Shown piece after piece: positions 1-43,488 of a stretch of DNA of 43,488 nt. The position numbers and the translations under genes were made by a program. Each line of letters begins with the position of its first letter. Within the stretch, counting starts at the first letter, position 1. This DNA comes from Endomicrobiaceae bacterium (GTDB lineage: Bacteria; Elusimicrobiota; Endomicrobiia; Endomicrobiales; Endomicrobiaceae), in NCBI GenBank assembly GCA_028711215.1, contig JAQTSO010000010.1, positions 1 through 43,488 of the forward strand. The letters are read 5' to 3'. The notes below the pieces were generated by a model that was given only the letters and a program-made list of their open reading frames with translations, had not been told where the DNA came from and ran no database searches.

Positions 1-1576
1 TATATTTATCATCATTATCATTACCTAAAAATAATTCATCAACAATGTAAAATCGTTCATTTATTATCTTTTCTCTTATATTTGACATTTCAATAAATTC
101 ATTTGAAAAATGATTAATATCAATATTGTCAAAAATTGCCATAGGATGTTCTTTTATATCTTTTACATAAAAATCTAATTGTTTCTTCGGTGATAAATTT
201 TCACCAACATATATAATCATATCTACCGTTGATAAATCGGTCCATGATATTACCGTATCAAATGAGAAAAATATATCATTTAAATACATATAAGACAAAA
301 AATCTACAAATTTTACAGGTATTTTATTATGATTATAACCAATAAAAATTGCAGATGGATAATATTTTTTTATTATTGTTAATAAATCTTGTATTTTTTT
401 TACATATTTTTTATTGACATTTGAAATATTTGCATATTTATTAAAATACATAAAATGAAAATTTTTATAATTTAATTCAATTTTTGATAATCCAAAATCA
501 ATAGAATACGAATATTCTGTATATTGAAATAATCCAGTAATAATAACTAATGCCATTAATGTTTTTCTTAAAAATCTTTTTTTTATGTTTGACAAATATA
601 TACTTGATATTAATACCATTGGCGGAATTAAACCAATACAAAAAATTGAATCTTTATAATGTTTTATTGAGAAAATAATAAACCAAGGAACAAATAACCA
701 AAGTAATAATAAAAATTTATATTTATTTTTATATTTTATTATATACCATATTAATCCCACAAGAAATAAAATGAAAAATGGGAGAGATAATAATTCTTCA
801 GATAAACCAAAAGTAATTTTTCTTATATCATAAAATAGAGAACCAGCAGATATTTCGGTAATAGGTTCAAAAAATATTTTCAATAGGATTAAATATCTAA
901 AATAGTGACAACAAGATATCAAACAAGAAATAATAATGACTAAAAAAATATTTAATATTTTTTTAGAATTTATATTTTCTTTTAAAGAATTTCTGAATAT
1001 ATATATATAAGGAATAAAAAAATAAGCTATAAAAACATCCTTAGTCATCAATCCTATTCCAACTGATATTGCATATAAAATACTCCATCTTCTATCATTA
1101 AAATAATCTGTTTTTATCAAACAATATATGTTAATGATCATCATTATCATTATATGATAGTCTTGTCTGCCATAAAATCTTGTTAATCCATATACAGCAG
1201 GAATTAATGCAAATAATACCATTGCAATATTGCCTGTTTTTCTTGATGATATTTCAAAAGAAATTTTATATATGCAATATAAGCCCATTAAAAAAAACAT
1301 GTAATTGATAGAAATTATAATCAGATCAAAATATTCTTTAGAATATAAAAAAAATAAAAATTTTGTAATGTAAGGAATTAATGGAGCGTTATAATATAAT
1401 AAATTATTTCTGAAAATATCTAAAAAATGTAAAGCTTCAACATTATGAGGTATAATTGGAGTGTTTAATTTCCACCAAATAAAGTTACCTATTGCATAAA
1501 AAATTGCAATAATAATAAAAATTATTACACTTTCGTTGCATCTTTTATCATTTTTAATTATATTAAATACTGACAT
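1..1576 (-). CDS. GT39/ArnT-like membrane glycosyltransferase (partial, C-terminus outside window)
   Basis: A minus-strand frame stays open for about 525 codons from an ATG at 1576 to the window edge, so the C-terminus is missing. The first 330 or so residues hold about ten hydrophobic segments rich in Phe, Ile, Leu and Tyr. An early extramembrane loop contains PIIPHNVEALHF, resembling the acidic first-loop motif of ArnT/PMT-type transferases, and GIGLMTKD resembles their GLALLTK motif. A soluble region of about 170 residues follows, as in PMT_2-family enzymes. Known members transfer sugars from polyprenyl-phosphate donors to lipid or protein on the outer face of the inner membrane; the substrate here cannot be read. 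No clear Shine-Dalgarno precedes the ATG, and a TATAAT lies on the minus strand at 1605-1600. Codon use is AT-rich like the rest of the window. The fold class is fairly secure, the specificity is not. Confidence 0.72.
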   Translation of the reverse strand, partial: MSVFNIIKNDKRCNESVIIFIIIAIFYAIGNFIWWKLNTPIIPHNVEALHFLDIFRNNLLYYNAPLIPYITKFLFFLYSKEYFDLIIISINYMFFLMGLYCIYKISFEISSRKTGNIAMVLFALIPAVYGLTRFYGRQDYHIMIMMIINIYCLIKTDYFNDRRWSILYAISVGIGLMTKDVFIAYFFIPYIYIFRNSLKENINSKKILNIFLVIIISCLISCCHYFRYLILLKIFFEPITEISAGSLFYDIRKITFGLSEELLSLPFFILFLVGLIWYIIKYKNKYKFLLLLWLFVPWFIIFSIKHYKDSIFCIGLIPPMVLISSIYLSNIKKRFLRKTLMALVIITGLFQYTEYSYSIDFGLSKIELNYKNFHFMYFNKYANISNVNKKYVKKIQDLLTIIKKYYPSAIFIGYNHNKIPVKFVDFLSYMYLNDIFFSFDTVISWTDLSTVDMIIYVGENLSPKKQLDFYVKDIKEHPMAIFDNIDINHFSNEFIEMSNIREKIINERFYIVDELFLGNDNDDKY

Positions 1577-2080
1577 ATTTTTATATTAGAAAATAACACA
1601 TTATATAATACTAAAGTTATTAATATTACATATTCTTACACATCACTTAATTCTATTTTAAACTATGATGATGAATTATAGCAAAATATTACAAGCGTTT
1701 TGTTTTATTTTTATGGTTAAAAATTTTAAGGTTTTGGACAATTATAAGTTTGAGGACGAATTGAAAGTTTTTTTTATAAGTTTTTTTGTTTAAGTCAGAG
1801 ATAGTTTTTGTTGTAGTTATAAAGACATTAAGATTTTAGACGAGATGAAGTATTTCAAAAGTTTTTTATTGTTTTGCTTTTGTCTTTCAAGATTTTAAGA
1901 TTTGGGCTGTTGGGCGGATTGTTGCCTTACATTAAAAAAGGCAATCAACCGAAGTGAACCAAAGTATTTTGCGACTGCAGTGTACAAAAATGAAAGCGAA
2001 GCGAGTGGTACATAAAGGAGCAAAATACAAAGGTGTAATCCAAATATTAAAATCGCTATATCGCTGTTAAAAAAGAAAAC
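1577..2080. other. Repeat-rich intergenic spacer without a convincing gene
   Basis: About 500 nt lie between tRNA-Gln and the glycosyltransferase, both on the minus strand. No frame here looks protein-like. The left part is T-rich low-complexity DNA with degenerate units such as 'aagattttagacgagatgaag'. The right part holds two inverted repeats. TTGCCTT (1922-1928) pairs with AAGGCAA (1938-1944). GTATTTTGC (1964-1972) pairs with GCAAAATAC (2020-2028), with a nested GTAC pair at 1982-1985 and 2008-2011. The segment 1896-1953 resembles the spacer core at 30203-30246 in opposite orientation. Confidence 0.55.
1600..1605 (-). promoter_or_regulatory. Possible -10 element for the glycosyltransferase
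   Basis: Reads TATAAT on the minus strand, 24 nt upstream of the ATG at 1576. The hexamer 17 nt further upstream (TAATAT) is a poor -35, so the element is only a weak candidate. Confidence 0.3.
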
Positions 2081-2152
2081 TGCCCGACCTGGGCTCGAAC
2101 CAGGAGACTTCTGCTCCAGAGGCAGACGTGTTACCAATTACACCATCGGGCA
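2081..2152 (-). tRNA. tRNA-Gln (anticodon CTG)
   Basis: On the minus strand the 72-nt sequence folds as a cloverleaf. The acceptor TGCCCGA pairs with TCGGGCA. The anticodon stem TCTGC/GCAGA encloses the loop CTCTGGA, giving anticodon CTG (reads CAG). The T arm is CCTGG-TTCGAGC-CCAGG. The CCA tail is not encoded; AGTTTTC follows. It is divergent from the tRNA-Val gene and has its own promoter. Confidence 0.93.
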
Positions 2153-2174
2153 AATAAAACAAAAATTGTTAAAG

Positions 2175-2203
2175 ATTATAAAAGACTAGGTATGATTTTA
2201 CAA
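2175..2203 (-). promoter_or_regulatory. Sigma-70-type promoter of tRNA-Gln
   Basis: Minus strand: TTGTAA (2203-2198), a 17-nt spacer, then TATAAT (2180-2175). Transcription would start near 2168, about 16 nt before the mature tRNA 5' end at 2152. Confidence 0.6.
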
Positions 2204-2234
2204 AAAGATATTTTTTTTATCAATACGAAAAAAA

Positions 2235-2263
2235 TTGACATTGAAAAAATAAAATGTTAATAT
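2235..2263 (+). promoter_or_regulatory. Near-consensus promoter of tRNA-Val
   Basis: TTGACA (2235-2240), a 17-nt spacer, then TAATAT (2258-2263). The start site would fall near 2270, ten nt before the tRNA. As no separate promoter is visible before 2406, it may also drive the glycoside hydrolase genes. Confidence 0.82.
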
Positions 2264-2279
2264 CAGTAACGTTTTATGT

Positions 2280-2352
2280 GGGCAGTTAGCTCAGCTGGGA
2301 GAGCATCTCCCTTACAAGGAGGAGGTCGCAGGTTCAATCCCTGCACTGCCCA
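2280..2352 (+). tRNA. tRNA-Val (anticodon TAC)
   Basis: A 73-nt cloverleaf. The acceptor GGGCAGT pairs with ACTGCCC, with discriminator A at 2352. The D arm is GCTCAGCTGGGAGAGC. The anticodon stem TCTCC/GGAGG encloses the loop CTTACAA, giving anticodon TAC. The T arm is GCAGG-TTCAATC-CCTGC. No CCA is encoded. The next gene starts 53 nt downstream with no hairpin terminator between, which suggests co-transcription. Confidence 0.94.
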
Positions 2353-2405
2353 TTTGAAGTTTCTCTCCGAAGAAGTTAAATAACAAAAAAATTAGGAGGC
2401 TTTAT

Positions 2406-4361
2406 ATGCTTAAGAAAATTTGGATTTCACTTTTATTGATTGCTTTAACAACATCTTTCACATCTGTTTTAACTGCCGGTTCAAAAAAAGAAGATAAAAA
2501 AACACAACGCACACAGATAAACATTCAAACTCCCGGGACAGAAGAATTTGTTGACTATGAAAAATACGGTGAGTTCCAAAATCTCGGAACAGACAAATAT
2601 AAATATACAATTAAAGACCACGTAGGTTTAAAGCAGGCATCCGGCGAAGGCATCTTTCCAAACGTAGCAGATGTTTATAAAAGTCCTGATTTCAAAAAAC
2701 TTAAAAGAGAAAAAAAATTAGATGGCGATAAGTGGGCATTTGTTAATACAATGGATCCTCGTGCAAATTACTATAAATGGGCAACCGCACAAGAGGAACC
2801 GGGTGTAAAACAATATTACACAGCTCTTGCTTTAGAACAGGCAGGAGACTATAAACGTGCAGTAAAAGCATATCATGCAATAGCAGTGTTTTTTCCAAAA
2901 TCAACAGGTGTTACATTTTGGAAAACACCTTGGTATGTGGCACCGGTAGCTATTGAAAAAATTAAATATTTAACAAGAGAACATAAAGATTTAGGAGTTA
3001 AACTTGTTGACGGCGAAATTGATATTATCGGCAAGTATGATGATGATAAATCAAATGACGATTTTATAGTAAATCCGGGAAAAATAGTTCCGGCAAAACC
3101 TGAAGACTGGATTTTAAAGAAAGCAGATTTGGATTCCATAGGAATAAAAAAAGTTATAGGTAAAGGTAAAGTAAAACTTGTAGAATATAATAACAAACAT
3201 TATCAGTTAATGGTTGATGATAAACCATATGTTATGAGAGCGATTTGCTATTCGCCTACGCCGGTAGGCTTAACCCCCGATAACGGAAGCGTTAACGTTT
3301 CAAAAGATTGGTCTTGGGCTGATTATAATAAAAATAAAATAATTGACGGACCTTATGAATCATGGGTAGATGCAAATAAAAATAACAAAAAAGACAGAAA
3401 AGAAAAAGTAGTCGGTGATTTTCAACTAATGAAGGAAATGGGGATAAACACAATAAGAATTTATGATTATCCGAGCGTTAATAAAGAAGTATTAAAAGAC
3501 GGATATGAAAGATTTAATTTTATGTATATGATAGGAAATTTTTTGGGTATGTACGGTGCTCATTCCGGTGCAGGATGGTTTGAAGGTACGGATTATACAA
3601 ATCCACAACACCGCGAAAATATGTTAAACAGCGTAAGGCAAATGGTTGAAGAATATAAGAATGAACCATATGTATTGATGTGGGTTCTCGGCAATGAAAA
3701 TAATTACGGGACAGTTGGTGTTGTCGGTGTAAGTGCAGGCACATCATGTAATGTAAGAAAAGATCCCGCTTCATACTACAAATTTGTAAATGAATGTGCA
3801 AAACTCATTAAGGAATTAGATCCTCAACAAAGACCGGTAGCAATATGTAACGGTGATTTGTTATTTATGGATATATGTGCTAAAAATGCACCTGATTTGG
3901 ATATATACGGAGCCAATGCTTACAGAGGAAAAGAAGGATTCGGGATGCTTTGGAAAGATGTATCTAAATTATACGAAAAACCTGCAATTATAACTGAATA
4001 CGGATGTCCCGCTTACAGTAAATATTTAACATTTTCAGAAAATGAAGACGAACAGGCAGAATATCACAAAGGAAGCTGGACTCATATGGAAGAAAATTTT
4101 GCCGGATTTGGTTCAGGCAACGCTTTGGGCGGAGTAATATTTGAGTGGACTGATGAATGGTGGAAATCAGGGCCACCGCCTGAATTCGATCAGAATAAAC
4201 AAGACTTAATAGGTCAGTGGATGGGGCCGTTCATAGATGGTTGGGCATATGAAGAATGGTTTGGATTATGTTCCATAGGTGACGGGAAACACGGACCTTT
4301 TAAAAGACAATTAAGAAAATCTTACTTTACATATAAAGAGCTATGGGAAAAATACAAATAA
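2406..4361 (+). CDS. Exported glycoside-hydrolase-like protein with TPR-like N-domain and EF-hand-like loops
   Basis: This 651-residue protein has an N-terminal signal peptide (MLKKIWIS to about residue 24) and a perfect AGGAGG six nt before the ATG. Residues of about 110-170 look helical and TPR-like (YYTALALEQAGDYKRAVKAY). From about residue 255 the protein is homologous to the next gene and has a GH-A clan TIM-barrel look close to the GH2 catalytic domain. LMWVLGNEN places the likely acid/base at E431, and IITEYG places the likely nucleophile at E531. Before the barrel, DYNKNKIIDG (306-315) followed by DANKNNKKDRKE resembles paired EF-hand or dockerin-type calcium loops. The likely role is hydrolysis or transglycosylation of a beta-linked glycan in the periplasm or at the surface; the substrate is unknown. 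The N-domain is absent from the paralogue. Confidence 0.78.
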   Translation: MLKKIWISLLLIALTTSFTSVLTAGSKKEDKKTQRTQINIQTPGTEEFVDYEKYGEFQNLGTDKYKYTIKDHVGLKQASGEGIFPNVADVYKSPDFKKLKREKKLDGDKWAFVNTMDPRANYYKWATAQEEPGVKQYYTALALEQAGDYKRAVKAYHAIAVFFPKSTGVTFWKTPWYVAPVAIEKIKYLTREHKDLGVKLVDGEIDIIGKYDDDKSNDDFIVNPGKIVPAKPEDWILKKADLDSIGIKKVIGKGKVKLVEYNNKHYQLMVDDKPYVMRAICYSPTPVGLTPDNGSVNVSKDWSWADYNKNKIIDGPYESWVDANKNNKKDRKEKVVGDFQLMKEMGINTIRIYDYPSVNKEVLKDGYERFNFMYMIGNFLGMYGAHSGAGWFEGTDYTNPQHRENMLNSVRQMVEEYKNEPYVLMWVLGNENNYGTVGVVGVSAGTSCNVRKDPASYYKFVNECAKLIKELDPQQRPVAICNGDLLFMDICAKNAPDLDIYGANAYRGKEGFGMLWKDVSKLYEKPAIITEYGCPAYSKYLTFSENEDEQAEYHKGSWTHMEENFAGFGSGNALGGVIFEWTDEWWKSGPPPEFDQNKQDLIGQWMGPFIDGWAYEEWFGLCSIGDGKHGPFKRQLRKSYFTYKELWEKYK

Positions 4362-5623
4362 TATTTACAAGATTAATAATCCCTTTTTTTATTATCATTT
4401 TTAGTTTTTCTTTTATTTATTCGCAAGAACAAACAGAAAAGAAGCTTGGAAACGGCATTGTTCAGTTGATACAAGATGAAGACGGTGTGTGGAGAATTAC
4501 CGTTAACGGTCAATCATATTTTATTAAGGGAATTGAATATTCTGCTGATATTGTGGGCAATAGACCCGATGTTAATGATTGGATGTGGTCTGATTTAAAC
4601 GATAACGGTAAAATAGACGGTCCGTACGATTCATGGATTGATTTTAACAGAAACAGTTATCAAGACGCTGATGAAAATGTTATCGGCGATTTCTCTTTAC
4701 TAAAAGCTATGGGTTGCAATACAATCAGAATATATCATTCCGAAAATATTAACAAAGAACTTTTAAGAGATTTATATAATAAATACGGCATCAGAGTAAT
4801 AATGGGAAATTATCTTGGTGCATACACAAAAGGAAGCGATGCTAATTGGGAAAAAGGAACAGATTACACCGATGATGATCAACGCAGAAAAATGTTGGAC
4901 AGTGTAAGAAAAATGGTTGAGAAACATAAGGATGAACCGTATGTGTTGATGTGGATGCTTGGCAATGAAAACGATGTTACGGGAGATCACGGTAATTCAA
5001 CGAAAACAAATACAAATGCTCATTTATACCCGGTTGAATTTGCTAAATTTTTGGAAGAAGCCTGCAAAATGATAAAAAAAATTGATACAAATCATCCTGT
5101 CGGAGTTTGTAATGCAACAACAAGATTTGTAAAATTTTATGCGAAATATACTCCGAGTGTAGACGTTCTCGGATTTAATCAGTATTCAGGACCTTACGGT
5201 TTTGGAGTTTTATGGAGAAAAATTAAACAAGAGTTTGACAGACCGGTTGTAATTACGGAATATGGTTGTGATGCATACAATCAAACTAAACAAACTACTG
5301 ATGAAGAGTTTCAAGTAAGATATCATAAGCGTGCATGGAAAGATATAGAACAAAACGGTTACTGGGGAAAAGGTGAGGGTAATTCAATAGGCGGATTTGT
5401 TTATTGTTGGCTTGATAAATGGTGGTTAGTCGGATCAAGTAAAGAACATGATACATTACTGGGTGCGTGGAAAGGACCGAAAAGTGATAATTTTTTTCAT
5501 GATGAATGGCTTGGAGTTTGCGATCAAGGAAAAGGGATGCATAGTCCCTTTAAAAGATATTTGAGAAATATATATTTTTTATATCAGGAAGAACTCTGGA
5601 ATTGGGATCCTGCAGTTTATTAA
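4343..5623 (+). CDS. Exported glycoside-hydrolase-like protein, paralogue of the upstream gene
   Basis: The 426-residue product starts within the last 19 nt of the preceding gene, implying translational coupling. The first 27 residues (MGKIQIIFTRL then a hydrophobic stretch ending FSFIYS) form a signal peptide. The rest parallels the C-terminal 400 residues of the upstream protein. It shares the EF-hand-like loop DLNDNGKIDG (84-93), VIGDFSLLKAMGCNTIRIY, LMWMLGNEND with the presumed acid/base E209, and VVITEYGCDAY with the presumed nucleophile E306. Both proteins end with a conserved HxPFKRxLRxxYF motif. This looks like tandem duplication followed by divergence, perhaps giving two enzymes for one glycan. 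A GH2/GH5-like fold is a confident inference, the reaction is not. Confidence 0.78.
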   Translation: MGKIQIIFTRLIIPFFIIIFSFSFIYSQEQTEKKLGNGIVQLIQDEDGVWRITVNGQSYFIKGIEYSADIVGNRPDVNDWMWSDLNDNGKIDGPYDSWIDFNRNSYQDADENVIGDFSLLKAMGCNTIRIYHSENINKELLRDLYNKYGIRVIMGNYLGAYTKGSDANWEKGTDYTDDDQRRKMLDSVRKMVEKHKDEPYVLMWMLGNENDVTGDHGNSTKTNTNAHLYPVEFAKFLEEACKMIKKIDTNHPVGVCNATTRFVKFYAKYTPSVDVLGFNQYSGPYGFGVLWRKIKQEFDRPVVITEYGCDAYNQTKQTTDEEFQVRYHKRAWKDIEQNGYWGKGEGNSIGGFVYCWLDKWWLVGSSKEHDTLLGAWKGPKSDNFFHDEWLGVCDQGKGMHSPFKRYLRNIYFLYQEELWNWDPAVY

Positions 5624-5630
5624 AAAAATA

Positions 5631-5659
5631 TTGTTTTCATAATAAGAATATGTTATAAT
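5631..5659 (+). promoter_or_regulatory. Promoter of the kinase cluster with extended -10
   Basis: TTGTTT (5631-5636), a 17-nt spacer, then TATAAT (5654-5659), preceded by TG at 5651-5652 to give the extended -10 TGTTATAAT. It lies just after the second glycoside hydrolase stop and about 30 nt before the GAGGAG ribosome site of the kinase gene. It marks the likely start of the long transcription unit. Confidence 0.8.
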
Positions 5660-5695
5660 CGCGATGTAAGTTTTTATTATTCCGAGGAGTGAGTA

Positions 5696-8641
5696 ATGTC
5701 AGAAAACGAGCAATCTAAGCAAGTGGAAATATCTGACGGACTTGATTTTGGTTTGTTTATTAATAGGCAATATGTCACTGTAAAACGCATAGGCGTTGGT
5801 GGTTTCGGTACAGTTTGGCAAGCGTATGATTTTAGTTTAAGAAATTTTATAGCAATAAAAGAACTTTTACCCGTGTATGCGGAACCAAAGTTTGTTGAGA
5901 TGTTCTACAAAGAAGCTCTTATCGCAAAAAATATAATCCACGACAATATAGTCAGAGTTCAGCATTTTTGGAAAGGGTCCAACGGAACATTTTATGTTGT
6001 GCTTGATTACATAAGAGGCGTTGACCTTGAAACTTTAATAAGAAAATGCAACCAAGAAAAAGTTCTTATTCCTTGGCAGTTATCCACCCTAATATGTATA
6101 AATGTTTTAAAGGCAATTGATTATGCAAACAGGATAGCCAGAGATTCAATTACCGGAAATCCCTATGGAATTGTTTATAGAGATATTTCTCCCGGCAATG
6201 TTCTTTTGTCGTTTGACGGAAATGTTAAACTGAGTGATTTCGGTATTGCTAAAACTGCCGATGAAATCAAGGATTCTATCCCGCAGAAAGTAATTGCAGG
6301 AAAATATCCGTATATGTCACCCGAACAAATTAAAGGGCAGTCTGATATTGATCACAGAACAGATATTTTTTCCGTTGCAGTTTTATTTTATGAAATGTTA
6401 ACGGGACACCAACTTTATCAGGGAACAAATGAAGAAATAAAAGCGCAGGTTCTCGGTAAAAAATTTGATACCGAAGGATTAAATGCACCGGGAGTTCCTC
6501 ATGAAATGTTTGAGGTTATATCCAAAGCTTTAGAAAAAGACAGAGATGTACGTTATGAAAAAGCAATAGAAATGTACAGAGATATCAGACGCATTTTAAA
6601 AGGTGTAGATACGGATGATTTATCTATTGAACTTTCGGAATTTGTAGTTAAAATTATGAAAGAGAATGTTATAAAATCCGAAAAATTGGTAGAAAATGTC
6701 AAGTCGTTAACCGTAGCAGAACTTGAACGTAATTCTAAGATACCAAAAATTCAATGTTATGATTTTATAGTCGGTCAACAGGCAAATGCTCAGGGTTCCG
6801 GTATGAATCCGGACCAACCTCAATCTCAATATTTTCAACAACAAGCACCGCAATCAAATGTTCAGCAACAACAACCGTCTCAGATAAAAGCCGAAGAAAG
6901 ACGACAGCCTTCATTAAGAGTTGAAGCAAAGGGGAAAACTGTTTTTGAAGAAGTCGGTGATTGGTTGTTTAAAAAATTCGATGAATTAAAGAAAACAATA
7001 TTAAAAATTGTTATAGCAATATTTTTAGCAGTACTTGTACTTGCCGTTGCCGATGTGTTTTTTCAGATTACTCCGTTCGGTAAAAAAGTTTATGATACGA
7101 TGAATCCGCCGGATGTTGTTATATCTACAGTTCCTTCCGGGGCCGTTGTCAGTATGAAAACCAAAAGTGGAGAAGTTATATTGAATAATATATCTTCTGC
7201 TGCCGAAATTCCTGTAAGAAAGGTTAAACCCGGATCATATATTGTTACAGCATTAAAAGAAGGTTTTAGACCCGTTCAAAGAGTTGTTCAAATAGAAGGA
7301 CAAAAAAAAGCCAGAAAAGGTGCCAGAGAAAAAGTAGAGATAATGTTTGATTTTGTATTGAATGTTGAATCTGTGCCATCCGGCGCGAGCGTTTATGTTG
7401 ACGGCAACAAGTTTGGGACAACTCCGTGCAAAGCACAGCTTTTAGCTGCTCCGCACACAATAAGGCTTGCCATGGAAGGTTTTGAAGATTTGGGGTCCAA
7501 TGCAAAAGAAAGAAAAGAGGGACAGTGTAATGTTGACTTTACAATGTCATCTGTAAGTGAAATTTTTGCGGAAGTTGATAAGAGATTTTGGGAATGTGAA
7601 CTTAAAAATATAGATAGTGAAAATGTTTTCAGTGTTAAGGGTAATTTATTTAAAAAGATGAATGTAACCTCGGAGCCAAAAGGTATGATGATTCACGTTC
7701 AGGGAGAATCTCAACCTAGAGGGAATACACCATTAAATACATCGTTTAAACTGGGGACATATAATATTAGATTTTTAGATCCCTCCGCCAGATATGGGGA
7801 ATGTGTAAAGGAAGTTAAAGTTGATGCCCAGTCAGATCCAAATGTTTTTGTCAAGATGAATAAATTTGTAACATTCAGAGTCAGATCCAAAGATAATCCC
7901 GGCGATACATTTATAACAAAGGTAAGAATTTCAAATAGAAATGTTTCGATTACAAAAGATATTTCTACTTCAAAACCGATACGTATTGCTTTACCGGTTG
8001 AAACTTTTGATGTTGTTTTTTATGGTGATGCGGAATACAAAAGTTATAAAGTTTCGAATGTAAATATTGATAATGTAAGCACTGTGACAGGTGAGTTGGA
8101 ATATGCAAAAGTTGACTTTACTATAGCTGTTAAATCTGCAACAAACTCACAACCACAGGAAGCATATATATGGCAGGGCAAAAAGTTATTAGGTAAAACA
8201 GAAGCTAACGGATTGTTTAAAGGAAGTTTAGTGCCGGGTAAATATGAGTTGAAAGTTATTTCAAAAGGATTTGATGACCAAATATTAAAAATGGATCTAA
8301 ATACCAAGGGCAACAATAATATTGATGTATTTGTATTAGAACCTCAGTCGGATGTTTCTACATCAACAAATACAATAACGACAACAGAATCAACATCAAA
8401 TAAAGTTTTAGTTGATAATTTTAAAAAGCCACAACCAAAAGAAGAATACAAATTTAATCCTAAAAGAAAAGAAGTTAAGAAAAAAAGTGAGGCTTTGAAC
8501 TCAGAAATAGATCAGGAAGTACAGGAACCCGCAAACGTTGAACAGCAGGTTGTAGTTTGTATGTATTGCGGATATGTTAATACAGTTCCTAAGGGTAAGA
8601 GACTTAGATTTTGTGTAAATTGCGCCAAACCATTGAAGTAA
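5696..8641 (+). CDS. Membrane Ser/Thr protein kinase with PEGA repeats and C-terminal zinc ribbon
   Basis: The 981-residue protein has a Hanks-type kinase at about residues 25-300. The glycine loop is GVGGFGTVWQAY and the ATP-binding lysine is K55. The catalytic loop is YRDISPGNV (D163, N168; Tyr replaces His of HRD), followed by SDFGIAK (D181) and PYMSPEQIKG. A Gln/Pro-rich linker follows, then one membrane helix at about 435-458. Outside lie PEGA-type repeats (VPSGAVVSM, VPSGASVYVDGNKFGTTP, SEPKGMMIHV), then a carboxypeptidase-regulatory-like domain (about 805-870). The last 30 residues hold two CxxC pairs (C955/C958 and C973/C976), a zinc-ribbon pattern. It probably phosphorylates Thr in partners read by the FHA protein encoded further along and reversed by the PP2C. 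A single-helix topology would put the zinc ribbon in the periplasm, which is odd. Confidence 0.93.
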   Translation: MSENEQSKQVEISDGLDFGLFINRQYVTVKRIGVGGFGTVWQAYDFSLRNFIAIKELLPVYAEPKFVEMFYKEALIAKNIIHDNIVRVQHFWKGSNGTFYVVLDYIRGVDLETLIRKCNQEKVLIPWQLSTLICINVLKAIDYANRIARDSITGNPYGIVYRDISPGNVLLSFDGNVKLSDFGIAKTADEIKDSIPQKVIAGKYPYMSPEQIKGQSDIDHRTDIFSVAVLFYEMLTGHQLYQGTNEEIKAQVLGKKFDTEGLNAPGVPHEMFEVISKALEKDRDVRYEKAIEMYRDIRRILKGVDTDDLSIELSEFVVKIMKENVIKSEKLVENVKSLTVAELERNSKIPKIQCYDFIVGQQANAQGSGMNPDQPQSQYFQQQAPQSNVQQQQPSQIKAEERRQPSLRVEAKGKTVFEEVGDWLFKKFDELKKTILKIVIAIFLAVLVLAVADVFFQITPFGKKVYDTMNPPDVVISTVPSGAVVSMKTKSGEVILNNISSAAEIPVRKVKPGSYIVTALKEGFRPVQRVVQIEGQKKARKGAREKVEIMFDFVLNVESVPSGASVYVDGNKFGTTPCKAQLLAAPHTIRLAMEGFEDLGSNAKERKEGQCNVDFTMSSVSEIFAEVDKRFWECELKNIDSENVFSVKGNLFKKMNVTSEPKGMMIHVQGESQPRGNTPLNTSFKLGTYNIRFLDPSARYGECVKEVKVDAQSDPNVFVKMNKFVTFRVRSKDNPGDTFITKVRISNRNVSITKDISTSKPIRIALPVETFDVVFYGDAEYKSYKVSNVNIDNVSTVTGELEYAKVDFTIAVKSATNSQPQEAYIWQGKKLLGKTEANGLFKGSLVPGKYELKVISKGFDDQILKMDLNTKGNNNIDVFVLEPQSDVSTSTNTITTTESTSNKVLVDNFKKPQPKEEYKFNPKRKEVKKKSEALNSEIDQEVQEPANVEQQVVVCMYCGYVNTVPKGKRLRFCVNCAKPLK

Positions 8642-8658
8642 TTTTTATGGAGAATACA

Positions 8659-10482
8659 ATGAAAAAATTATTGTTTTTTTTGTCTTTGTTGTTGTTTTGC
8701 GGGGTACTGGTTTATGCAGATGTCCCGAAAAAACTTAATGTGCAGGGGAAACTAACTTCAGATTCAGGTCAGGTTTTGTCTGAAAAGCCATTTTCTGCAG
8801 TATTGCATCTTAGAGTTGCCGGTTCATCCACGGTCAATAATCCGGTTGATACAAAGGCTGGGACAACAGACAGTAACGGGTTGTATAGTATCAATTTTAA
8901 TGTAGCTAACTTTAGTTATGATGCGGGGGCAGATTTCAAAATTGTAATTACCGTAGACAGTCAGGTAATATCAACAGATTGGGCAGACATTGCTACTAAT
9001 CCGTATTCTTTTTACTCTTCCACGGCAACTTATTCAATATTATCAGCAAATGCGATTACTGCATCATCAATGACAGTAACCGGAGCAGGAAATGATTTGT
9101 TCTGGGGTTATAATTCGGCAGGTAATGCCCAATTATGGCGTACAGTTATAGTTTCAACTGCAAATGTTACAGGGTTATCGTCTGCAACTGTAGCCAACGC
9201 AACAAATGCGACTAATGCAACAATAGCAACAACTGCAGTCAGAGCGACATCTATGACGGTAGCTGGTGCTCCAGCAAATAATTTGTTTTGGGGATATGAT
9301 GCAGGTGGCACGTCTCAGGATTGGCGAATAGTTCTGGTATCAACACCTAATGTTACAGGATTATCAGGTGCAACTGTAGCCAATGCAACAAATGCGACAA
9401 ATGCGACTAATGCAACAAACGCAACTAATGCAACAATAGCAACAACTGCAGTCAGAGCAACATCGATGACAGTAACCGGAGCAGGAAATGATTTGTTCTG
9501 GGGTTATAATTCGGCAGGTAATGCCCAATTATGGCGTACAGTAATAGTATCAAGCTCAAATGTTACAGGATTATCAGGTGCAACTGTAGCCAATGCAACT
9601 AATGCGACCAATGCAACTAATGCAACGACAGCTACGACAGCAACGACAGCAGTCAGAGCGACATCAATGACTGTAACAGGATCAGGAAATGATTTGTTTT
9701 GGGGATATGATTCAGGTGGCGTAAGTCAGGGATGGCGTACAGTTTTAACAACTGTAGGTAACGGATTAACACTTACAGGTAGTACTGTAAGCGTTGCAAA
9801 CGGTACGGGATTAGGATTTAGTGGGTCAACTCTTGTTGTTACTACCGCTCCATATGCTTCAGGAGCAGGAACGGTTGTTGACGGAGCCATAACGGCTGCG
9901 AAAATAGGAACAGCTGCTGTGACGGCTATAAAAATGGCAAGTAGCTCAGTTGTTGAAGATAAAATAGCAACCGGAGCTGTTACTGAAAATAAAATAGCAA
10001 GCGGAGCTATTGATTCGGGACATTTTAAATATGAAAGTGATTATGGTCATATATACGATATAAAAGTTGCAACAGCAGCTTATGCAGAAACTTCCGGAGC
10101 TGACCTTGCGGAAATATATGCTTCAAGTGAAGTGTTGACTCCCGGTGATATAGTTTCGATAGATTTATCAAAAGATAATTCAATAGTAAAAACAAAAGTG
10201 GCAGAAGATACTTTAGTTGCCGGTGTAATTTCAACTAAGCCGGGTTTATTGATGAATAAAAGTGAAAAAGGATATGAATTGGCGATGGTAGGAAAAGTAC
10301 CGACGAAAGTTTGTAATGAAGGTGGCAGTATAAAGAGGGGAGATTTATTAGTTTCTGCTTCAATAGAAGGATATGCAAAGAAAGCAAGTGATAATCCTAA
10401 AACAGGAACCGTTATAGGTAAAGCACTTGAGAATTTTGATTCCGTAAACGGAATAATTTTAGTATTGGTGAACCTACAATGA
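8659..10482 (+). CDS. Exported repeat-rich protein with (Asn-Ala-Thr)n tracts and conserved C-terminal domain
   Basis: I place the start at 8659 because GGAGA lies 5 nt upstream and a signal peptide follows at once (MKKLLFFLSLLLFCGVLVYA); an in-frame ATG at 8647 is the alternative. The mature N-terminus (PKKLNVQGKLTSDSGQVLS) looks like a beta-sandwich with a transthyretin-like DSNGLYSINF strand. Residues 137-370 hold four repeats starting SMTV.G..NDLFWGYxxxGxxQxWRTV. The first three end in VANATNAT tracts with 3, 6 and 4 NAT triplets. The C-terminal 130 residues (DLAEIYASSEVLTPGDIVSID to GTVIGKALENF) resemble a domain I recall at the end of other large bacterial secreted proteins. The likely role is a fibrous surface or secreted protein served by the neighbouring PorV-like barrel; function is unknown. 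Confidence 0.82.
   Translation: MKKLLFFLSLLLFCGVLVYADVPKKLNVQGKLTSDSGQVLSEKPFSAVLHLRVAGSSTVNNPVDTKAGTTDSNGLYSINFNVANFSYDAGADFKIVITVDSQVISTDWADIATNPYSFYSSTATYSILSANAITASSMTVTGAGNDLFWGYNSAGNAQLWRTVIVSTANVTGLSSATVANATNATNATIATTAVRATSMTVAGAPANNLFWGYDAGGTSQDWRIVLVSTPNVTGLSGATVANATNATNATNATNATNATIATTAVRATSMTVTGAGNDLFWGYNSAGNAQLWRTVIVSSSNVTGLSGATVANATNATNATNATTATTATTAVRATSMTVTGSGNDLFWGYDSGGVSQGWRTVLTTVGNGLTLTGSTVSVANGTGLGFSGSTLVVTTAPYASGAGTVVDGAITAAKIGTAAVTAIKMASSSVVEDKIATGAVTENKIASGAIDSGHFKYESDYGHIYDIKVATAAYAETSGADLAEIYASSEVLTPGDIVSIDLSKDNSIVKTKVAEDTLVAGVISTKPGLLMNKSEKGYELAMVGKVPTKVCNEGGSIKRGDLLVSASIEGYAKKASDNPKTGTVIGKALENFDSVNGIILVLVNLQ
9067..9771 (+). repeat. Four in-frame repeats of about 183-213 bp with internal 9-bp (AAYGCNACN) units
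   Basis: Repeats start at 9067, 9250, 9463 and 9664. Repeats 1 and 3 share 77 identical bases (9070-9146 and 9466-9542) although repeat 2 between them differs, which suggests recent gene conversion. The NAT tracts (9196-9222, 9382-9435, 9592-9627) differ by whole 9-bp units, as expected for slippage that keeps frame. Confidence 0.85.
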
Positions 10483-11654
10483 TGAAAAAAATAAATCTGA
10501 TTTTGGTAGCATTATTGTTTTTTTCAGTTTCTGGGACCTCAGAAGCTGCAAAGACTTTTGTTGTTGTTGCCGGCGGAGCAGCTTCCGGTAACAGTGCTCT
10601 GGCAAAAACATCTGCTTTTACAGGACAGTCTTCACTTGTTTCCGGTGAAGCAAGAACAAAAGACTTGGTCTTGCAATCAGGATTTCCTTCGGTTATCACT
10701 AAAGCTCCAAATACAAATATAACTTTTGTAAATTTAACAGGTACGGAAACTTTCCCCACGCAAACGGTAACAGTCAGAATTCAAATAAATTGTGCAAGCG
10801 GATTTGACATAAATAAAGTAAGGTATGCAATAGCAGAGGGACAAAATGCGGAGTTTGGTGAACAAATTGATTATACAGTGACTCCCAGCACGTCGGTTAT
10901 TTTCAATCAGGAAATAAATTTTAGTCAAGGGCAATCTGTAAACAGAGTTTACCTTTATGCCCAGGATGCGGATCCTGCAAATGTTTTTGGTAATGAGACT
11001 CAAATTGTTGTCAATACTGCAGGTAGTTTAGGTGATGTTGCATTCATATCTCCTGACCCTGTAACAAAATTAACTACATTAAATCCTACAATACATACAA
11101 CGATGTTTTCACTTGGTGTTTCAAGTGCTACTGTAAAATTATACAGCGGGACGTCAGCCGGCGGAACAGCTATATACGATGTTCAGGTAAGCACTGCGAT
11201 TATAAATTCAGCAGGAGAAATCTATTATCAAAATTCACTGCTTATGCCGGGCGGGATAAATCTTACGGCAAATGCAGATTATACTTTGGTAGTTGATTTT
11301 GATAACACATATCCGGATATTGAATTAACATTTAAAGCTCTGGACGGCGGAGTAGCAGATATTTTAACTTATCCGTCACCTTTTAATCCTAATAACAATG
11401 AAAAAATTAAAATAAGATATTTACTTGCAAAAGACGGACAAGTTACAATCAATTTGTACAATAAAGCCGGTAAAATTGTAAGAAAACTCATATCTTCGGC
11501 GAGTAGAAGTTTCGGTACTAATGAGGAAGAGTGGGATGGCAGAAATTATGCGGGAGAAATTCTCGCAACTGGTCCATATATCTGTGAAATTATAACAAGA
11601 AGTGCAGATGGCGAAGCCAGAAGATATACTGCACTTGCTATAGTGGGTAAATAA
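10479..11654 (+). CDS. Exported protein with C-terminal FlgD-like/sorting-type Ig domain
   Basis: The 391-residue protein overlaps the upstream stop by 4 nt (ATGATGA; the second ATG is an equally possible start). It has a signal peptide (MMKKINLILVALLFFSVSG to about residue 24). The middle (25-290) appears to be beta-rich extracellular domains without recognised catalytic motifs. The last 95 residues follow the FlgD_ig / type IX C-terminal-domain pattern: ILTYPSPFNPNNNEKIKIRY, GQVTINLYNKAGKIVRKL, EEWDGRNYAGE, ATGPYICEI. In Bacteroidetes and relatives this module can be the export signal of the type IX secretion system; elsewhere it is simply a C-terminal Ig domain. Its place directly before a PorV-like gene favours, without proving, an export or anchoring role. 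Confidence 0.8.
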   Translation: MMKKINLILVALLFFSVSGTSEAAKTFVVVAGGAASGNSALAKTSAFTGQSSLVSGEARTKDLVLQSGFPSVITKAPNTNITFVNLTGTETFPTQTVTVRIQINCASGFDINKVRYAIAEGQNAEFGEQIDYTVTPSTSVIFNQEINFSQGQSVNRVYLYAQDADPANVFGNETQIVVNTAGSLGDVAFISPDPVTKLTTLNPTIHTTMFSLGVSSATVKLYSGTSAGGTAIYDVQVSTAIINSAGEIYYQNSLLMPGGINLTANADYTLVVDFDNTYPDIELTFKALDGGVADILTYPSPFNPNNNEKIKIRYLLAKDGQVTINLYNKAGKIVRKLISSASRSFGTNEEEWDGRNYAGEILATGPYICEIITRSADGEARRYTALAIVGK

Positions 11655-11656
11655 TT

Positions 11657-12682
11657 ATGATAAAAATAAAAAAATCATTCATCGTAGTACAGATCACATT
11701 GATTGTGTTTTTGGCTTCTAATGTTTTTGCAGGTGTTGATTTAGCTCCTTTTCTAAAGAAAGGAGTTGGTGCAAAGGCAATTGGTATGGGTGGAGCATTT
11801 ACCTCGGTAGCTGATGATCCCAGTGCTATTTATTGGAATCCGGCAGGACTCACTAAAATGCAAATGTATTCTATTTCTACCATGGGTGCGATGGGTACGT
11901 CAGATAAATATCCGGGGTTGAAAGAAATTATTCCGACCCATCAATTTTTTGCAGCAACGATGCCTCTTGCAAATCTTACAGATATTTTTGGTAAGGCCGT
12001 ATTTGGTATTGGTTATATTTCTTCAACGATGGATGGAATACAGCATACTTCTAGTGATGGTAGTCCATTAGGTGGTACAATGAGTCACACAGATAGTGCG
12101 TATTATTTGTCTATGGGTTATCCTGTTTTTACAGGATATAATAGTTTGAGTGTAGGTGCTTCTCTGAAATATATTTCCTATGAGTTTTCGGGTATCAGTG
12201 AATCAGGCAGTGGCATGGATTTTGATGCCGGTGTGCTGTACTCTATGGGAACATTAAATTTTGGTGCAATGTTAACAAAAGGTGTTGAGATAGACAATGA
12301 TAAAGCTCCAATGACAACAAAATTCGGAGTATCTAATAAATTTAAAATCGGAAATAGTTTTCATATTTTAGGTGCAATGGATCTTATCCAAAGACAGGAA
12401 GAACCATTAATAACAAATATAGGTGCTGAATTTGGAATAAGAGAACCTTTAATGTTTGATAATTTTGGAATTAACACAATAAGTTTTAGATTTGGCGTTG
12501 AAGGTTATGCAATAGAAAACAGATATGATATTTCTTCAGCATTAAATGAGTCGGTTGGTTACAATTGTGGATTAGGTATAGATTTATATGTAGCAAGGAC
12601 ATATTTACAATTGGACATTGCATTGCTGAGTGGGAATATGTTTGAGCAAAGTACAAAATTTTCGGTTAATTTTTATTTCTAG
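11657..12682 (+). CDS. PorV/PorQ-like outer-membrane beta-barrel protein
   Basis: This 341-residue protein starts 2 nt after the upstream stop. It has a signal peptide (MIKIKKSFIVVQITLIVFLASNVFA). The mature N-terminus carries the family hallmark GVGAKAIGMGGAFTSVADDPSAIYWNPAGL, as in PorV, UPF0164 and related FadL-like barrels. The rest alternates polar and aromatic or aliphatic residues in barrel-like strands and ends in a C-terminal strand with terminal aromatics (KFSVNFYF), typical of Bam-inserted porins. In type IX secretion PorV is the shuttle that binds C-terminal domains of cargo. The co-encoded FlgD-tailed protein makes a related role conceivable, but no other core type IX genes are in the window. 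Confidence 0.85.
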   Translation: MIKIKKSFIVVQITLIVFLASNVFAGVDLAPFLKKGVGAKAIGMGGAFTSVADDPSAIYWNPAGLTKMQMYSISTMGAMGTSDKYPGLKEIIPTHQFFAATMPLANLTDIFGKAVFGIGYISSTMDGIQHTSSDGSPLGGTMSHTDSAYYLSMGYPVFTGYNSLSVGASLKYISYEFSGISESGSGMDFDAGVLYSMGTLNFGAMLTKGVEIDNDKAPMTTKFGVSNKFKIGNSFHILGAMDLIQRQEEPLITNIGAEFGIREPLMFDNFGINTISFRFGVEGYAIENRYDISSALNESVGYNCGLGIDLYVARTYLQLDIALLSGNMFEQSTKFSVNFYF

Positions 12683-12692
12683 AGGTTAAAAA

Positions 12693-13688
12693 ATGAATAA
12701 AAAACAAATTAGTATTATGTTATCGTTGTCGATTATGTTGCTCAGTGGCACTCCTTTATTTTCAGCAGATAAAAAAGATGTTGCCGATCCGATACTCAAA
12801 GAAGTAATAAATGAATTGTCACCGAAAATGCCGAGATTTGTAGATAAATACGGTCCAAGTATTTTCGTTTCAGACGAACAAGTTACCAGAGCAGGTTTAA
12901 TACTTGCACTTTATGAATATGATAAAAGAAATTCAGTTGCCAGTCTTTCCGCCAACTTTGTTTCGAAAAGAGATTTTGATTTATTAAGTACCAGATTGTC
13001 GTTTATTGAAAAATCAGGCGGAAAATCTTCCGGATCCGGTTCCAGTGTTGATATGATAAAACTTATGAATGACTTAGATCCGAACATGCCAATGTTACTT
13101 GATAATAATTTGGCAAATTCAAAAGTTTTTAAAGATTTACAAAAGAAAGTGGATATGATGGGATTATCGGCTTCTTCAGGTTCAGGTCAGTCTGTTCCTA
13201 ACGTTGCATTGGTAAATATGAAAACAGACATAAATAATTTAAGTAAAAGAATAGAAACTTTTGAAATGAGTTCAAAAAGTACTAATTATACAGGAAAACC
13301 TTCTAAGGAATTGGATGAATTAAAGCTTTCATTTGCCCAGATTCAAAAAAGTTATGTTAATATTGCAAAAAGAATTGACGAATTGGAAAATAGACCTATG
13401 ATGGTATCTGCAAAAGATGGCATAAAAGTCAGCGATGCTCAGATAGAAGGCTTAAATGCAAAAATTAATTCTATCAAAAAAACTGTATCGAGTATTCCTA
13501 CAAACGATTATGTGAAAGCAGAAATAAGCAAAACATCTCAAGATGTAAAAAGATTAGAAAGAAAAATAGATGAAATTGAAAGTTCAGGCGGTTCTGTCGG
13601 CATAAGTGAATCAAAATCTTCAACCGGTACCTTTGCTAAAATAAGTTTGGGTATAACGATGATTGCAGCATTATTTGTAGCAAGATAA
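12693..13688 (+). CDS. Exported coiled-coil protein with N-terminal SLH-like segment
   Basis: This 331-residue protein has AGAGG upstream and a signal peptide (MNKKQISIMLSLSIMLLSGTPLFS). Residues of about 30-90 include FVSDEQVTRAGLILALYEYD, reminiscent of the TRAE-type core of S-layer-homology domains, preceded by ELSPKMPRFVDKYG. A related motif, DLDPNMPMLLDNN, recurs at about residue 125. Residues 165-300 are rich in Lys, Glu, Ser and Leu with coiled-coil heptads. The C-terminus is hydrophobic (FAKISLGITMIAALFVAR), a possible membrane anchor or barrel-edge strand. I infer a periplasm-spanning tether between the outer membrane or wall and the inner membrane, working with the neighbouring PorV and FHA proteins. 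I do not recognise a named family. Confidence 0.68.
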   Translation: MNKKQISIMLSLSIMLLSGTPLFSADKKDVADPILKEVINELSPKMPRFVDKYGPSIFVSDEQVTRAGLILALYEYDKRNSVASLSANFVSKRDFDLLSTRLSFIEKSGGKSSGSGSSVDMIKLMNDLDPNMPMLLDNNLANSKVFKDLQKKVDMMGLSASSGSGQSVPNVALVNMKTDINNLSKRIETFEMSSKSTNYTGKPSKELDELKLSFAQIQKSYVNIAKRIDELENRPMMVSAKDGIKVSDAQIEGLNAKINSIKKTVSSIPTNDYVKAEISKTSQDVKRLERKIDEIESSGGSVGISESKSSTGTFAKISLGITMIAALFVAR

Positions 13689-13717
13689 TATTCAATAATC
13701 ACAATGGGAGTTAGTAT

Positions 13718-15934
13718 ATGCCAAGAATATTGGTGAAAAAAAGAGAAGAAATAATTTCTGAATATATTGTCAGAAAAACTAAAATAAGAGTTTTGATCGG
13801 TAGTAAGAAAGGCAATGATATTCTAATTGCGGATAAAAATATATCTGAGCAACATTGTGTTATATCGCTGGAGGCATCAGGACAGTATTCGGTTAAGGAT
13901 TTAAATACAATTGCCGGCACTCAATTGAATTCAAGATTAATATCGGAATCGCAGCTAAAATTCGGAGATGAAATTTTTCTTGGCGATTATAAAATTGTTT
14001 TCTTGGACGATATGGCAACAAATAAGTATGATGTTGTGGTACAACAATATTATCTTGTCGGTATTTACGGCAAGTTTTATGGTAAAAAGTTTTTTATAAA
14101 GCAACAAGGTGATACATTTATAGGAAGAGAAAATTTGTCACCCAGAGGCATTGAAAATGATGTTGTTCTTTCCGGCGATATGACGGTATCCAAAGGACAT
14201 GCAAAAGTTACGGCACACGGAGATAAGCATACAATAACCGATATAGGAAGCACCGGCGGAGTTGCCGTAAACGGTGCAAAAGTCGGACAACTTAATACAA
14301 TTCAATTGGCGTTAAATGATGAAATTTCAATAGGCAGAACAATTTTCAGATTTGTTGATTATTTCAGCGAGAATTATTCGTTGCCTTCAAAACAGAAAGT
14401 TGTTATTATGAAAGTTTTTAATTACTTGCATATTTCTGTTACTGTTATTGCATTAATTGTGGCCTGCATGTCTATTTTGAATGGATATAAAGGAATTTCT
14501 ATTTTAAATGACAATCAGGGTAAAATCAGTCTGTCTATCAACCAGGAATGGAATAAGACTATGCCGTTAAGTACACCTGAATCATATGATGTAACTTCAA
14601 CACCGGTAATTGCAAATTTTACAAGTTCCCAAAATAACGTAGCGATGTTAACAAATACCGGATTATTAAATGCATGGGATTTTAAAACCGGTGATCCTAT
14701 ATGGAAACCGTTTGAAATTTATAATTCCGGAGTAGCTTCATTGGTTGCATCTGATATAAATAATGACGGACTGGATGATATTATAGCGGTATCTGAAACA
14801 TCTATGGTGTATATTGTTGACGGACAAACAGGGAATATAATAAGAAAGGAAATATTGGGCGGTGATATTTCAAAATTAACTCCGGTTGTTTGCGATTTGG
14901 ATTCTGACGGTAAAAAAGATATAGTTGTTGCATCTGAAGATGGTACGTTACATTTCTTATATTCTCCGGGTTTTGATACCACATATACTAAACAAACAGA
15001 ATTTATAGACGGACCTATATATGGAAGCCCTATAATAATGTCGAGAAAGAATTTTTCGCCTTTTGTTGTAATTGCCAATTATGACAGCAAGGTTTATTTT
15101 TTAGACGGAAAAACGAGAACAAAAAAAATAGTTAATTTGTTGGAATTATCAGGCAAAGCACATTTGGTTGCAGGCGCGCCTGCTCTTGGGGATATAAACG
15201 GTGACGGCATTGATGAAATTATAGTTCAATCCAGTGTTCCTCAATATATATCAGTTATAGACACTACTAAGTTTTCCGTAATATGGACTTATTTTGTTGA
15301 ACCGACTCCACCGGGTAATATGAAAAATACAACTCCTATTGTATCTGATTTTACCGGCAACGGCATTGGTGACGTTGCTTTTGTTTCTGCAAACGGAACA
15401 ATTCAAATATTAAAAGGAAATACGTCATTCCCTACCGGGGAATTGCTTTGGAATTTTACTATTCCGGGTGCCGGGAAAATTATTTCTTCCCCGTCAGCTT
15501 ATGACTTTGATAAGGATGGAATTTTGGATTTAGTCTTCGGAACGGAAGACGGTCGTATAATAATTGCAAAAAGTAATACAAAAAGGAAAGAAATTGAAAT
15601 ACTTGCAGATTTAAAAGCAAGTAATTCTGCGATAACATCCACTCCGTTAATTGCTGATTTGAACGGGGACAAAAGTATCGAAATTCTTTACACAAATATT
15701 CAAGATGCCATACAGGTTTTAAATACAAATTGTAAAACTTTAAAAAATCTTAAAATATGGCCTATGTTTTTATGTAATTCGGAGCATAATGCCAATTTTT
15801 CATTAAAGACGTATAAAAATAAATATGTCAAGATGTTTGTTTTTGGTATAGTTTTATTTATTTTGGTTGTGTTTTTAAAAATCAGAGGGATTATCAAAAA
15901 AGCTAAGAAAAAAGTTAAGGTTATATATTTATGA
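13718..15934 (+). CDS. Membrane protein with two FHA domains and an FG-GAP/VCBS-type beta-propeller
   Basis: The 738-residue protein has two N-terminal forkhead-associated domains. FHA1 (about 22-100) includes IGSKKGNDILIADKNISEQHC. FHA2 (about 115-215) includes FIGRENLSPRGIENDVVLSG, VSKGHAKV and STGGVAVNG. FHA domains bind phosphothreonine. One membrane helix follows at about 236-255. Next come calcium-type propeller blades: DINNDGLDDIIAV, DLDSDGKKDIVVA, DINGDGIDEIIVQ, DFTGNGIGDVAFV, DFDKDGILDLVFG and DLNGDKSIEILY. A second helix (about 705-723) and a basic tail end the protein. The likely topology is cytoplasmic FHA pair, periplasmic propeller, cytoplasmic tail. It lies between the kinase and its presumed phosphatase and is a strong candidate for the phosphothreonine reader linking the two compartments. 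It overlaps the next gene by 4 nt. Confidence 0.9.
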   Translation: MPRILVKKREEIISEYIVRKTKIRVLIGSKKGNDILIADKNISEQHCVISLEASGQYSVKDLNTIAGTQLNSRLISESQLKFGDEIFLGDYKIVFLDDMATNKYDVVVQQYYLVGIYGKFYGKKFFIKQQGDTFIGRENLSPRGIENDVVLSGDMTVSKGHAKVTAHGDKHTITDIGSTGGVAVNGAKVGQLNTIQLALNDEISIGRTIFRFVDYFSENYSLPSKQKVVIMKVFNYLHISVTVIALIVACMSILNGYKGISILNDNQGKISLSINQEWNKTMPLSTPESYDVTSTPVIANFTSSQNNVAMLTNTGLLNAWDFKTGDPIWKPFEIYNSGVASLVASDINNDGLDDIIAVSETSMVYIVDGQTGNIIRKEILGGDISKLTPVVCDLDSDGKKDIVVASEDGTLHFLYSPGFDTTYTKQTEFIDGPIYGSPIIMSRKNFSPFVVIANYDSKVYFLDGKTRTKKIVNLLELSGKAHLVAGAPALGDINGDGIDEIIVQSSVPQYISVIDTTKFSVIWTYFVEPTPPGNMKNTTPIVSDFTGNGIGDVAFVSANGTIQILKGNTSFPTGELLWNFTIPGAGKIISSPSAYDFDKDGILDLVFGTEDGRIIIAKSNTKRKEIEILADLKASNSAITSTPLIADLNGDKSIEILYTNIQDAIQVLNTNCKTLKNLKIWPMFLCNSEHNANFSLKTYKNKYVKMFVFGIVLFILVVFLKIRGIIKKAKKKVKVIYL

Positions 15935-17355
15935 TTTTATTAAGCGGGTACTGCACCGATAAAGGGTTGTTGAGAACAGAAAATCAGGATTCCTATGGGA
16001 TTTCTGAGGAAACGAGTTTGTTTTTCGTTTGCGACGGGATGGGTGGCGGAGTTGCCGGGGATTTTGCAAGCCGGTATGCCAGAGATATTATATTAACTTC
16101 GTATAAAAGATTAAATGATGAAGAAATTGACGGAATTGTAGACAATTACAAGGAATTTGAAAGTAAAATAGTTCGTGCCGTTTCTGCCATAAGACTTGCT
16201 AACAGAGGTTTATATAATTTGCAGGTAAAATATCCCCTTTTGTCAGGAATGGGAACAACTTTTACCGGGGCTGTATTTGAAAAAGAAAAGAATTTATTAC
16301 ATATTTATAACGTAGGAGACAGCAGGGTATACAGAGTCAGAAACGGAAATATAAAATTATTGACTACTGATCACTCAAAGATAAAGGAATTAATAGACGA
16401 CGGCAAAATGACAGAAGAAGAATCAAAAACTGCAGAAATACAAAGTATGATAACGAGAGCTTTGGGAACAGCTCCGACAGTTAAAATAGATTATAAATCT
16501 GAAATTGTCAAATCGGGAGATGTATATATTTTATGTTCCGACGGGTTAAACGGTGAATTAGAAGATTTTACAATAAGAGATATCGTTCTAACTAATAAAC
16601 CCAATACTGTTTCAATTGCAAACGAACTTGTTTTGGCTGCAAATAATTCAGGAGGAAGAGACAATACAACAGTTGTGGTTTTATATGCACAAGATGAGAT
16701 AAATTTAAATGCGGTAGAAGATGTTTCTCCTCATGAAGATATAGTAATATTTGAATCAGAAACAGGAAAAGAAACGGAAAAAGAAGATGTGTTGATAACC
16801 AGAATTGAAAAAAGTATCGGAATGGAAATTCCAAAGTTAGCTAAGGAAAAAAATGTATTTACCAGTCCGTTGTTTTTAACATTTTTTCTGATATTGCTTG
16901 CAGTAAGTGTTTTCTTTGTGTATTCTCATTTTTATAATTCAGATGTTGAAAAGAAAAGTATAGTTGAGCTTACAGGCAATATTTCCGGTATAAATATTGA
17001 AATAAAAACATTGCCCGATTCTAAAATTAAAGAGATTGAAACAATACGTGATAGGATTTTTAAAATGCAGGTAATACAAGAAGCGCTAAAAGATAAAAAT
17101 TTATTGATTCCGATGTCAAATGTTACAATTATGTTGGAAAAAGACGGTCAAAATAAATTTATGGGATTATCAAGCACAACACCGTTAGAAATTAAATTGC
17201 CGAATGCACAATATAAAATGACGTTAACATATCCTTCTTATAAAATTTTGGATAAAGATTTAAAGTTAAAGGATTTTATATTTCTCAATTTTGAAAATTC
17301 AAATTTGCTATCAAATTTAACGGTTATTATGATTCCAAACGACATAATGACATAG
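15931..17355 (+). CDS. PP2C-family Ser/Thr phosphatase with membrane helix and PEGA-like ectodomain
   Basis: The 474-residue protein starts in an ATGA overlap with the FHA gene. Residues 1-255 carry the PP2C/PppA/Stp motifs: NQDSYGI, FFVCDGMGGGVAGD (metal-binding Asp and Gly), GMGTTFTGAV, YNVGDSRVYRV, CSDGLNG and GGRDNTTVVV. An acidic linker leads to a membrane helix at about 310-333. The remaining 140 residues are extracytoplasmic. Near residues 415-440, STTPLEIKLPNAQYKMTLTYPSY fits a PEGA repeat like those on the kinase. It presumably dephosphorylates the kinase or its substrates in the cytoplasm. Sharing PEGA-type ectodomains would let kinase and phosphatase sense the same periplasmic component; that is inference. 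Confidence 0.92.
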   Translation: MILLSGYCTDKGLLRTENQDSYGISEETSLFFVCDGMGGGVAGDFASRYARDIILTSYKRLNDEEIDGIVDNYKEFESKIVRAVSAIRLANRGLYNLQVKYPLLSGMGTTFTGAVFEKEKNLLHIYNVGDSRVYRVRNGNIKLLTTDHSKIKELIDDGKMTEEESKTAEIQSMITRALGTAPTVKIDYKSEIVKSGDVYILCSDGLNGELEDFTIRDIVLTNKPNTVSIANELVLAANNSGGRDNTTVVVLYAQDEINLNAVEDVSPHEDIVIFESETGKETEKEDVLITRIEKSIGMEIPKLAKEKNVFTSPLFLTFFLILLAVSVFFVYSHFYNSDVEKKSIVELTGNISGINIEIKTLPDSKIKEIETIRDRIFKMQVIQEALKDKNLLIPMSNVTIMLEKDGQNKFMGLSSTTPLEIKLPNAQYKMTLTYPSYKILDKDLKLKDFIFLNFENSNLLSNLTVIMIPNDIMT

Positions 17356-17365
17356 GGGATATCTC

Positions 17366-17743
17366 ATGAACAACAATGAACAGAAGAAAATATTGATAAT
17401 AGATGATGATAAAGTCTTTCTTGATTCGATGTGCGAAATTTTTAAAATTTATAATTTTGATGTTTTTGAAGCACAGACTGCTGAAACAGGATATGAAGCA
17501 CTTGTCGAAATTGTGCCTGATGTGGTGCTTTTGGATATAAATCTTCCTGATAAAAACGGTTTTGACGTTTTAAAAACAATAAGAGAAAGTAAAAATTTCA
17601 CCAATATGATTGTTATATTAATAACAGGAGATTCCGCAGTGGACGTTGATAATGCATTTGACAGCGGAGCGGATGATTGTGTTTTTAAACCTATAGCTGT
17701 CGAAAAATTTATATTAAGGATAAATAAATTATTAAAAAAATGA
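17366..17743 (+). CDS. Single-domain response regulator (receiver only)
   Basis: The product is a 125-residue CheY-like receiver with AGGGG upstream of the ATG. Landmarks are the acidic pocket DDD (13-15), the phosphoacceptor D57 in VVLLDINLPD, T87 in LITGDS and K108 in CVFKPI. There is no output domain, so it must act by protein contact. No histidine kinase is in the window, so its phosphodonor is encoded elsewhere or it serves the Ser/Thr circuit around it. It overlaps the next gene by 4 nt (ATGA), which suggests translational coupling to the PorV-TPR protein. Confidence 0.92.
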   Translation: MNNNEQKKILIIDDDKVFLDSMCEIFKIYNFDVFEAQTAETGYEALVEIVPDVVLLDINLPDKNGFDVLKTIRESKNFTNMIVILITGDSAVDVDNAFDSGADDCVFKPIAVEKFILRINKLLKK

Positions 17744-19887
17744 AAAAAATAACACTGGCAGTTTTTATCTTGTTATCTGTTGTCGTTTTTTCTTTCGCCG
17801 ATTTTACAAATACGGATTTATTTTTATTAAATCCTGATCCGTCTTCACAGGCACTTGGGGCAAGTATTTTAGCGATGACTCCTAATATTGCAGGTTTTTT
17901 CACCAGTCCGGCAAATAATTTGAAAAATTTTTCAAAAGAATTACAGGTATCATATACACTTTTCGGACAAAGTATCCGCGGGGAAAATGCTACATTTTTG
18001 TTTCCTACTAAAAATATAGGTAATTTCTCATTTATGGCTTCTCATTTTGAGTACGGTGATACAAATCCCAATATGGATTTCAGCAGTTCAATTATGTTTG
18101 CCCTTAATTATGTTTATCCTTTGGTAAGCAGATATCCTGTTGTTACCGAGAAAGGCGCTGTAGGTATTACGGTTAAGGGATATCAACTCAAAAATAAAGT
18201 ATCTACAGAAAGTGATTTTGTCTTATATAGTTGTGATTTGGGTCTTATTTATTCCTTGAGTTTTATTGATTCGGATTTAATCGGCGGACTTGCCGTAAAA
18301 AATATTGGTAATAATATTGAACTGAACGGTGTTACAGAAAAACAAGCACAAAGTCTTGTTGCCTCGGCAAGATATTTATTATCTGATGCCGGCAAAGTAT
18401 CCATTATGGCAGACATGATTAAAAATTCAGAGATAGATGAAATGGGATTTGCCAGCGGGGTTGAGTGTTCACTTGTATATCCGTTATCGATCAGGGTTGG
18501 CTGGAGAGATTACAGAGATAATTTTAATAAGGGTGTTACAGCAGGATTCGCGCTGAATTTTAATCGCGTAAATATAGGATATGCTTTCAGTGATATATTG
18601 GAAGATAATAATGATCAGCATACATTAACGTTGGGTTTTTATTTTGGGGCAATTCCAAACCCTAACAAAGCATACGAGCATTATCTTGCCTATCATTTAA
18701 AGAAAGCTCAACAAGCTTATACCGATAAAGATTATATTTCGGCAAGAAGGCAGTTTGAAGATATATTGGCGATATATCCGGATGAATCGGTAGCCCGCTA
18801 TTACATAAAGCTTTTATCAGAAGATCTTGAACAGGCAGATCAGAACTTAGAAGGCAATATTAATAAGTATTTAGCAATAGGTGAAGTTGCGATGATGAAA
18901 AATAATGTTATGAAAGCAAAAAAATATTTTTCTAAAGTATTATTGATGGATAATGGGAATCCGGATGCAATAGCCGGTCTTAAAAAAATTGAAGAGCAAA
19001 TAAGGGAACGTGACATTTATAATAACAGAAAAAAATATGAAAAAGAAATAACACAATCATGGCTTCTTGCAATGAAGTATTACGATAAAGGCGATTTTAT
19101 TTATGCAAAAGAAGAGTTACTGAAAATAATTGATATTGATCCGGAAAATGCCGGTGCACTTCAATATCTGGATAATATTCAAAAAAAGATTGAAAGAGTT
19201 AATGTTATACAGTCTCATAACGTATTTAAGCAAGGAATGGACGCATATGAAAAAGGCGACTATGAAAATGCATTGTCCTATTTTAATGCCGCTTATATAG
19301 CAAATCCCCAAAGAGAAGATATAAAGGAATATATTAATCAATGTAACATAAAGATAAACAGCAAAAAATCAAAGGAAGATTTATCGGATCAAACAACAAA
19401 CGCCTCAACATCAATGAGATCAAATAAACAAGTTAAAGATGAGATGAAAAATATTTATAATTCCGGGCTCGAACAGTTTAGTCAGGAAAATTATTATGAA
19501 GCTTTGAAAAAATTTGAATTATTAAGAACAATGGCATCAAAATATAAATTTTATGATTACAGGGAACAAACAAATTTATATATTGCAAAATCACGCAATG
19601 CAATAGCGGATGATTTGTATAAACAAGGCAGTGAGTTTGAACTTCGTGAAGAGTTTGAACAGGCATATGATAAATATAAAGAATCATTAAAGTATGTTAA
19701 AAATCACAAACAATCAACAAAAGGATTGGAAAAATTAAATTCAATAATAGCTCAGCAATATTATGATCAGGGTTTAAAAGCTTTTTCTTCCGGCAATCGT
19801 GAAAATGCAATAAAACTTTTGGAAGAATCTTTAAAGTACGATGAAAATAAAATAGAAGCGAAAAGGGCTTTGGAAAGAATAAAATAA
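17740..19887 (+). CDS. PorV-like outer-membrane barrel fused to TPR repeats
   Basis: The 715-residue protein has a signal peptide (MKKITLAVFILLSVVVFSFA). Residues of about 22-310 follow the PorV/PorQ pattern: LFLLNPDPSSQALGASILAMTPNIAGFFTSPANN, GVTAGFALNFNRVNIGYAF and a closing strand HTLTLGFYFG. Residues of about 316-715 are tandem tetratricopeptide repeats, for example AYTDKDYISARRQFEDILAIYPDE, YDKGDFIYAKEELLKIIDIDPENAGAL, YEKGDYENALSYFNAAYIANPQ and FSSGNRENAIKLLEESLKYDENKIEAKRAL. TPRs bind partner proteins, so this reads as an outer-membrane barrel with a periplasmic docking arm. It is the second PorV-type protein of the cluster and its last gene. Confidence 0.85.
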   Translation: MKKITLAVFILLSVVVFSFADFTNTDLFLLNPDPSSQALGASILAMTPNIAGFFTSPANNLKNFSKELQVSYTLFGQSIRGENATFLFPTKNIGNFSFMASHFEYGDTNPNMDFSSSIMFALNYVYPLVSRYPVVTEKGAVGITVKGYQLKNKVSTESDFVLYSCDLGLIYSLSFIDSDLIGGLAVKNIGNNIELNGVTEKQAQSLVASARYLLSDAGKVSIMADMIKNSEIDEMGFASGVECSLVYPLSIRVGWRDYRDNFNKGVTAGFALNFNRVNIGYAFSDILEDNNDQHTLTLGFYFGAIPNPNKAYEHYLAYHLKKAQQAYTDKDYISARRQFEDILAIYPDESVARYYIKLLSEDLEQADQNLEGNINKYLAIGEVAMMKNNVMKAKKYFSKVLLMDNGNPDAIAGLKKIEEQIRERDIYNNRKKYEKEITQSWLLAMKYYDKGDFIYAKEELLKIIDIDPENAGALQYLDNIQKKIERVNVIQSHNVFKQGMDAYEKGDYENALSYFNAAYIANPQREDIKEYINQCNIKINSKKSKEDLSDQTTNASTSMRSNKQVKDEMKNIYNSGLEQFSQENYYEALKKFELLRTMASKYKFYDYREQTNLYIAKSRNAIADDLYKQGSEFELREEFEQAYDKYKESLKYVKNHKQSTKGLEKLNSIIAQQYYDQGLKAFSSGNRENAIKLLEESLKYDENKIEAKRALERIK

Positions 19888-19891
19888 GAGT

Positions 19892-20887
19892 ATGGTTGAA
19901 TTAAGAAAAGATCCTATATCATCAGGTTGGGTGATTGTAAATAAAAATAGAGATTTAAATTGTTTTTCAAAATCAGAGATTCATTTACCTGATGAAAAGC
20001 ACTGTCCTTTTTGTGTTGGAAAAGAAAAGTTAACTCCGCCTCAAATAGTCGCCTATGATAAATCAAGAAAAATAACAAATGATAAAGATTGGAATATAAG
20101 AGTTATTCCCAATAACAAGCCGATACTCGCTATTGAAGGCTCTTTATTTAAAAAAGCAGAAGGTATCTTTGATAAAATGAACGGCATAGGAGCCCATGAA
20201 ATTATCATAGAGACGCCTTTACATAATAAAGATACACATTCTTTTACGATTGAAGAATATTCTCAAATACTTTTAGTCGTTCAGGAAAGAATAAGGGATT
20301 TAAAAAATGATTCAAGATTTGAGTATATATTGGTTTTTAAAAATTACGGAATAAATGCAGGTGAAACAATTTCTCATTCTCACTTGCAACTTGTTGCAAT
20401 GCCGATTATACCAAAGACTGTAAAAGAAGAAATATACTCTGGGTTGAAATATTTTGAGTATAAAGAAAGATGTTTGTTTTGTGATATTATATCACAGGAA
20501 ATTTCGTCGGGGACCAGAGTTATAACAGAAAATGATTCTTTTATTGCTTTTGTTCCGTTTGCATCCAGATATCCGTTTGAAGTATGGATATTGCCGAAAG
20601 AACATTCAAGTGATTTCAGGATGATTAATGATTTCAGGTTAATAAAAGATTTTGCATCTATAAGTACAAGTGTTTTCAGACGGTTATATAAAGTTTTAGA
20701 TAATCCGGCATATAATTTATTTTTACATTCTCTTCCTCTTAAGGAAAATTCCATGCAACATTACCACTGGCATGTTGAAATAATTCCTCAAATTGTAAAA
20801 ACCACCGGATTTGAGTTGGGTACCGGGTTATATGTTAACCCTATTCTTCCTGAGGAATCAGCAAAATTTTTAAGAGAAGCAGAGTAA
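19892..20887 (+). CDS. galT: Galactose-1-phosphate uridylyltransferase family protein
   Basis: The 331-residue protein is of the usual GalT length. It has WVIVNKNRDLN near the N-terminus, the Cys pair in HCPFC (metal site), GIGAHEIIIETP, and the active-site motif SHSHLQL with H162-S-H164-L-Q166, where H164 is the likely nucleophile that is uridylylated. The second HIT-like half has CLFCDI, ASRYPFEVWILPKEH and HYHWHVEI. GalT transfers UMP from UDP-glucose to galactose-1-phosphate in the Leloir pathway; close relatives are ADP-glucose phosphorylases. The following glycogen synthase gene makes the ADP-glucose option worth keeping. It starts 4 nt after the TPR gene and ends 2 nt before glgA. Confidence 0.88.
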   Translation: MVELRKDPISSGWVIVNKNRDLNCFSKSEIHLPDEKHCPFCVGKEKLTPPQIVAYDKSRKITNDKDWNIRVIPNNKPILAIEGSLFKKAEGIFDKMNGIGAHEIIIETPLHNKDTHSFTIEEYSQILLVVQERIRDLKNDSRFEYILVFKNYGINAGETISHSHLQLVAMPIIPKTVKEEIYSGLKYFEYKERCLFCDIISQEISSGTRVITENDSFIAFVPFASRYPFEVWILPKEHSSDFRMINDFRLIKDFASISTSVFRRLYKVLDNPAYNLFLHSLPLKENSMQHYHWHVEIIPQIVKTTGFELGTGLYVNPILPEESAKFLREAE

Positions 20888-20889
20888 TT

Positions 20890-22365
20890 ATGAACATTCT
20901 AATGATTTCATCTGAATGTGTTCCGTACGTTAAGGTTGGCGGACTTGCCGATGTTGTCGGGACTTTACCTAAATACTTAAAAAAACAAGGGCATGACGTC
21001 CGTATTATAATCCCAAAATACAGGTCAATAGACGGTGTTAAATATAATCTTGAAACATTACCATACAGATTAAAAGTAAGGGTCGGCAAAGAACAGGAGA
21101 GTTTCAGAATAAAAACGTGTTTGCTGGACGATAATATTCCGGTTTATTTTATAGAAAATATGCGTTATTTTAACAGGCTTGGCATATATGGAGATGATTC
21201 AGGGATAGGATACGGAGATAACAGAGAACGATATATTTTCTTTTCAAAAGCATCAATAGAAGCAGTAAAGGCTATAATGTTCAGACCGGATATAATTCAT
21301 TGTCATGATTGGCATACGGGTATAATTCCTGCATATTTAAAGACAACTCATTCAAACGACGGTTTTTTTTGGAAAACATCATCGGTATATACAATACACA
21401 ATATAGCTTATCAAGGCAGTTTTGATGCGGAGACAACGCTTCCTCTTGCCGGTTTTTCATGGGAAGATTATAAAAGTGATAAATTGGAATTTTATAATAC
21501 ATTTAATTTTATGAAAGCAGGGCTTGCATATGCAGATATAATTTCAACAGTCAGTCCCACATATGCTAAGGAAATACAAACTGTTTCTGCAGGAAACGGC
21601 ATGGAAGTTGTTATTAAAACAAGAAAGGAAGATGTATACGGTATTTTAAACGGGATTGATTATTCATATTGGAATCCCCGAACGGATAAAAATTTAAAAG
21701 CAAATTATTCTTTAAATAATATTGAAAATAAAAGTGTGTGTAAAAAAGATTTGCAGGAAAAATGTGGTTTTGCTTCGGATGACAATGTTTTTGTAGTCGG
21801 ATGTGTTTCTCGTTTTGATAATCAAAAAGGATTTGATTTTATAATGGATGTCATAAGAAAAACACAACATTTGAATATTCAATTTATTGTTTTAGGTTCA
21901 GGGGACAGGGCTATAAGAGACGGTATGCTGTATTTAAAAAGCATATATCCTAAAAAAATAAGTGTGTTAAACGACTATAATGAATCATTGGCTCATCAAA
22001 TATATGCAGGTTCTGATGCATTTTTGATGCCTTCCAGATTTGAACCTTGCGGGCTAAGCCAAATTATATCTCTCGCCTACGGAACAGTTCCTATAGTCAA
22101 CAAAACAGGCGGACTTGCAGACACAATAAGGGATTTTTCTAAATCTGCTGATGGTAACGGTTTTGTTTTTGATTTTTATGCAGGGGAAAGTTTAGTTGAT
22201 AAAGTTAATGTAGCATATAATACATTTAATAATAAAAATTTATGGAGTAAAGTAGTTGCGAATGCTTTTGCAAGTAATTATTCATGGGATAATTCAGTAC
22301 TTGAATATGAAAATATGTATAATACCGCATTAAACAGACGCATAGCGTACACTATATATAAATAA
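20890..22365 (+). CDS. glgA: Glycogen synthase (ADP-glucose type, GT5)
   Basis: The 491-residue protein is full length for GlgA. It begins MNILMISSECVPYVKVGGLADVVG; the N-terminal K15-V-G-G-L corresponds to the KTGGL donor-binding motif, with Val for Thr. Other landmarks are IIHCHDWHTGIIPAYL, YTIHNIAYQG, GILNGIDYSYWNP, CVSRFDNQKGFDF and the C-terminal PSRFEPCGLSQIISLAYGTVPIV with its catalytic Glu. The following NKTGGLADT stretch is also typical. It extends alpha-1,4-glucan chains from ADP-glucose in the cytoplasm. With the galT-like gene it suggests storage-polysaccharide metabolism. The neighbouring ftsX starts one nt after its stop, so it is probably co-transcribed with division genes. Confidence 0.95.
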   Translation: MNILMISSECVPYVKVGGLADVVGTLPKYLKKQGHDVRIIIPKYRSIDGVKYNLETLPYRLKVRVGKEQESFRIKTCLLDDNIPVYFIENMRYFNRLGIYGDDSGIGYGDNRERYIFFSKASIEAVKAIMFRPDIIHCHDWHTGIIPAYLKTTHSNDGFFWKTSSVYTIHNIAYQGSFDAETTLPLAGFSWEDYKSDKLEFYNTFNFMKAGLAYADIISTVSPTYAKEIQTVSAGNGMEVVIKTRKEDVYGILNGIDYSYWNPRTDKNLKANYSLNNIENKSVCKKDLQEKCGFASDDNVFVVGCVSRFDNQKGFDFIMDVIRKTQHLNIQFIVLGSGDRAIRDGMLYLKSIYPKKISVLNDYNESLAHQIYAGSDAFLMPSRFEPCGLSQIISLAYGTVPIVNKTGGLADTIRDFSKSADGNGFVFDFYAGESLVDKVNVAYNTFNNKNLWSKVVANAFASNYSWDNSVLEYENMYNTALNRRIAYTIYK

Positions 22366-22366
22366 T

Positions 22367-23101
22367 ATGAAATTACAAAAAATCAAACTATCATTAGTCT
22401 CAAAAATTTTATTTATTTGCATAATTGCCGTTTTTTCTGCTTTATTAATTAAATATTACAACGATGTTAAATTAAATTTAAAACAAATGTCACAAGATTT
22501 ACATTTAATAATATTTTTAAATGATAAAGTTGAAAGTCAAGATGTTGTTGTTCCGGGGCTTGAAAGTTTAAATTATTTTAATGTTCTGGAATATGTTGAT
22601 AAAGAAATGTCGTATCAAAGAGCATTGGAATTAAATCCGAAATTATCGGCAGATATTACAGTGGAAAATAAATATTATCCCGCATATATAATTGCAAATG
22701 ATCTGCAAATAAAAGATAATGACCAGTTTAATAATATTAAGGAACAAATATCACAACTTGAATATGTCAGTGAAATCGGATATGATCAGAAGGCGTTTGA
22801 TATATTTGTCAAAAATTTAGAAATGATTTCGATGTATGAAAAAGTTTTTATCAACTTAGCTCTTATTGTTTTTGTGTTATTTATAATTAAAGTCACTTTA
22901 TATGTTATTAAAGGTAAAATTTCAATAGTTTTAATAGAAATATTTTATGGGGCACTTGCCTCAATAATCGGATATACTGCTATCGGTATCGTCGCTTCAA
23001 TTTCGTATCAACAATTTTTTATACTTGATTGGCATATGTTAGTTTTGTTAATCCCTCTTGGGTGTGTCATATCATTTATGACAAAAGAATCAAATGTTTA
23101 A
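22367..23101 (+). CDS. ftsX: FtsX-like cell-division permease
   Basis: The 244-residue protein is shorter than typical FtsX (about 300). Topology fits FtsX: one N-terminal membrane helix (about 10-27), an extracytoplasmic loop of about 120 residues, then three helices (about 160-185, 192-220, 225-240). The stretch LHLIIFLNDKV just after the first helix matches the conserved FtsX FLxxxV region. FtsX couples the cytoplasmic ATPase FtsE to periplasmic activation of wall hydrolases. The EnvC-like gene overlaps its end by 8 nt, which strongly supports the call. No ftsE lies upstream; the preceding gene is glgA. Confidence 0.8.
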   Translation: MKLQKIKLSLVSKILFICIIAVFSALLIKYYNDVKLNLKQMSQDLHLIIFLNDKVESQDVVVPGLESLNYFNVLEYVDKEMSYQRALELNPKLSADITVENKYYPAYIIANDLQIKDNDQFNNIKEQISQLEYVSEIGYDQKAFDIFVKNLEMISMYEKVFINLALIVFVLFIIKVTLYVIKGKISIVLIEIFYGALASIIGYTAIGIVASISYQQFFILDWHMLVLLIPLGCVISFMTKESNV

Positions 23102-24242
23102 ATTCATCAATGTCTTCTTCATTATATTTTTTATAAGTATAATCCCGCACAGCTTGAATGCTGATGTTAAATCTGATTTAAAATTAAAAAATACAGAATT
23201 GAATCAGATTAGACAGGATATCAATAAAAAAAAATCTGAAAAATCAAGACTTCAAAAACAGGAAAAAAAGTTTAAAAAAGAATTGGCAAGGATTACCTTG
23301 GCAATCGGAAGCACTGAAAAACAATTAAAAAAAATAGAAAAAGAAATTATAATCGCCGAAAAAAAATTGGCAGTTGCATCAGAACAATATACATCTGCAG
23401 ATCAGGAAAAAAATTTAGTAAATACCAGAATACAGCAACAATATTTGGAATATACAAAGCAAAAATTGATATCATACTATTGTTATCCCCTGGAATTTAA
23501 AATGAGAGAAAAACTGATTCAGGATGATTTTAATAAATACAGTGATGCAAAAAATAGAGGGAACATAGCGCAAAAAGATGTTGAAAAATATAATAAAGCA
23601 AAAAAACATTTAATAAATTTGAAAAATAAACAACAAAATTTAGTTTCCAAAAATAAAAAATTACAAAGGGAAAAGAATCTGCTTCTTAAAACAACAGAAG
23701 ATAAAAGAATTGAAGCAGAAAGAGATATACAGGCTCTTAGCGAGTCTGCAAAGGCATTGGCAAAATTGATTGAAAAATTGGCTGTCGTAAGCAAAAAAGT
23801 TGAAATTGCAACTTCAAAGAAAAAACAAACGTCAATTCGTTCGGCATCAAATACGAGAAAACATAATTTGCCATGGCCGGTAACCGGAACGGTTGTTTTA
23901 AATTACGGTAAAAACAAACATCCTGAGTTGGATACGAATATAATAAGCAACGGTATAAAAATTAAGACTCAAAATAATGCTATAATACAATCTGTAGACA
24001 CCGGAAGAGTTGCATTTGTGGGCGAGTTTAGAAGCTACGGCAAAATGATAATAATTGATCATAAAGGCGAGTTTTTCAGTGTTTATGCACAACTGTCGGA
24101 AATTCTTGTAAAAGAAGAACAATCTGTCTCAAGAGGTTCTGCGATTGCTAAAGTCGGCAAAGGCGATTCGGCAGTTTTGTATTTTGAAATAAGGCAATCT
24201 AATATACCGGAAAATCCGAGATTATGGTTAAAAGAGAAATAA
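23094..24242 (+). CDS. envC: EnvC-like murein hydrolase activator (degenerate LytM)
   Basis: This 382-residue exported protein has a signal peptide (MFKFINVFFIIFFISIIPHSLNA) and a long Lys/Glu/Gln-rich coiled coil (about 26-240). The C-terminal M23/LytM fold (about 255-380) is recognised by LPWPVTGTVVLNYG, GRVAFVGEFRSYGKMIIIDH and LYFEIRQ. Zinc ligands expected in active M23 peptidases are replaced. The first His/Asp motif reads SNGIKIK, the usual YxHL reads VYAQL, and the usual LHFE reads LYFE. That matches EnvC, a non-catalytic activator of amidases controlled by FtsEX. It overlaps ftsX and precedes a processing protease gene. Confidence 0.88.
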   Translation: MFKFINVFFIIFFISIIPHSLNADVKSDLKLKNTELNQIRQDINKKKSEKSRLQKQEKKFKKELARITLAIGSTEKQLKKIEKEIIIAEKKLAVASEQYTSADQEKNLVNTRIQQQYLEYTKQKLISYYCYPLEFKMREKLIQDDFNKYSDAKNRGNIAQKDVEKYNKAKKHLINLKNKQQNLVSKNKKLQREKNLLLKTTEDKRIEAERDIQALSESAKALAKLIEKLAVVSKKVEIATSKKKQTSIRSASNTRKHNLPWPVTGTVVLNYGKNKHPELDTNIISNGIKIKTQNNAIIQSVDTGRVAFVGEFRSYGKMIIIDHKGEFFSVYAQLSEILVKEEQSVSRGSAIAKVGKGDSAVLYFEIRQSNIPENPRLWLKEK

Positions 24243-24270
24243 TAAATTTTTCTATATAAGGGGCAAAGTA

Positions 24271-25644
24271 ATGTTGAAATTTAATAAATTTTATAGTCTG
24301 ATTTTAGTTATTATAATAATTTCATCGGTAAATTTATACGCTAAATCCGATGAAACTTATGATACTTTAAGAATGATGATAGATATTATGGAAATTATAG
24401 ATACAAATTATGTTGATACAACACAACCAAAAGATTTGGTTATCGGGGCAATAAACGGTGTTGTAAGAACACTGGATCCGTATTCACAATTTATGGATGA
24501 GAAATCCTATAAAGAAATGAAAGCTGAAACACAGGGTTCCTACGGCGGGATTGGTTTGAGAATAACAATGCAGGACAATATATTAACAGTATTAACGCCA
24601 ATGGCAGATACTCCTGCTTATTTTGCAGGGATACTTCCGGATGATAAAATTATAAAAATAGACAGTACTACCACCGAAGGAATATCCAGTGACCAGGCAG
24701 TTAAGTTAATGAGAGGAAATCCGGGAACAAAAGTTATTCTGACAATATTCAGACCGGCTACCAAACAAGAATTGGTTTTTGAATTAAAAAGAAAAGATAT
24801 AAAAATAGAAACTGTAAAAAAACAAATTTTTGAAGAAAATATCGGATATATCAGATTATCGGAGTTTAATGCACAAAGTGCCGGTGATATAGCTAAAATG
24901 CTGAAAGAATTAAATAAAGACGGTATGACTGCGCTGATACTTGATTTAAGAAATAATCCCGGCGGACTTCTTGATTCAGCCATTGAAATTTGCGGATTAT
25001 TTATAAAAGAAGACAGCTTAGTTGTTTCAACAAAAGGAAGAGATAAAGCATTGGAGCAACATTATGTTACAAAGAAAAAACCGTTGTATCCGGACTTGCC
25101 GATAGTAGTATTAATAAACAGAGGGTCTGCATCTGCCTCTGAAATTGTTGCAGGAACATTGCAGGACTATAAAAGGGCATTAGTAATAGGCGGTAATTCT
25201 TTCGGTAAAGGAAGCGTTCAAACAATTATTCCTTTATCAGACGGAAATGCACTGAGATTAACTATAGCAAAATATTATTTGCCGTCGGGAAGGACAATAG
25301 CCCAAAGAACTGAAAAGAAAGATGTAAAAAGAGGGCTTGATCCGGACATAAAAATAGAGGTTGCACCCGAAACGGAAGGTAAGTTGTATATTCAGTCTGA
25401 AAAAATTAAAGTTAAAGATTCCGATAAAAAAGAAACAAAAATAAAAGACGAGGTTTTAGATACTGCAATATCTGTTATTAAAGCAAATAAAACAGAAGAA
25501 TATATTAAACATCCTGATAAATACTTACAGGATAATCCAAAATCGGAAATAAAATCTGTAAATAATGAAGACGATAAAAATAATGAAATATCAAAAGAAG
25601 GAAAAGAATTAACAGATGACAAAAAAACAGAAAAAACAAAGTAG
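24271..25644 (+). CDS. ctpA: Carboxy-terminal processing protease (S41 family)
   Basis: The 457-residue protein has a signal peptide (MLKFNKFYSLILVIIIISSVNLYA) and AGGGG upstream. The N-terminal cap includes DPYSQFMDEKSYKEM. A PDZ domain (about 90-175) includes GSYGGIGLRI and GILPDDKIIKID. The S41 core carries LRNNPGGLLDSAI, RGSASASEIVAGTLQDYKRAL and GNSFGKGSVQTIIPL. S288 and K313 are spaced by 25 residues, as in the D1-processing protease catalytic dyad. The tail is Lys/Asp/Glu-rich and low-complexity. It cleaves C-termini of periplasmic proteins; next to envC it probably regulates wall hydrolases or their activators. The next gene starts 29 nt inside it. Confidence 0.95.
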   Translation: MLKFNKFYSLILVIIIISSVNLYAKSDETYDTLRMMIDIMEIIDTNYVDTTQPKDLVIGAINGVVRTLDPYSQFMDEKSYKEMKAETQGSYGGIGLRITMQDNILTVLTPMADTPAYFAGILPDDKIIKIDSTTTEGISSDQAVKLMRGNPGTKVILTIFRPATKQELVFELKRKDIKIETVKKQIFEENIGYIRLSEFNAQSAGDIAKMLKELNKDGMTALILDLRNNPGGLLDSAIEICGLFIKEDSLVVSTKGRDKALEQHYVTKKKPLYPDLPIVVLINRGSASASEIVAGTLQDYKRALVIGGNSFGKGSVQTIIPLSDGNALRLTIAKYYLPSGRTIAQRTEKKDVKRGLDPDIKIEVAPETEGKLYIQSEKIKVKDSDKKETKIKDEVLDTAISVIKANKTEEYIKHPDKYLQDNPKSEIKSVNNEDDKNNEISKEGKELTDDKKTEKTK

Positions 25645-26047
25645 TGTCATTGTAAAAGTATACATATTCATTTTGTTTGTATGCGGGATTATACTTGGGT
25701 TATCGTTTATATCCACGGATAAAAACAATCAGAATTTCATTGAACAAAAATTAGATAATGATTTGGTTACTATTCTTGTTGCCAATGATATAGAGCAGGG
25801 AGATGTTATTGCTCAATATATCAAAGAATCAAAAAACGGAAATCAAATATATAATCAATATTATAAAAATATATATTTGCCGAATAATAAAAAAATAGCA
25901 AATATTGAACTTCAATTAAAAATATTGGCAAGAAATTTTAAAATTAATATATCAAAGAATGTTGAACCCGACAAATCATATAAATATATTTTTTACGACA
26001 AAAATAAGACTTACTCCACAGTTGTTTTTACAAGGATTAAAGGGTAA
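25616..26047 (+). CDS. Small membrane-anchored protein of unknown function
   Basis: The 143-residue product has a basic N-terminus, one hydrophobic helix (about 13-31) and an extracytoplasmic domain of about 110 residues without Cys or recognised motifs. Its start lies 29 nt inside ctpA, so translation is probably coupled. In enterobacteria the gene after envC is yibQ (divergent polysaccharide deacetylase). The predicted alpha/beta pattern here (DLVTILVANDIEQGDVI, IANIELQLKILARNF) could be a stand-alone version of an N-terminal domain of such proteins, but this is only a guess from position. Confidence 0.65.
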   Translation: MTKKQKKQSSVIVKVYIFILFVCGIILGLSFISTDKNNQNFIEQKLDNDLVTILVANDIEQGDVIAQYIKESKNGNQIYNQYYKNIYLPNNKKIANIELQLKILARNFKINISKNVEPDKSYKYIFYDKNKTYSTVVFTRIKG

Positions 26048-26054
26048 TAATAAA

Positions 26055-28025
26055 ATGACTCAACCCAATGAATTTTTCGAAAAAGCAAAAGAATTCATGA
26101 ATAATAAACAATATGAAAAAGCGTTAGAATATTTTGATGTTTGTTATAGGTATGATTATGTAAGAGAAAAAGTTTTGATTGAGAAAATAAGTATATTTTT
26201 TGAATTAAAAGATTGGAAACAGGCTGAAATATGTTGTTTGGAATATATTAAAAACCCGGAAGACGAATATACAAAATCTGACGTCCAGATAAATCTGGCG
26301 AAAATATATAAATTAACAAACAGGATTGATGATGCAATTGAATTATTTGATTCAATCAATAAAACTTTTGTTAAAGATATGAATGTTTTTAACATGGAAA
26401 GACTGGAAATAAGCTATTGGAAATATAACAATTATTTTATGATTAATCAGTTTCCCGGAGATAAAAAAGAAATACAGAAAGAGTTTCAAATAATAAAAAA
26501 CATTGCTCCCGGTGAACCGAGAATTTTATTTTTTTTGATTAAAATATCAAATTTTTTACATGATTATGACTATGCAAAAAAATTGTTTGAACAATACGGT
26601 GTTTTGGCGGAAAAAGATGTGCTTTACAAAAATGCAATTCTTTTTGAGTTAAAAAAATGGGCAGAGTCTGAAATATCTTGTTTGGAATATATTAAAAACC
26701 CGGAAGACGAATATACAAAAGCCGATATGCAGATAAATTTGACAAAAATATATAAATTGACAAACAGGATTGATGATACAATTGAATTATTTGACTCAAT
26801 AAATAAAAATTTCGTTAAAGATATAGATGCTTTTAATAAAGAAAGGCTGGATTCAAGTTATTGTAAATATAATGATTATTTTATGGTTCACCAGTTCCCC
26901 AGAGATAAAAAAGAATTATATAAAGAGTTTCAAATAATAAAAAACATTCCTCCCGGTGAACCGAAATTGTTGTTTTTTTTAGCAAGAGTATCAAATTTTT
27001 TACATGATTATGACTATACGAAAAAATTGATTGAACAATATAATGTTTTTGCAGAAAATGATGTGTTTTACAAAAATGCAATTCTTAATGAATATGAAAT
27101 CGCATCCGGTTCTGTTGTTCTAAAATCTTTCCCCAGAGGCTTATGGCTTTTGTTGAGCAGTAAATGTAATATATCGTGCATTATGTGTCACTCAAATGAA
27201 ATGAATTTTGAAATGTCTGAAAACAATATGCAAAAAATATCAACATATTTTAAATATCTTGAACATATTGTCTGGTGGGGGGGCGAACCTACGATATCCC
27301 CTAAATTTTATAAATTGCTTGAAAATGCTCTGGCATATAAAAATATTAAACATACAATCATTACAAACGGACAGTATATGCCTGACAATCTGGCAGATTT
27401 AATTGTAAAAAATAATATAGAGGTTGTTTTATCAATAGATTCCGTTGAAAAAGATAAATATGAAAAGATACGCAAAGGAGCAAGTTTTGAAAAATTGTTA
27501 AAAACAATTGAAATTTTATCTCCTTTAAAAGAAAAAAGTTTGTTGAAAATAAATTATGTTGTTATGAATATGAATAAAGATGAATTAGATAAAGTTTTTG
27601 ATTTTGCCAGAAAACATCAAATATTAAAAATAAATTTTTTACCGGCATGTGTTAATAATGCCGAAGTAAATAATTTTAAAATTTCAGATGATGACGCAAA
27701 AAATATGGATATTGAATTTAGTCGGGTAAGTGAGATGGAGATTTTTAATTCCTGTGATATAATAAAAAATGACGATATGAAAATAGATTGTAAAAATAAC
27801 GTTTTTTGTCATGCTCCGTGGACATATATGACCTTTTCATATAAAGGAACAATATTCCCGGATAATTTATGTAATTTTTTCAATGGTAAAGAATTTATAT
27901 TGGACGAAACAAATCTTTTAGATTACTGGAACAGTCAGTATGTTCAGGAATTAAGAAGATTCGTATTGGCAAAACATGCCTGCAATTATCGTTGTCCGCA
28001 GGCAAATGTAACGGAAATTACATGA
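26055..28025 (+). CDS. TPR-radical SAM protein with SPASM-like C-terminus
   Basis: I start at ATG 26055 (MTQPNEFFEKAKEF), which opens directly into a TPR helix; an upstream extension would overlap the previous gene in another frame. The 656-residue protein has TPR-like repeats (about 1-345) including a tandem 148-residue duplication. The radical SAM core (about 360-560) has C371-x3-C375-x2-C378 for the 4Fe-4S cluster, WWGGEPTISPKF and VVLSIDSVEKDKYEKIRKG. The C-terminal part has CHAPWTYMTFSYKGTIFPDNLC and a final CNYRC, like SPASM or Twitch auxiliary-cluster domains. Such proteins modify peptides, proteins or sugars, with the TPR part probably binding the substrate. No small precursor peptide is obvious nearby. 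It overlaps tsaD by 4 nt. Confidence 0.87.
   Translation: MTQPNEFFEKAKEFMNNKQYEKALEYFDVCYRYDYVREKVLIEKISIFFELKDWKQAEICCLEYIKNPEDEYTKSDVQINLAKIYKLTNRIDDAIELFDSINKTFVKDMNVFNMERLEISYWKYNNYFMINQFPGDKKEIQKEFQIIKNIAPGEPRILFFLIKISNFLHDYDYAKKLFEQYGVLAEKDVLYKNAILFELKKWAESEISCLEYIKNPEDEYTKADMQINLTKIYKLTNRIDDTIELFDSINKNFVKDIDAFNKERLDSSYCKYNDYFMVHQFPRDKKELYKEFQIIKNIPPGEPKLLFFLARVSNFLHDYDYTKKLIEQYNVFAENDVFYKNAILNEYEIASGSVVLKSFPRGLWLLLSSKCNISCIMCHSNEMNFEMSENNMQKISTYFKYLEHIVWWGGEPTISPKFYKLLENALAYKNIKHTIITNGQYMPDNLADLIVKNNIEVVLSIDSVEKDKYEKIRKGASFEKLLKTIEILSPLKEKSLLKINYVVMNMNKDELDKVFDFARKHQILKINFLPACVNNAEVNNFKISDDDAKNMDIEFSRVSEMEIFNSCDIIKNDDMKIDCKNNVFCHAPWTYMTFSYKGTIFPDNLCNFFNGKEFILDETNLLDYWNSQYVQELRRFVLAKHACNYRCPQANVTEIT
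26199..27086 (+). repeat. Tandem 444-bp in-frame duplication inside the TPR-radical SAM gene
   Basis: Two adjacent copies (about 26199-26642 and 26643-27086) are offset by exactly 444 nt, measured from the shared stretch starting at 26241 and 26685. They encode CLEYIKNPEDEYTK, IYKLTNRIDD, ELFDSINK and SNFLHDYDY in both. The high nucleotide identity indicates a recent event. The ends are approximate to about 10 nt. Confidence 0.9.
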
Positions 28026-29044
28026 AAATATTGGCAATAGAAACATCATGTGACGAAACGTCTGTTTCGGTAGTTGAGAACGGCAGAAAGGTTTTATCAA
28101 ATATAATTTCTTCCCAAATACCGATTCATGCTAAATATAACGGTGTTGTTCCTGAACTTGCCAGCAGAGCGCATATAAAAAATATCAATCCTGTTATTGA
28201 AAAAGCTTTAAATAAAATAAATATTAATTTTAAAAATTTTGATAAAAAAATTGATGCAATTGCATGTACATACGGACCGGGACTTGCCGGTTCGCTGCTT
28301 GTAGGCATAATGGCTGCAAAAACATTGTCTTATATTTACGATAAACCATTAATACCGGTCAATCATATTGAAGGTCATATGCATTCTGCAGGAATAGAAA
28401 ATTCAGGTTTAAAACCGCCTTTTTTAAGTGTAATTATTTCCGGCGGACATACTGAGCTGGTAATAGTAAAAGACTACGGCAAATATGTTTTTTTGGGCGG
28501 CACAAGAGATGATGCAATCGGCGAAGCATTTGATAAAGTTGCAAAAATCCTAGGACTTTCTTATCCGGGCGGACCTGTTATAGATAAACTTGCGGAACTC
28601 GGTGATGCAAAAAAAATACATTTTACAAGACCTTTGCTTAAAGGCAGCTGGGATTTTTCGTTTTCCGGAATAAAAACGGCAGTTTTAAATTATTCAAAAA
28701 AAGTTGATATAACCGATAAAAATGTAATAAACGATATATGTGCAGGTTTCCGTCAGGCGGTTGCCGAAACAATTATTTATAAATCATTCGAAGCTGCCGA
28801 AAAATATAATTTAAAAACTATAGCTTTGGGCGGTGGTGTTGCCAGTAATTCATTAATCAGAAAAATGTTTAAAGTAACTGCAAAAAATAAAAAAGTAAAA
28901 GTTTTTATACCGTCGCCGGTTTATTGTACCGATAATGCTTCAATGATAGGTCTTGTCGCTTATTATAAATATAAAAAATCAGGATTCAAAAAAAATATTG
29001 ATTCTTTAAATCCAAAGCCGTCGCTTGATCTTCAAAATTGGTAA
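28022..29044 (+). CDS. tsaD: tRNA threonylcarbamoyladenosine transferase TsaD
   Basis: The 340-residue protein starts at the ATG in the ATGA overlap with the radical SAM gene, giving the canonical start MKILAIETSCDETSVSVVENG. Family landmarks are ELASRAHIKNI, YGPGLAGSLLVG, the metal-binding NHIEGHMHS, SVIISGGHTELV, YPGGPVIDKLAE, DFSFSGIKTAV, IALGGGVASNSLIRK and CTDNASMIG. With TsaB and TsaE it transfers threonylcarbamoyl to A37 of ANN-decoding tRNAs in the cytoplasm; those partners are not in the window. dusB, another tRNA-modifying gene, begins 6 nt after its stop, forming a small tRNA-modification pair. Confidence 0.97.
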   Translation: MKILAIETSCDETSVSVVENGRKVLSNIISSQIPIHAKYNGVVPELASRAHIKNINPVIEKALNKININFKNFDKKIDAIACTYGPGLAGSLLVGIMAAKTLSYIYDKPLIPVNHIEGHMHSAGIENSGLKPPFLSVIISGGHTELVIVKDYGKYVFLGGTRDDAIGEAFDKVAKILGLSYPGGPVIDKLAELGDAKKIHFTRPLLKGSWDFSFSGIKTAVLNYSKKVDITDKNVINDICAGFRQAVAETIIYKSFEAAEKYNLKTIALGGGVASNSLIRKMFKVTAKNKKVKVFIPSPVYCTDNASMIGLVAYYKYKKSGFKKNIDSLNPKPSLDLQNW

Positions 29045-29050
29045 CCGTAC

Positions 29051-30049
29051 ATGATAAAAATCCCTGAACTGAAAATCGGAAATATTAAATTAAAAAATTC
29101 TCTTATGCTTGCTCCCATGGCAGGTATTACGGATTTACCGTTAAGAGAACTTGCCGTTGAGGGCGGTGCGGGGCTTGTATATACGGAAATGATATCTGCA
29201 ACGGCATTATCTTACGGTGATAAAAAAACATTAAAATTATTACAAACTTCCGTTAAAGAAAAAGATATGGCGGTTGCACAAATTTTTGGCAACAGCCCGT
29301 CGGTTATGGCGGACAGCGCAAAAAAAATACAGGATATGGGATATAAATTTATAGATATTAATTTAGGATGTCCCGCAAAAAAAATAGCAAAATCCGGTGC
29401 CGGGGCAAAACTCTTGGAATCTCCGAAAAATATTGAAAATATATTAACTGCCGTTGTGAAAAATGTGTCAATTGCGGTTACGGCAAAAATAAGGATAGGA
29501 TTATTTAAAGGACAAAATATTGCTCCCGAAATAATTGAAATAGCACAAAATTGCGGTATACAAATGGTTTCTGTCCATGCAAGACCGGCAGAGAACGGAC
29601 ATAGCGGTCTGCCGGATTTAAAAGCTTTTGAAGAAGCGACAATAAATGCAAAAATTCCGATTGTTGCAAACGGCGGTATTATTGATATTCAAACAGCTGA
29701 AAAATTTTTAAAAATACCAAAATGTGCAGGTTTGATGATTGGCAGAGGAGCAATCGGGGATTATGATTTATTTAAAAGAATAGAATATTTTTTTAATGAG
29801 AATGAAGTTTTGCATCATCCCGGGATAGAAACAAAAATTGACTGGTTTAAAAAACATATAATGGCATCAATAGAATTTTACGGCGAAGAAAAAGGAATAG
29901 TTGTTTTAAGAAAAATTGCTCCTTATTATATTAAAGATATACCAAATGCATGTCATATAAGAGACAGATTCAATAAAATTACTAGTCTTAAAGATTTTAA
30001 CAATCTTATTGAAAACATAATTCCGTTTTGCAATGAAACACACTTTTAA
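29051..30049 (+). CDS. dusB: tRNA-dihydrouridine synthase (Dus family)
   Basis: The 332-residue protein has the Dus pattern: LMLAPMAGITDLPLRELA at the FMN-binding N-terminus, YTEMISATAL, VAQIFGNSP, FIDINLGCPAKKIAKSGAGAKLL with the catalytic C107, VTAKIRIG, VSVHARPAENGHSG, IVANGGIIDI and GLMIGRGAIGDYDLF. It reduces uridine to dihydrouridine in the tRNA D-loop. The NLGCP and GxGAxLL wording fits the DusB subgroup. It is the last gene of the long plus-strand series and is followed by an inverted-repeat spacer rather than a simple terminator. Confidence 0.95.
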   Translation: MIKIPELKIGNIKLKNSLMLAPMAGITDLPLRELAVEGGAGLVYTEMISATALSYGDKKTLKLLQTSVKEKDMAVAQIFGNSPSVMADSAKKIQDMGYKFIDINLGCPAKKIAKSGAGAKLLESPKNIENILTAVVKNVSIAVTAKIRIGLFKGQNIAPEIIEIAQNCGIQMVSVHARPAENGHSGLPDLKAFEEATINAKIPIVANGGIIDIQTAEKFLKIPKCAGLMIGRGAIGDYDLFKRIEYFFNENEVLHHPGIETKIDWFKKHIMASIEFYGEEKGIVVLRKIAPYYIKDIPNACHIRDRFNKITSLKDFNNLIENIIPFCNETHF

Positions 30050-30272
30050 AGGCAGAAGCTGAGAAGCACAAAGACAGAAGCTGAGAAGTTGAGAGGCTTG
30101 GAAGCTTGGCAACTACAACAACGAATAAAAACAGAAGATTAGAAGTTGAGAAGCTTAGCAGCTTGGCAACGACTTTGTTTTTGTTAAAGTCTTTACTCAG
30201 TTTCTTCGGTTTGCTTTGCAAATCTGCCCAACATCCAAACCTCTTAGCTTCCCAGCTTCTATTAGTTTGTAG
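30050..30272. repeat. Imperfect inverted-repeat spacer with GAAGCTGAGAAG-type low-complexity tracts
   Basis: This spacer separates two convergent transcription units. The left half repeats degenerate units such as AGAAGCTGAGAAG (30054, 30075) and AGAAGTTGAGAAGCTTAGCAG (30140). The right half (about 30232-30272) holds the near reverse complement, CTCTTAGCTTCCCAGCTTCTATTAG. The core between them (30203-30246, TTCGGTTTGC to CCCAACATCCAAACCTCTTA) resembles the reverse complement of 1896-1953. The arms could form a long stem in RNA and may act as a two-way terminator. Frames through it look spurious. Confidence 0.7.
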
Positions 30273-30881
30273 TTATTGTTGTTTTTCCAAAAGAGGCTGA
30301 ATCGCCTTATAAACTTTTTCGGCAACAAATTTATACCCGGCTGAATTTGGATGTAATTCATCGGCAAATAAAGCTCTGTCATTCCAGATTTCGTTAAGAA
30401 TTCCTGAAATTACAGGGGCATTTTTATCTTTTGATATTTCTACAAGGATTCTGCGCAATTCAGGAAGCTGGTTATCTTCAGTGCACAAGATAACGGCAGT
30501 TGCACCGGTTTTTTGAATTTTATTAATTATAGTTTCAATATTTTGTTTTGTTGTTTGTATCGGTATTTTTTTAAAAAAATCATTTGCTCCGAATTCAACA
30601 AGTACCATAAAAGGCTTGAATTGGAATATTTCGTCTGCTCTTTCAAGCCCATGACGTGAAGTGTCTCCGTGAATTCCTGCATTAACAACAGTCAGATTAG
30701 TAAGTTTTTGTAAAAAATAAGGATATGTTTCTCCGTTTGTTGCACCTGTACCTTGTGTTAAACTGTCTCCAAAACATACTATTGTGCGGTTGAGTTTCGG
30801 CTGAACTTCGTGATTTCCGTAACATCCTACGGTAACAAACAAACAAACAACAGACAAAAATACCAATAATTTTTTGTACAT
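30273..30881 (-). CDS. SGNH/GDSL-family lipoprotein esterase (TesA-like)
   Basis: The 202-residue protein has a lipoprotein-type signal sequence ending LFVTVGC, with C20 as the likely lipidated residue. SGNH blocks are complete: FGDSLTQG with the nucleophile S40, NAGIHGDTS, EFGANDFF and DELHPN with D174 and H177. The pattern is closest to the TesA/arylesterase group. Known relatives hydrolyse acyl esters or thioesters, or remove acetyl groups from glycans; the substrate here is unknown. It starts 9 nt after the amidohydrolase stop, so the two are co-transcribed from the promoter at 31690-31718. Confidence 0.9.
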   Translation of the reverse strand: MYKKLLVFLSVVCLFVTVGCYGNHEVQPKLNRTIVCFGDSLTQGTGATNGETYPYFLQKLTNLTVVNAGIHGDTSRHGLERADEIFQFKPFMVLVEFGANDFFKKIPIQTTKQNIETIINKIQKTGATAVILCTEDNQLPELRRILVEISKDKNAPVISGILNEIWNDRALFADELHPNSAGYKFVAEKVYKAIQPLLEKQQ

Positions 30882-30890
30882 GATTTATCC

Positions 30891-31679
30891 TTATATATTT
30901 AATAGTTTTTTTATATTACCGCCGAATAATTTTACCTTATTGGTCTCTGAAATATCAAGAGCATTTAAAAAATCTATATCGTTTTTTTGTGTTCCGAAAG
31001 GGAAATCCGTGCCGAATAAAATTTTGTCGATAGAATGCTTGGCAATGAATCTATCCCTTTGTTCTTTTTTCATATATATCAATGCCGATGAAGTGTCAAA
31101 ATAAATATTTTTTCCTGCAAGTTTTTCAATGACTTCATCCCATATTTGAAAACCTCCCATGTGTGCGCCTATAAATTTTAACTCGGGAAATGTTGTTATT
31201 ATTTTTAATATTTTATCGGGTCCGGCATGAATAATACCCGGCAAACTTAGTTCTACACCGCAATGAAATAGAACCGGGATATTCAATTTTTGTATCCTTT
31301 CATAAACCGGGAATATGAGTTCGTCATCTATGTAAAAATCCTGAAATTCCGGCTGAAATTTTATTCCGAAAGCATTGTCTTTAATTCTGTCTAATTCCTC
31401 TTGCCATTTGTCATAAAACGGATGTAATGAAGCAAAAGGAATAAATCGGTCTTTTCTTATGGAAAATAACCAATTATTTATTGACTGTACTTGGTCAGGT
31501 CTTGATGCTACCGATGCAATTACACTTTTTAATATTTCATTTTCATCCATTATTTTTAAAAGATTTGAAACTGTCGGAACTGCAGGTATAGGTCTTGAAA
31601 AAGAATGTTCCAGATATTCTTTTGCTTTATCGGCGACTTTGTCAGGCCAAACATGGGTATGCGAGTCAATTATTATCAT
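30891..31679 (-). CDS. Amidohydrolase_2-family metal-dependent hydrolase
   Basis: I use ATG 31679 (MIIIDSHTHVWPD, 262 residues); a longer version from TTG 31688 would begin before the predicted transcription start. Metal-binding motifs are DSHTHVW at the N-terminus, IPVLFHCG, KFIGAHMGG and the C-terminal ILFGTDFPFG with its catalytic Asp. This fits the ACMSD/TatD-like amidohydrolase_2 group, whose members are decarboxylases or hydrolases of small ring or carboxylate compounds. No Shine-Dalgarno is visible and the -10 box ends only 11 nt before the ATG, so the message may be leaderless. It is divergent from ruvC. Confidence 0.88.
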   Translation of the reverse strand: MIIIDSHTHVWPDKVADKAKEYLEHSFSRPIPAVPTVSNLLKIMDENEILKSVIASVASRPDQVQSINNWLFSIRKDRFIPFASLHPFYDKWQEELDRIKDNAFGIKFQPEFQDFYIDDELIFPVYERIQKLNIPVLFHCGVELSLPGIIHAGPDKILKIITTFPELKFIGAHMGGFQIWDEVIEKLAGKNIYFDTSSALIYMKKEQRDRFIAKHSIDKILFGTDFPFGTQKNDIDFLNALDISETNKVKLFGGNIKKLLNI

Positions 31680-31689
31680 AACTTGCAAG

Positions 31690-31718
31690 ATTATATAACT
31701 ATTAAGAATAAATGTAAA
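31690..31718 (-). promoter_or_regulatory. Promoter for the amidohydrolase-SGNH pair
   Basis: Minus strand: TTTACA (31718-31713), a 17-nt spacer, then TATAAT (31695-31690). The start site would lie near 31683, four nt or so before the ATG at 31679. It faces away from the ruvC promoter. Confidence 0.7.
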
Positions 31719-31730
31719 TATCCTGTCGTG

Positions 31731-31759
31731 TTGATAAAACTGTCAATATTATTTATAAT
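31731..31759 (+). promoter_or_regulatory. Promoter for ruvC
   Basis: TTGATA (31731-31736), a 17-nt spacer, then TATAAT (31754-31759), about 28 nt upstream of the ruvC ATG. The Shine-Dalgarno GGGAGAGG lies between. Confidence 0.78.
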
Positions 31760-31787
31760 TTTCCCAATTCAACGGGAGAGGCGATAC

Positions 31788-32270
31788 ATGATTGTTTTAG
31801 GTATAGATCCGGGTTTATCAATGGCAGGATGGGGTGTCGTAGAAAAAGGACAAAAAGATAAAATTAAAATGTTGGATTACGGATGCATTAAAACATATCC
31901 GTCGGATAAACTTACATGCAGATTAAAATATATATATGATGAAATTCAAGTTGTAATTTCAAAATACAAACCCGAAATGGTCGCAATTGAGGAGTTGTTT
32001 TTTTTGAAAGGTTCAAAAGTTATTGCTTCCGTCGGTCAGGCAAGAGGGGCGATACTTATGGCAGTTATAAATAATAATATTCCGGTGTTTGAATACAATC
32101 CAAGGCATGTGAAAATTGCTTTAACAGGTTACGGTTCTGCCGATAAACATCAGATGCAACATATGGTAAAGGCTATTTTAGGACTTAAAGAAATACCAAA
32201 ACCTGATGATTCCGCCGATGCTCTTGCAATGGCAATCTGCCATCTTAATACCAACAGATTTTTCAAATAA
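31788..32270 (+). CDS. ruvC: Holliday-junction resolvase RuvC
   Basis: The start ATG 31788 follows GGGAGAGG and gives the canonical MIVLGIDPGLSMAGWGVVE; an upstream in-frame extension would cross the promoter. The 160-residue length is typical. The acidic catalytic set is present: D7, E68 in MVAIEELFF, and D141 and D144 in PDDSADALAMAICH. VGQARGAIL and YNPRHVKIALTGYGSADKHQM are also family motifs. It cuts four-way DNA junctions as a dimer with RuvAB, whose genes are not adjacent here. Confidence 0.97.
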   Translation: MIVLGIDPGLSMAGWGVVEKGQKDKIKMLDYGCIKTYPSDKLTCRLKYIYDEIQVVISKYKPEMVAIEELFFLKGSKVIASVGQARGAILMAVINNNIPVFEYNPRHVKIALTGYGSADKHQMQHMVKAILGLKEIPKPDDSADALAMAICHLNTNRFFK

Positions 32271-32289
32271 TAATAATTTTAATTTTTGT

Positions 32290-32318
32290 TTGACAAAAGA
32301 TTGTTATAAAGATACAAT
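32290..32318 (+). promoter_or_regulatory. Strong promoter of the membrane pyrophosphatase gene
   Basis: TTGACA (32290-32295), a 17-nt spacer, then TACAAT (32313-32318). A leader of nearly 60 nt leads to AAGGAG at 32368-32373. Confidence 0.82.
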
Positions 32319-32382
32319 CTATGGCAAAATTTAATAAAATTTAATAACCCGAAATTTGGGAGATAAAAAGGAGATAAAGAGT

Positions 32383-34770
32383 ATGTTTTCTAAGTTGAGA
32401 AGTTTGATGCTTTCGTTGGTAATTACTGTTTTGGCTTCTGCAGGTGTTTTTGCATCAAGTGAAGCTAATTTGGTAATGCCGGATTTGTCATCCGTTACAT
32501 TTTTAGGCGGAATTTCCGGTCATTCATTGTTAGTGTTTGGTTTGTTAATCTGTGTTTTCGGATTGGTGTTCGGTTTTGTTCAGTTTAATGCCGTTAAAAA
32601 TTTACCTGTACATAAATCTATGCTTGAAGTTTCAGAATTAATATATGAAACTTGCAAAACTTATCTTATAACTCAGGGTAAATTTATCATTATATTGGAA
32701 GCATTGCTTGCCGCTATAATATTTATTTATTTTTATTTCTTAAGTGATTTTGCATTATTAAAAGTGCTTATCATTATATTGTGCAGCATTGTCGGTATTT
32801 TGGGCAGTTATGCAGTTGCATGGTTTGGTATGAGAATTAACACATTTGCAAATTCAAGATCAGCATTTGCAAGTTTAAAAGGCAAACCATATCCTACATT
32901 TGCTATTCCTTTAAGGTCCGGAATGTCAATCGGTATGTTGCTTATAAGTATTGAACTTTTTATTATGCTTGTAATATTATTGTTTATTCCTGCCGATTTT
33001 GCCGGTCCTTGTTTTATAGGATTTGCAATCGGTGAATCTTTAGGCGCTTCTGTGCTTAGAATTGCAGGCGGAATCTTTACAAAGATTGCAGATATCGGTT
33101 CAGATTTAATGAAAATTGTTTTCAATATTAAGGAAGATGATGCAAGAAATCCCGGAGTTATAGCAGATTGTACCGGTGATAATGCCGGTGACTCTGTAGG
33201 TCCTACAGCTGACGGATTTGAAACATATGGTGTAACCGGTGTTGCTTTGATTACATTTATATTGTTGGCAGTTAAAGACCCGATTATCCAGATTAAGCTT
33301 TTGGTTTGGATTTTTGCTATGCGTCTTATAATGGTTATTGCAAGTGCAGTTTCTTATTGGATAAACGGTGCTATTGCAAAAGCAAAATATGAAAATGCAG
33401 ACAAAATGAATTTTGAAGCACCTTTGACATCTTTGGTTTGGATTACTTCGATAGTTTCAGTTATATTAACATTTATCTGTTCTAATGCAATGATAGGTGA
33501 TTTGGCAAACGGACTTTGGTGGAAACTTTCAATAATTATTACCTGCGGAACAATGGCAGGAGCAATTATTCCGGAAGTAGTTAAAATTTTCACATCTACA
33601 TCAAGCTCTTTTGTTAAGAATGTTGTTAATTCATCAAAAAACGGCGGAGCATCATTAAATATTCTTGCAGGTCTTACGGCAGGAAATTTCAGTGCTTACT
33701 GGATGGGGCTTGTTATAATAATTCTTATGGCAGTATCTTATGGCGTAAGTACTTTTGGTTTTGACATGTTTATGTTATACCCTGCAGTATTTTCATTCGG
33801 GCTTGTAGCATTCGGTTTCTTAGGTATGGGACCTGTTACAATAGCCGTGGATTCTTACGGACCTGTAACAGATAACGCTCAGTCAGTTTATGAGTTATCT
33901 TTGATTGAAAGTATTCCGAATATAAAAGAAGAAATTAAAAAAGATTTCGGATTTGAACCAAATTTTGCTAAATCTAAATTGACATTGGAAGAAAATGACG
34001 GAGCGGGAAATACATTTAAAGCAACTGCAAAGCCGGTGTTAATCGGTACAGCTGTTGTTGGTGCTACAACCATGATATTCTCCATTATTTTTACTTTAAT
34101 TGCAGATAAAGGTGAGGCAGTAGTTCTTCAAAGTCTTTCATTGTTACATGCTCCGTTTTTATTAGGTCTTATAGCAGGCGGTGCGGTTATATATTGGTTT
34201 ACAGGTGCATCAACGCATGCTGTAACAAGCGGTGCATATAAAGCTGTAGAGTTTATTAAAAATAATATTAAACTCGACGGAGTAGTAAAAGCATCTACTG
34301 AAGACAGCAAAAAAGTTGTTGAAATATGTACAAAATATGCTCAAAAAGGTATGTTTAACTTATTCTTAGTTATATTTTTTACAACTATAGCTTTTGCATT
34401 TATTGAACCTTATTTCTTTATAGGTTATTTAATTTCAATAGCTCTTTTTGGTTTGTTTCAGGCAATATTTATGGCAAATGCCGGCGGTGCATGGGATAAT
34501 GCCAAGAAAGTTGTAGAAGTTGATATGAGGGAAAAAGGAACAGAACTTCATAAAGCAACGGTTGTCGGAGATACGGTAGGCGATCCTTTTAAAGATACAT
34601 CTTCAGTTGCTTTAAATCCAATCATCAAATTTACAACATTATTCGGGCTTTTGGCATTGGAACTTGCTTTGGTATTGTCACCTGTCGTAAGTACGACTTT
34701 TGCAGTAATATTTTTTGCGGTTTCACTCGTATTTGTTGTCAGATCATTTACAAGTATGCTTATAAAATAA
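32383..34770 (+). CDS. hppA: Membrane-bound ion-translocating pyrophosphatase
   Basis: I start at ATG 32383, preceded by AAGGAG; a TTG at 32356 would add nine residues across that site. The 795-residue protein has about 16 membrane helices. Pyrophosphate-binding motifs include EDDARNPGVIADCTGDNAGDSVGPTADGFETYG, SYGPVTDNAQSVYE, GGAWDNAKK and GDTVGDPFKDTS. It couples hydrolysis of pyrophosphate to export of protons or sodium across the inner membrane. In the GNTxxA motif (GNTFKATAK) K546 sits where potassium-independent enzymes have Lys and potassium-dependent ones have Ala, so a potassium-independent proton pump is predicted. It is flanked by its own promoter and a strong terminator, so it is monocistronic. 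Confidence 0.96.
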   Translation: MFSKLRSLMLSLVITVLASAGVFASSEANLVMPDLSSVTFLGGISGHSLLVFGLLICVFGLVFGFVQFNAVKNLPVHKSMLEVSELIYETCKTYLITQGKFIIILEALLAAIIFIYFYFLSDFALLKVLIIILCSIVGILGSYAVAWFGMRINTFANSRSAFASLKGKPYPTFAIPLRSGMSIGMLLISIELFIMLVILLFIPADFAGPCFIGFAIGESLGASVLRIAGGIFTKIADIGSDLMKIVFNIKEDDARNPGVIADCTGDNAGDSVGPTADGFETYGVTGVALITFILLAVKDPIIQIKLLVWIFAMRLIMVIASAVSYWINGAIAKAKYENADKMNFEAPLTSLVWITSIVSVILTFICSNAMIGDLANGLWWKLSIIITCGTMAGAIIPEVVKIFTSTSSSFVKNVVNSSKNGGASLNILAGLTAGNFSAYWMGLVIIILMAVSYGVSTFGFDMFMLYPAVFSFGLVAFGFLGMGPVTIAVDSYGPVTDNAQSVYELSLIESIPNIKEEIKKDFGFEPNFAKSKLTLEENDGAGNTFKATAKPVLIGTAVVGATTMIFSIIFTLIADKGEAVVLQSLSLLHAPFLLGLIAGGAVIYWFTGASTHAVTSGAYKAVEFIKNNIKLDGVVKASTEDSKKVVEICTKYAQKGMFNLFLVIFFTTIAFAFIEPYFFIGYLISIALFGLFQAIFMANAGGAWDNAKKVVEVDMREKGTELHKATVVGDTVGDPFKDTSSVALNPIIKFTTLFGLLALELALVLSPVVSTTFAVIFFAVSLVFVVRSFTSMLIK

Positions 34771-34791
34771 ACGTATTTTTATTATAAAATT

Positions 34792-34831
34792 AAACACAAG
34801 AGCTTATCTGTATCGGCTCTTGTGTTTTTTT
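34792..34831 (+). terminator. Rho-independent terminator after the pyrophosphatase gene
   Basis: ACACAAGAGC (34794-34803) pairs perfectly with GCTCTTGTGT (34816-34825), extendable by A-T pairs, with a 12-nt loop and a run of seven Ts. Confidence 0.93.
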
Positions 34832-34871
34832 ATTTTTAAATTCTCATAGATATAAAAAATTATATAAACTT

Positions 34872-34901
34872 ATGGCAAAAGCAATATTTAAATGCTATAC
34901 T
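34872..34901 (+). promoter_or_regulatory. Extended -10 promoter of the TPR/HEAT lipoprotein
   Basis: TGCTATACT (34893-34901) is an extended -10 with hexamer TATACT. ATGGCA (34872-34877) is a weak -35 at 18 nt. Confidence 0.6.
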
Positions 34902-34933
34902 ATTAAACGAAATGATGCATGAGGGGTTTTGGT

Positions 34934-36097
34934 GTGAATTTAATTAGATTTAAAAAAATTATATTTTTACTGCTCTTATTTTTATTTGTTTCAGGATGTG
35001 GTCAATCTGATTTTAACGACGGGGTTCGTTATCAGCAGGAGGGAGAGTATGATAAAGCAATAAGCAGTTATAACAAAGCTGTTAAAAAAAATCAAAACAT
35101 TGCTTTGTCACAAAAAAATCTGGGCGATATATATATATTGAAAAATGATTGTAAAAAAGGGTTTGAATGTTATATATCATCAATAGAAGCAAATCATAAT
35201 TTAGTTTTAGGTTATATTTTGAAATTTATTTCCGACAGTAATAAAACCCTCAGACAAACTGCTCTAGAGTCTCTGCCAAAAGTTCAAAATCAAGAGGCCA
35301 GAGAGAAAATGTTGGATAAACTATCGATAATGTTAAAATCAACAAAAATACACGAAAAAATAGATGCACTTGATCTGATTGCCAGTTTGGGATGTACAAG
35401 TGAACCGTTATTTGAGGATATTTTAAATTTATTGAAAGATGATAATCCTATAGTGAGACAAAAAGCATTAGTTGCTATGCCGTTGTTGAAGGATTGTGTG
35501 GTCGAATTTAATGCATTAGGGCAAATAATAAATGTTGCCCAAACAGATACAAATGAACTTGTAAAAATTTCAGCCATTGATTGTCTCGGTAATCTTAAGT
35601 ATGATGCAAGAGCTGCTTTACCGATACTTTTTGATATGGTTGAAGCAGATAATTCTTTTAGTCCTTTGGCATCAAAAGCAATAGATGGAATTTATAGATC
35701 TGACAAACCAAATGTTAAAGGGTTAAAAAAATATTTATTTAGCAGTAAAAACAGTATAAAAATACAAGTTTTAAACATATTGGGCAATACGGAACAGAAT
35801 GCAAATGATATGGTTCCTTTTATAATACCGATGTTAAAGGATGATAATCTTGAAATTCGAGAACTTGCAAGAGCAACTTTAAGAAAAATCGGTACATCAT
35901 CTAAAGAAGCTGTTCCTGATTTAGTGCTTTTATTGAAGAGTCCGGAATATGAAATAAGATTAATGGCATTAACTGAGCTTGCCGATATAGGTAAGGATGC
36001 ATCTTCTTCAATACCGTCTATTGAATTATTATTAAAAGATTCGAATGAAAATGTCAGGAAGTATGCGGAATATGCAATATCAGAAATCAATAAATAA
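34934..36097 (+). CDS. Lipoprotein with TPR and HEAT repeats
   Basis: I choose GTG 34934, because GAGGGG lies 7 nt upstream and the product then begins with a clean lipoprotein signal (MNLIRFKKIIFLLLLFLFVSGC, lipidated C22). The in-frame ATG at 34919 lies just before that Shine-Dalgarno. The 387-residue protein has one to two TPRs (GVRYQQEGEYDKAISSYNKAVKKNQN, ALSQKNLGDIYILKND). HEAT-like repeats follow to the end, for example LNLLKDDNPIVRQKALVAMP, VPFIIPMLKDDNLEIRELARATLRKIG and IPSIELLLKDSNENVRKYAEYAISEI. It is a membrane-anchored protein-binding scaffold in the periplasm; the partner is unknown. A terminator follows. Confidence 0.85.
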   Translation: MNLIRFKKIIFLLLLFLFVSGCGQSDFNDGVRYQQEGEYDKAISSYNKAVKKNQNIALSQKNLGDIYILKNDCKKGFECYISSIEANHNLVLGYILKFISDSNKTLRQTALESLPKVQNQEAREKMLDKLSIMLKSTKIHEKIDALDLIASLGCTSEPLFEDILNLLKDDNPIVRQKALVAMPLLKDCVVEFNALGQIINVAQTDTNELVKISAIDCLGNLKYDARAALPILFDMVEADNSFSPLASKAIDGIYRSDKPNVKGLKKYLFSSKNSIKIQVLNILGNTEQNANDMVPFIIPMLKDDNLEIRELARATLRKIGTSSKEAVPDLVLLLKSPEYEIRLMALTELADIGKDASSSIPSIELLLKDSNENVRKYAEYAISEINK

Positions 36098-36112
36098 TAA
36101 AATGAATATTTT

Positions 36113-36144
36113 AAAAAGCTATCTTCTTCTTACGATAGCTTTTT
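36113..36144 (+). terminator. Terminator hairpin between the HEAT lipoprotein and hypC
   Basis: AAAAAGCTATC (36113-36123) pairs with GATAGCTTTTT (36134-36144) around a 10-nt loop, ending in a T run. Only 15 nt separate it from hypC, and no good promoter fits in that gap, so hypC may depend on read-through or on a promoter I cannot see. Confidence 0.85.
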
Positions 36145-36159
36145 GTATTTTATAATAAA

Positions 36160-36375
36160 ATGTGTATAGCCAATATTTGTAAAATTAAAAAGGTACTTAA
36201 AAACAATAAGGCTGATGTTGATTATTGTGGTTTGCAAGACACAATCGATATCAGGTTTTTGGATGATATTGTATCCGGAGATTATGCGTTGGTACATGCC
36301 GGTTTTGCTATACAAAAGATAGAAAAAGAAGAAGCATTAAAAATGATAAAAATCGCAAAAGAAGCAGGTCTTTAA
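36160..36375 (+). CDS. hypC: Hydrogenase maturation chaperone HypC
   Basis: This 71-residue HypC/HybG-family protein begins MCIANICK. The essential Cys at position 2, exposed after removal of Met, fixes the start. The pattern VDYCGLQDTIDIRFLDDIVSGDYALVHAGFAIQKI matches the family, notably GDYALVHAGFAI. HypC shuttles the Fe(CN)2CO group with HypD to the NiFe-hydrogenase large subunit. No Shine-Dalgarno is evident: TATAATAAA directly precedes the ATG. It is followed one nt later by an unrelated LOG-family gene before hypD. Confidence 0.93.
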   Translation: MCIANICKIKKVLKNNKADVDYCGLQDTIDIRFLDDIVSGDYALVHAGFAIQKIEKEEALKMIKIAKEAGL

Positions 36376-36376
36376 T

Positions 36377-36943
36377 ATGAACAAAACTATTTGTGTTTTT
36401 TGCGGCTCGGGATACGGTAATAAAGATATATATTCCGATATAACAAAAAAGTTTGCAAATGAGATAATAAAAAATCAATTAACTCTCGTATATGGCGGCG
36501 GAAATGTCGGTTTAATGGGTGTTTTATCTGATACCGTTATAAATGAGGGGGGTAAAGTAATAGGTGTTATACCGGAGTTTCTTTATAATTTAAATTTAGC
36601 TAATAAAAGAGTTTCCGAACTCAAAATTGTGGAAGATATGCATTTGAGAAAAAAAACAATGTATGAATTATCAGATTATTTTGTCGCATTGCCGGGCGGA
36701 ATAGGAACACTGGAAGAAATTTTAGAAATATTTACTTGGCAACAACTGTCTCTGCATGTTAAACCGTGTGCCCTGCTTAATATCGACGGATATTTTGACG
36801 AACTTTTAGAGTTTTTAAATAAATCAACTCAAAACAATTTTATGAAACAAATTCATCTTGATAATCTGATAATTGAAAACGATTTTAATAATGTAATTTC
36901 AAGACTAACTTCATGTTGTGTCAAGAATATACCTAAAATTTAA
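36377..36943 (+). CDS. LOG-family phosphoribohydrolase (Rossmann fold)
   Basis: The 188-residue protein carries TICVFCGSGYG, TLVYGGGNVGLMGVLSD, VIGVIPEFL, MHLRKKTMYELSDYFVALPGGIGTLEEILEIFTWQQL. PGGIGTLEE and the Arg-Lys in MHLRKK form the LOG/YvdD active-site signature. The family was long annotated as lysine decarboxylase. Characterised members cleave nucleoside 5'-monophosphates to base and ribose 5-phosphate, including cytokinin ribotides. It sits between hypC and hypD, with one nt to hypC and hypD 7 nt downstream, an arrangement with no obvious biochemical reason. Confidence 0.93.
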   Translation: MNKTICVFCGSGYGNKDIYSDITKKFANEIIKNQLTLVYGGGNVGLMGVLSDTVINEGGKVIGVIPEFLYNLNLANKRVSELKIVEDMHLRKKTMYELSDYFVALPGGIGTLEEILEIFTWQQLSLHVKPCALLNIDGYFDELLEFLNKSTQNNFMKQIHLDNLIIENDFNNVISRLTSCCVKNIPKI

Positions 36944-36950
36944 GAGGATT

Positions 36951-37985
36951 ATGCAGAAAATAAAACAAGCAAGATTTATGGAAGTTTGCGGTACGCATAC
37001 ATTTGCATTATCTAAATTTGCAATGAAAAACTTTTATTTTGAAAAAATAGATTTTTTATCAGGACCGGGATGTCCGGTTTGCGTTACTTCACAGGAAGAT
37101 ATTGATTATATAATTGAACTTGCAAAAAATGATGATAATATAATAGTTTCTTTCGGCGATATGATGAGAGTTCCCTCAAGTGATAACAATATTTCATTGG
37201 ACAAACTTCAAAAAAATAACATAAAAACAGTATATTCTGTGCTTGATATATTAAATATTGCAGTTGAAAATCCCGATAAAAACGTAATTTTCCTTGCAGT
37301 CGGTTTTGAAACAACAGCACCTCTTATTGCGGGAATTATTCTTGATGCCCAAGAAAGAAAGATTAAAAACTTCTATATATTTTCAATGTTAAAAACAATA
37401 ATTCCGGCTTTAAATCAATTACTTTCAAAAAAACAAATCAAAGTCGACGGATTTATATTGCCGGGGCATGTATGTACGGTTATCGGATATAAGCCTTTTG
37501 AGTTTATAGTTGAAAAGTACAAAATTCCCTGCGTAGTTGCAGGTTTTGAATTTGATGATTTAAAAATAGCAGTAGATTCTCTCTATGATTTATACGTCAA
37601 TAAAAAAGTTAAATTATTAAATTGTTATCCGGCTACTGTTAAAGAAAACGGCAATATTAAGGCATTAAAAACGATATATGATGTTTTTGTTGAAGATGAC
37701 GCAAAATGGAGAGGATTAGGAAATATTGATAACAGCGGTTTAAAATTAAGTAAAAACTATAGCAGATTTGACATATTAAATAAGTTTGCAAAAAAAAATA
37801 TGAGATCCAAAAAAAGTATAAGCAAATGTATTTGCGGAAAATTATTTATCGGCAAATACAAACCGAATCAATGCCCGAGTTTTGCAAAAGAATGCACTCC
37901 TCTGACACCGATAGGTCCTTGTATGGTCTCAAGCGAAGGCGTATGTGCCAGTTATTATAAATACGGAGAAGCAAATGCAAAGTAA
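36951..37985 (+). CDS. hypD: Hydrogenase maturation protein HypD
   Basis: I start at ATG 36951 after AAGAGG; 344 residues is slightly short for the family (about 360-370). All hallmark motifs are present: FMEVCGTHTFALSKFAM, SGPGCPVCVTSQEDID, SFGDMMRVPSS, VGFETTAPL, FILPGHVCTVIGYKPFEF and CVVAGFEFDDL. The C-terminal cluster-binding region is CPSFAKECTPLTPIGPCMVSSEGVC. HypD carries a 4Fe-4S cluster and assembles the Fe(CN)2CO moiety together with HypC. It overlaps hypE by 11 nt. Confidence 0.96.
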   Translation: MQKIKQARFMEVCGTHTFALSKFAMKNFYFEKIDFLSGPGCPVCVTSQEDIDYIIELAKNDDNIIVSFGDMMRVPSSDNNISLDKLQKNNIKTVYSVLDILNIAVENPDKNVIFLAVGFETTAPLIAGIILDAQERKIKNFYIFSMLKTIIPALNQLLSKKQIKVDGFILPGHVCTVIGYKPFEFIVEKYKIPCVVAGFEFDDLKIAVDSLYDLYVNKKVKLLNCYPATVKENGNIKALKTIYDVFVEDDAKWRGLGNIDNSGLKLSKNYSRFDILNKFAKKNMRSKKSISKCICGKLFIGKYKPNQCPSFAKECTPLTPIGPCMVSSEGVCASYYKYGEANAK

Positions 37986-38979
37986 AACAGTTGACTTATC
38001 GCATGGCACCGGCGGAGATAAATCCAATGAATTGATTAAGTTGATTAAGAAAAACTTCGACAATAAAATTCTTAACAAAATGGAAGATGCAGGTGTATTT
38101 GCGATAGGTAATACCAAAATGGCATTTTCAACGGATTCTTTTGTTGTTGACCCGATATTCTTTAACGGCGGAGATATCGGCAAGCTTGCCGTTTGCGGAA
38201 CTGTAAACGATATCTGTATGATGGGAGCCAAACCTCTTTTTATGTCATTGGCAATGATATTAGAAGAAGGTTTTAGTCAGAATGATTTATTAAAAATATC
38301 AAAATCCATAGCACAAACATCAAAAAAAATCGGCATACAGATTATTACGGGCGATACAAAAATAGTGGGTAAAGGTAAAGCCGATAAAATTTTTATAAAT
38401 ACTTCTGCAATCGGTATAGTTGAAGACGGGATAAATATATCTGCAAGTAATGCTTGTGACGGTGATGATATTATAGTAAGCGGTAATATCGGAGAACATG
38501 CTTCTGCTATTATGATGCAAAGAAATAATTTTAAATTTAAAACAAAAATAAAAAGTGATTGTAATCATTTAAACGAACTTGTTGATATTATGCTTAAGGT
38601 TTGTCCGAAAATAAACGTTTTAAGAGATCCTACAAGAGGGGGGCTTGCTGCATCTTTAAATGAAATAGCCCAAAGTTCAAATATGGGTATTGTTATTGAT
38701 AATACTCAAATCCCGATATCGCAACAGGTAAAAGCTTTTTGTAAAATACTGGGTTTAGATCCCTTATATATGGCAAATGAGGGCAAATTAATATCAATAC
38801 ACCCGCACAGATATACAAATGCAATTTTAGCGAAGATGAAAAAATATACTTTAGGCAAAAACGCAAAAATAATAGGTAAAGTAACAAAAAATAAAAAAGA
38901 TGTATGGATTAAGTCGGAGTCAGGCAGTTTAAGAAGGCTTATCAATGCTGATTTGGAACAGTATCCGAGGATTTGTTAA
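37975..38979 (+). CDS. hypE: Hydrogenase maturation protein HypE
   Basis: The start ATG 37975 follows GGAGAA and overlaps the end of hypD. The 334-residue protein has the PurM-like motifs LSHGTGGDKSNELI, FSTDSFVVDPIFFNGGDIGKLAVCGTVNDI, MMGAKPL, GDTKIVGKGKAD and LRDPTRGGLAASLNEIA. It ends PRIC; the terminal Cys receives a carbamoyl group from HypF and is dehydrated to a thiocyanate, the cyanide source for NiFe-hydrogenase. hypF, hypA and hypB and the hydrogenase structural genes are not in the window. Its stop lies 5 nt from the convergent HD gene, with no visible terminator. Confidence 0.96.
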   Translation: MQSKTVDLSHGTGGDKSNELIKLIKKNFDNKILNKMEDAGVFAIGNTKMAFSTDSFVVDPIFFNGGDIGKLAVCGTVNDICMMGAKPLFMSLAMILEEGFSQNDLLKISKSIAQTSKKIGIQIITGDTKIVGKGKADKIFINTSAIGIVEDGINISASNACDGDDIIVSGNIGEHASAIMMQRNNFKFKTKIKSDCNHLNELVDIMLKVCPKINVLRDPTRGGLAASLNEIAQSSNMGIVIDNTQIPISQQVKAFCKILGLDPLYMANEGKLISIHPHRYTNAILAKMKKYTLGKNAKIIGKVTKNKKDVWIKSESGSLRRLINADLEQYPRIC

Positions 38980-38984
38980 TACAG

Positions 38985-40169
38985 TTAATCTTTAAAATAA
39001 TCAAAAACTTTTTTAAAATCAAGGTTTGCAATTTTTATGTCGGCATATTTGGCATAAAGATTATTTTTGGATTCTTTCATTTTATCGGAGTGAATTCCGT
39101 AACTCATTGACAGAGCAACTTCAATATATGCAGATAATTTATCACAAATTTCAATCATTTTTCCGTCAGTAGGTGCCAGCAAATCATTATTGTGACTTTC
39201 AGATATTTCATTAACTATTTTTACTTTTGAATTTTCAATAATTTTGTTTGAAAATTCATCTTCTATAAAATATTGCATTTCAAACCGCCATGCTTCCGGC
39301 AATAACGGTAAAATTCTGTTATCAACTTCATGTTTTTCGTATTCTTTTATAATGTTTTCCAAACCTAAAACAGAAGATTTTATAGGACTGATAATATCTT
39401 TAGTTAATATCTCAGGCAAATCATGAAATAATGACGAAAAGAAATTGTTGTAACATCTTTTCGGACAAGCACCAATTTCTAATGAACAAATATAAGCAAA
39501 AATCGCCACGACAAACATATGACCCAAAACGGTAGTTTGCGGTTGTCTGAATACTTGAGCCCATCTCTGTTGGAATCTTAACTGTCCGCACAAATCAAGA
39601 AATCCGTAATATTTTTTGTTCATTATAAGCTTTTTTACACCGACAAAATTTTGGTATTTAAAAACACAGTTTTCAACGGTTTCTTTTGTTTTTTCTATAT
39701 CGTACAACATCTGGTTCCACGGATAAATAATTCCGAATTCCCATTTTGTTGAAAATTCATGGGATGCCATAAGTATTTCTTTTTCATATTTTGCATAATT
39801 ATCGTCAAATAAATATTGTTCAAATCTTTTTGCAAAATCAGGATTAAGAGCTTTCATATCATCACTTAAATGATTCAAAACCCATTTGTTTAATTCGTTT
39901 TTTTTCTTAGACATTATTTCATGATAAACTTCGGGTTTTAAATCGGTAAGCATTGTCCTGTGGAAAAATTCAAAAATACCGCCTTCAATCAACTTAATCC
40001 AGTCTATTTTATTGTTTTCTTCCTCATCAAATTTGGCGATAATATAGGCTATTATCATTTTATGAGCCTGTTTATCTATTTCAAAAAAATTGAAAGGTCT
40101 GATATGGTCATTCCATCTTAAGATATTTGCAGCTGAATAAATTTGTTCTATTAATTTTTTAGTTATCAT
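38985..40169 (-). CDS. Double HD-domain protein, C-terminal HD intact and N-terminal degenerate
   Basis: The 394-residue protein has a YfbR-like HD phosphohydrolase in its C-terminal half. VLGHMFVVAIFAYI gives H217, SLFHDLPEILTKDIISPIK gives H249 and D250, and MIEICDKLSAYIE gives the last metal Asp. Known relatives are 5'-deoxynucleotidases or other nucleotide phosphohydrolases. The first half repeats the layout: ILRWNDHIRPFNFFEIDKQAHKMIIAYIIA (H36), then GGIFEFFHRTMLTDLKPE, where Arg71 replaces the HD aspartate. The N-terminal copy is therefore probably inactive or regulatory. It is the last gene of the minus-strand operon, 7 nt after the membrane-protein gene. Confidence 0.82.
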   Translation of the reverse strand: MITKKLIEQIYSAANILRWNDHIRPFNFFEIDKQAHKMIIAYIIAKFDEEENNKIDWIKLIEGGIFEFFHRTMLTDLKPEVYHEIMSKKKNELNKWVLNHLSDDMKALNPDFAKRFEQYLFDDNYAKYEKEILMASHEFSTKWEFGIIYPWNQMLYDIEKTKETVENCVFKYQNFVGVKKLIMNKKYYGFLDLCGQLRFQQRWAQVFRQPQTTVLGHMFVVAIFAYICSLEIGACPKRCYNNFFSSLFHDLPEILTKDIISPIKSSVLGLENIIKEYEKHEVDNRILPLLPEAWRFEMQYFIEDEFSNKIIENSKVKIVNEISESHNNDLLAPTDGKMIEICDKLSAYIEVALSMSYGIHSDKMKESKNNLYAKYADIKIANLDFKKVFDYFKD

Positions 40170-40176
40170 AATTTTT

Positions 40177-40572
40177 TCACATATTTTGTTTTGGAGGAGT
40201 ATTTCCGTAATTTTTCAAAACCCTTTCATTCTTTTTAAATAAATATGCGTCTGCAAGAATAGTTATTATGCTTAACATAATCGCTGCCAGAAATGCATAC
40301 CAAAAAGTTGTAACTTTAAAACCCGTTACTAAATTTGATGCAAAATAAAAAAGAATTGCATTTATAAATAATGTAAAAATACCCATGGACATTAAATTAA
40401 ACGGTATGGAAATAAACATAAGTATCGGTTTTAAAATAGCATGAATGAAAGTCAGAACTATTGCAGAAACAATCAGTGTTTTTGACCCGTCAATAAAAAC
40501 ACCGTCTAATAATTTTGCAATTATAAAAAGTGCCAAAATGTTAATCAGAACAGAAATAACAAAATTTTTCAT
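40177..40572 (-). CDS. Small four-helix membrane protein (Phage_holin_4_2-type)
   Basis: The 131-residue protein has four hydrophobic helices (about 4-22, 32-50, 58-85, 88-112) and a charged tail (KKNERVLKNYGNTPPKQNM). The pattern VSAIVLTFIHAILKPILMFISIPFNLMSMGIFTLFINAILFYF is typical of the widespread Phage_holin_4_2 family. Despite the name, most members are chromosomal and of unknown function, and nothing phage-like surrounds this gene. It lies 12 nt after the Smr gene in the same operon. Confidence 0.85.
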   Translation of the reverse strand: MKNFVISVLINILALFIIAKLLDGVFIDGSKTLIVSAIVLTFIHAILKPILMFISIPFNLMSMGIFTLFINAILFYFASNLVTGFKVTTFWYAFLAAIMLSIITILADAYLFKKNERVLKNYGNTPPKQNM

Positions 40573-40584
40573 TCTTTAACTCCT

Positions 40585-40845
40585 TCACTTTATGTGTTTT
40601 AAGTACACAAATATACGCCCGAAATTTATCGGATCAACCTTATATCTAGTATACATTTTTTTTATTTCTTTGTCATTTAAAAAACGTATTACCCTTTTTT
40701 TTAGCTGACCGCTTCCTTTTCCGGGGATTAGTTCTATTTCATCAATATGTTTTGAATGTGCCTGATTTAGAATATCTTTTAAAGAGGTATCTATTTCTTT
40801 GCTGTTATTAAATATTTCATGTAAATCAAGTTTTAATTTGGACAT
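40585..40845 (-). CDS. Small Smr-domain protein
   Basis: The 86-residue protein is essentially one Smr domain. LKLDLHEIF is the LDLHG-like motif and IELIPGKGSGQLKKRVIRFL corresponds to the family HGKGxGxLR motif, with Pro replacing the His. Smr domains bind or nick nucleic acids, as in MutS2 and ribosome-collision nucleases. A stand-alone domain of this size with the His of HGKG missing may have altered activity. It starts 3 nt after the second SGNH gene. Confidence 0.85.
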   Translation of the reverse strand: MSKLKLDLHEIFNNSKEIDTSLKDILNQAHSKHIDEIELIPGKGSGQLKKRVIRFLNDKEIKKMYTRYKVDPINFGRIFVYLKHIK

Positions 40846-40848
40846 AAT

Positions 40849-42168
40849 TTATTTATCAACCAGTTTTAAAATCACATTGCCTACATTTTCGGCAATAAGT
40901 TTATTGCCTAATTTTGTACAATGTCCGAAAGTGCCGCCGAAATTATCCACAAATAAATCAAAAAATGCAAGTTTTTTAAGTTTTTCCTTAAAATTATATT
41001 CGTTTGAAACAAATATAATTTTATCTTTATATTTTGAATTTTTAAAGAAAATTTTAAATTTTTCTATAGGGATTGTCGGATAGCCCATACATATATAGAT
41101 TATATTTTTCTTGATGACTTTTTCAGCAAACAACAGATAACCTTCTTTTATTTCAACAGCATTAAAATAAGGAGCCAAAACGAGATTTTTGAATTTATTG
41201 TAATATTGGTAATTTTTAACATCGGAATTATGTTTTTTTAGATAGGCATACAAACCATCCAATATTCTTGTCTGCACTTTGTTTTCTGCAAGCATATTAT
41301 ATAAATCAACTGTTTTATCAAGAGGCATGAATTTTATATAAGATTCAATAATTTTACATAAATAATCATCTATAAAAAATTCCGTTAAATTTTTATTTGT
41401 TATTATTTTAAATATTAAATCTTGGGCTGAATCATATTTTTTTTGCCGGATATAAATATCGGTGAGAGCAAAAGGCACAAAAGTATCATTATTTACTACG
41501 AGATATTTCTGCATATACTGATTTGCATATTTTTCAGCTTTTGTAAAATTCGGTATCGTTCTGTATACACATACAAGTGCCCTTAAAATTTTCGGATTAT
41601 TACTGTCTGTCTTAAGCATGTTTTCTAAAATTACAGGTTCAGTTCCGGATTTTATATATTCAATTGTAAGGTTGTCAATGTCAAAATATACGTTTTCAGC
41701 GTAAAGACTATTAGACATGTTTGAAATATGTCTTTTTATAAGTCTGAAAAGTTCTAAAATTTTTAGATTATATTTTTTCTGGTATATTACTGTATCCCGC
41801 ATATACGCATCATTAATACCCATCATTGATATAACAATGTCAGGTTTATATTTATTTATATCATCATCTATAGTATTTAATATGTTTTTTATATTGGTCC
41901 CGGATACTCCGCAGTCTATTACTTTAACGTATTGTTTGGAAAGGTATGTTCTGAAATATCTTTCCAGCAATTTCGGATATTGTGAAAATGTTGTTGATTC
42001 TCCTATACAAAGTATAGTTATAACGTCTTTTTTTGGGGTAAGTTTTACTTTTTTATGATTTTCAAATTTATGAAATTGGATTATTATAAACGAAGTAGTT
42101 TGTAAAACAAGTTCAATACTTATAAAAGCAATAAAAAATCCGCATAATATCAAAATAATTTTCTTCAT
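40849..42168 (-). CDS. Membrane-anchored SGNH hydrolase with TPR-like insertion (tandem copy 2)
   Basis: The 439-residue protein has an N-terminal membrane helix (about 3-32) and SGNH blocks split by a long insertion. CIGESTTF gives the nucleophile S58 (Glu replaces Asp of GDS), followed by IDCGVSGTNI, SMMGINDAY and, near the C-terminus, DNFGGTFGHCTKLGNKLIAENV with H416. Between about residues 150 and 330 lies a helical TPR-like region (ALVCVYRTIPNFTKAEKYANQYMQK, ALTDIYIRQKKYDSAQDLIFKI). Relatives deacylate or transfer acyl groups on surface glycans; this role is inferred. It is paralogous along its full length to the gene 4 nt upstream. Confidence 0.85.
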   Translation of the reverse strand: MKKIILILCGFFIAFISIELVLQTTSFIIIQFHKFENHKKVKLTPKKDVITILCIGESTTFSQYPKLLERYFRTYLSKQYVKVIDCGVSGTNIKNILNTIDDDINKYKPDIVISMMGINDAYMRDTVIYQKKYNLKILELFRLIKRHISNMSNSLYAENVYFDIDNLTIEYIKSGTEPVILENMLKTDSNNPKILRALVCVYRTIPNFTKAEKYANQYMQKYLVVNNDTFVPFALTDIYIRQKKYDSAQDLIFKIITNKNLTEFFIDDYLCKIIESYIKFMPLDKTVDLYNMLAENKVQTRILDGLYAYLKKHNSDVKNYQYYNKFKNLVLAPYFNAVEIKEGYLLFAEKVIKKNIIYICMGYPTIPIEKFKIFFKNSKYKDKIIFVSNEYNFKEKLKKLAFFDLFVDNFGGTFGHCTKLGNKLIAENVGNVILKLVDK

Positions 42169-42172
42169 ATTT

Positions 42173-43483
42173 TTAATTTATAAGTTCCATTATTTTTTTC
42201 CCCGCATTTTCAGCAATCAGTTTGTTTCCTTCTTTTGTGCAGTGTCCGAAAGTTCCGCCGAAATTATCGGCAAACAGCTTATAATAAGGTTCTTTTTTCA
42301 ACGCCTCTTTAAAATTTTCTTCGTTTGAAACAAATATAATCTTATTTTTTAAAGTTGATTTATTAAAAAAACTTTCAAAAGTGCCTATAGGAATTGTCGG
42401 ATAGCTCATACATATATAAACTATATTGTTGTCAATTATTTTTTGTGCAAACAGCAAATATGAATTTTTTATTTTGTCGGTATTAAAATTAAGTTGTTTT
42501 CCGGTCAGCTTATACCTGTTATGATAGTTATAATATTCAACATTAATATTATTATTTTTTAAATACTTATACAGATTATCCAATACTGCGGTTTGTGTTT
42601 TAGTTTTAATAAGCAAATTATAATAATCTGTTAATTGTGTTAAAGTTGCAAAAGATATATATGATTCAACCACATTTGATAAATATCCGTTGAGTTCGTC
42701 ATCTGTTATTTTATCGTTTTTGATTAACGATACTATCAAAATTTTTGCCGAATCATATTTTTTTTGCTGTATATAAACGTCGGTCAGCATAAATAAAACA
42801 GAGGTATTCATGTATCCGTTACTGTTTTTAAAAAACATATTTGCATATTTTTCTACATTAGCATAGTCCTGTCTCATTCTGTATATGCTGACCAGGGATT
42901 CAATCGCCTTTAAATCATGCGGATTTTGTTCGGCAAGTTTTATAAGTTCTTCAGGTTCTTCTTTTTTAAAAAAATAAGAGTCTGCAAGTTTTGAATAATT
43001 AGGTGTTTCGGTATCAGCATAAAGTTTAGTAACGGCAATATTTTCGATATGTCTTTTGATTAACATAAAAAGAGAAACTATTTTTAAACTATATTTTTTA
43101 TATACAACTTTATCTTGAAGTATCGCATCGTTGGCACCCATCATTGAAATTACAATATCAGGATTATACATTTCTATTTGTTTATCAATTCTTTCTGTAA
43201 TATTTTCAATGTTTGTACCGGGGACACCGCAATCAATAACAACAAAATCTTTATGTATATGGTCGTTAAGATAATCAACCAATTGTTTGGGATACTGGGC
43301 AAATGTAGTCGATTCACCGATACAAAGTATTTTTATTAAATCTTCATTGTCTGCTAAGGTTACTATTTTTTGATTGTTAAATTTATTTACCTGCAAAATA
43401 ACAAATGAACTTGTCTGCAGTAAAATTTCCAAACTTATTAAAGCAATCAGTATGCCTAGAAACATTAAAAGAATATTTTTCAT
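42173..43483 (-). CDS. Membrane-anchored SGNH hydrolase with TPR-like insertion (tandem copy 1)
   Basis: This complete 436-residue gene starts 5 nt inside the window edge, so its promoter is not visible. The architecture matches its downstream paralogue. An N-terminal helix (about 3-32) is followed by CIGESTTFAQYP with S58, VIDCGVPGTNIENI, SMMGANDA with N118, a TPR-like insertion (LVSIYRMRQDYANVEKYANMFFK, MLTDVYIQQKKYDSAKILIVSL), and DNFGGTFGHCTKEGNKLIAENAG with D406 and H414. The stretch IVYICMSYPTIPIGTFE is also shared. It is the first visible gene of a five-gene operon reaching 38985. Confidence 0.85.
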   Translation of the reverse strand: MKNILLMFLGILIALISLEILLQTSSFVILQVNKFNNQKIVTLADNEDLIKILCIGESTTFAQYPKQLVDYLNDHIHKDFVVIDCGVPGTNIENITERIDKQIEMYNPDIVISMMGANDAILQDKVVYKKYSLKIVSLFMLIKRHIENIAVTKLYADTETPNYSKLADSYFFKKEEPEELIKLAEQNPHDLKAIESLVSIYRMRQDYANVEKYANMFFKNSNGYMNTSVLFMLTDVYIQQKKYDSAKILIVSLIKNDKITDDELNGYLSNVVESYISFATLTQLTDYYNLLIKTKTQTAVLDNLYKYLKNNNINVEYYNYHNRYKLTGKQLNFNTDKIKNSYLLFAQKIIDNNIVYICMSYPTIPIGTFESFFNKSTLKNKIIFVSNEENFKEALKKEPYYKLFADNFGGTFGHCTKEGNKLIAENAGKKIMELIN

Positions 43484-43488
43484 TTTAT

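What the first reader, a model, noticed from the sequence alone, without database searches (positions are those of the whole stretch)
9067..9771. Hypervariable (Asn-Ala-Thr)n repeats in an exported protein
Three tracts contain 3, 6 and 4 NAT triplets built from 9-bp units, so copy-number changes keep frame. Repeats 1 and 3 share 77 identical bases despite a divergent repeat between them, a sign of recent recombination. NAT also spells an N-X-T sequon in dense array, though the acidic residue at -2 needed by bacterial PglB is absent. This looks like a length-variable surface stalk.
Basis: partly seen in the sequence, partly recalled or inferred. Interest (0 to 1): 0.55.

Follow-up and report, generated by a model that had tools for sequence, protein, structure and literature searches.

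The report
Phage-like surface fibre with swappable stalk
The repeats belong to the stalk of an exported fibre-like protein in a gut-associated bacterium; its tail end resembles the self-cutting cap of a virus tail spike, while its stalk is rebuilt or swapped from species to species.

Summary
In detail: NAT tracts of 3, 6 and 4 copies, and a 77-nt exact repeat (9070-9146 = 9466-9542), in a 607-aa ORF with a signal peptide. The units are mosaics, as recombination would leave.

The genome is an Endomicrobiaceae MAG, a genus-mate of Ca. Proruminimicrobium. The gene sits in a conserved operon: PEGA kinase, fibre, FlgD_ig protein, PorV-like protein, coiled coil, FHA, PP2C. Its C-terminal 126 residues have the fold of the phi29 gp12 self-cleaving tail-spike chaperone (Z 13.7-14.0), in register with the gp12 cleavage point. 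The stalk diverges wholesale: NAT arrays occur in none of 26 named relatives, yet 9 of 14 genes carry exact in-frame repeats of 39-83 nt.

In four Ruminimicrobiellum-group species the cap DNA is 96-98% identical while neighbouring genes are far more diverged; identity starts at the predicted cut and ends near the stop codon, and stalks are unrelated in five of six pairs. I read this as stalk swapping.

Strain-level length variation was untestable. Glycosylation is unsupported (STT3 in 0 of 11 genomes). Cleavage, trimerisation and surface exposure are inferred.

The parts
8659..8718 (+). Sec-type signal peptide (residues 1-20), predicted cut A20|D21
   Evidence: by eye from the translation; similar 5' ends in intact relatives
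8722..9000 (+). N-terminal beta-sandwich domain (residues 22-114), start of the conserved part (LNVQGKLTSDSG)
   Evidence: AF2 blocks mostly pLDDT 82-96; 76% identical to the genus-mate over the first 112 residues; best PDB matches are MG/Ig-like beta-sandwiches at Z about 8, i.e. a common arrangement
9067..9249 (+). stalk unit 1 (SMTV...VRAT) with NATx3 tract 9196-9222
9250..9462 (+). stalk unit 2 with NATx6 tract 9382-9435
9463..9663 (+). stalk unit 3 with NATx4 tract 9592-9627; mosaic of units 1 and 2
9664..9759 (+). stalk unit 4, without NAT tract
9070..9146 (+). 77-nt exact repeat, copy 1
9466..9542 (+). 77-nt exact repeat, copy 2
9874..10020 (+). approximate extent of short AVT..KIA-type repeats at the distal end of the stalk
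   Evidence: sequence; similar repeats in several relatives
10099..10104 (+). predicted self-cleavage junction A481|D482 (GA|DLAE)
   Evidence: profile alignment to gp12 chains 3gqh and 6qz9, fold alignment 482 to 692, virion gp12* modelled to residue 691 (PMC6542822 passages)
10102..10479 (+). C-terminal cap, phi29 gp12-type intramolecular chaperone fold (residues 482-607)
   Evidence: AF2 pLDDT 89-98 by block, Z 14.0 to 3suc and 13.7 to 3gqh, 80 kept IMG/VR loci of 584 confirmed
5696..8641 (+). Ser/Thr kinase with PEGA domains, upstream operon gene
10479..11654 (+). exported FlgD_ig / T9SS-CTD-like protein, overlaps the fibre gene by 4 nt
11657..12682 (+). PorV/PorQ-like outer-membrane protein (below NCBIfam cut-off)
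12693..13688 (+). coiled-coil protein of the operon
13718..15934 (+). FHA plus FG-GAP protein of the operon
15931..17355 (+). PP2C phosphatase of the operon

Best explanation
The gene encodes an exported, phage-tail-spike-like fibre of Endomicrobiaceae. A signal peptide and a small beta-sandwich lead into a long stalk of low-complexity spacers, here NAT arrays between 33-residue units. A C-terminal cap of phi29 gp12 type follows. Proposed working: three chains are exported, the cap drives their trimerisation and registers the stalk, then cuts itself off between A481 and D482, leaving a stable fibre. Because only the two ends must fit, the stalk is free to grow or shrink by in-frame duplication and to be exchanged. 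In one genus the constant cap DNA looks like the recombination arm through which new stalks are joined. Shown: the parts, their conservation, the stalk divergence, the repeats, the near-identical cap DNA. Inferred: trimer, cleavage, surface location, exchange route, adhesive or recognition role.
For: Cap: full-length model matches pre-mature gp12 3suc (Z 14.0, 116 residues, 2.7 A) and its released fragment 3gqh (Z 13.7, 106 residues, 2.0 A, 24% id; model 482 to gp12 692). The profile of 25 caps finds the same protein by sequence, weakly (E 0.016), with the chain starting at the D of DFAE; virion gp12* is modelled to residue 691 (passages), and a review says gp12 carries a chaperone absent from the virion (PMC9863714, passages). 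D482, A484 and E485 are invariant in 36 of 36 aligned rows; DxAE is in 80 of 80 kept phage loci, residue -1 being A in 79 and G in 1. Operon order is kept across most loci examined (27 loci); the fibre cap and close PorV homologues co-occur: both 26, fibre only 1, PorV only 2, neither 47 of 76 genomes. Stalk: 28% identity with gaps to the genus-mate against 76% (N-term) and 88% (cap). Repeats of 39-83 nt at spacings divisible by 3 in 9 of 14 genes, against 15 nt or less in the kinase controls. Cap DNA of L057/L058/L059/L061: 96-98% nt and 86-97% of four-fold sites identical; against flanking genes 61/64 vs 253/438, p 2e-10 for L057-L058; abrupt edges at both sides. Contig ends within 2 kb: 12 upstream, 1 downstream of the cap in 26 loci, as expected if stalks are repetitive or mixed in the sample.
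Against: The window cap scores 14.7 bits against the PF11962 cut-off of 25. The cap-only model built from bacterial rows alone had pLDDT 67, and its list showed phage cement and head-fibre proteins, not gp12; gp12 appeared only after phage rows were added. Non-cleaving phage proteins share the fold. Nothing here shows a trimer, a cut or surface exposure; the stalk is unmodelled (pLDDT under 50 over most of 114-411). In the CTD tree 25 of 26 family caps form their own clade apart from phages, so direction of transfer is open. Over all 312 pairs the cap's excess at four-fold sites is small (mean 0.056; higher in 230 of 312), and the window pair shows only 30/52 vs 339/790 (p 0.04): near-identity is confined to one genus. 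One relative, L064, has N for the catalytic D.
Confidence: 0.62

Rival explanations
1. Same fibre, but the cap does not cut: it stays on as a permanent trimeric tip, like the phage cement and head-fibre base proteins of the same fold.
For: Fold matches to phi29 gp8.5 and HFTV1, Sf11 and XM1 decoration proteins; L064 has NLAE in place of DLAE yet keeps the rest of the cap.
Against: D and E of DxAE are invariant in 36 of 36 aligned rows and sit at the gp12 cut; gp12 is the best fold match of the better model.
Confidence: 0.25
2. Stalk diversity is ordinary fast drift plus slippage; there is no exchange, and the cap DNA is conserved by selection on the nucleotide sequence.
For: Internal repeats in 9 of 14 genes allow slippage; the cap has a small excess of four-fold identity across all pairs (230 of 312).
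Against: In four species the cap DNA jumps to 86-97% four-fold identity with sharp edges next to unrelated stalks, while at similar flank divergence other pairs do not (L052-L055: 36/56 vs 144/212).
Confidence: 0.2
3. The NAT arrays are a glycosylation array (N-X-T sequons).
For: 19 N-X-S/T sites in the protein, 13 of them in NAT.
Against: No STT3-family match in 11 of 11 genomes searched; NAT arrays absent from 26 of 26 named relatives; similar xA[TS] arrays without N occur in phage fibres (8 arrays in 83 fibre ORFs, 0 in 444 other ORFs).
Confidence: 0.04
4. The locus is a prophage or phage remnant.
For: The cap is common in tailed-phage contigs.
Against: Operon of kinase, FHA, PP2C and PorV-like genes kept across the family, signal peptide on the fibre, one copy per genome in 27 of 76, family caps forming their own clade in 25 of 26.
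Confidence: 0.03

Closest known systems
Bacillus phage phi29 gp12 (preneck appendage) C-terminal intramolecular chaperone; Pfam PF11962 Peptidase_G2
   Same: Predicted fold, C-terminal place, D-x-A-E at the start of the domain in register with the gp12 cut.
   Different: Exported bacterial protein in a chromosomal operon; no beta-helix tail-spike body was found; below Pfam's cut-off; residue before the cut is A, not S; cleavage not shown.
Tail fibres of uncultured tailed phages (PHROG 22593, 6427, 19602)
   Same: 42-51% identical caps in the listed IMG/VR loci; xA[TS] triplet arrays in some; PHROG matches for 22-24 of 25 rows.
   Different: The two kinds fall apart in the cap tree; no NAT arrays in the phage set.
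MyRF / endosialidase-type ICA domain (read in PMC8326128, passages)
   Same: A self-cleaving trimerisation domain that was taken over by cellular proteins.
   Different: That type uses a Ser-Lys dyad (PMC8326128 abstract); no such Pfam model appeared for this protein at E up to 1.
Type IX secretion (PorV) and its sorting domains
   Same: A PorV/PorQ-like gene and a FlgD_ig protein with weak T9SS-CTD similarity lie next to the fibre.
   Different: The fibre itself has no T9SS sorting-domain match; SprA search was uninformative.

Membership tests
phi29 gp12-type autocleaving chaperone | fold of the C-terminal domain | tested here: met
   3suc Z 14.0, 3gqh Z 13.7 rmsd 2.0 A over 106 residues, well above unrelated rows at about 8; not listed for the earlier, poorer model
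phi29 gp12-type autocleaving chaperone | D-x-A-E at the cut, D as first residue of the released part | tested here: met
   80 of 80 phage loci; exception L064 with N
phi29 gp12-type autocleaving chaperone | self-cleavage | not testable with these tools
   needs expression and mass spectrometry
phi29 gp12-type autocleaving chaperone | homotrimer | not testable with these tools
   only monomer models were possible
Pfam PF11962 Peptidase_G2 as curated | score above Pfam's gathering cut-off | tested here: not met
   14.7 bits against 25 for the window cap; best E in the mixed set of 25 caps 1.5e-7, 14 of 25 match at E up to 1. So it is not filed as a PF11962 member, only as working like one
trimeric autotransporter adhesins | YadA-type anchor at the C-terminus | tested here: not met
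   no such Pfam or NCBIfam match at E up to 1; the C-terminus is the phage-type cap
T9SS cargo | C-terminal sorting domain on the fibre | tested here: not met
   no match in Pfam or NCBIfam at E up to 1
N-linked glycoprotein via PglB/STT3 | oligosaccharyltransferase in the genome | tested here: not met
   PF02516 in 0 of 11 genomes; it rang in 4 archaeal controls of 14
phase-variable repeat tract (contingency locus) | copy number differs among strains | not testable with these tools
   no second strain of this species was found

The most novel reading that the evidence does not exclude
A cellular fibre-diversification system: one conserved, kinase/FHA/phosphatase-linked operon per genome carries a fibre whose constant, self-removing cap doubles as a DNA recombination arm, so that whole new stalks are spliced in at the cut codons and then stretched by in-frame duplication. 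The cap is cut off after folding, so its conserved face would be lost from the mature fibre, leaving only the variable stalk exposed.
Probability: 0.25. Interest if true: 0.78.

Novelty: new variant of a known kind. Interest (0 to 1): 0.55.

Why it matters
Phages vary their fibres behind constant ends. Here a bacterium of an uncultured gut lineage appears to use the same design for its own exported fibre. If the cap cuts itself and its DNA serves as the joining arm, one domain solves both folding and exchange, and the locus gives a marker for strain typing and for what these symbionts bind. The gene is found mostly in larger genomes: among genomes at least 90% complete it is in 2 of 14 of the small-genome genus g7 and 16 of 20 of the others, consistent with a role outside host cells; that g7 are flagellate endosymbionts is recalled.

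Tried and rejected
Glycosylation array: rejected. Prophage: rejected. Trimeric autotransporter and T9SS cargo: no matches. Whole-protein patterns in genome contigs gave no relative; the cap alignment did. SprA (PF14349) search told nothing: no control rang. Single-protein PDB search gave only antibody light chains at E 0.18-0.6, taken as chance; the bacterial-only cap profile gave one chance-level hit at E 0.15. The cap-only model was of middling quality (pLDDT 67) and did not list gp12 among the rows shown; the full-length model with phage rows did, though Foldseek's own top 50 for it did not. The N-terminal domain's fold remains unsettled (Z about 8). In one search the L057-L060 cap value (43% nt) is an artefact of a stop codon inside that cap; one search treats the stop as X and gives 87%. 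Literature: searches for Endomicrobi + tail fiber (0 papers), PF11962 (0), Peptidase_G2 + tail fiber (0), and three broader ones (listings only) showed no report of this fibre; one search likewise, listing only. The library is open-licence PMC only. The original gp12 paper was not held, so its catalytic residues are not quoted.

Full report
OBSERVATION. The ORF at 8659-10482 (+) encodes 607 aa with a signal peptide, judged by eye. NAT tracts have 3, 6 and 4 copies in 9-bp units, and 9070-9146 equals 9466-9542 over 77 nt. A same-length stretch of the neighbouring kinase gene has no exact repeat over 10 nt. Four units start at SMTV (9067, 9250, 9463, 9664). Unit 3 follows unit 1 in its core (24:0 informative sites) and mostly unit 2 after it (12:5), Fisher 8e-7 with a cut chosen after seeing the block; run-length shuffles give 0.0069 (units 1-3) and 0.0013 (units 2-3), uncorrected. 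That is a mosaic, as unequal recombination or gene conversion would leave.

WHERE IT IS. The window is a whole contig of a 2.21-Mb genome in 168 contigs, 99.6% complete, 8.8% contamination. tblastn of operon proteins against 27 loci shows the order kinase-PEGA, fibre, FlgD_ig protein, PorV-like, coiled coil, FHA/FG-GAP, PP2C in nearly all loci long enough to show it; exceptions are L034, which lacks matches to FlgD_ig, PorV and coiled coil, and L049, which matches only the fibre (PP2C named). The fibre and FlgD_ig genes overlap by 4 nt. The cap is found once per genome in 27 of 76 family genomes. A close PorV homologue (E under 1e-60) is in 28 of 76; both 26, fibre only 1 (G034), PorV only 2, neither 47.

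THE TWO ENDS. With 36 rows, including 17 phage caps, AlphaFold2 models residues about 25-110 and 481-607 with high confidence and leaves most of 114-411 below pLDDT 50. The cap's best solved relatives are phi29 gp12: pre-mature 3suc (Z 14.0, 2.7 A, 116 residues) and the released C-terminal fragment 3gqh (Z 13.7, 2.0 A, 106 residues, 24% identity), model residue 482 pairing with gp12 692. A profile of 25 caps independently ranks 3gqh first among PDB sequences, at a weak E of 0.016; the chain starts at the D of DFAE, and in the full chain this follows TWS at 689-691. The virion form gp12* is modelled up to 691 (PMC6542822, passages), and a review states that the gp12 chaperone is absent from the virion (PMC9863714, passages). 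So GA|DLAE at 10099-10104 is in register with the gp12 cut. D482, A484 and E485 are invariant in 36 of 36 rows; DxAE stands in 80 of 80 kept phage loci. L064, a Candidatus Endomicrobiellum, has NLAE. Against this: the window cap is below the PF11962 cut-off (14.7 vs 25 bits), and an earlier cap-only model (pLDDT 67) listed phage cement and head-fibre base proteins rather than gp12. The fold family is trimeric where described (gp8.5 base is a trimer, passages), but no trimer was modelled here.

THE STALK. Against G001 the N-terminal 112 residues are 76% identical, the cap 88%, the stalk 28% with many gaps, in low-complexity sequence. NAT arrays occur in none of the 26 named family loci; several of these are truncated by contig ends. 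Other stalks use other spacers, often built on TATYA-like triplets. Phage fibres with this cap hold xA[TS] arrays of four or more triplets: 8 arrays (5 loci) in 83 fibre ORFs against 0 in 444 other ORFs of the same loci. Of 14 intact genes, 9 have exact direct repeats of 39-83 nt in the stalk, at spacings divisible by three; the other five have 7-18 nt; the kinase controls, available for 13 of 14, have 15 nt or less. Growth by in-frame duplication is thus a habit of the family, and NAT is this species' version.

EXCHANGE. L057, L058, L059 and L061 are four species representatives of the Ruminimicrobiellum group. Their cap DNA is 96-98% identical with 86-97% of four-fold sites unchanged, while porV, cc, fha and kinase show 49-68% where available. 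Joint tests: L058-L059 61/63 vs 326/502, L057-L058 61/64 vs 253/438, L057-L059 59/63 vs 246/447, L057-L061 58/64 vs 197/312, p from 2e-10 to 7e-6. Identity begins within about ten bases of the D codon and ends about fourteen bases past the last cap codon. The stalk just upstream is unrelated in five of six pairs; L059 and L061 share it (82% over 103 aa). Over all 312 pairs of 26 sequences the cap's four-fold excess is small (mean 0.056; higher in 230 of 312), so a general constraint on the DNA does not explain the jump. The simplest reading is recent exchange of cap, or of stalk against a shared cap, among these species. It is shown in one genus only; the window pair gives 30/52 vs 339/790, p 0.04. 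Assembly error is a possible confounder, although L057 lies on a 103-kb contig and the records have different sample names.

ASSEMBLY BREAKS. Of 26 loci, 12 contigs end within 2 kb upstream of the cap and 1 within 2 kb downstream (one of the 12, L052, ends at the gene's start rather than in the stalk); L061 has a run of unknown bases in the stalk. This fits repetitive or strain-mixed stalks, and cannot tell which.

ORIGIN AND SPREAD. In a tree of 70 caps the family's form a supported clade in 25 of 26, apart from the phage ones (few columns, some long branches). So the fibre is an old resident of the family, and whether phages or cells had the cap first is open. Genomes with it are larger: medians 1.9 and 1.3 Mb among 34 genomes at least 90% complete, p 0.0002, not corrected for kinship.

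VERDICT. Not a glycosylation array and not merely a slipping repeat: a phage-type fibre in a conserved bacterial operon, with a constant, probably self-cutting cap and a freely changing stalk. The parts are well supported; the working is inferred.

Noticed in passing
L055 (= L034), fibre ORF of 209 aa: The stalk is missing: signal peptide and the start of the N-terminal domain run straight into the cap, and the FlgD_ig, PorV and coiled-coil genes have no match nearby. A large deletion or a wrong join in the assembly.
   Followed up: partly
L064, fibre cap: The catalytic-site D of DLAE is N in a Candidatus Endomicrobiellum with a short stalk (ORF of 304 aa); a natural test of a non-cutting cap.
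   Followed up: no
L036 / L060, fibre cap: An in-frame stop codon interrupts the cap in one Ruminimicrobiellum-group genome; pseudogene, variant or assembly error.
   Followed up: no
window 26197-27093: Tandem repeat of period 444, 2.0 copies, 85% matching, inside the 688-aa ORF at 25959-28025 with radical SAM and TPR matches.
   Followed up: no
window 5696-17355: A kinase, FHA and PP2C phosphatase set brackets the fibre and PorV-like genes, which suggests phospho-control of the exported assembly.
   Followed up: partly
window 2406-5623: Two neighbouring genes match the glycoside hydrolase 2 TIM-barrel family; both are kept upstream of the kinase in the genus-mate (L031).
   Followed up: no

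Follow-up and report, generated by a model that had tools for sequence, protein, structure and literature searches.

The stretch of DNA analysed here (the window, 43,488 nucleotides) comes from an Endomicrobiaceae genome of 2.2 Mb (99.6% complete, 8.8% contamination), and contains genes in the order kinase, surface block, coiled-coil protein, FHA-propeller protein, PP2C phosphatase, receiver, PorV-TPR protein, galT and glgA (Table 1). The FHA-propeller gene (13718-15931, forward strand) is an ATG open reading frame for a protein of 738 amino acids, with two FHA domains, a transmembrane helix, an FG-GAP propeller, a second transmembrane helix and a basic tail. It is a real gene, because purifying selection is evident in comparison with a 92%-identical relative (dN/dS about 0.03). 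The nearest named relative of its source is Candidatus Proruminimicrobium (92% identity).

Table 1. Parts of the FHA-propeller gene and its neighbours, with positions in the window
Feature	Position	Strand	Remarks
Hanks-type Ser/Thr kinase (putative writer)	5696..8641	+	one TM (438-456), predicted periplasmic PEGA repeats, C-terminal CxxC...CxxC ribbon
Accessory surface block	8647..12682	+	repeat surface protein, CTD/FlgD-like protein, PorV-like outer-membrane protein
Coiled-coil protein	12693..13688	+	signal peptide, coiled coil, C-terminal hydrophobic segment
FHA1	13718..14008	+	aa 1-97; predicted cytoplasmic FHA fold, degenerate phosphothreonine pocket (GR to GS/N/K; NG to xG; SxxH kept)
FHA2	14048..14365	+	aa 111-216; G136-R137 and S158-x-x-H161 invariant; NGT to GGV
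Transmembrane helix 1	14402..14509	+	aa 229-264 in model; hydrophobic core 236-254
FG-GAP/PQQ-type beta-propeller, eight blades in model	14531..15736	+	strands aa 272-673; predicted periplasmic
Transmembrane helix 2 and Lys/Arg-rich tail	15803..15931	+	aa 696-730 in model; core 704-722; predicted cytoplasmic tail, end KVKVIYL
PP2C phosphatase (putative eraser)	15931..17355	+	TM (314-332), C-terminal PEGA-like domain
Response-regulator receiver domain, stand-alone	17366..17743	+	tandem receiver in deeper relatives

The ATG of the PP2C gene lies within the stop codon of the FHA-propeller gene, and the same 4-bp overlap is found at 15 of 17 loci. Both enzymes have their catalytic motifs (RD and DFG are conserved in the kinase, and the acidic residues of the PP2C are invariant); an FHA gene here lies with a kinase and a PP2C in one cluster. 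Its position between these two genes, and its co-occurrence with them, support a link to Ser/Thr phosphorylation, in line with the cytoplasmic phosphorylation suggested by the original prediction. The catalytic domain of the PP2C resembles PstP (TM-score 0.88 by target), and its domain beyond the transmembrane segment gives a Pfam PEGA match in 4/22 members. The minimal operon, as at locus L058, is kinase - FHA-propeller - PP2C; this core is also intact at three further loci from which the surface block is absent (L049, L050 and L053), the block being lost in reduced genomes that retain the three genes. The accessory neighbour most often retained beside the FHA-propeller gene is that for the coiled-coil protein (12693-13688).

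We draw attention to several other features of this neighbourhood. The zinc-ribbon-like CxxC...CxxC at the C-terminus of the kinase (window 8549-8638, aa ~952-981) is conserved in nearly all orthologs, and the single transmembrane segment of the kinase would put it in the periplasm, an unusual place for such ribbons. The open reading frame 8611-10482 is listed with a TTG start that overlaps the kinase gene, but its likely start is the ATG at 8647 (MENTMKK, as in L001). In deeper families of the order the receiver is a tandem receiver-receiver protein (L041:13695-14456, L042:15621-16403, L043:13687-14439 and L044:13654-14505). Upstream of the operon, two overlapping genes (window 2406-4361 and 4343-5623) each match the TIM barrel of glycosyl hydrolase family 2 and look like a tandem duplication. 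Elsewhere in the genome, a 1779-aa frame (G000:C135:15533-18541) shows similarity to SprA, the translocon of type IX secretion, with a significant E-value but a score short of the curated cut-off; taken with the PorV-like and CTD-like proteins of the operon, it points to a possible type IX system of divergent kind in the genome.

Architecture of the FHA-propeller protein

The domain order proposed from the sequence by the original prediction (FHA pair, helix, propeller, second helix) was upheld by several kinds of evidence. Pfam FHA matches the protein at 93 bits over two regions (25-89 and about 145-214), and FG-GAP_3 does so at 77.8 bits (cut-off 26.9) in six stretches and is matched by all 25 orthologs; these are the only FG-GAP_3 repeats found in the genome. 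An AlphaFold2 model made from an alignment with the 25 orthologs (pLDDT 86, pTM 0.68) has two beta-sandwiches with FHA folds (1-97 and 111-214), a helix at 229-264, eight blades over 272-673 and a helix at 696-730. A hydropathy scan gives hydrophobic segments at 236-254 and 704-722, both helices being present in 25/25 orthologs, and no comparable hydrophobic stretch occurs within the propeller of any of these. The Lys and Arg residues flanking the helices (ortholog averages per 15-residue flank: 3.4 before and 1.8 after the first, 3.0 before and 5.9 after the second) favour the predicted topology, in which the FHA pair lies inside, the propeller outside in the periplasm, as had been supposed, and the basic tail inside, with a margin for the propeller being outside that is weak in some orthologs.

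The motifs GR, SxxH and NG mark phosphothreonine binding in FHA domains (PMC1262709), and we scored these pocket residues, together with domain identities, over the 25 orthologs. In FHA1, GR is absent (position 29 is S, K or N in 25/25) and so is NG (position 66 is T, I, A, S, M or F, and Asn in 0/25), with SxxH retained (S43 in 25/25, H46 in 24/25). In FHA2, G136, R137, S158 and H161 are each present in 25/25, but NG is again missing, NGT having become GGV or GGI (position 180 is G in 24 and S in 1). FHA2 is also the best-conserved domain, with a mean pairwise identity of 0.68 (FHA1, 0.54; propeller, 0.56). These pockets rule out two equivalent phosphothreonine-binding domains, as first envisaged; what survives of that idea is a pair made up of one probable phosphothreonine binder, FHA2, and one degenerate domain, FHA1. 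Since FHA1 lacks both the phosphothreonine-binding Arg and the Asn, and FHA2 the Asn, the protein may bind phosphopeptides weakly or not at all. The top solved-structure match of FHA1 is GarA/OdhI, and the NCBIfam OdhI model matches the protein below threshold (59.6 bits, cut-off 200).

The propeller contains six calcium-type loops of the form Dx[DNT]x[DN](G), starting at residues 346, 393, 492, 544, 596 and 647, in agreement with the expectation of at least six DxDxDG-type repeats; in blade 1 this protein has a degenerate loop and its relatives a canonical one. Structure prediction had been advocated for counting the blades, and in the model the propeller appears to be eight-bladed (a count read from the strands, with strand 272-280 taken as closing blade 8, which it apparently completes). 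The propeller of integrin alpha has seven blades, and a seven-bladed propeller of that type is ruled out by the eight in the model. In Foldseek comparisons of the modelled propeller, structures of BamB came top (TM-scores mostly 0.72-0.79 by target length, 14-16% identity), whereas comparison of sequences favours FG-GAP/VCBS proteins, PQQ_2 (20.3 bits, cut-off 27.6) and TIGR03300 (15.1, cut-off 285.2) both being below threshold. The modelled propeller is therefore BamB-shaped and eight-bladed, with calcium-type loops. The face opposite these loops tends to be conserved, a trend (p = 0.09) that falls short of statistical support.

Distribution, decay and possible origin

Full-length orthologs of the FHA-propeller protein, 45-92% identical to it, are spread over the family and reach into deeper families of the order. 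The gene was found in 38 of 96 genomes of the class (counting those in which it is intact or cut by a contig edge alone, the states being coded by hand from search tables), and in all 38 it is accompanied by genes for the PEGA kinase and for the long PP2C; Fisher values for this co-occurrence ignore relatedness and are not to be taken as probabilities. In three genomes the kinase is found but an intact FHA-propeller gene is not. One (G066) is a fragmented assembly, and in another (G011) the contig stops 3' of the kinase, which makes it a doubtful case of kinase without reader. In the third (G020), kinase and PP2C are kept and the FHA-propeller gene is broken, so loss of the reader can precede that of the two enzymes.

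Gene decay backs this linkage independently. In three reduced symbionts (G040, G052 and G018), kinase, FHA-propeller and PP2C genes are all fragmentary or absent together, while glgA, ftsX, envC and ctp mostly remain, the neighbouring ftsX and envC frames being open. In one genus with small genomes (g3, 0.2-1.4 Mb), the FHA-propeller gene is variously intact, broken or missing; we infer that this genus corresponds to Endomicrobiellum, the flagellate endosymbionts of PMC11257099. Such parallel decay in flagellate symbionts suggests that the system helps these bacteria to cope when they live outside a host cell. All three genes are also absent from an Endomicrobiaceae genome assembled as one contig of 1,588,979 bases (G059, 99% completeness). 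This genome may be that of the isolate Endomicrobium proavitum, in which case the only cultured member may be without the system.

Outside the class, one genome (G335) has the same operon; its FHA-propeller gene is spread over two overlapping reading frames and was not counted as intact. Adjoining that operon is a gene (L068:655-2265) for a protein with an FHA domain of canonical appearance, a GAF domain and an adenylate/guanylate-cyclase-like domain (named by eye, the FHA similarity coming from BLAST). Plasmids gave no tblastn match to the FHA-propeller protein, and spread by plasmids was rejected. Beyond the Elusimicrobiota, coverage consisted of short exact patterns in GTDB contigs, plasmids and the literature.

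In the rest of the Elusimicrobiota, the proteins that match FHA1 best are soluble, about 210-250 amino acids long and encoded beside PP2C and kinase genes (L061-L067, L069-L073 and L075). Like the membrane form they have two FHA-like domains, and they are the closest sequence relatives of FHA1, but they have neither transmembrane helix nor propeller. The operon type to which they belong comprises a CHASE2-kinase, a soluble PP2C and the soluble FHA protein; at the locus checked (L061), the kinase carries CHASE2 instead of PEGA. The two FHA domains have also exchanged condition: in the soluble proteins it is the first that is canonical (GR, SxHH, STNGT) and the second that has degenerated, an order reversed in the membrane form. 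The interdomain linker of the soluble proteins (L061-L067 and others) often contains a motif such as DSEATIVMTP or DKTVVLNS, which is reminiscent of a kinase target and is missing from the membrane form. Two genomes (G088 and G092) have both types of operon. It is plausible that a kinase-PP2C-FHA module was duplicated and that one copy then gained the transmembrane and propeller parts.

What the FHA-propeller protein may do

How might these parts work together? A conversion between cytoplasmic phosphorylation and periplasmic binding state, as the original prediction suggested, is conceivable. We propose that the FHA-propeller protein is a membrane-anchored reader or adaptor that uses an envelope-bound propeller to position or gate the kinase and its phosphatase partner, and we would give this about an even chance of being correct. 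The PEGA kinase would be the writer of the module, the FHA-propeller protein its reader and the membrane PP2C its eraser, probably with the receiver protein as a further member. FHA2, facing the cytoplasm, would bind a phosphothreonine that the neighbouring kinase has formed, most likely in its own chain or in a shared substrate, and FHA1 might be a structural or dimerising domain. The periplasmic propeller, held between two helices, would bind an envelope ligand and, according to whether it was engaged or free, would place or cluster kinase and PP2C at the site of the ligand and so set the level of phosphorylation, the signal passing from outside to inside. Gene linkage, co-inheritance, shared decay and the invariant FHA2 residues speak for this account; against it are the incomplete pockets of both FHA domains, the weak statistics for a conserved propeller face, the genome in which the reader gene alone is broken (G020) and the one that has none of the three genes (G059).

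There are precedents for such adaptor logic. In the GlnH-GlnX-PknG-OdhI cascade, periplasmic state sets the Ser/Thr phosphorylation of an FHA protein (PMC9769921), but GarA and OdhI, the FHA regulators of Actinobacteria, are soluble, with an N-terminal phosphosite and separate sensing proteins, whereas in the Endomicrobiaceae protein reader and envelope domain are on one chain. PknD of M. tuberculosis, a kinase joined by a transmembrane helix to an extracellular beta-propeller that senses osmolarity (PMC4601284), likewise couples an outside propeller to Ser/Thr phospho-signalling, but there the kinase bears the propeller, whereas here the FHA reader does, with eight blades of FG-GAP type in the model and two transmembrane helices.

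The signal might instead run from inside to outside, the balance of kinase and PP2C altering what FHA2 binds and, via the two helices, altering the periplasmic binding of the propeller; the output might be adhesion, or the operon's own PorV/CTD surface proteins might be assembled in this way. The PorV-like, CTD/FlgD-like and coiled-coil envelope proteins encoded beside the gene in most genomes, and the divergent SprA-like protein, would fit this, but at L049, L050, L053 and L058 an intact core persists in the absence of the surface block, which speaks against the surface proteins as an obligatory partner (and the PorV, CTD and coil proteins are weakened as candidates for the obligatory partner of the propeller itself); we consider this reversed direction rather unlikely. 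Just as doubtful, in our judgement, is a structural scaffold in which the FHA domains make protein-protein contacts and read no phosphate, the protein building an inner-membrane complex with kinase and phosphatase. It would be in keeping with the non-canonical pockets of both domains, and with the match of all 25 orthologs to Yop-YscD_cpl: proteins of the YscD/PrgH type also have an N-terminal cytoplasmic FHA fold, then a transmembrane segment and a periplasmic domain, and their cytoplasmic domains are generally thought not to read phosphate. But the periplasmic modules of YscD and PrgH build rings, in contrast to the propeller here; it is kinase and PP2C genes, not those for a secretion ring, that strictly accompany the gene; and the GR and SxxH residues are strictly conserved in FHA2, the very domain that is best conserved overall.

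Most improbable of the readings is a propeller that serves, like BamB, in outer-membrane assembly or as a chaperone, with phosphorylation merely regulating it. BamB does head the structural matches, and the eight-bladed fold predicted for residues 272-673 is shared with BamB and YxaL. Yet eight-bladed propellers look alike in general, identity is low, and the calcium-type FG-GAP loops, the stronger sequence signal, set the protein apart from both, as do its two transmembrane tethers; moreover, BamB is a lipoprotein with no other domains, FHA and transmembrane parts included.

Returning to the FHA-propeller protein as a membrane-anchored reader, its domains and signalling logic are already known, but their arrangement appears to be new. 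In the titles and abstracts of the literature searched we found no description of FHA together with FG-GAP, VCBS or PEGA in such an architecture, in line with the original prediction, and the main text of a genome paper on the family is silent on FHA.

Among the bacterial Ser/Thr systems described so far, it is usually the kinase that carries the envelope sensor (PASTA domains, or the propeller of PknD), and most FHA readers are soluble. In this operon the large envelope domain belongs to the reader, and the phosphatase too is anchored in the membrane. Writer, reader and eraser would then all be transmembrane, each with a predicted envelope domain, and it is possible, although we suggest it only tentatively, that a ligand on the propeller of the reader decides the level of phosphorylation, besides the kinase's own sensor. 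Because the only FHA domains of the genome are those of the FHA-propeller protein, and the only PF13672 (PP2C_2) phosphatase found there is its neighbour (of two PF00069 kinases, the second is on another contig), this one operon may carry most of the FHA/PP2C-based signalling of the genome searched. What the FHA protein reports across the membrane is approachable with purified domains, despite the host being uncultured.
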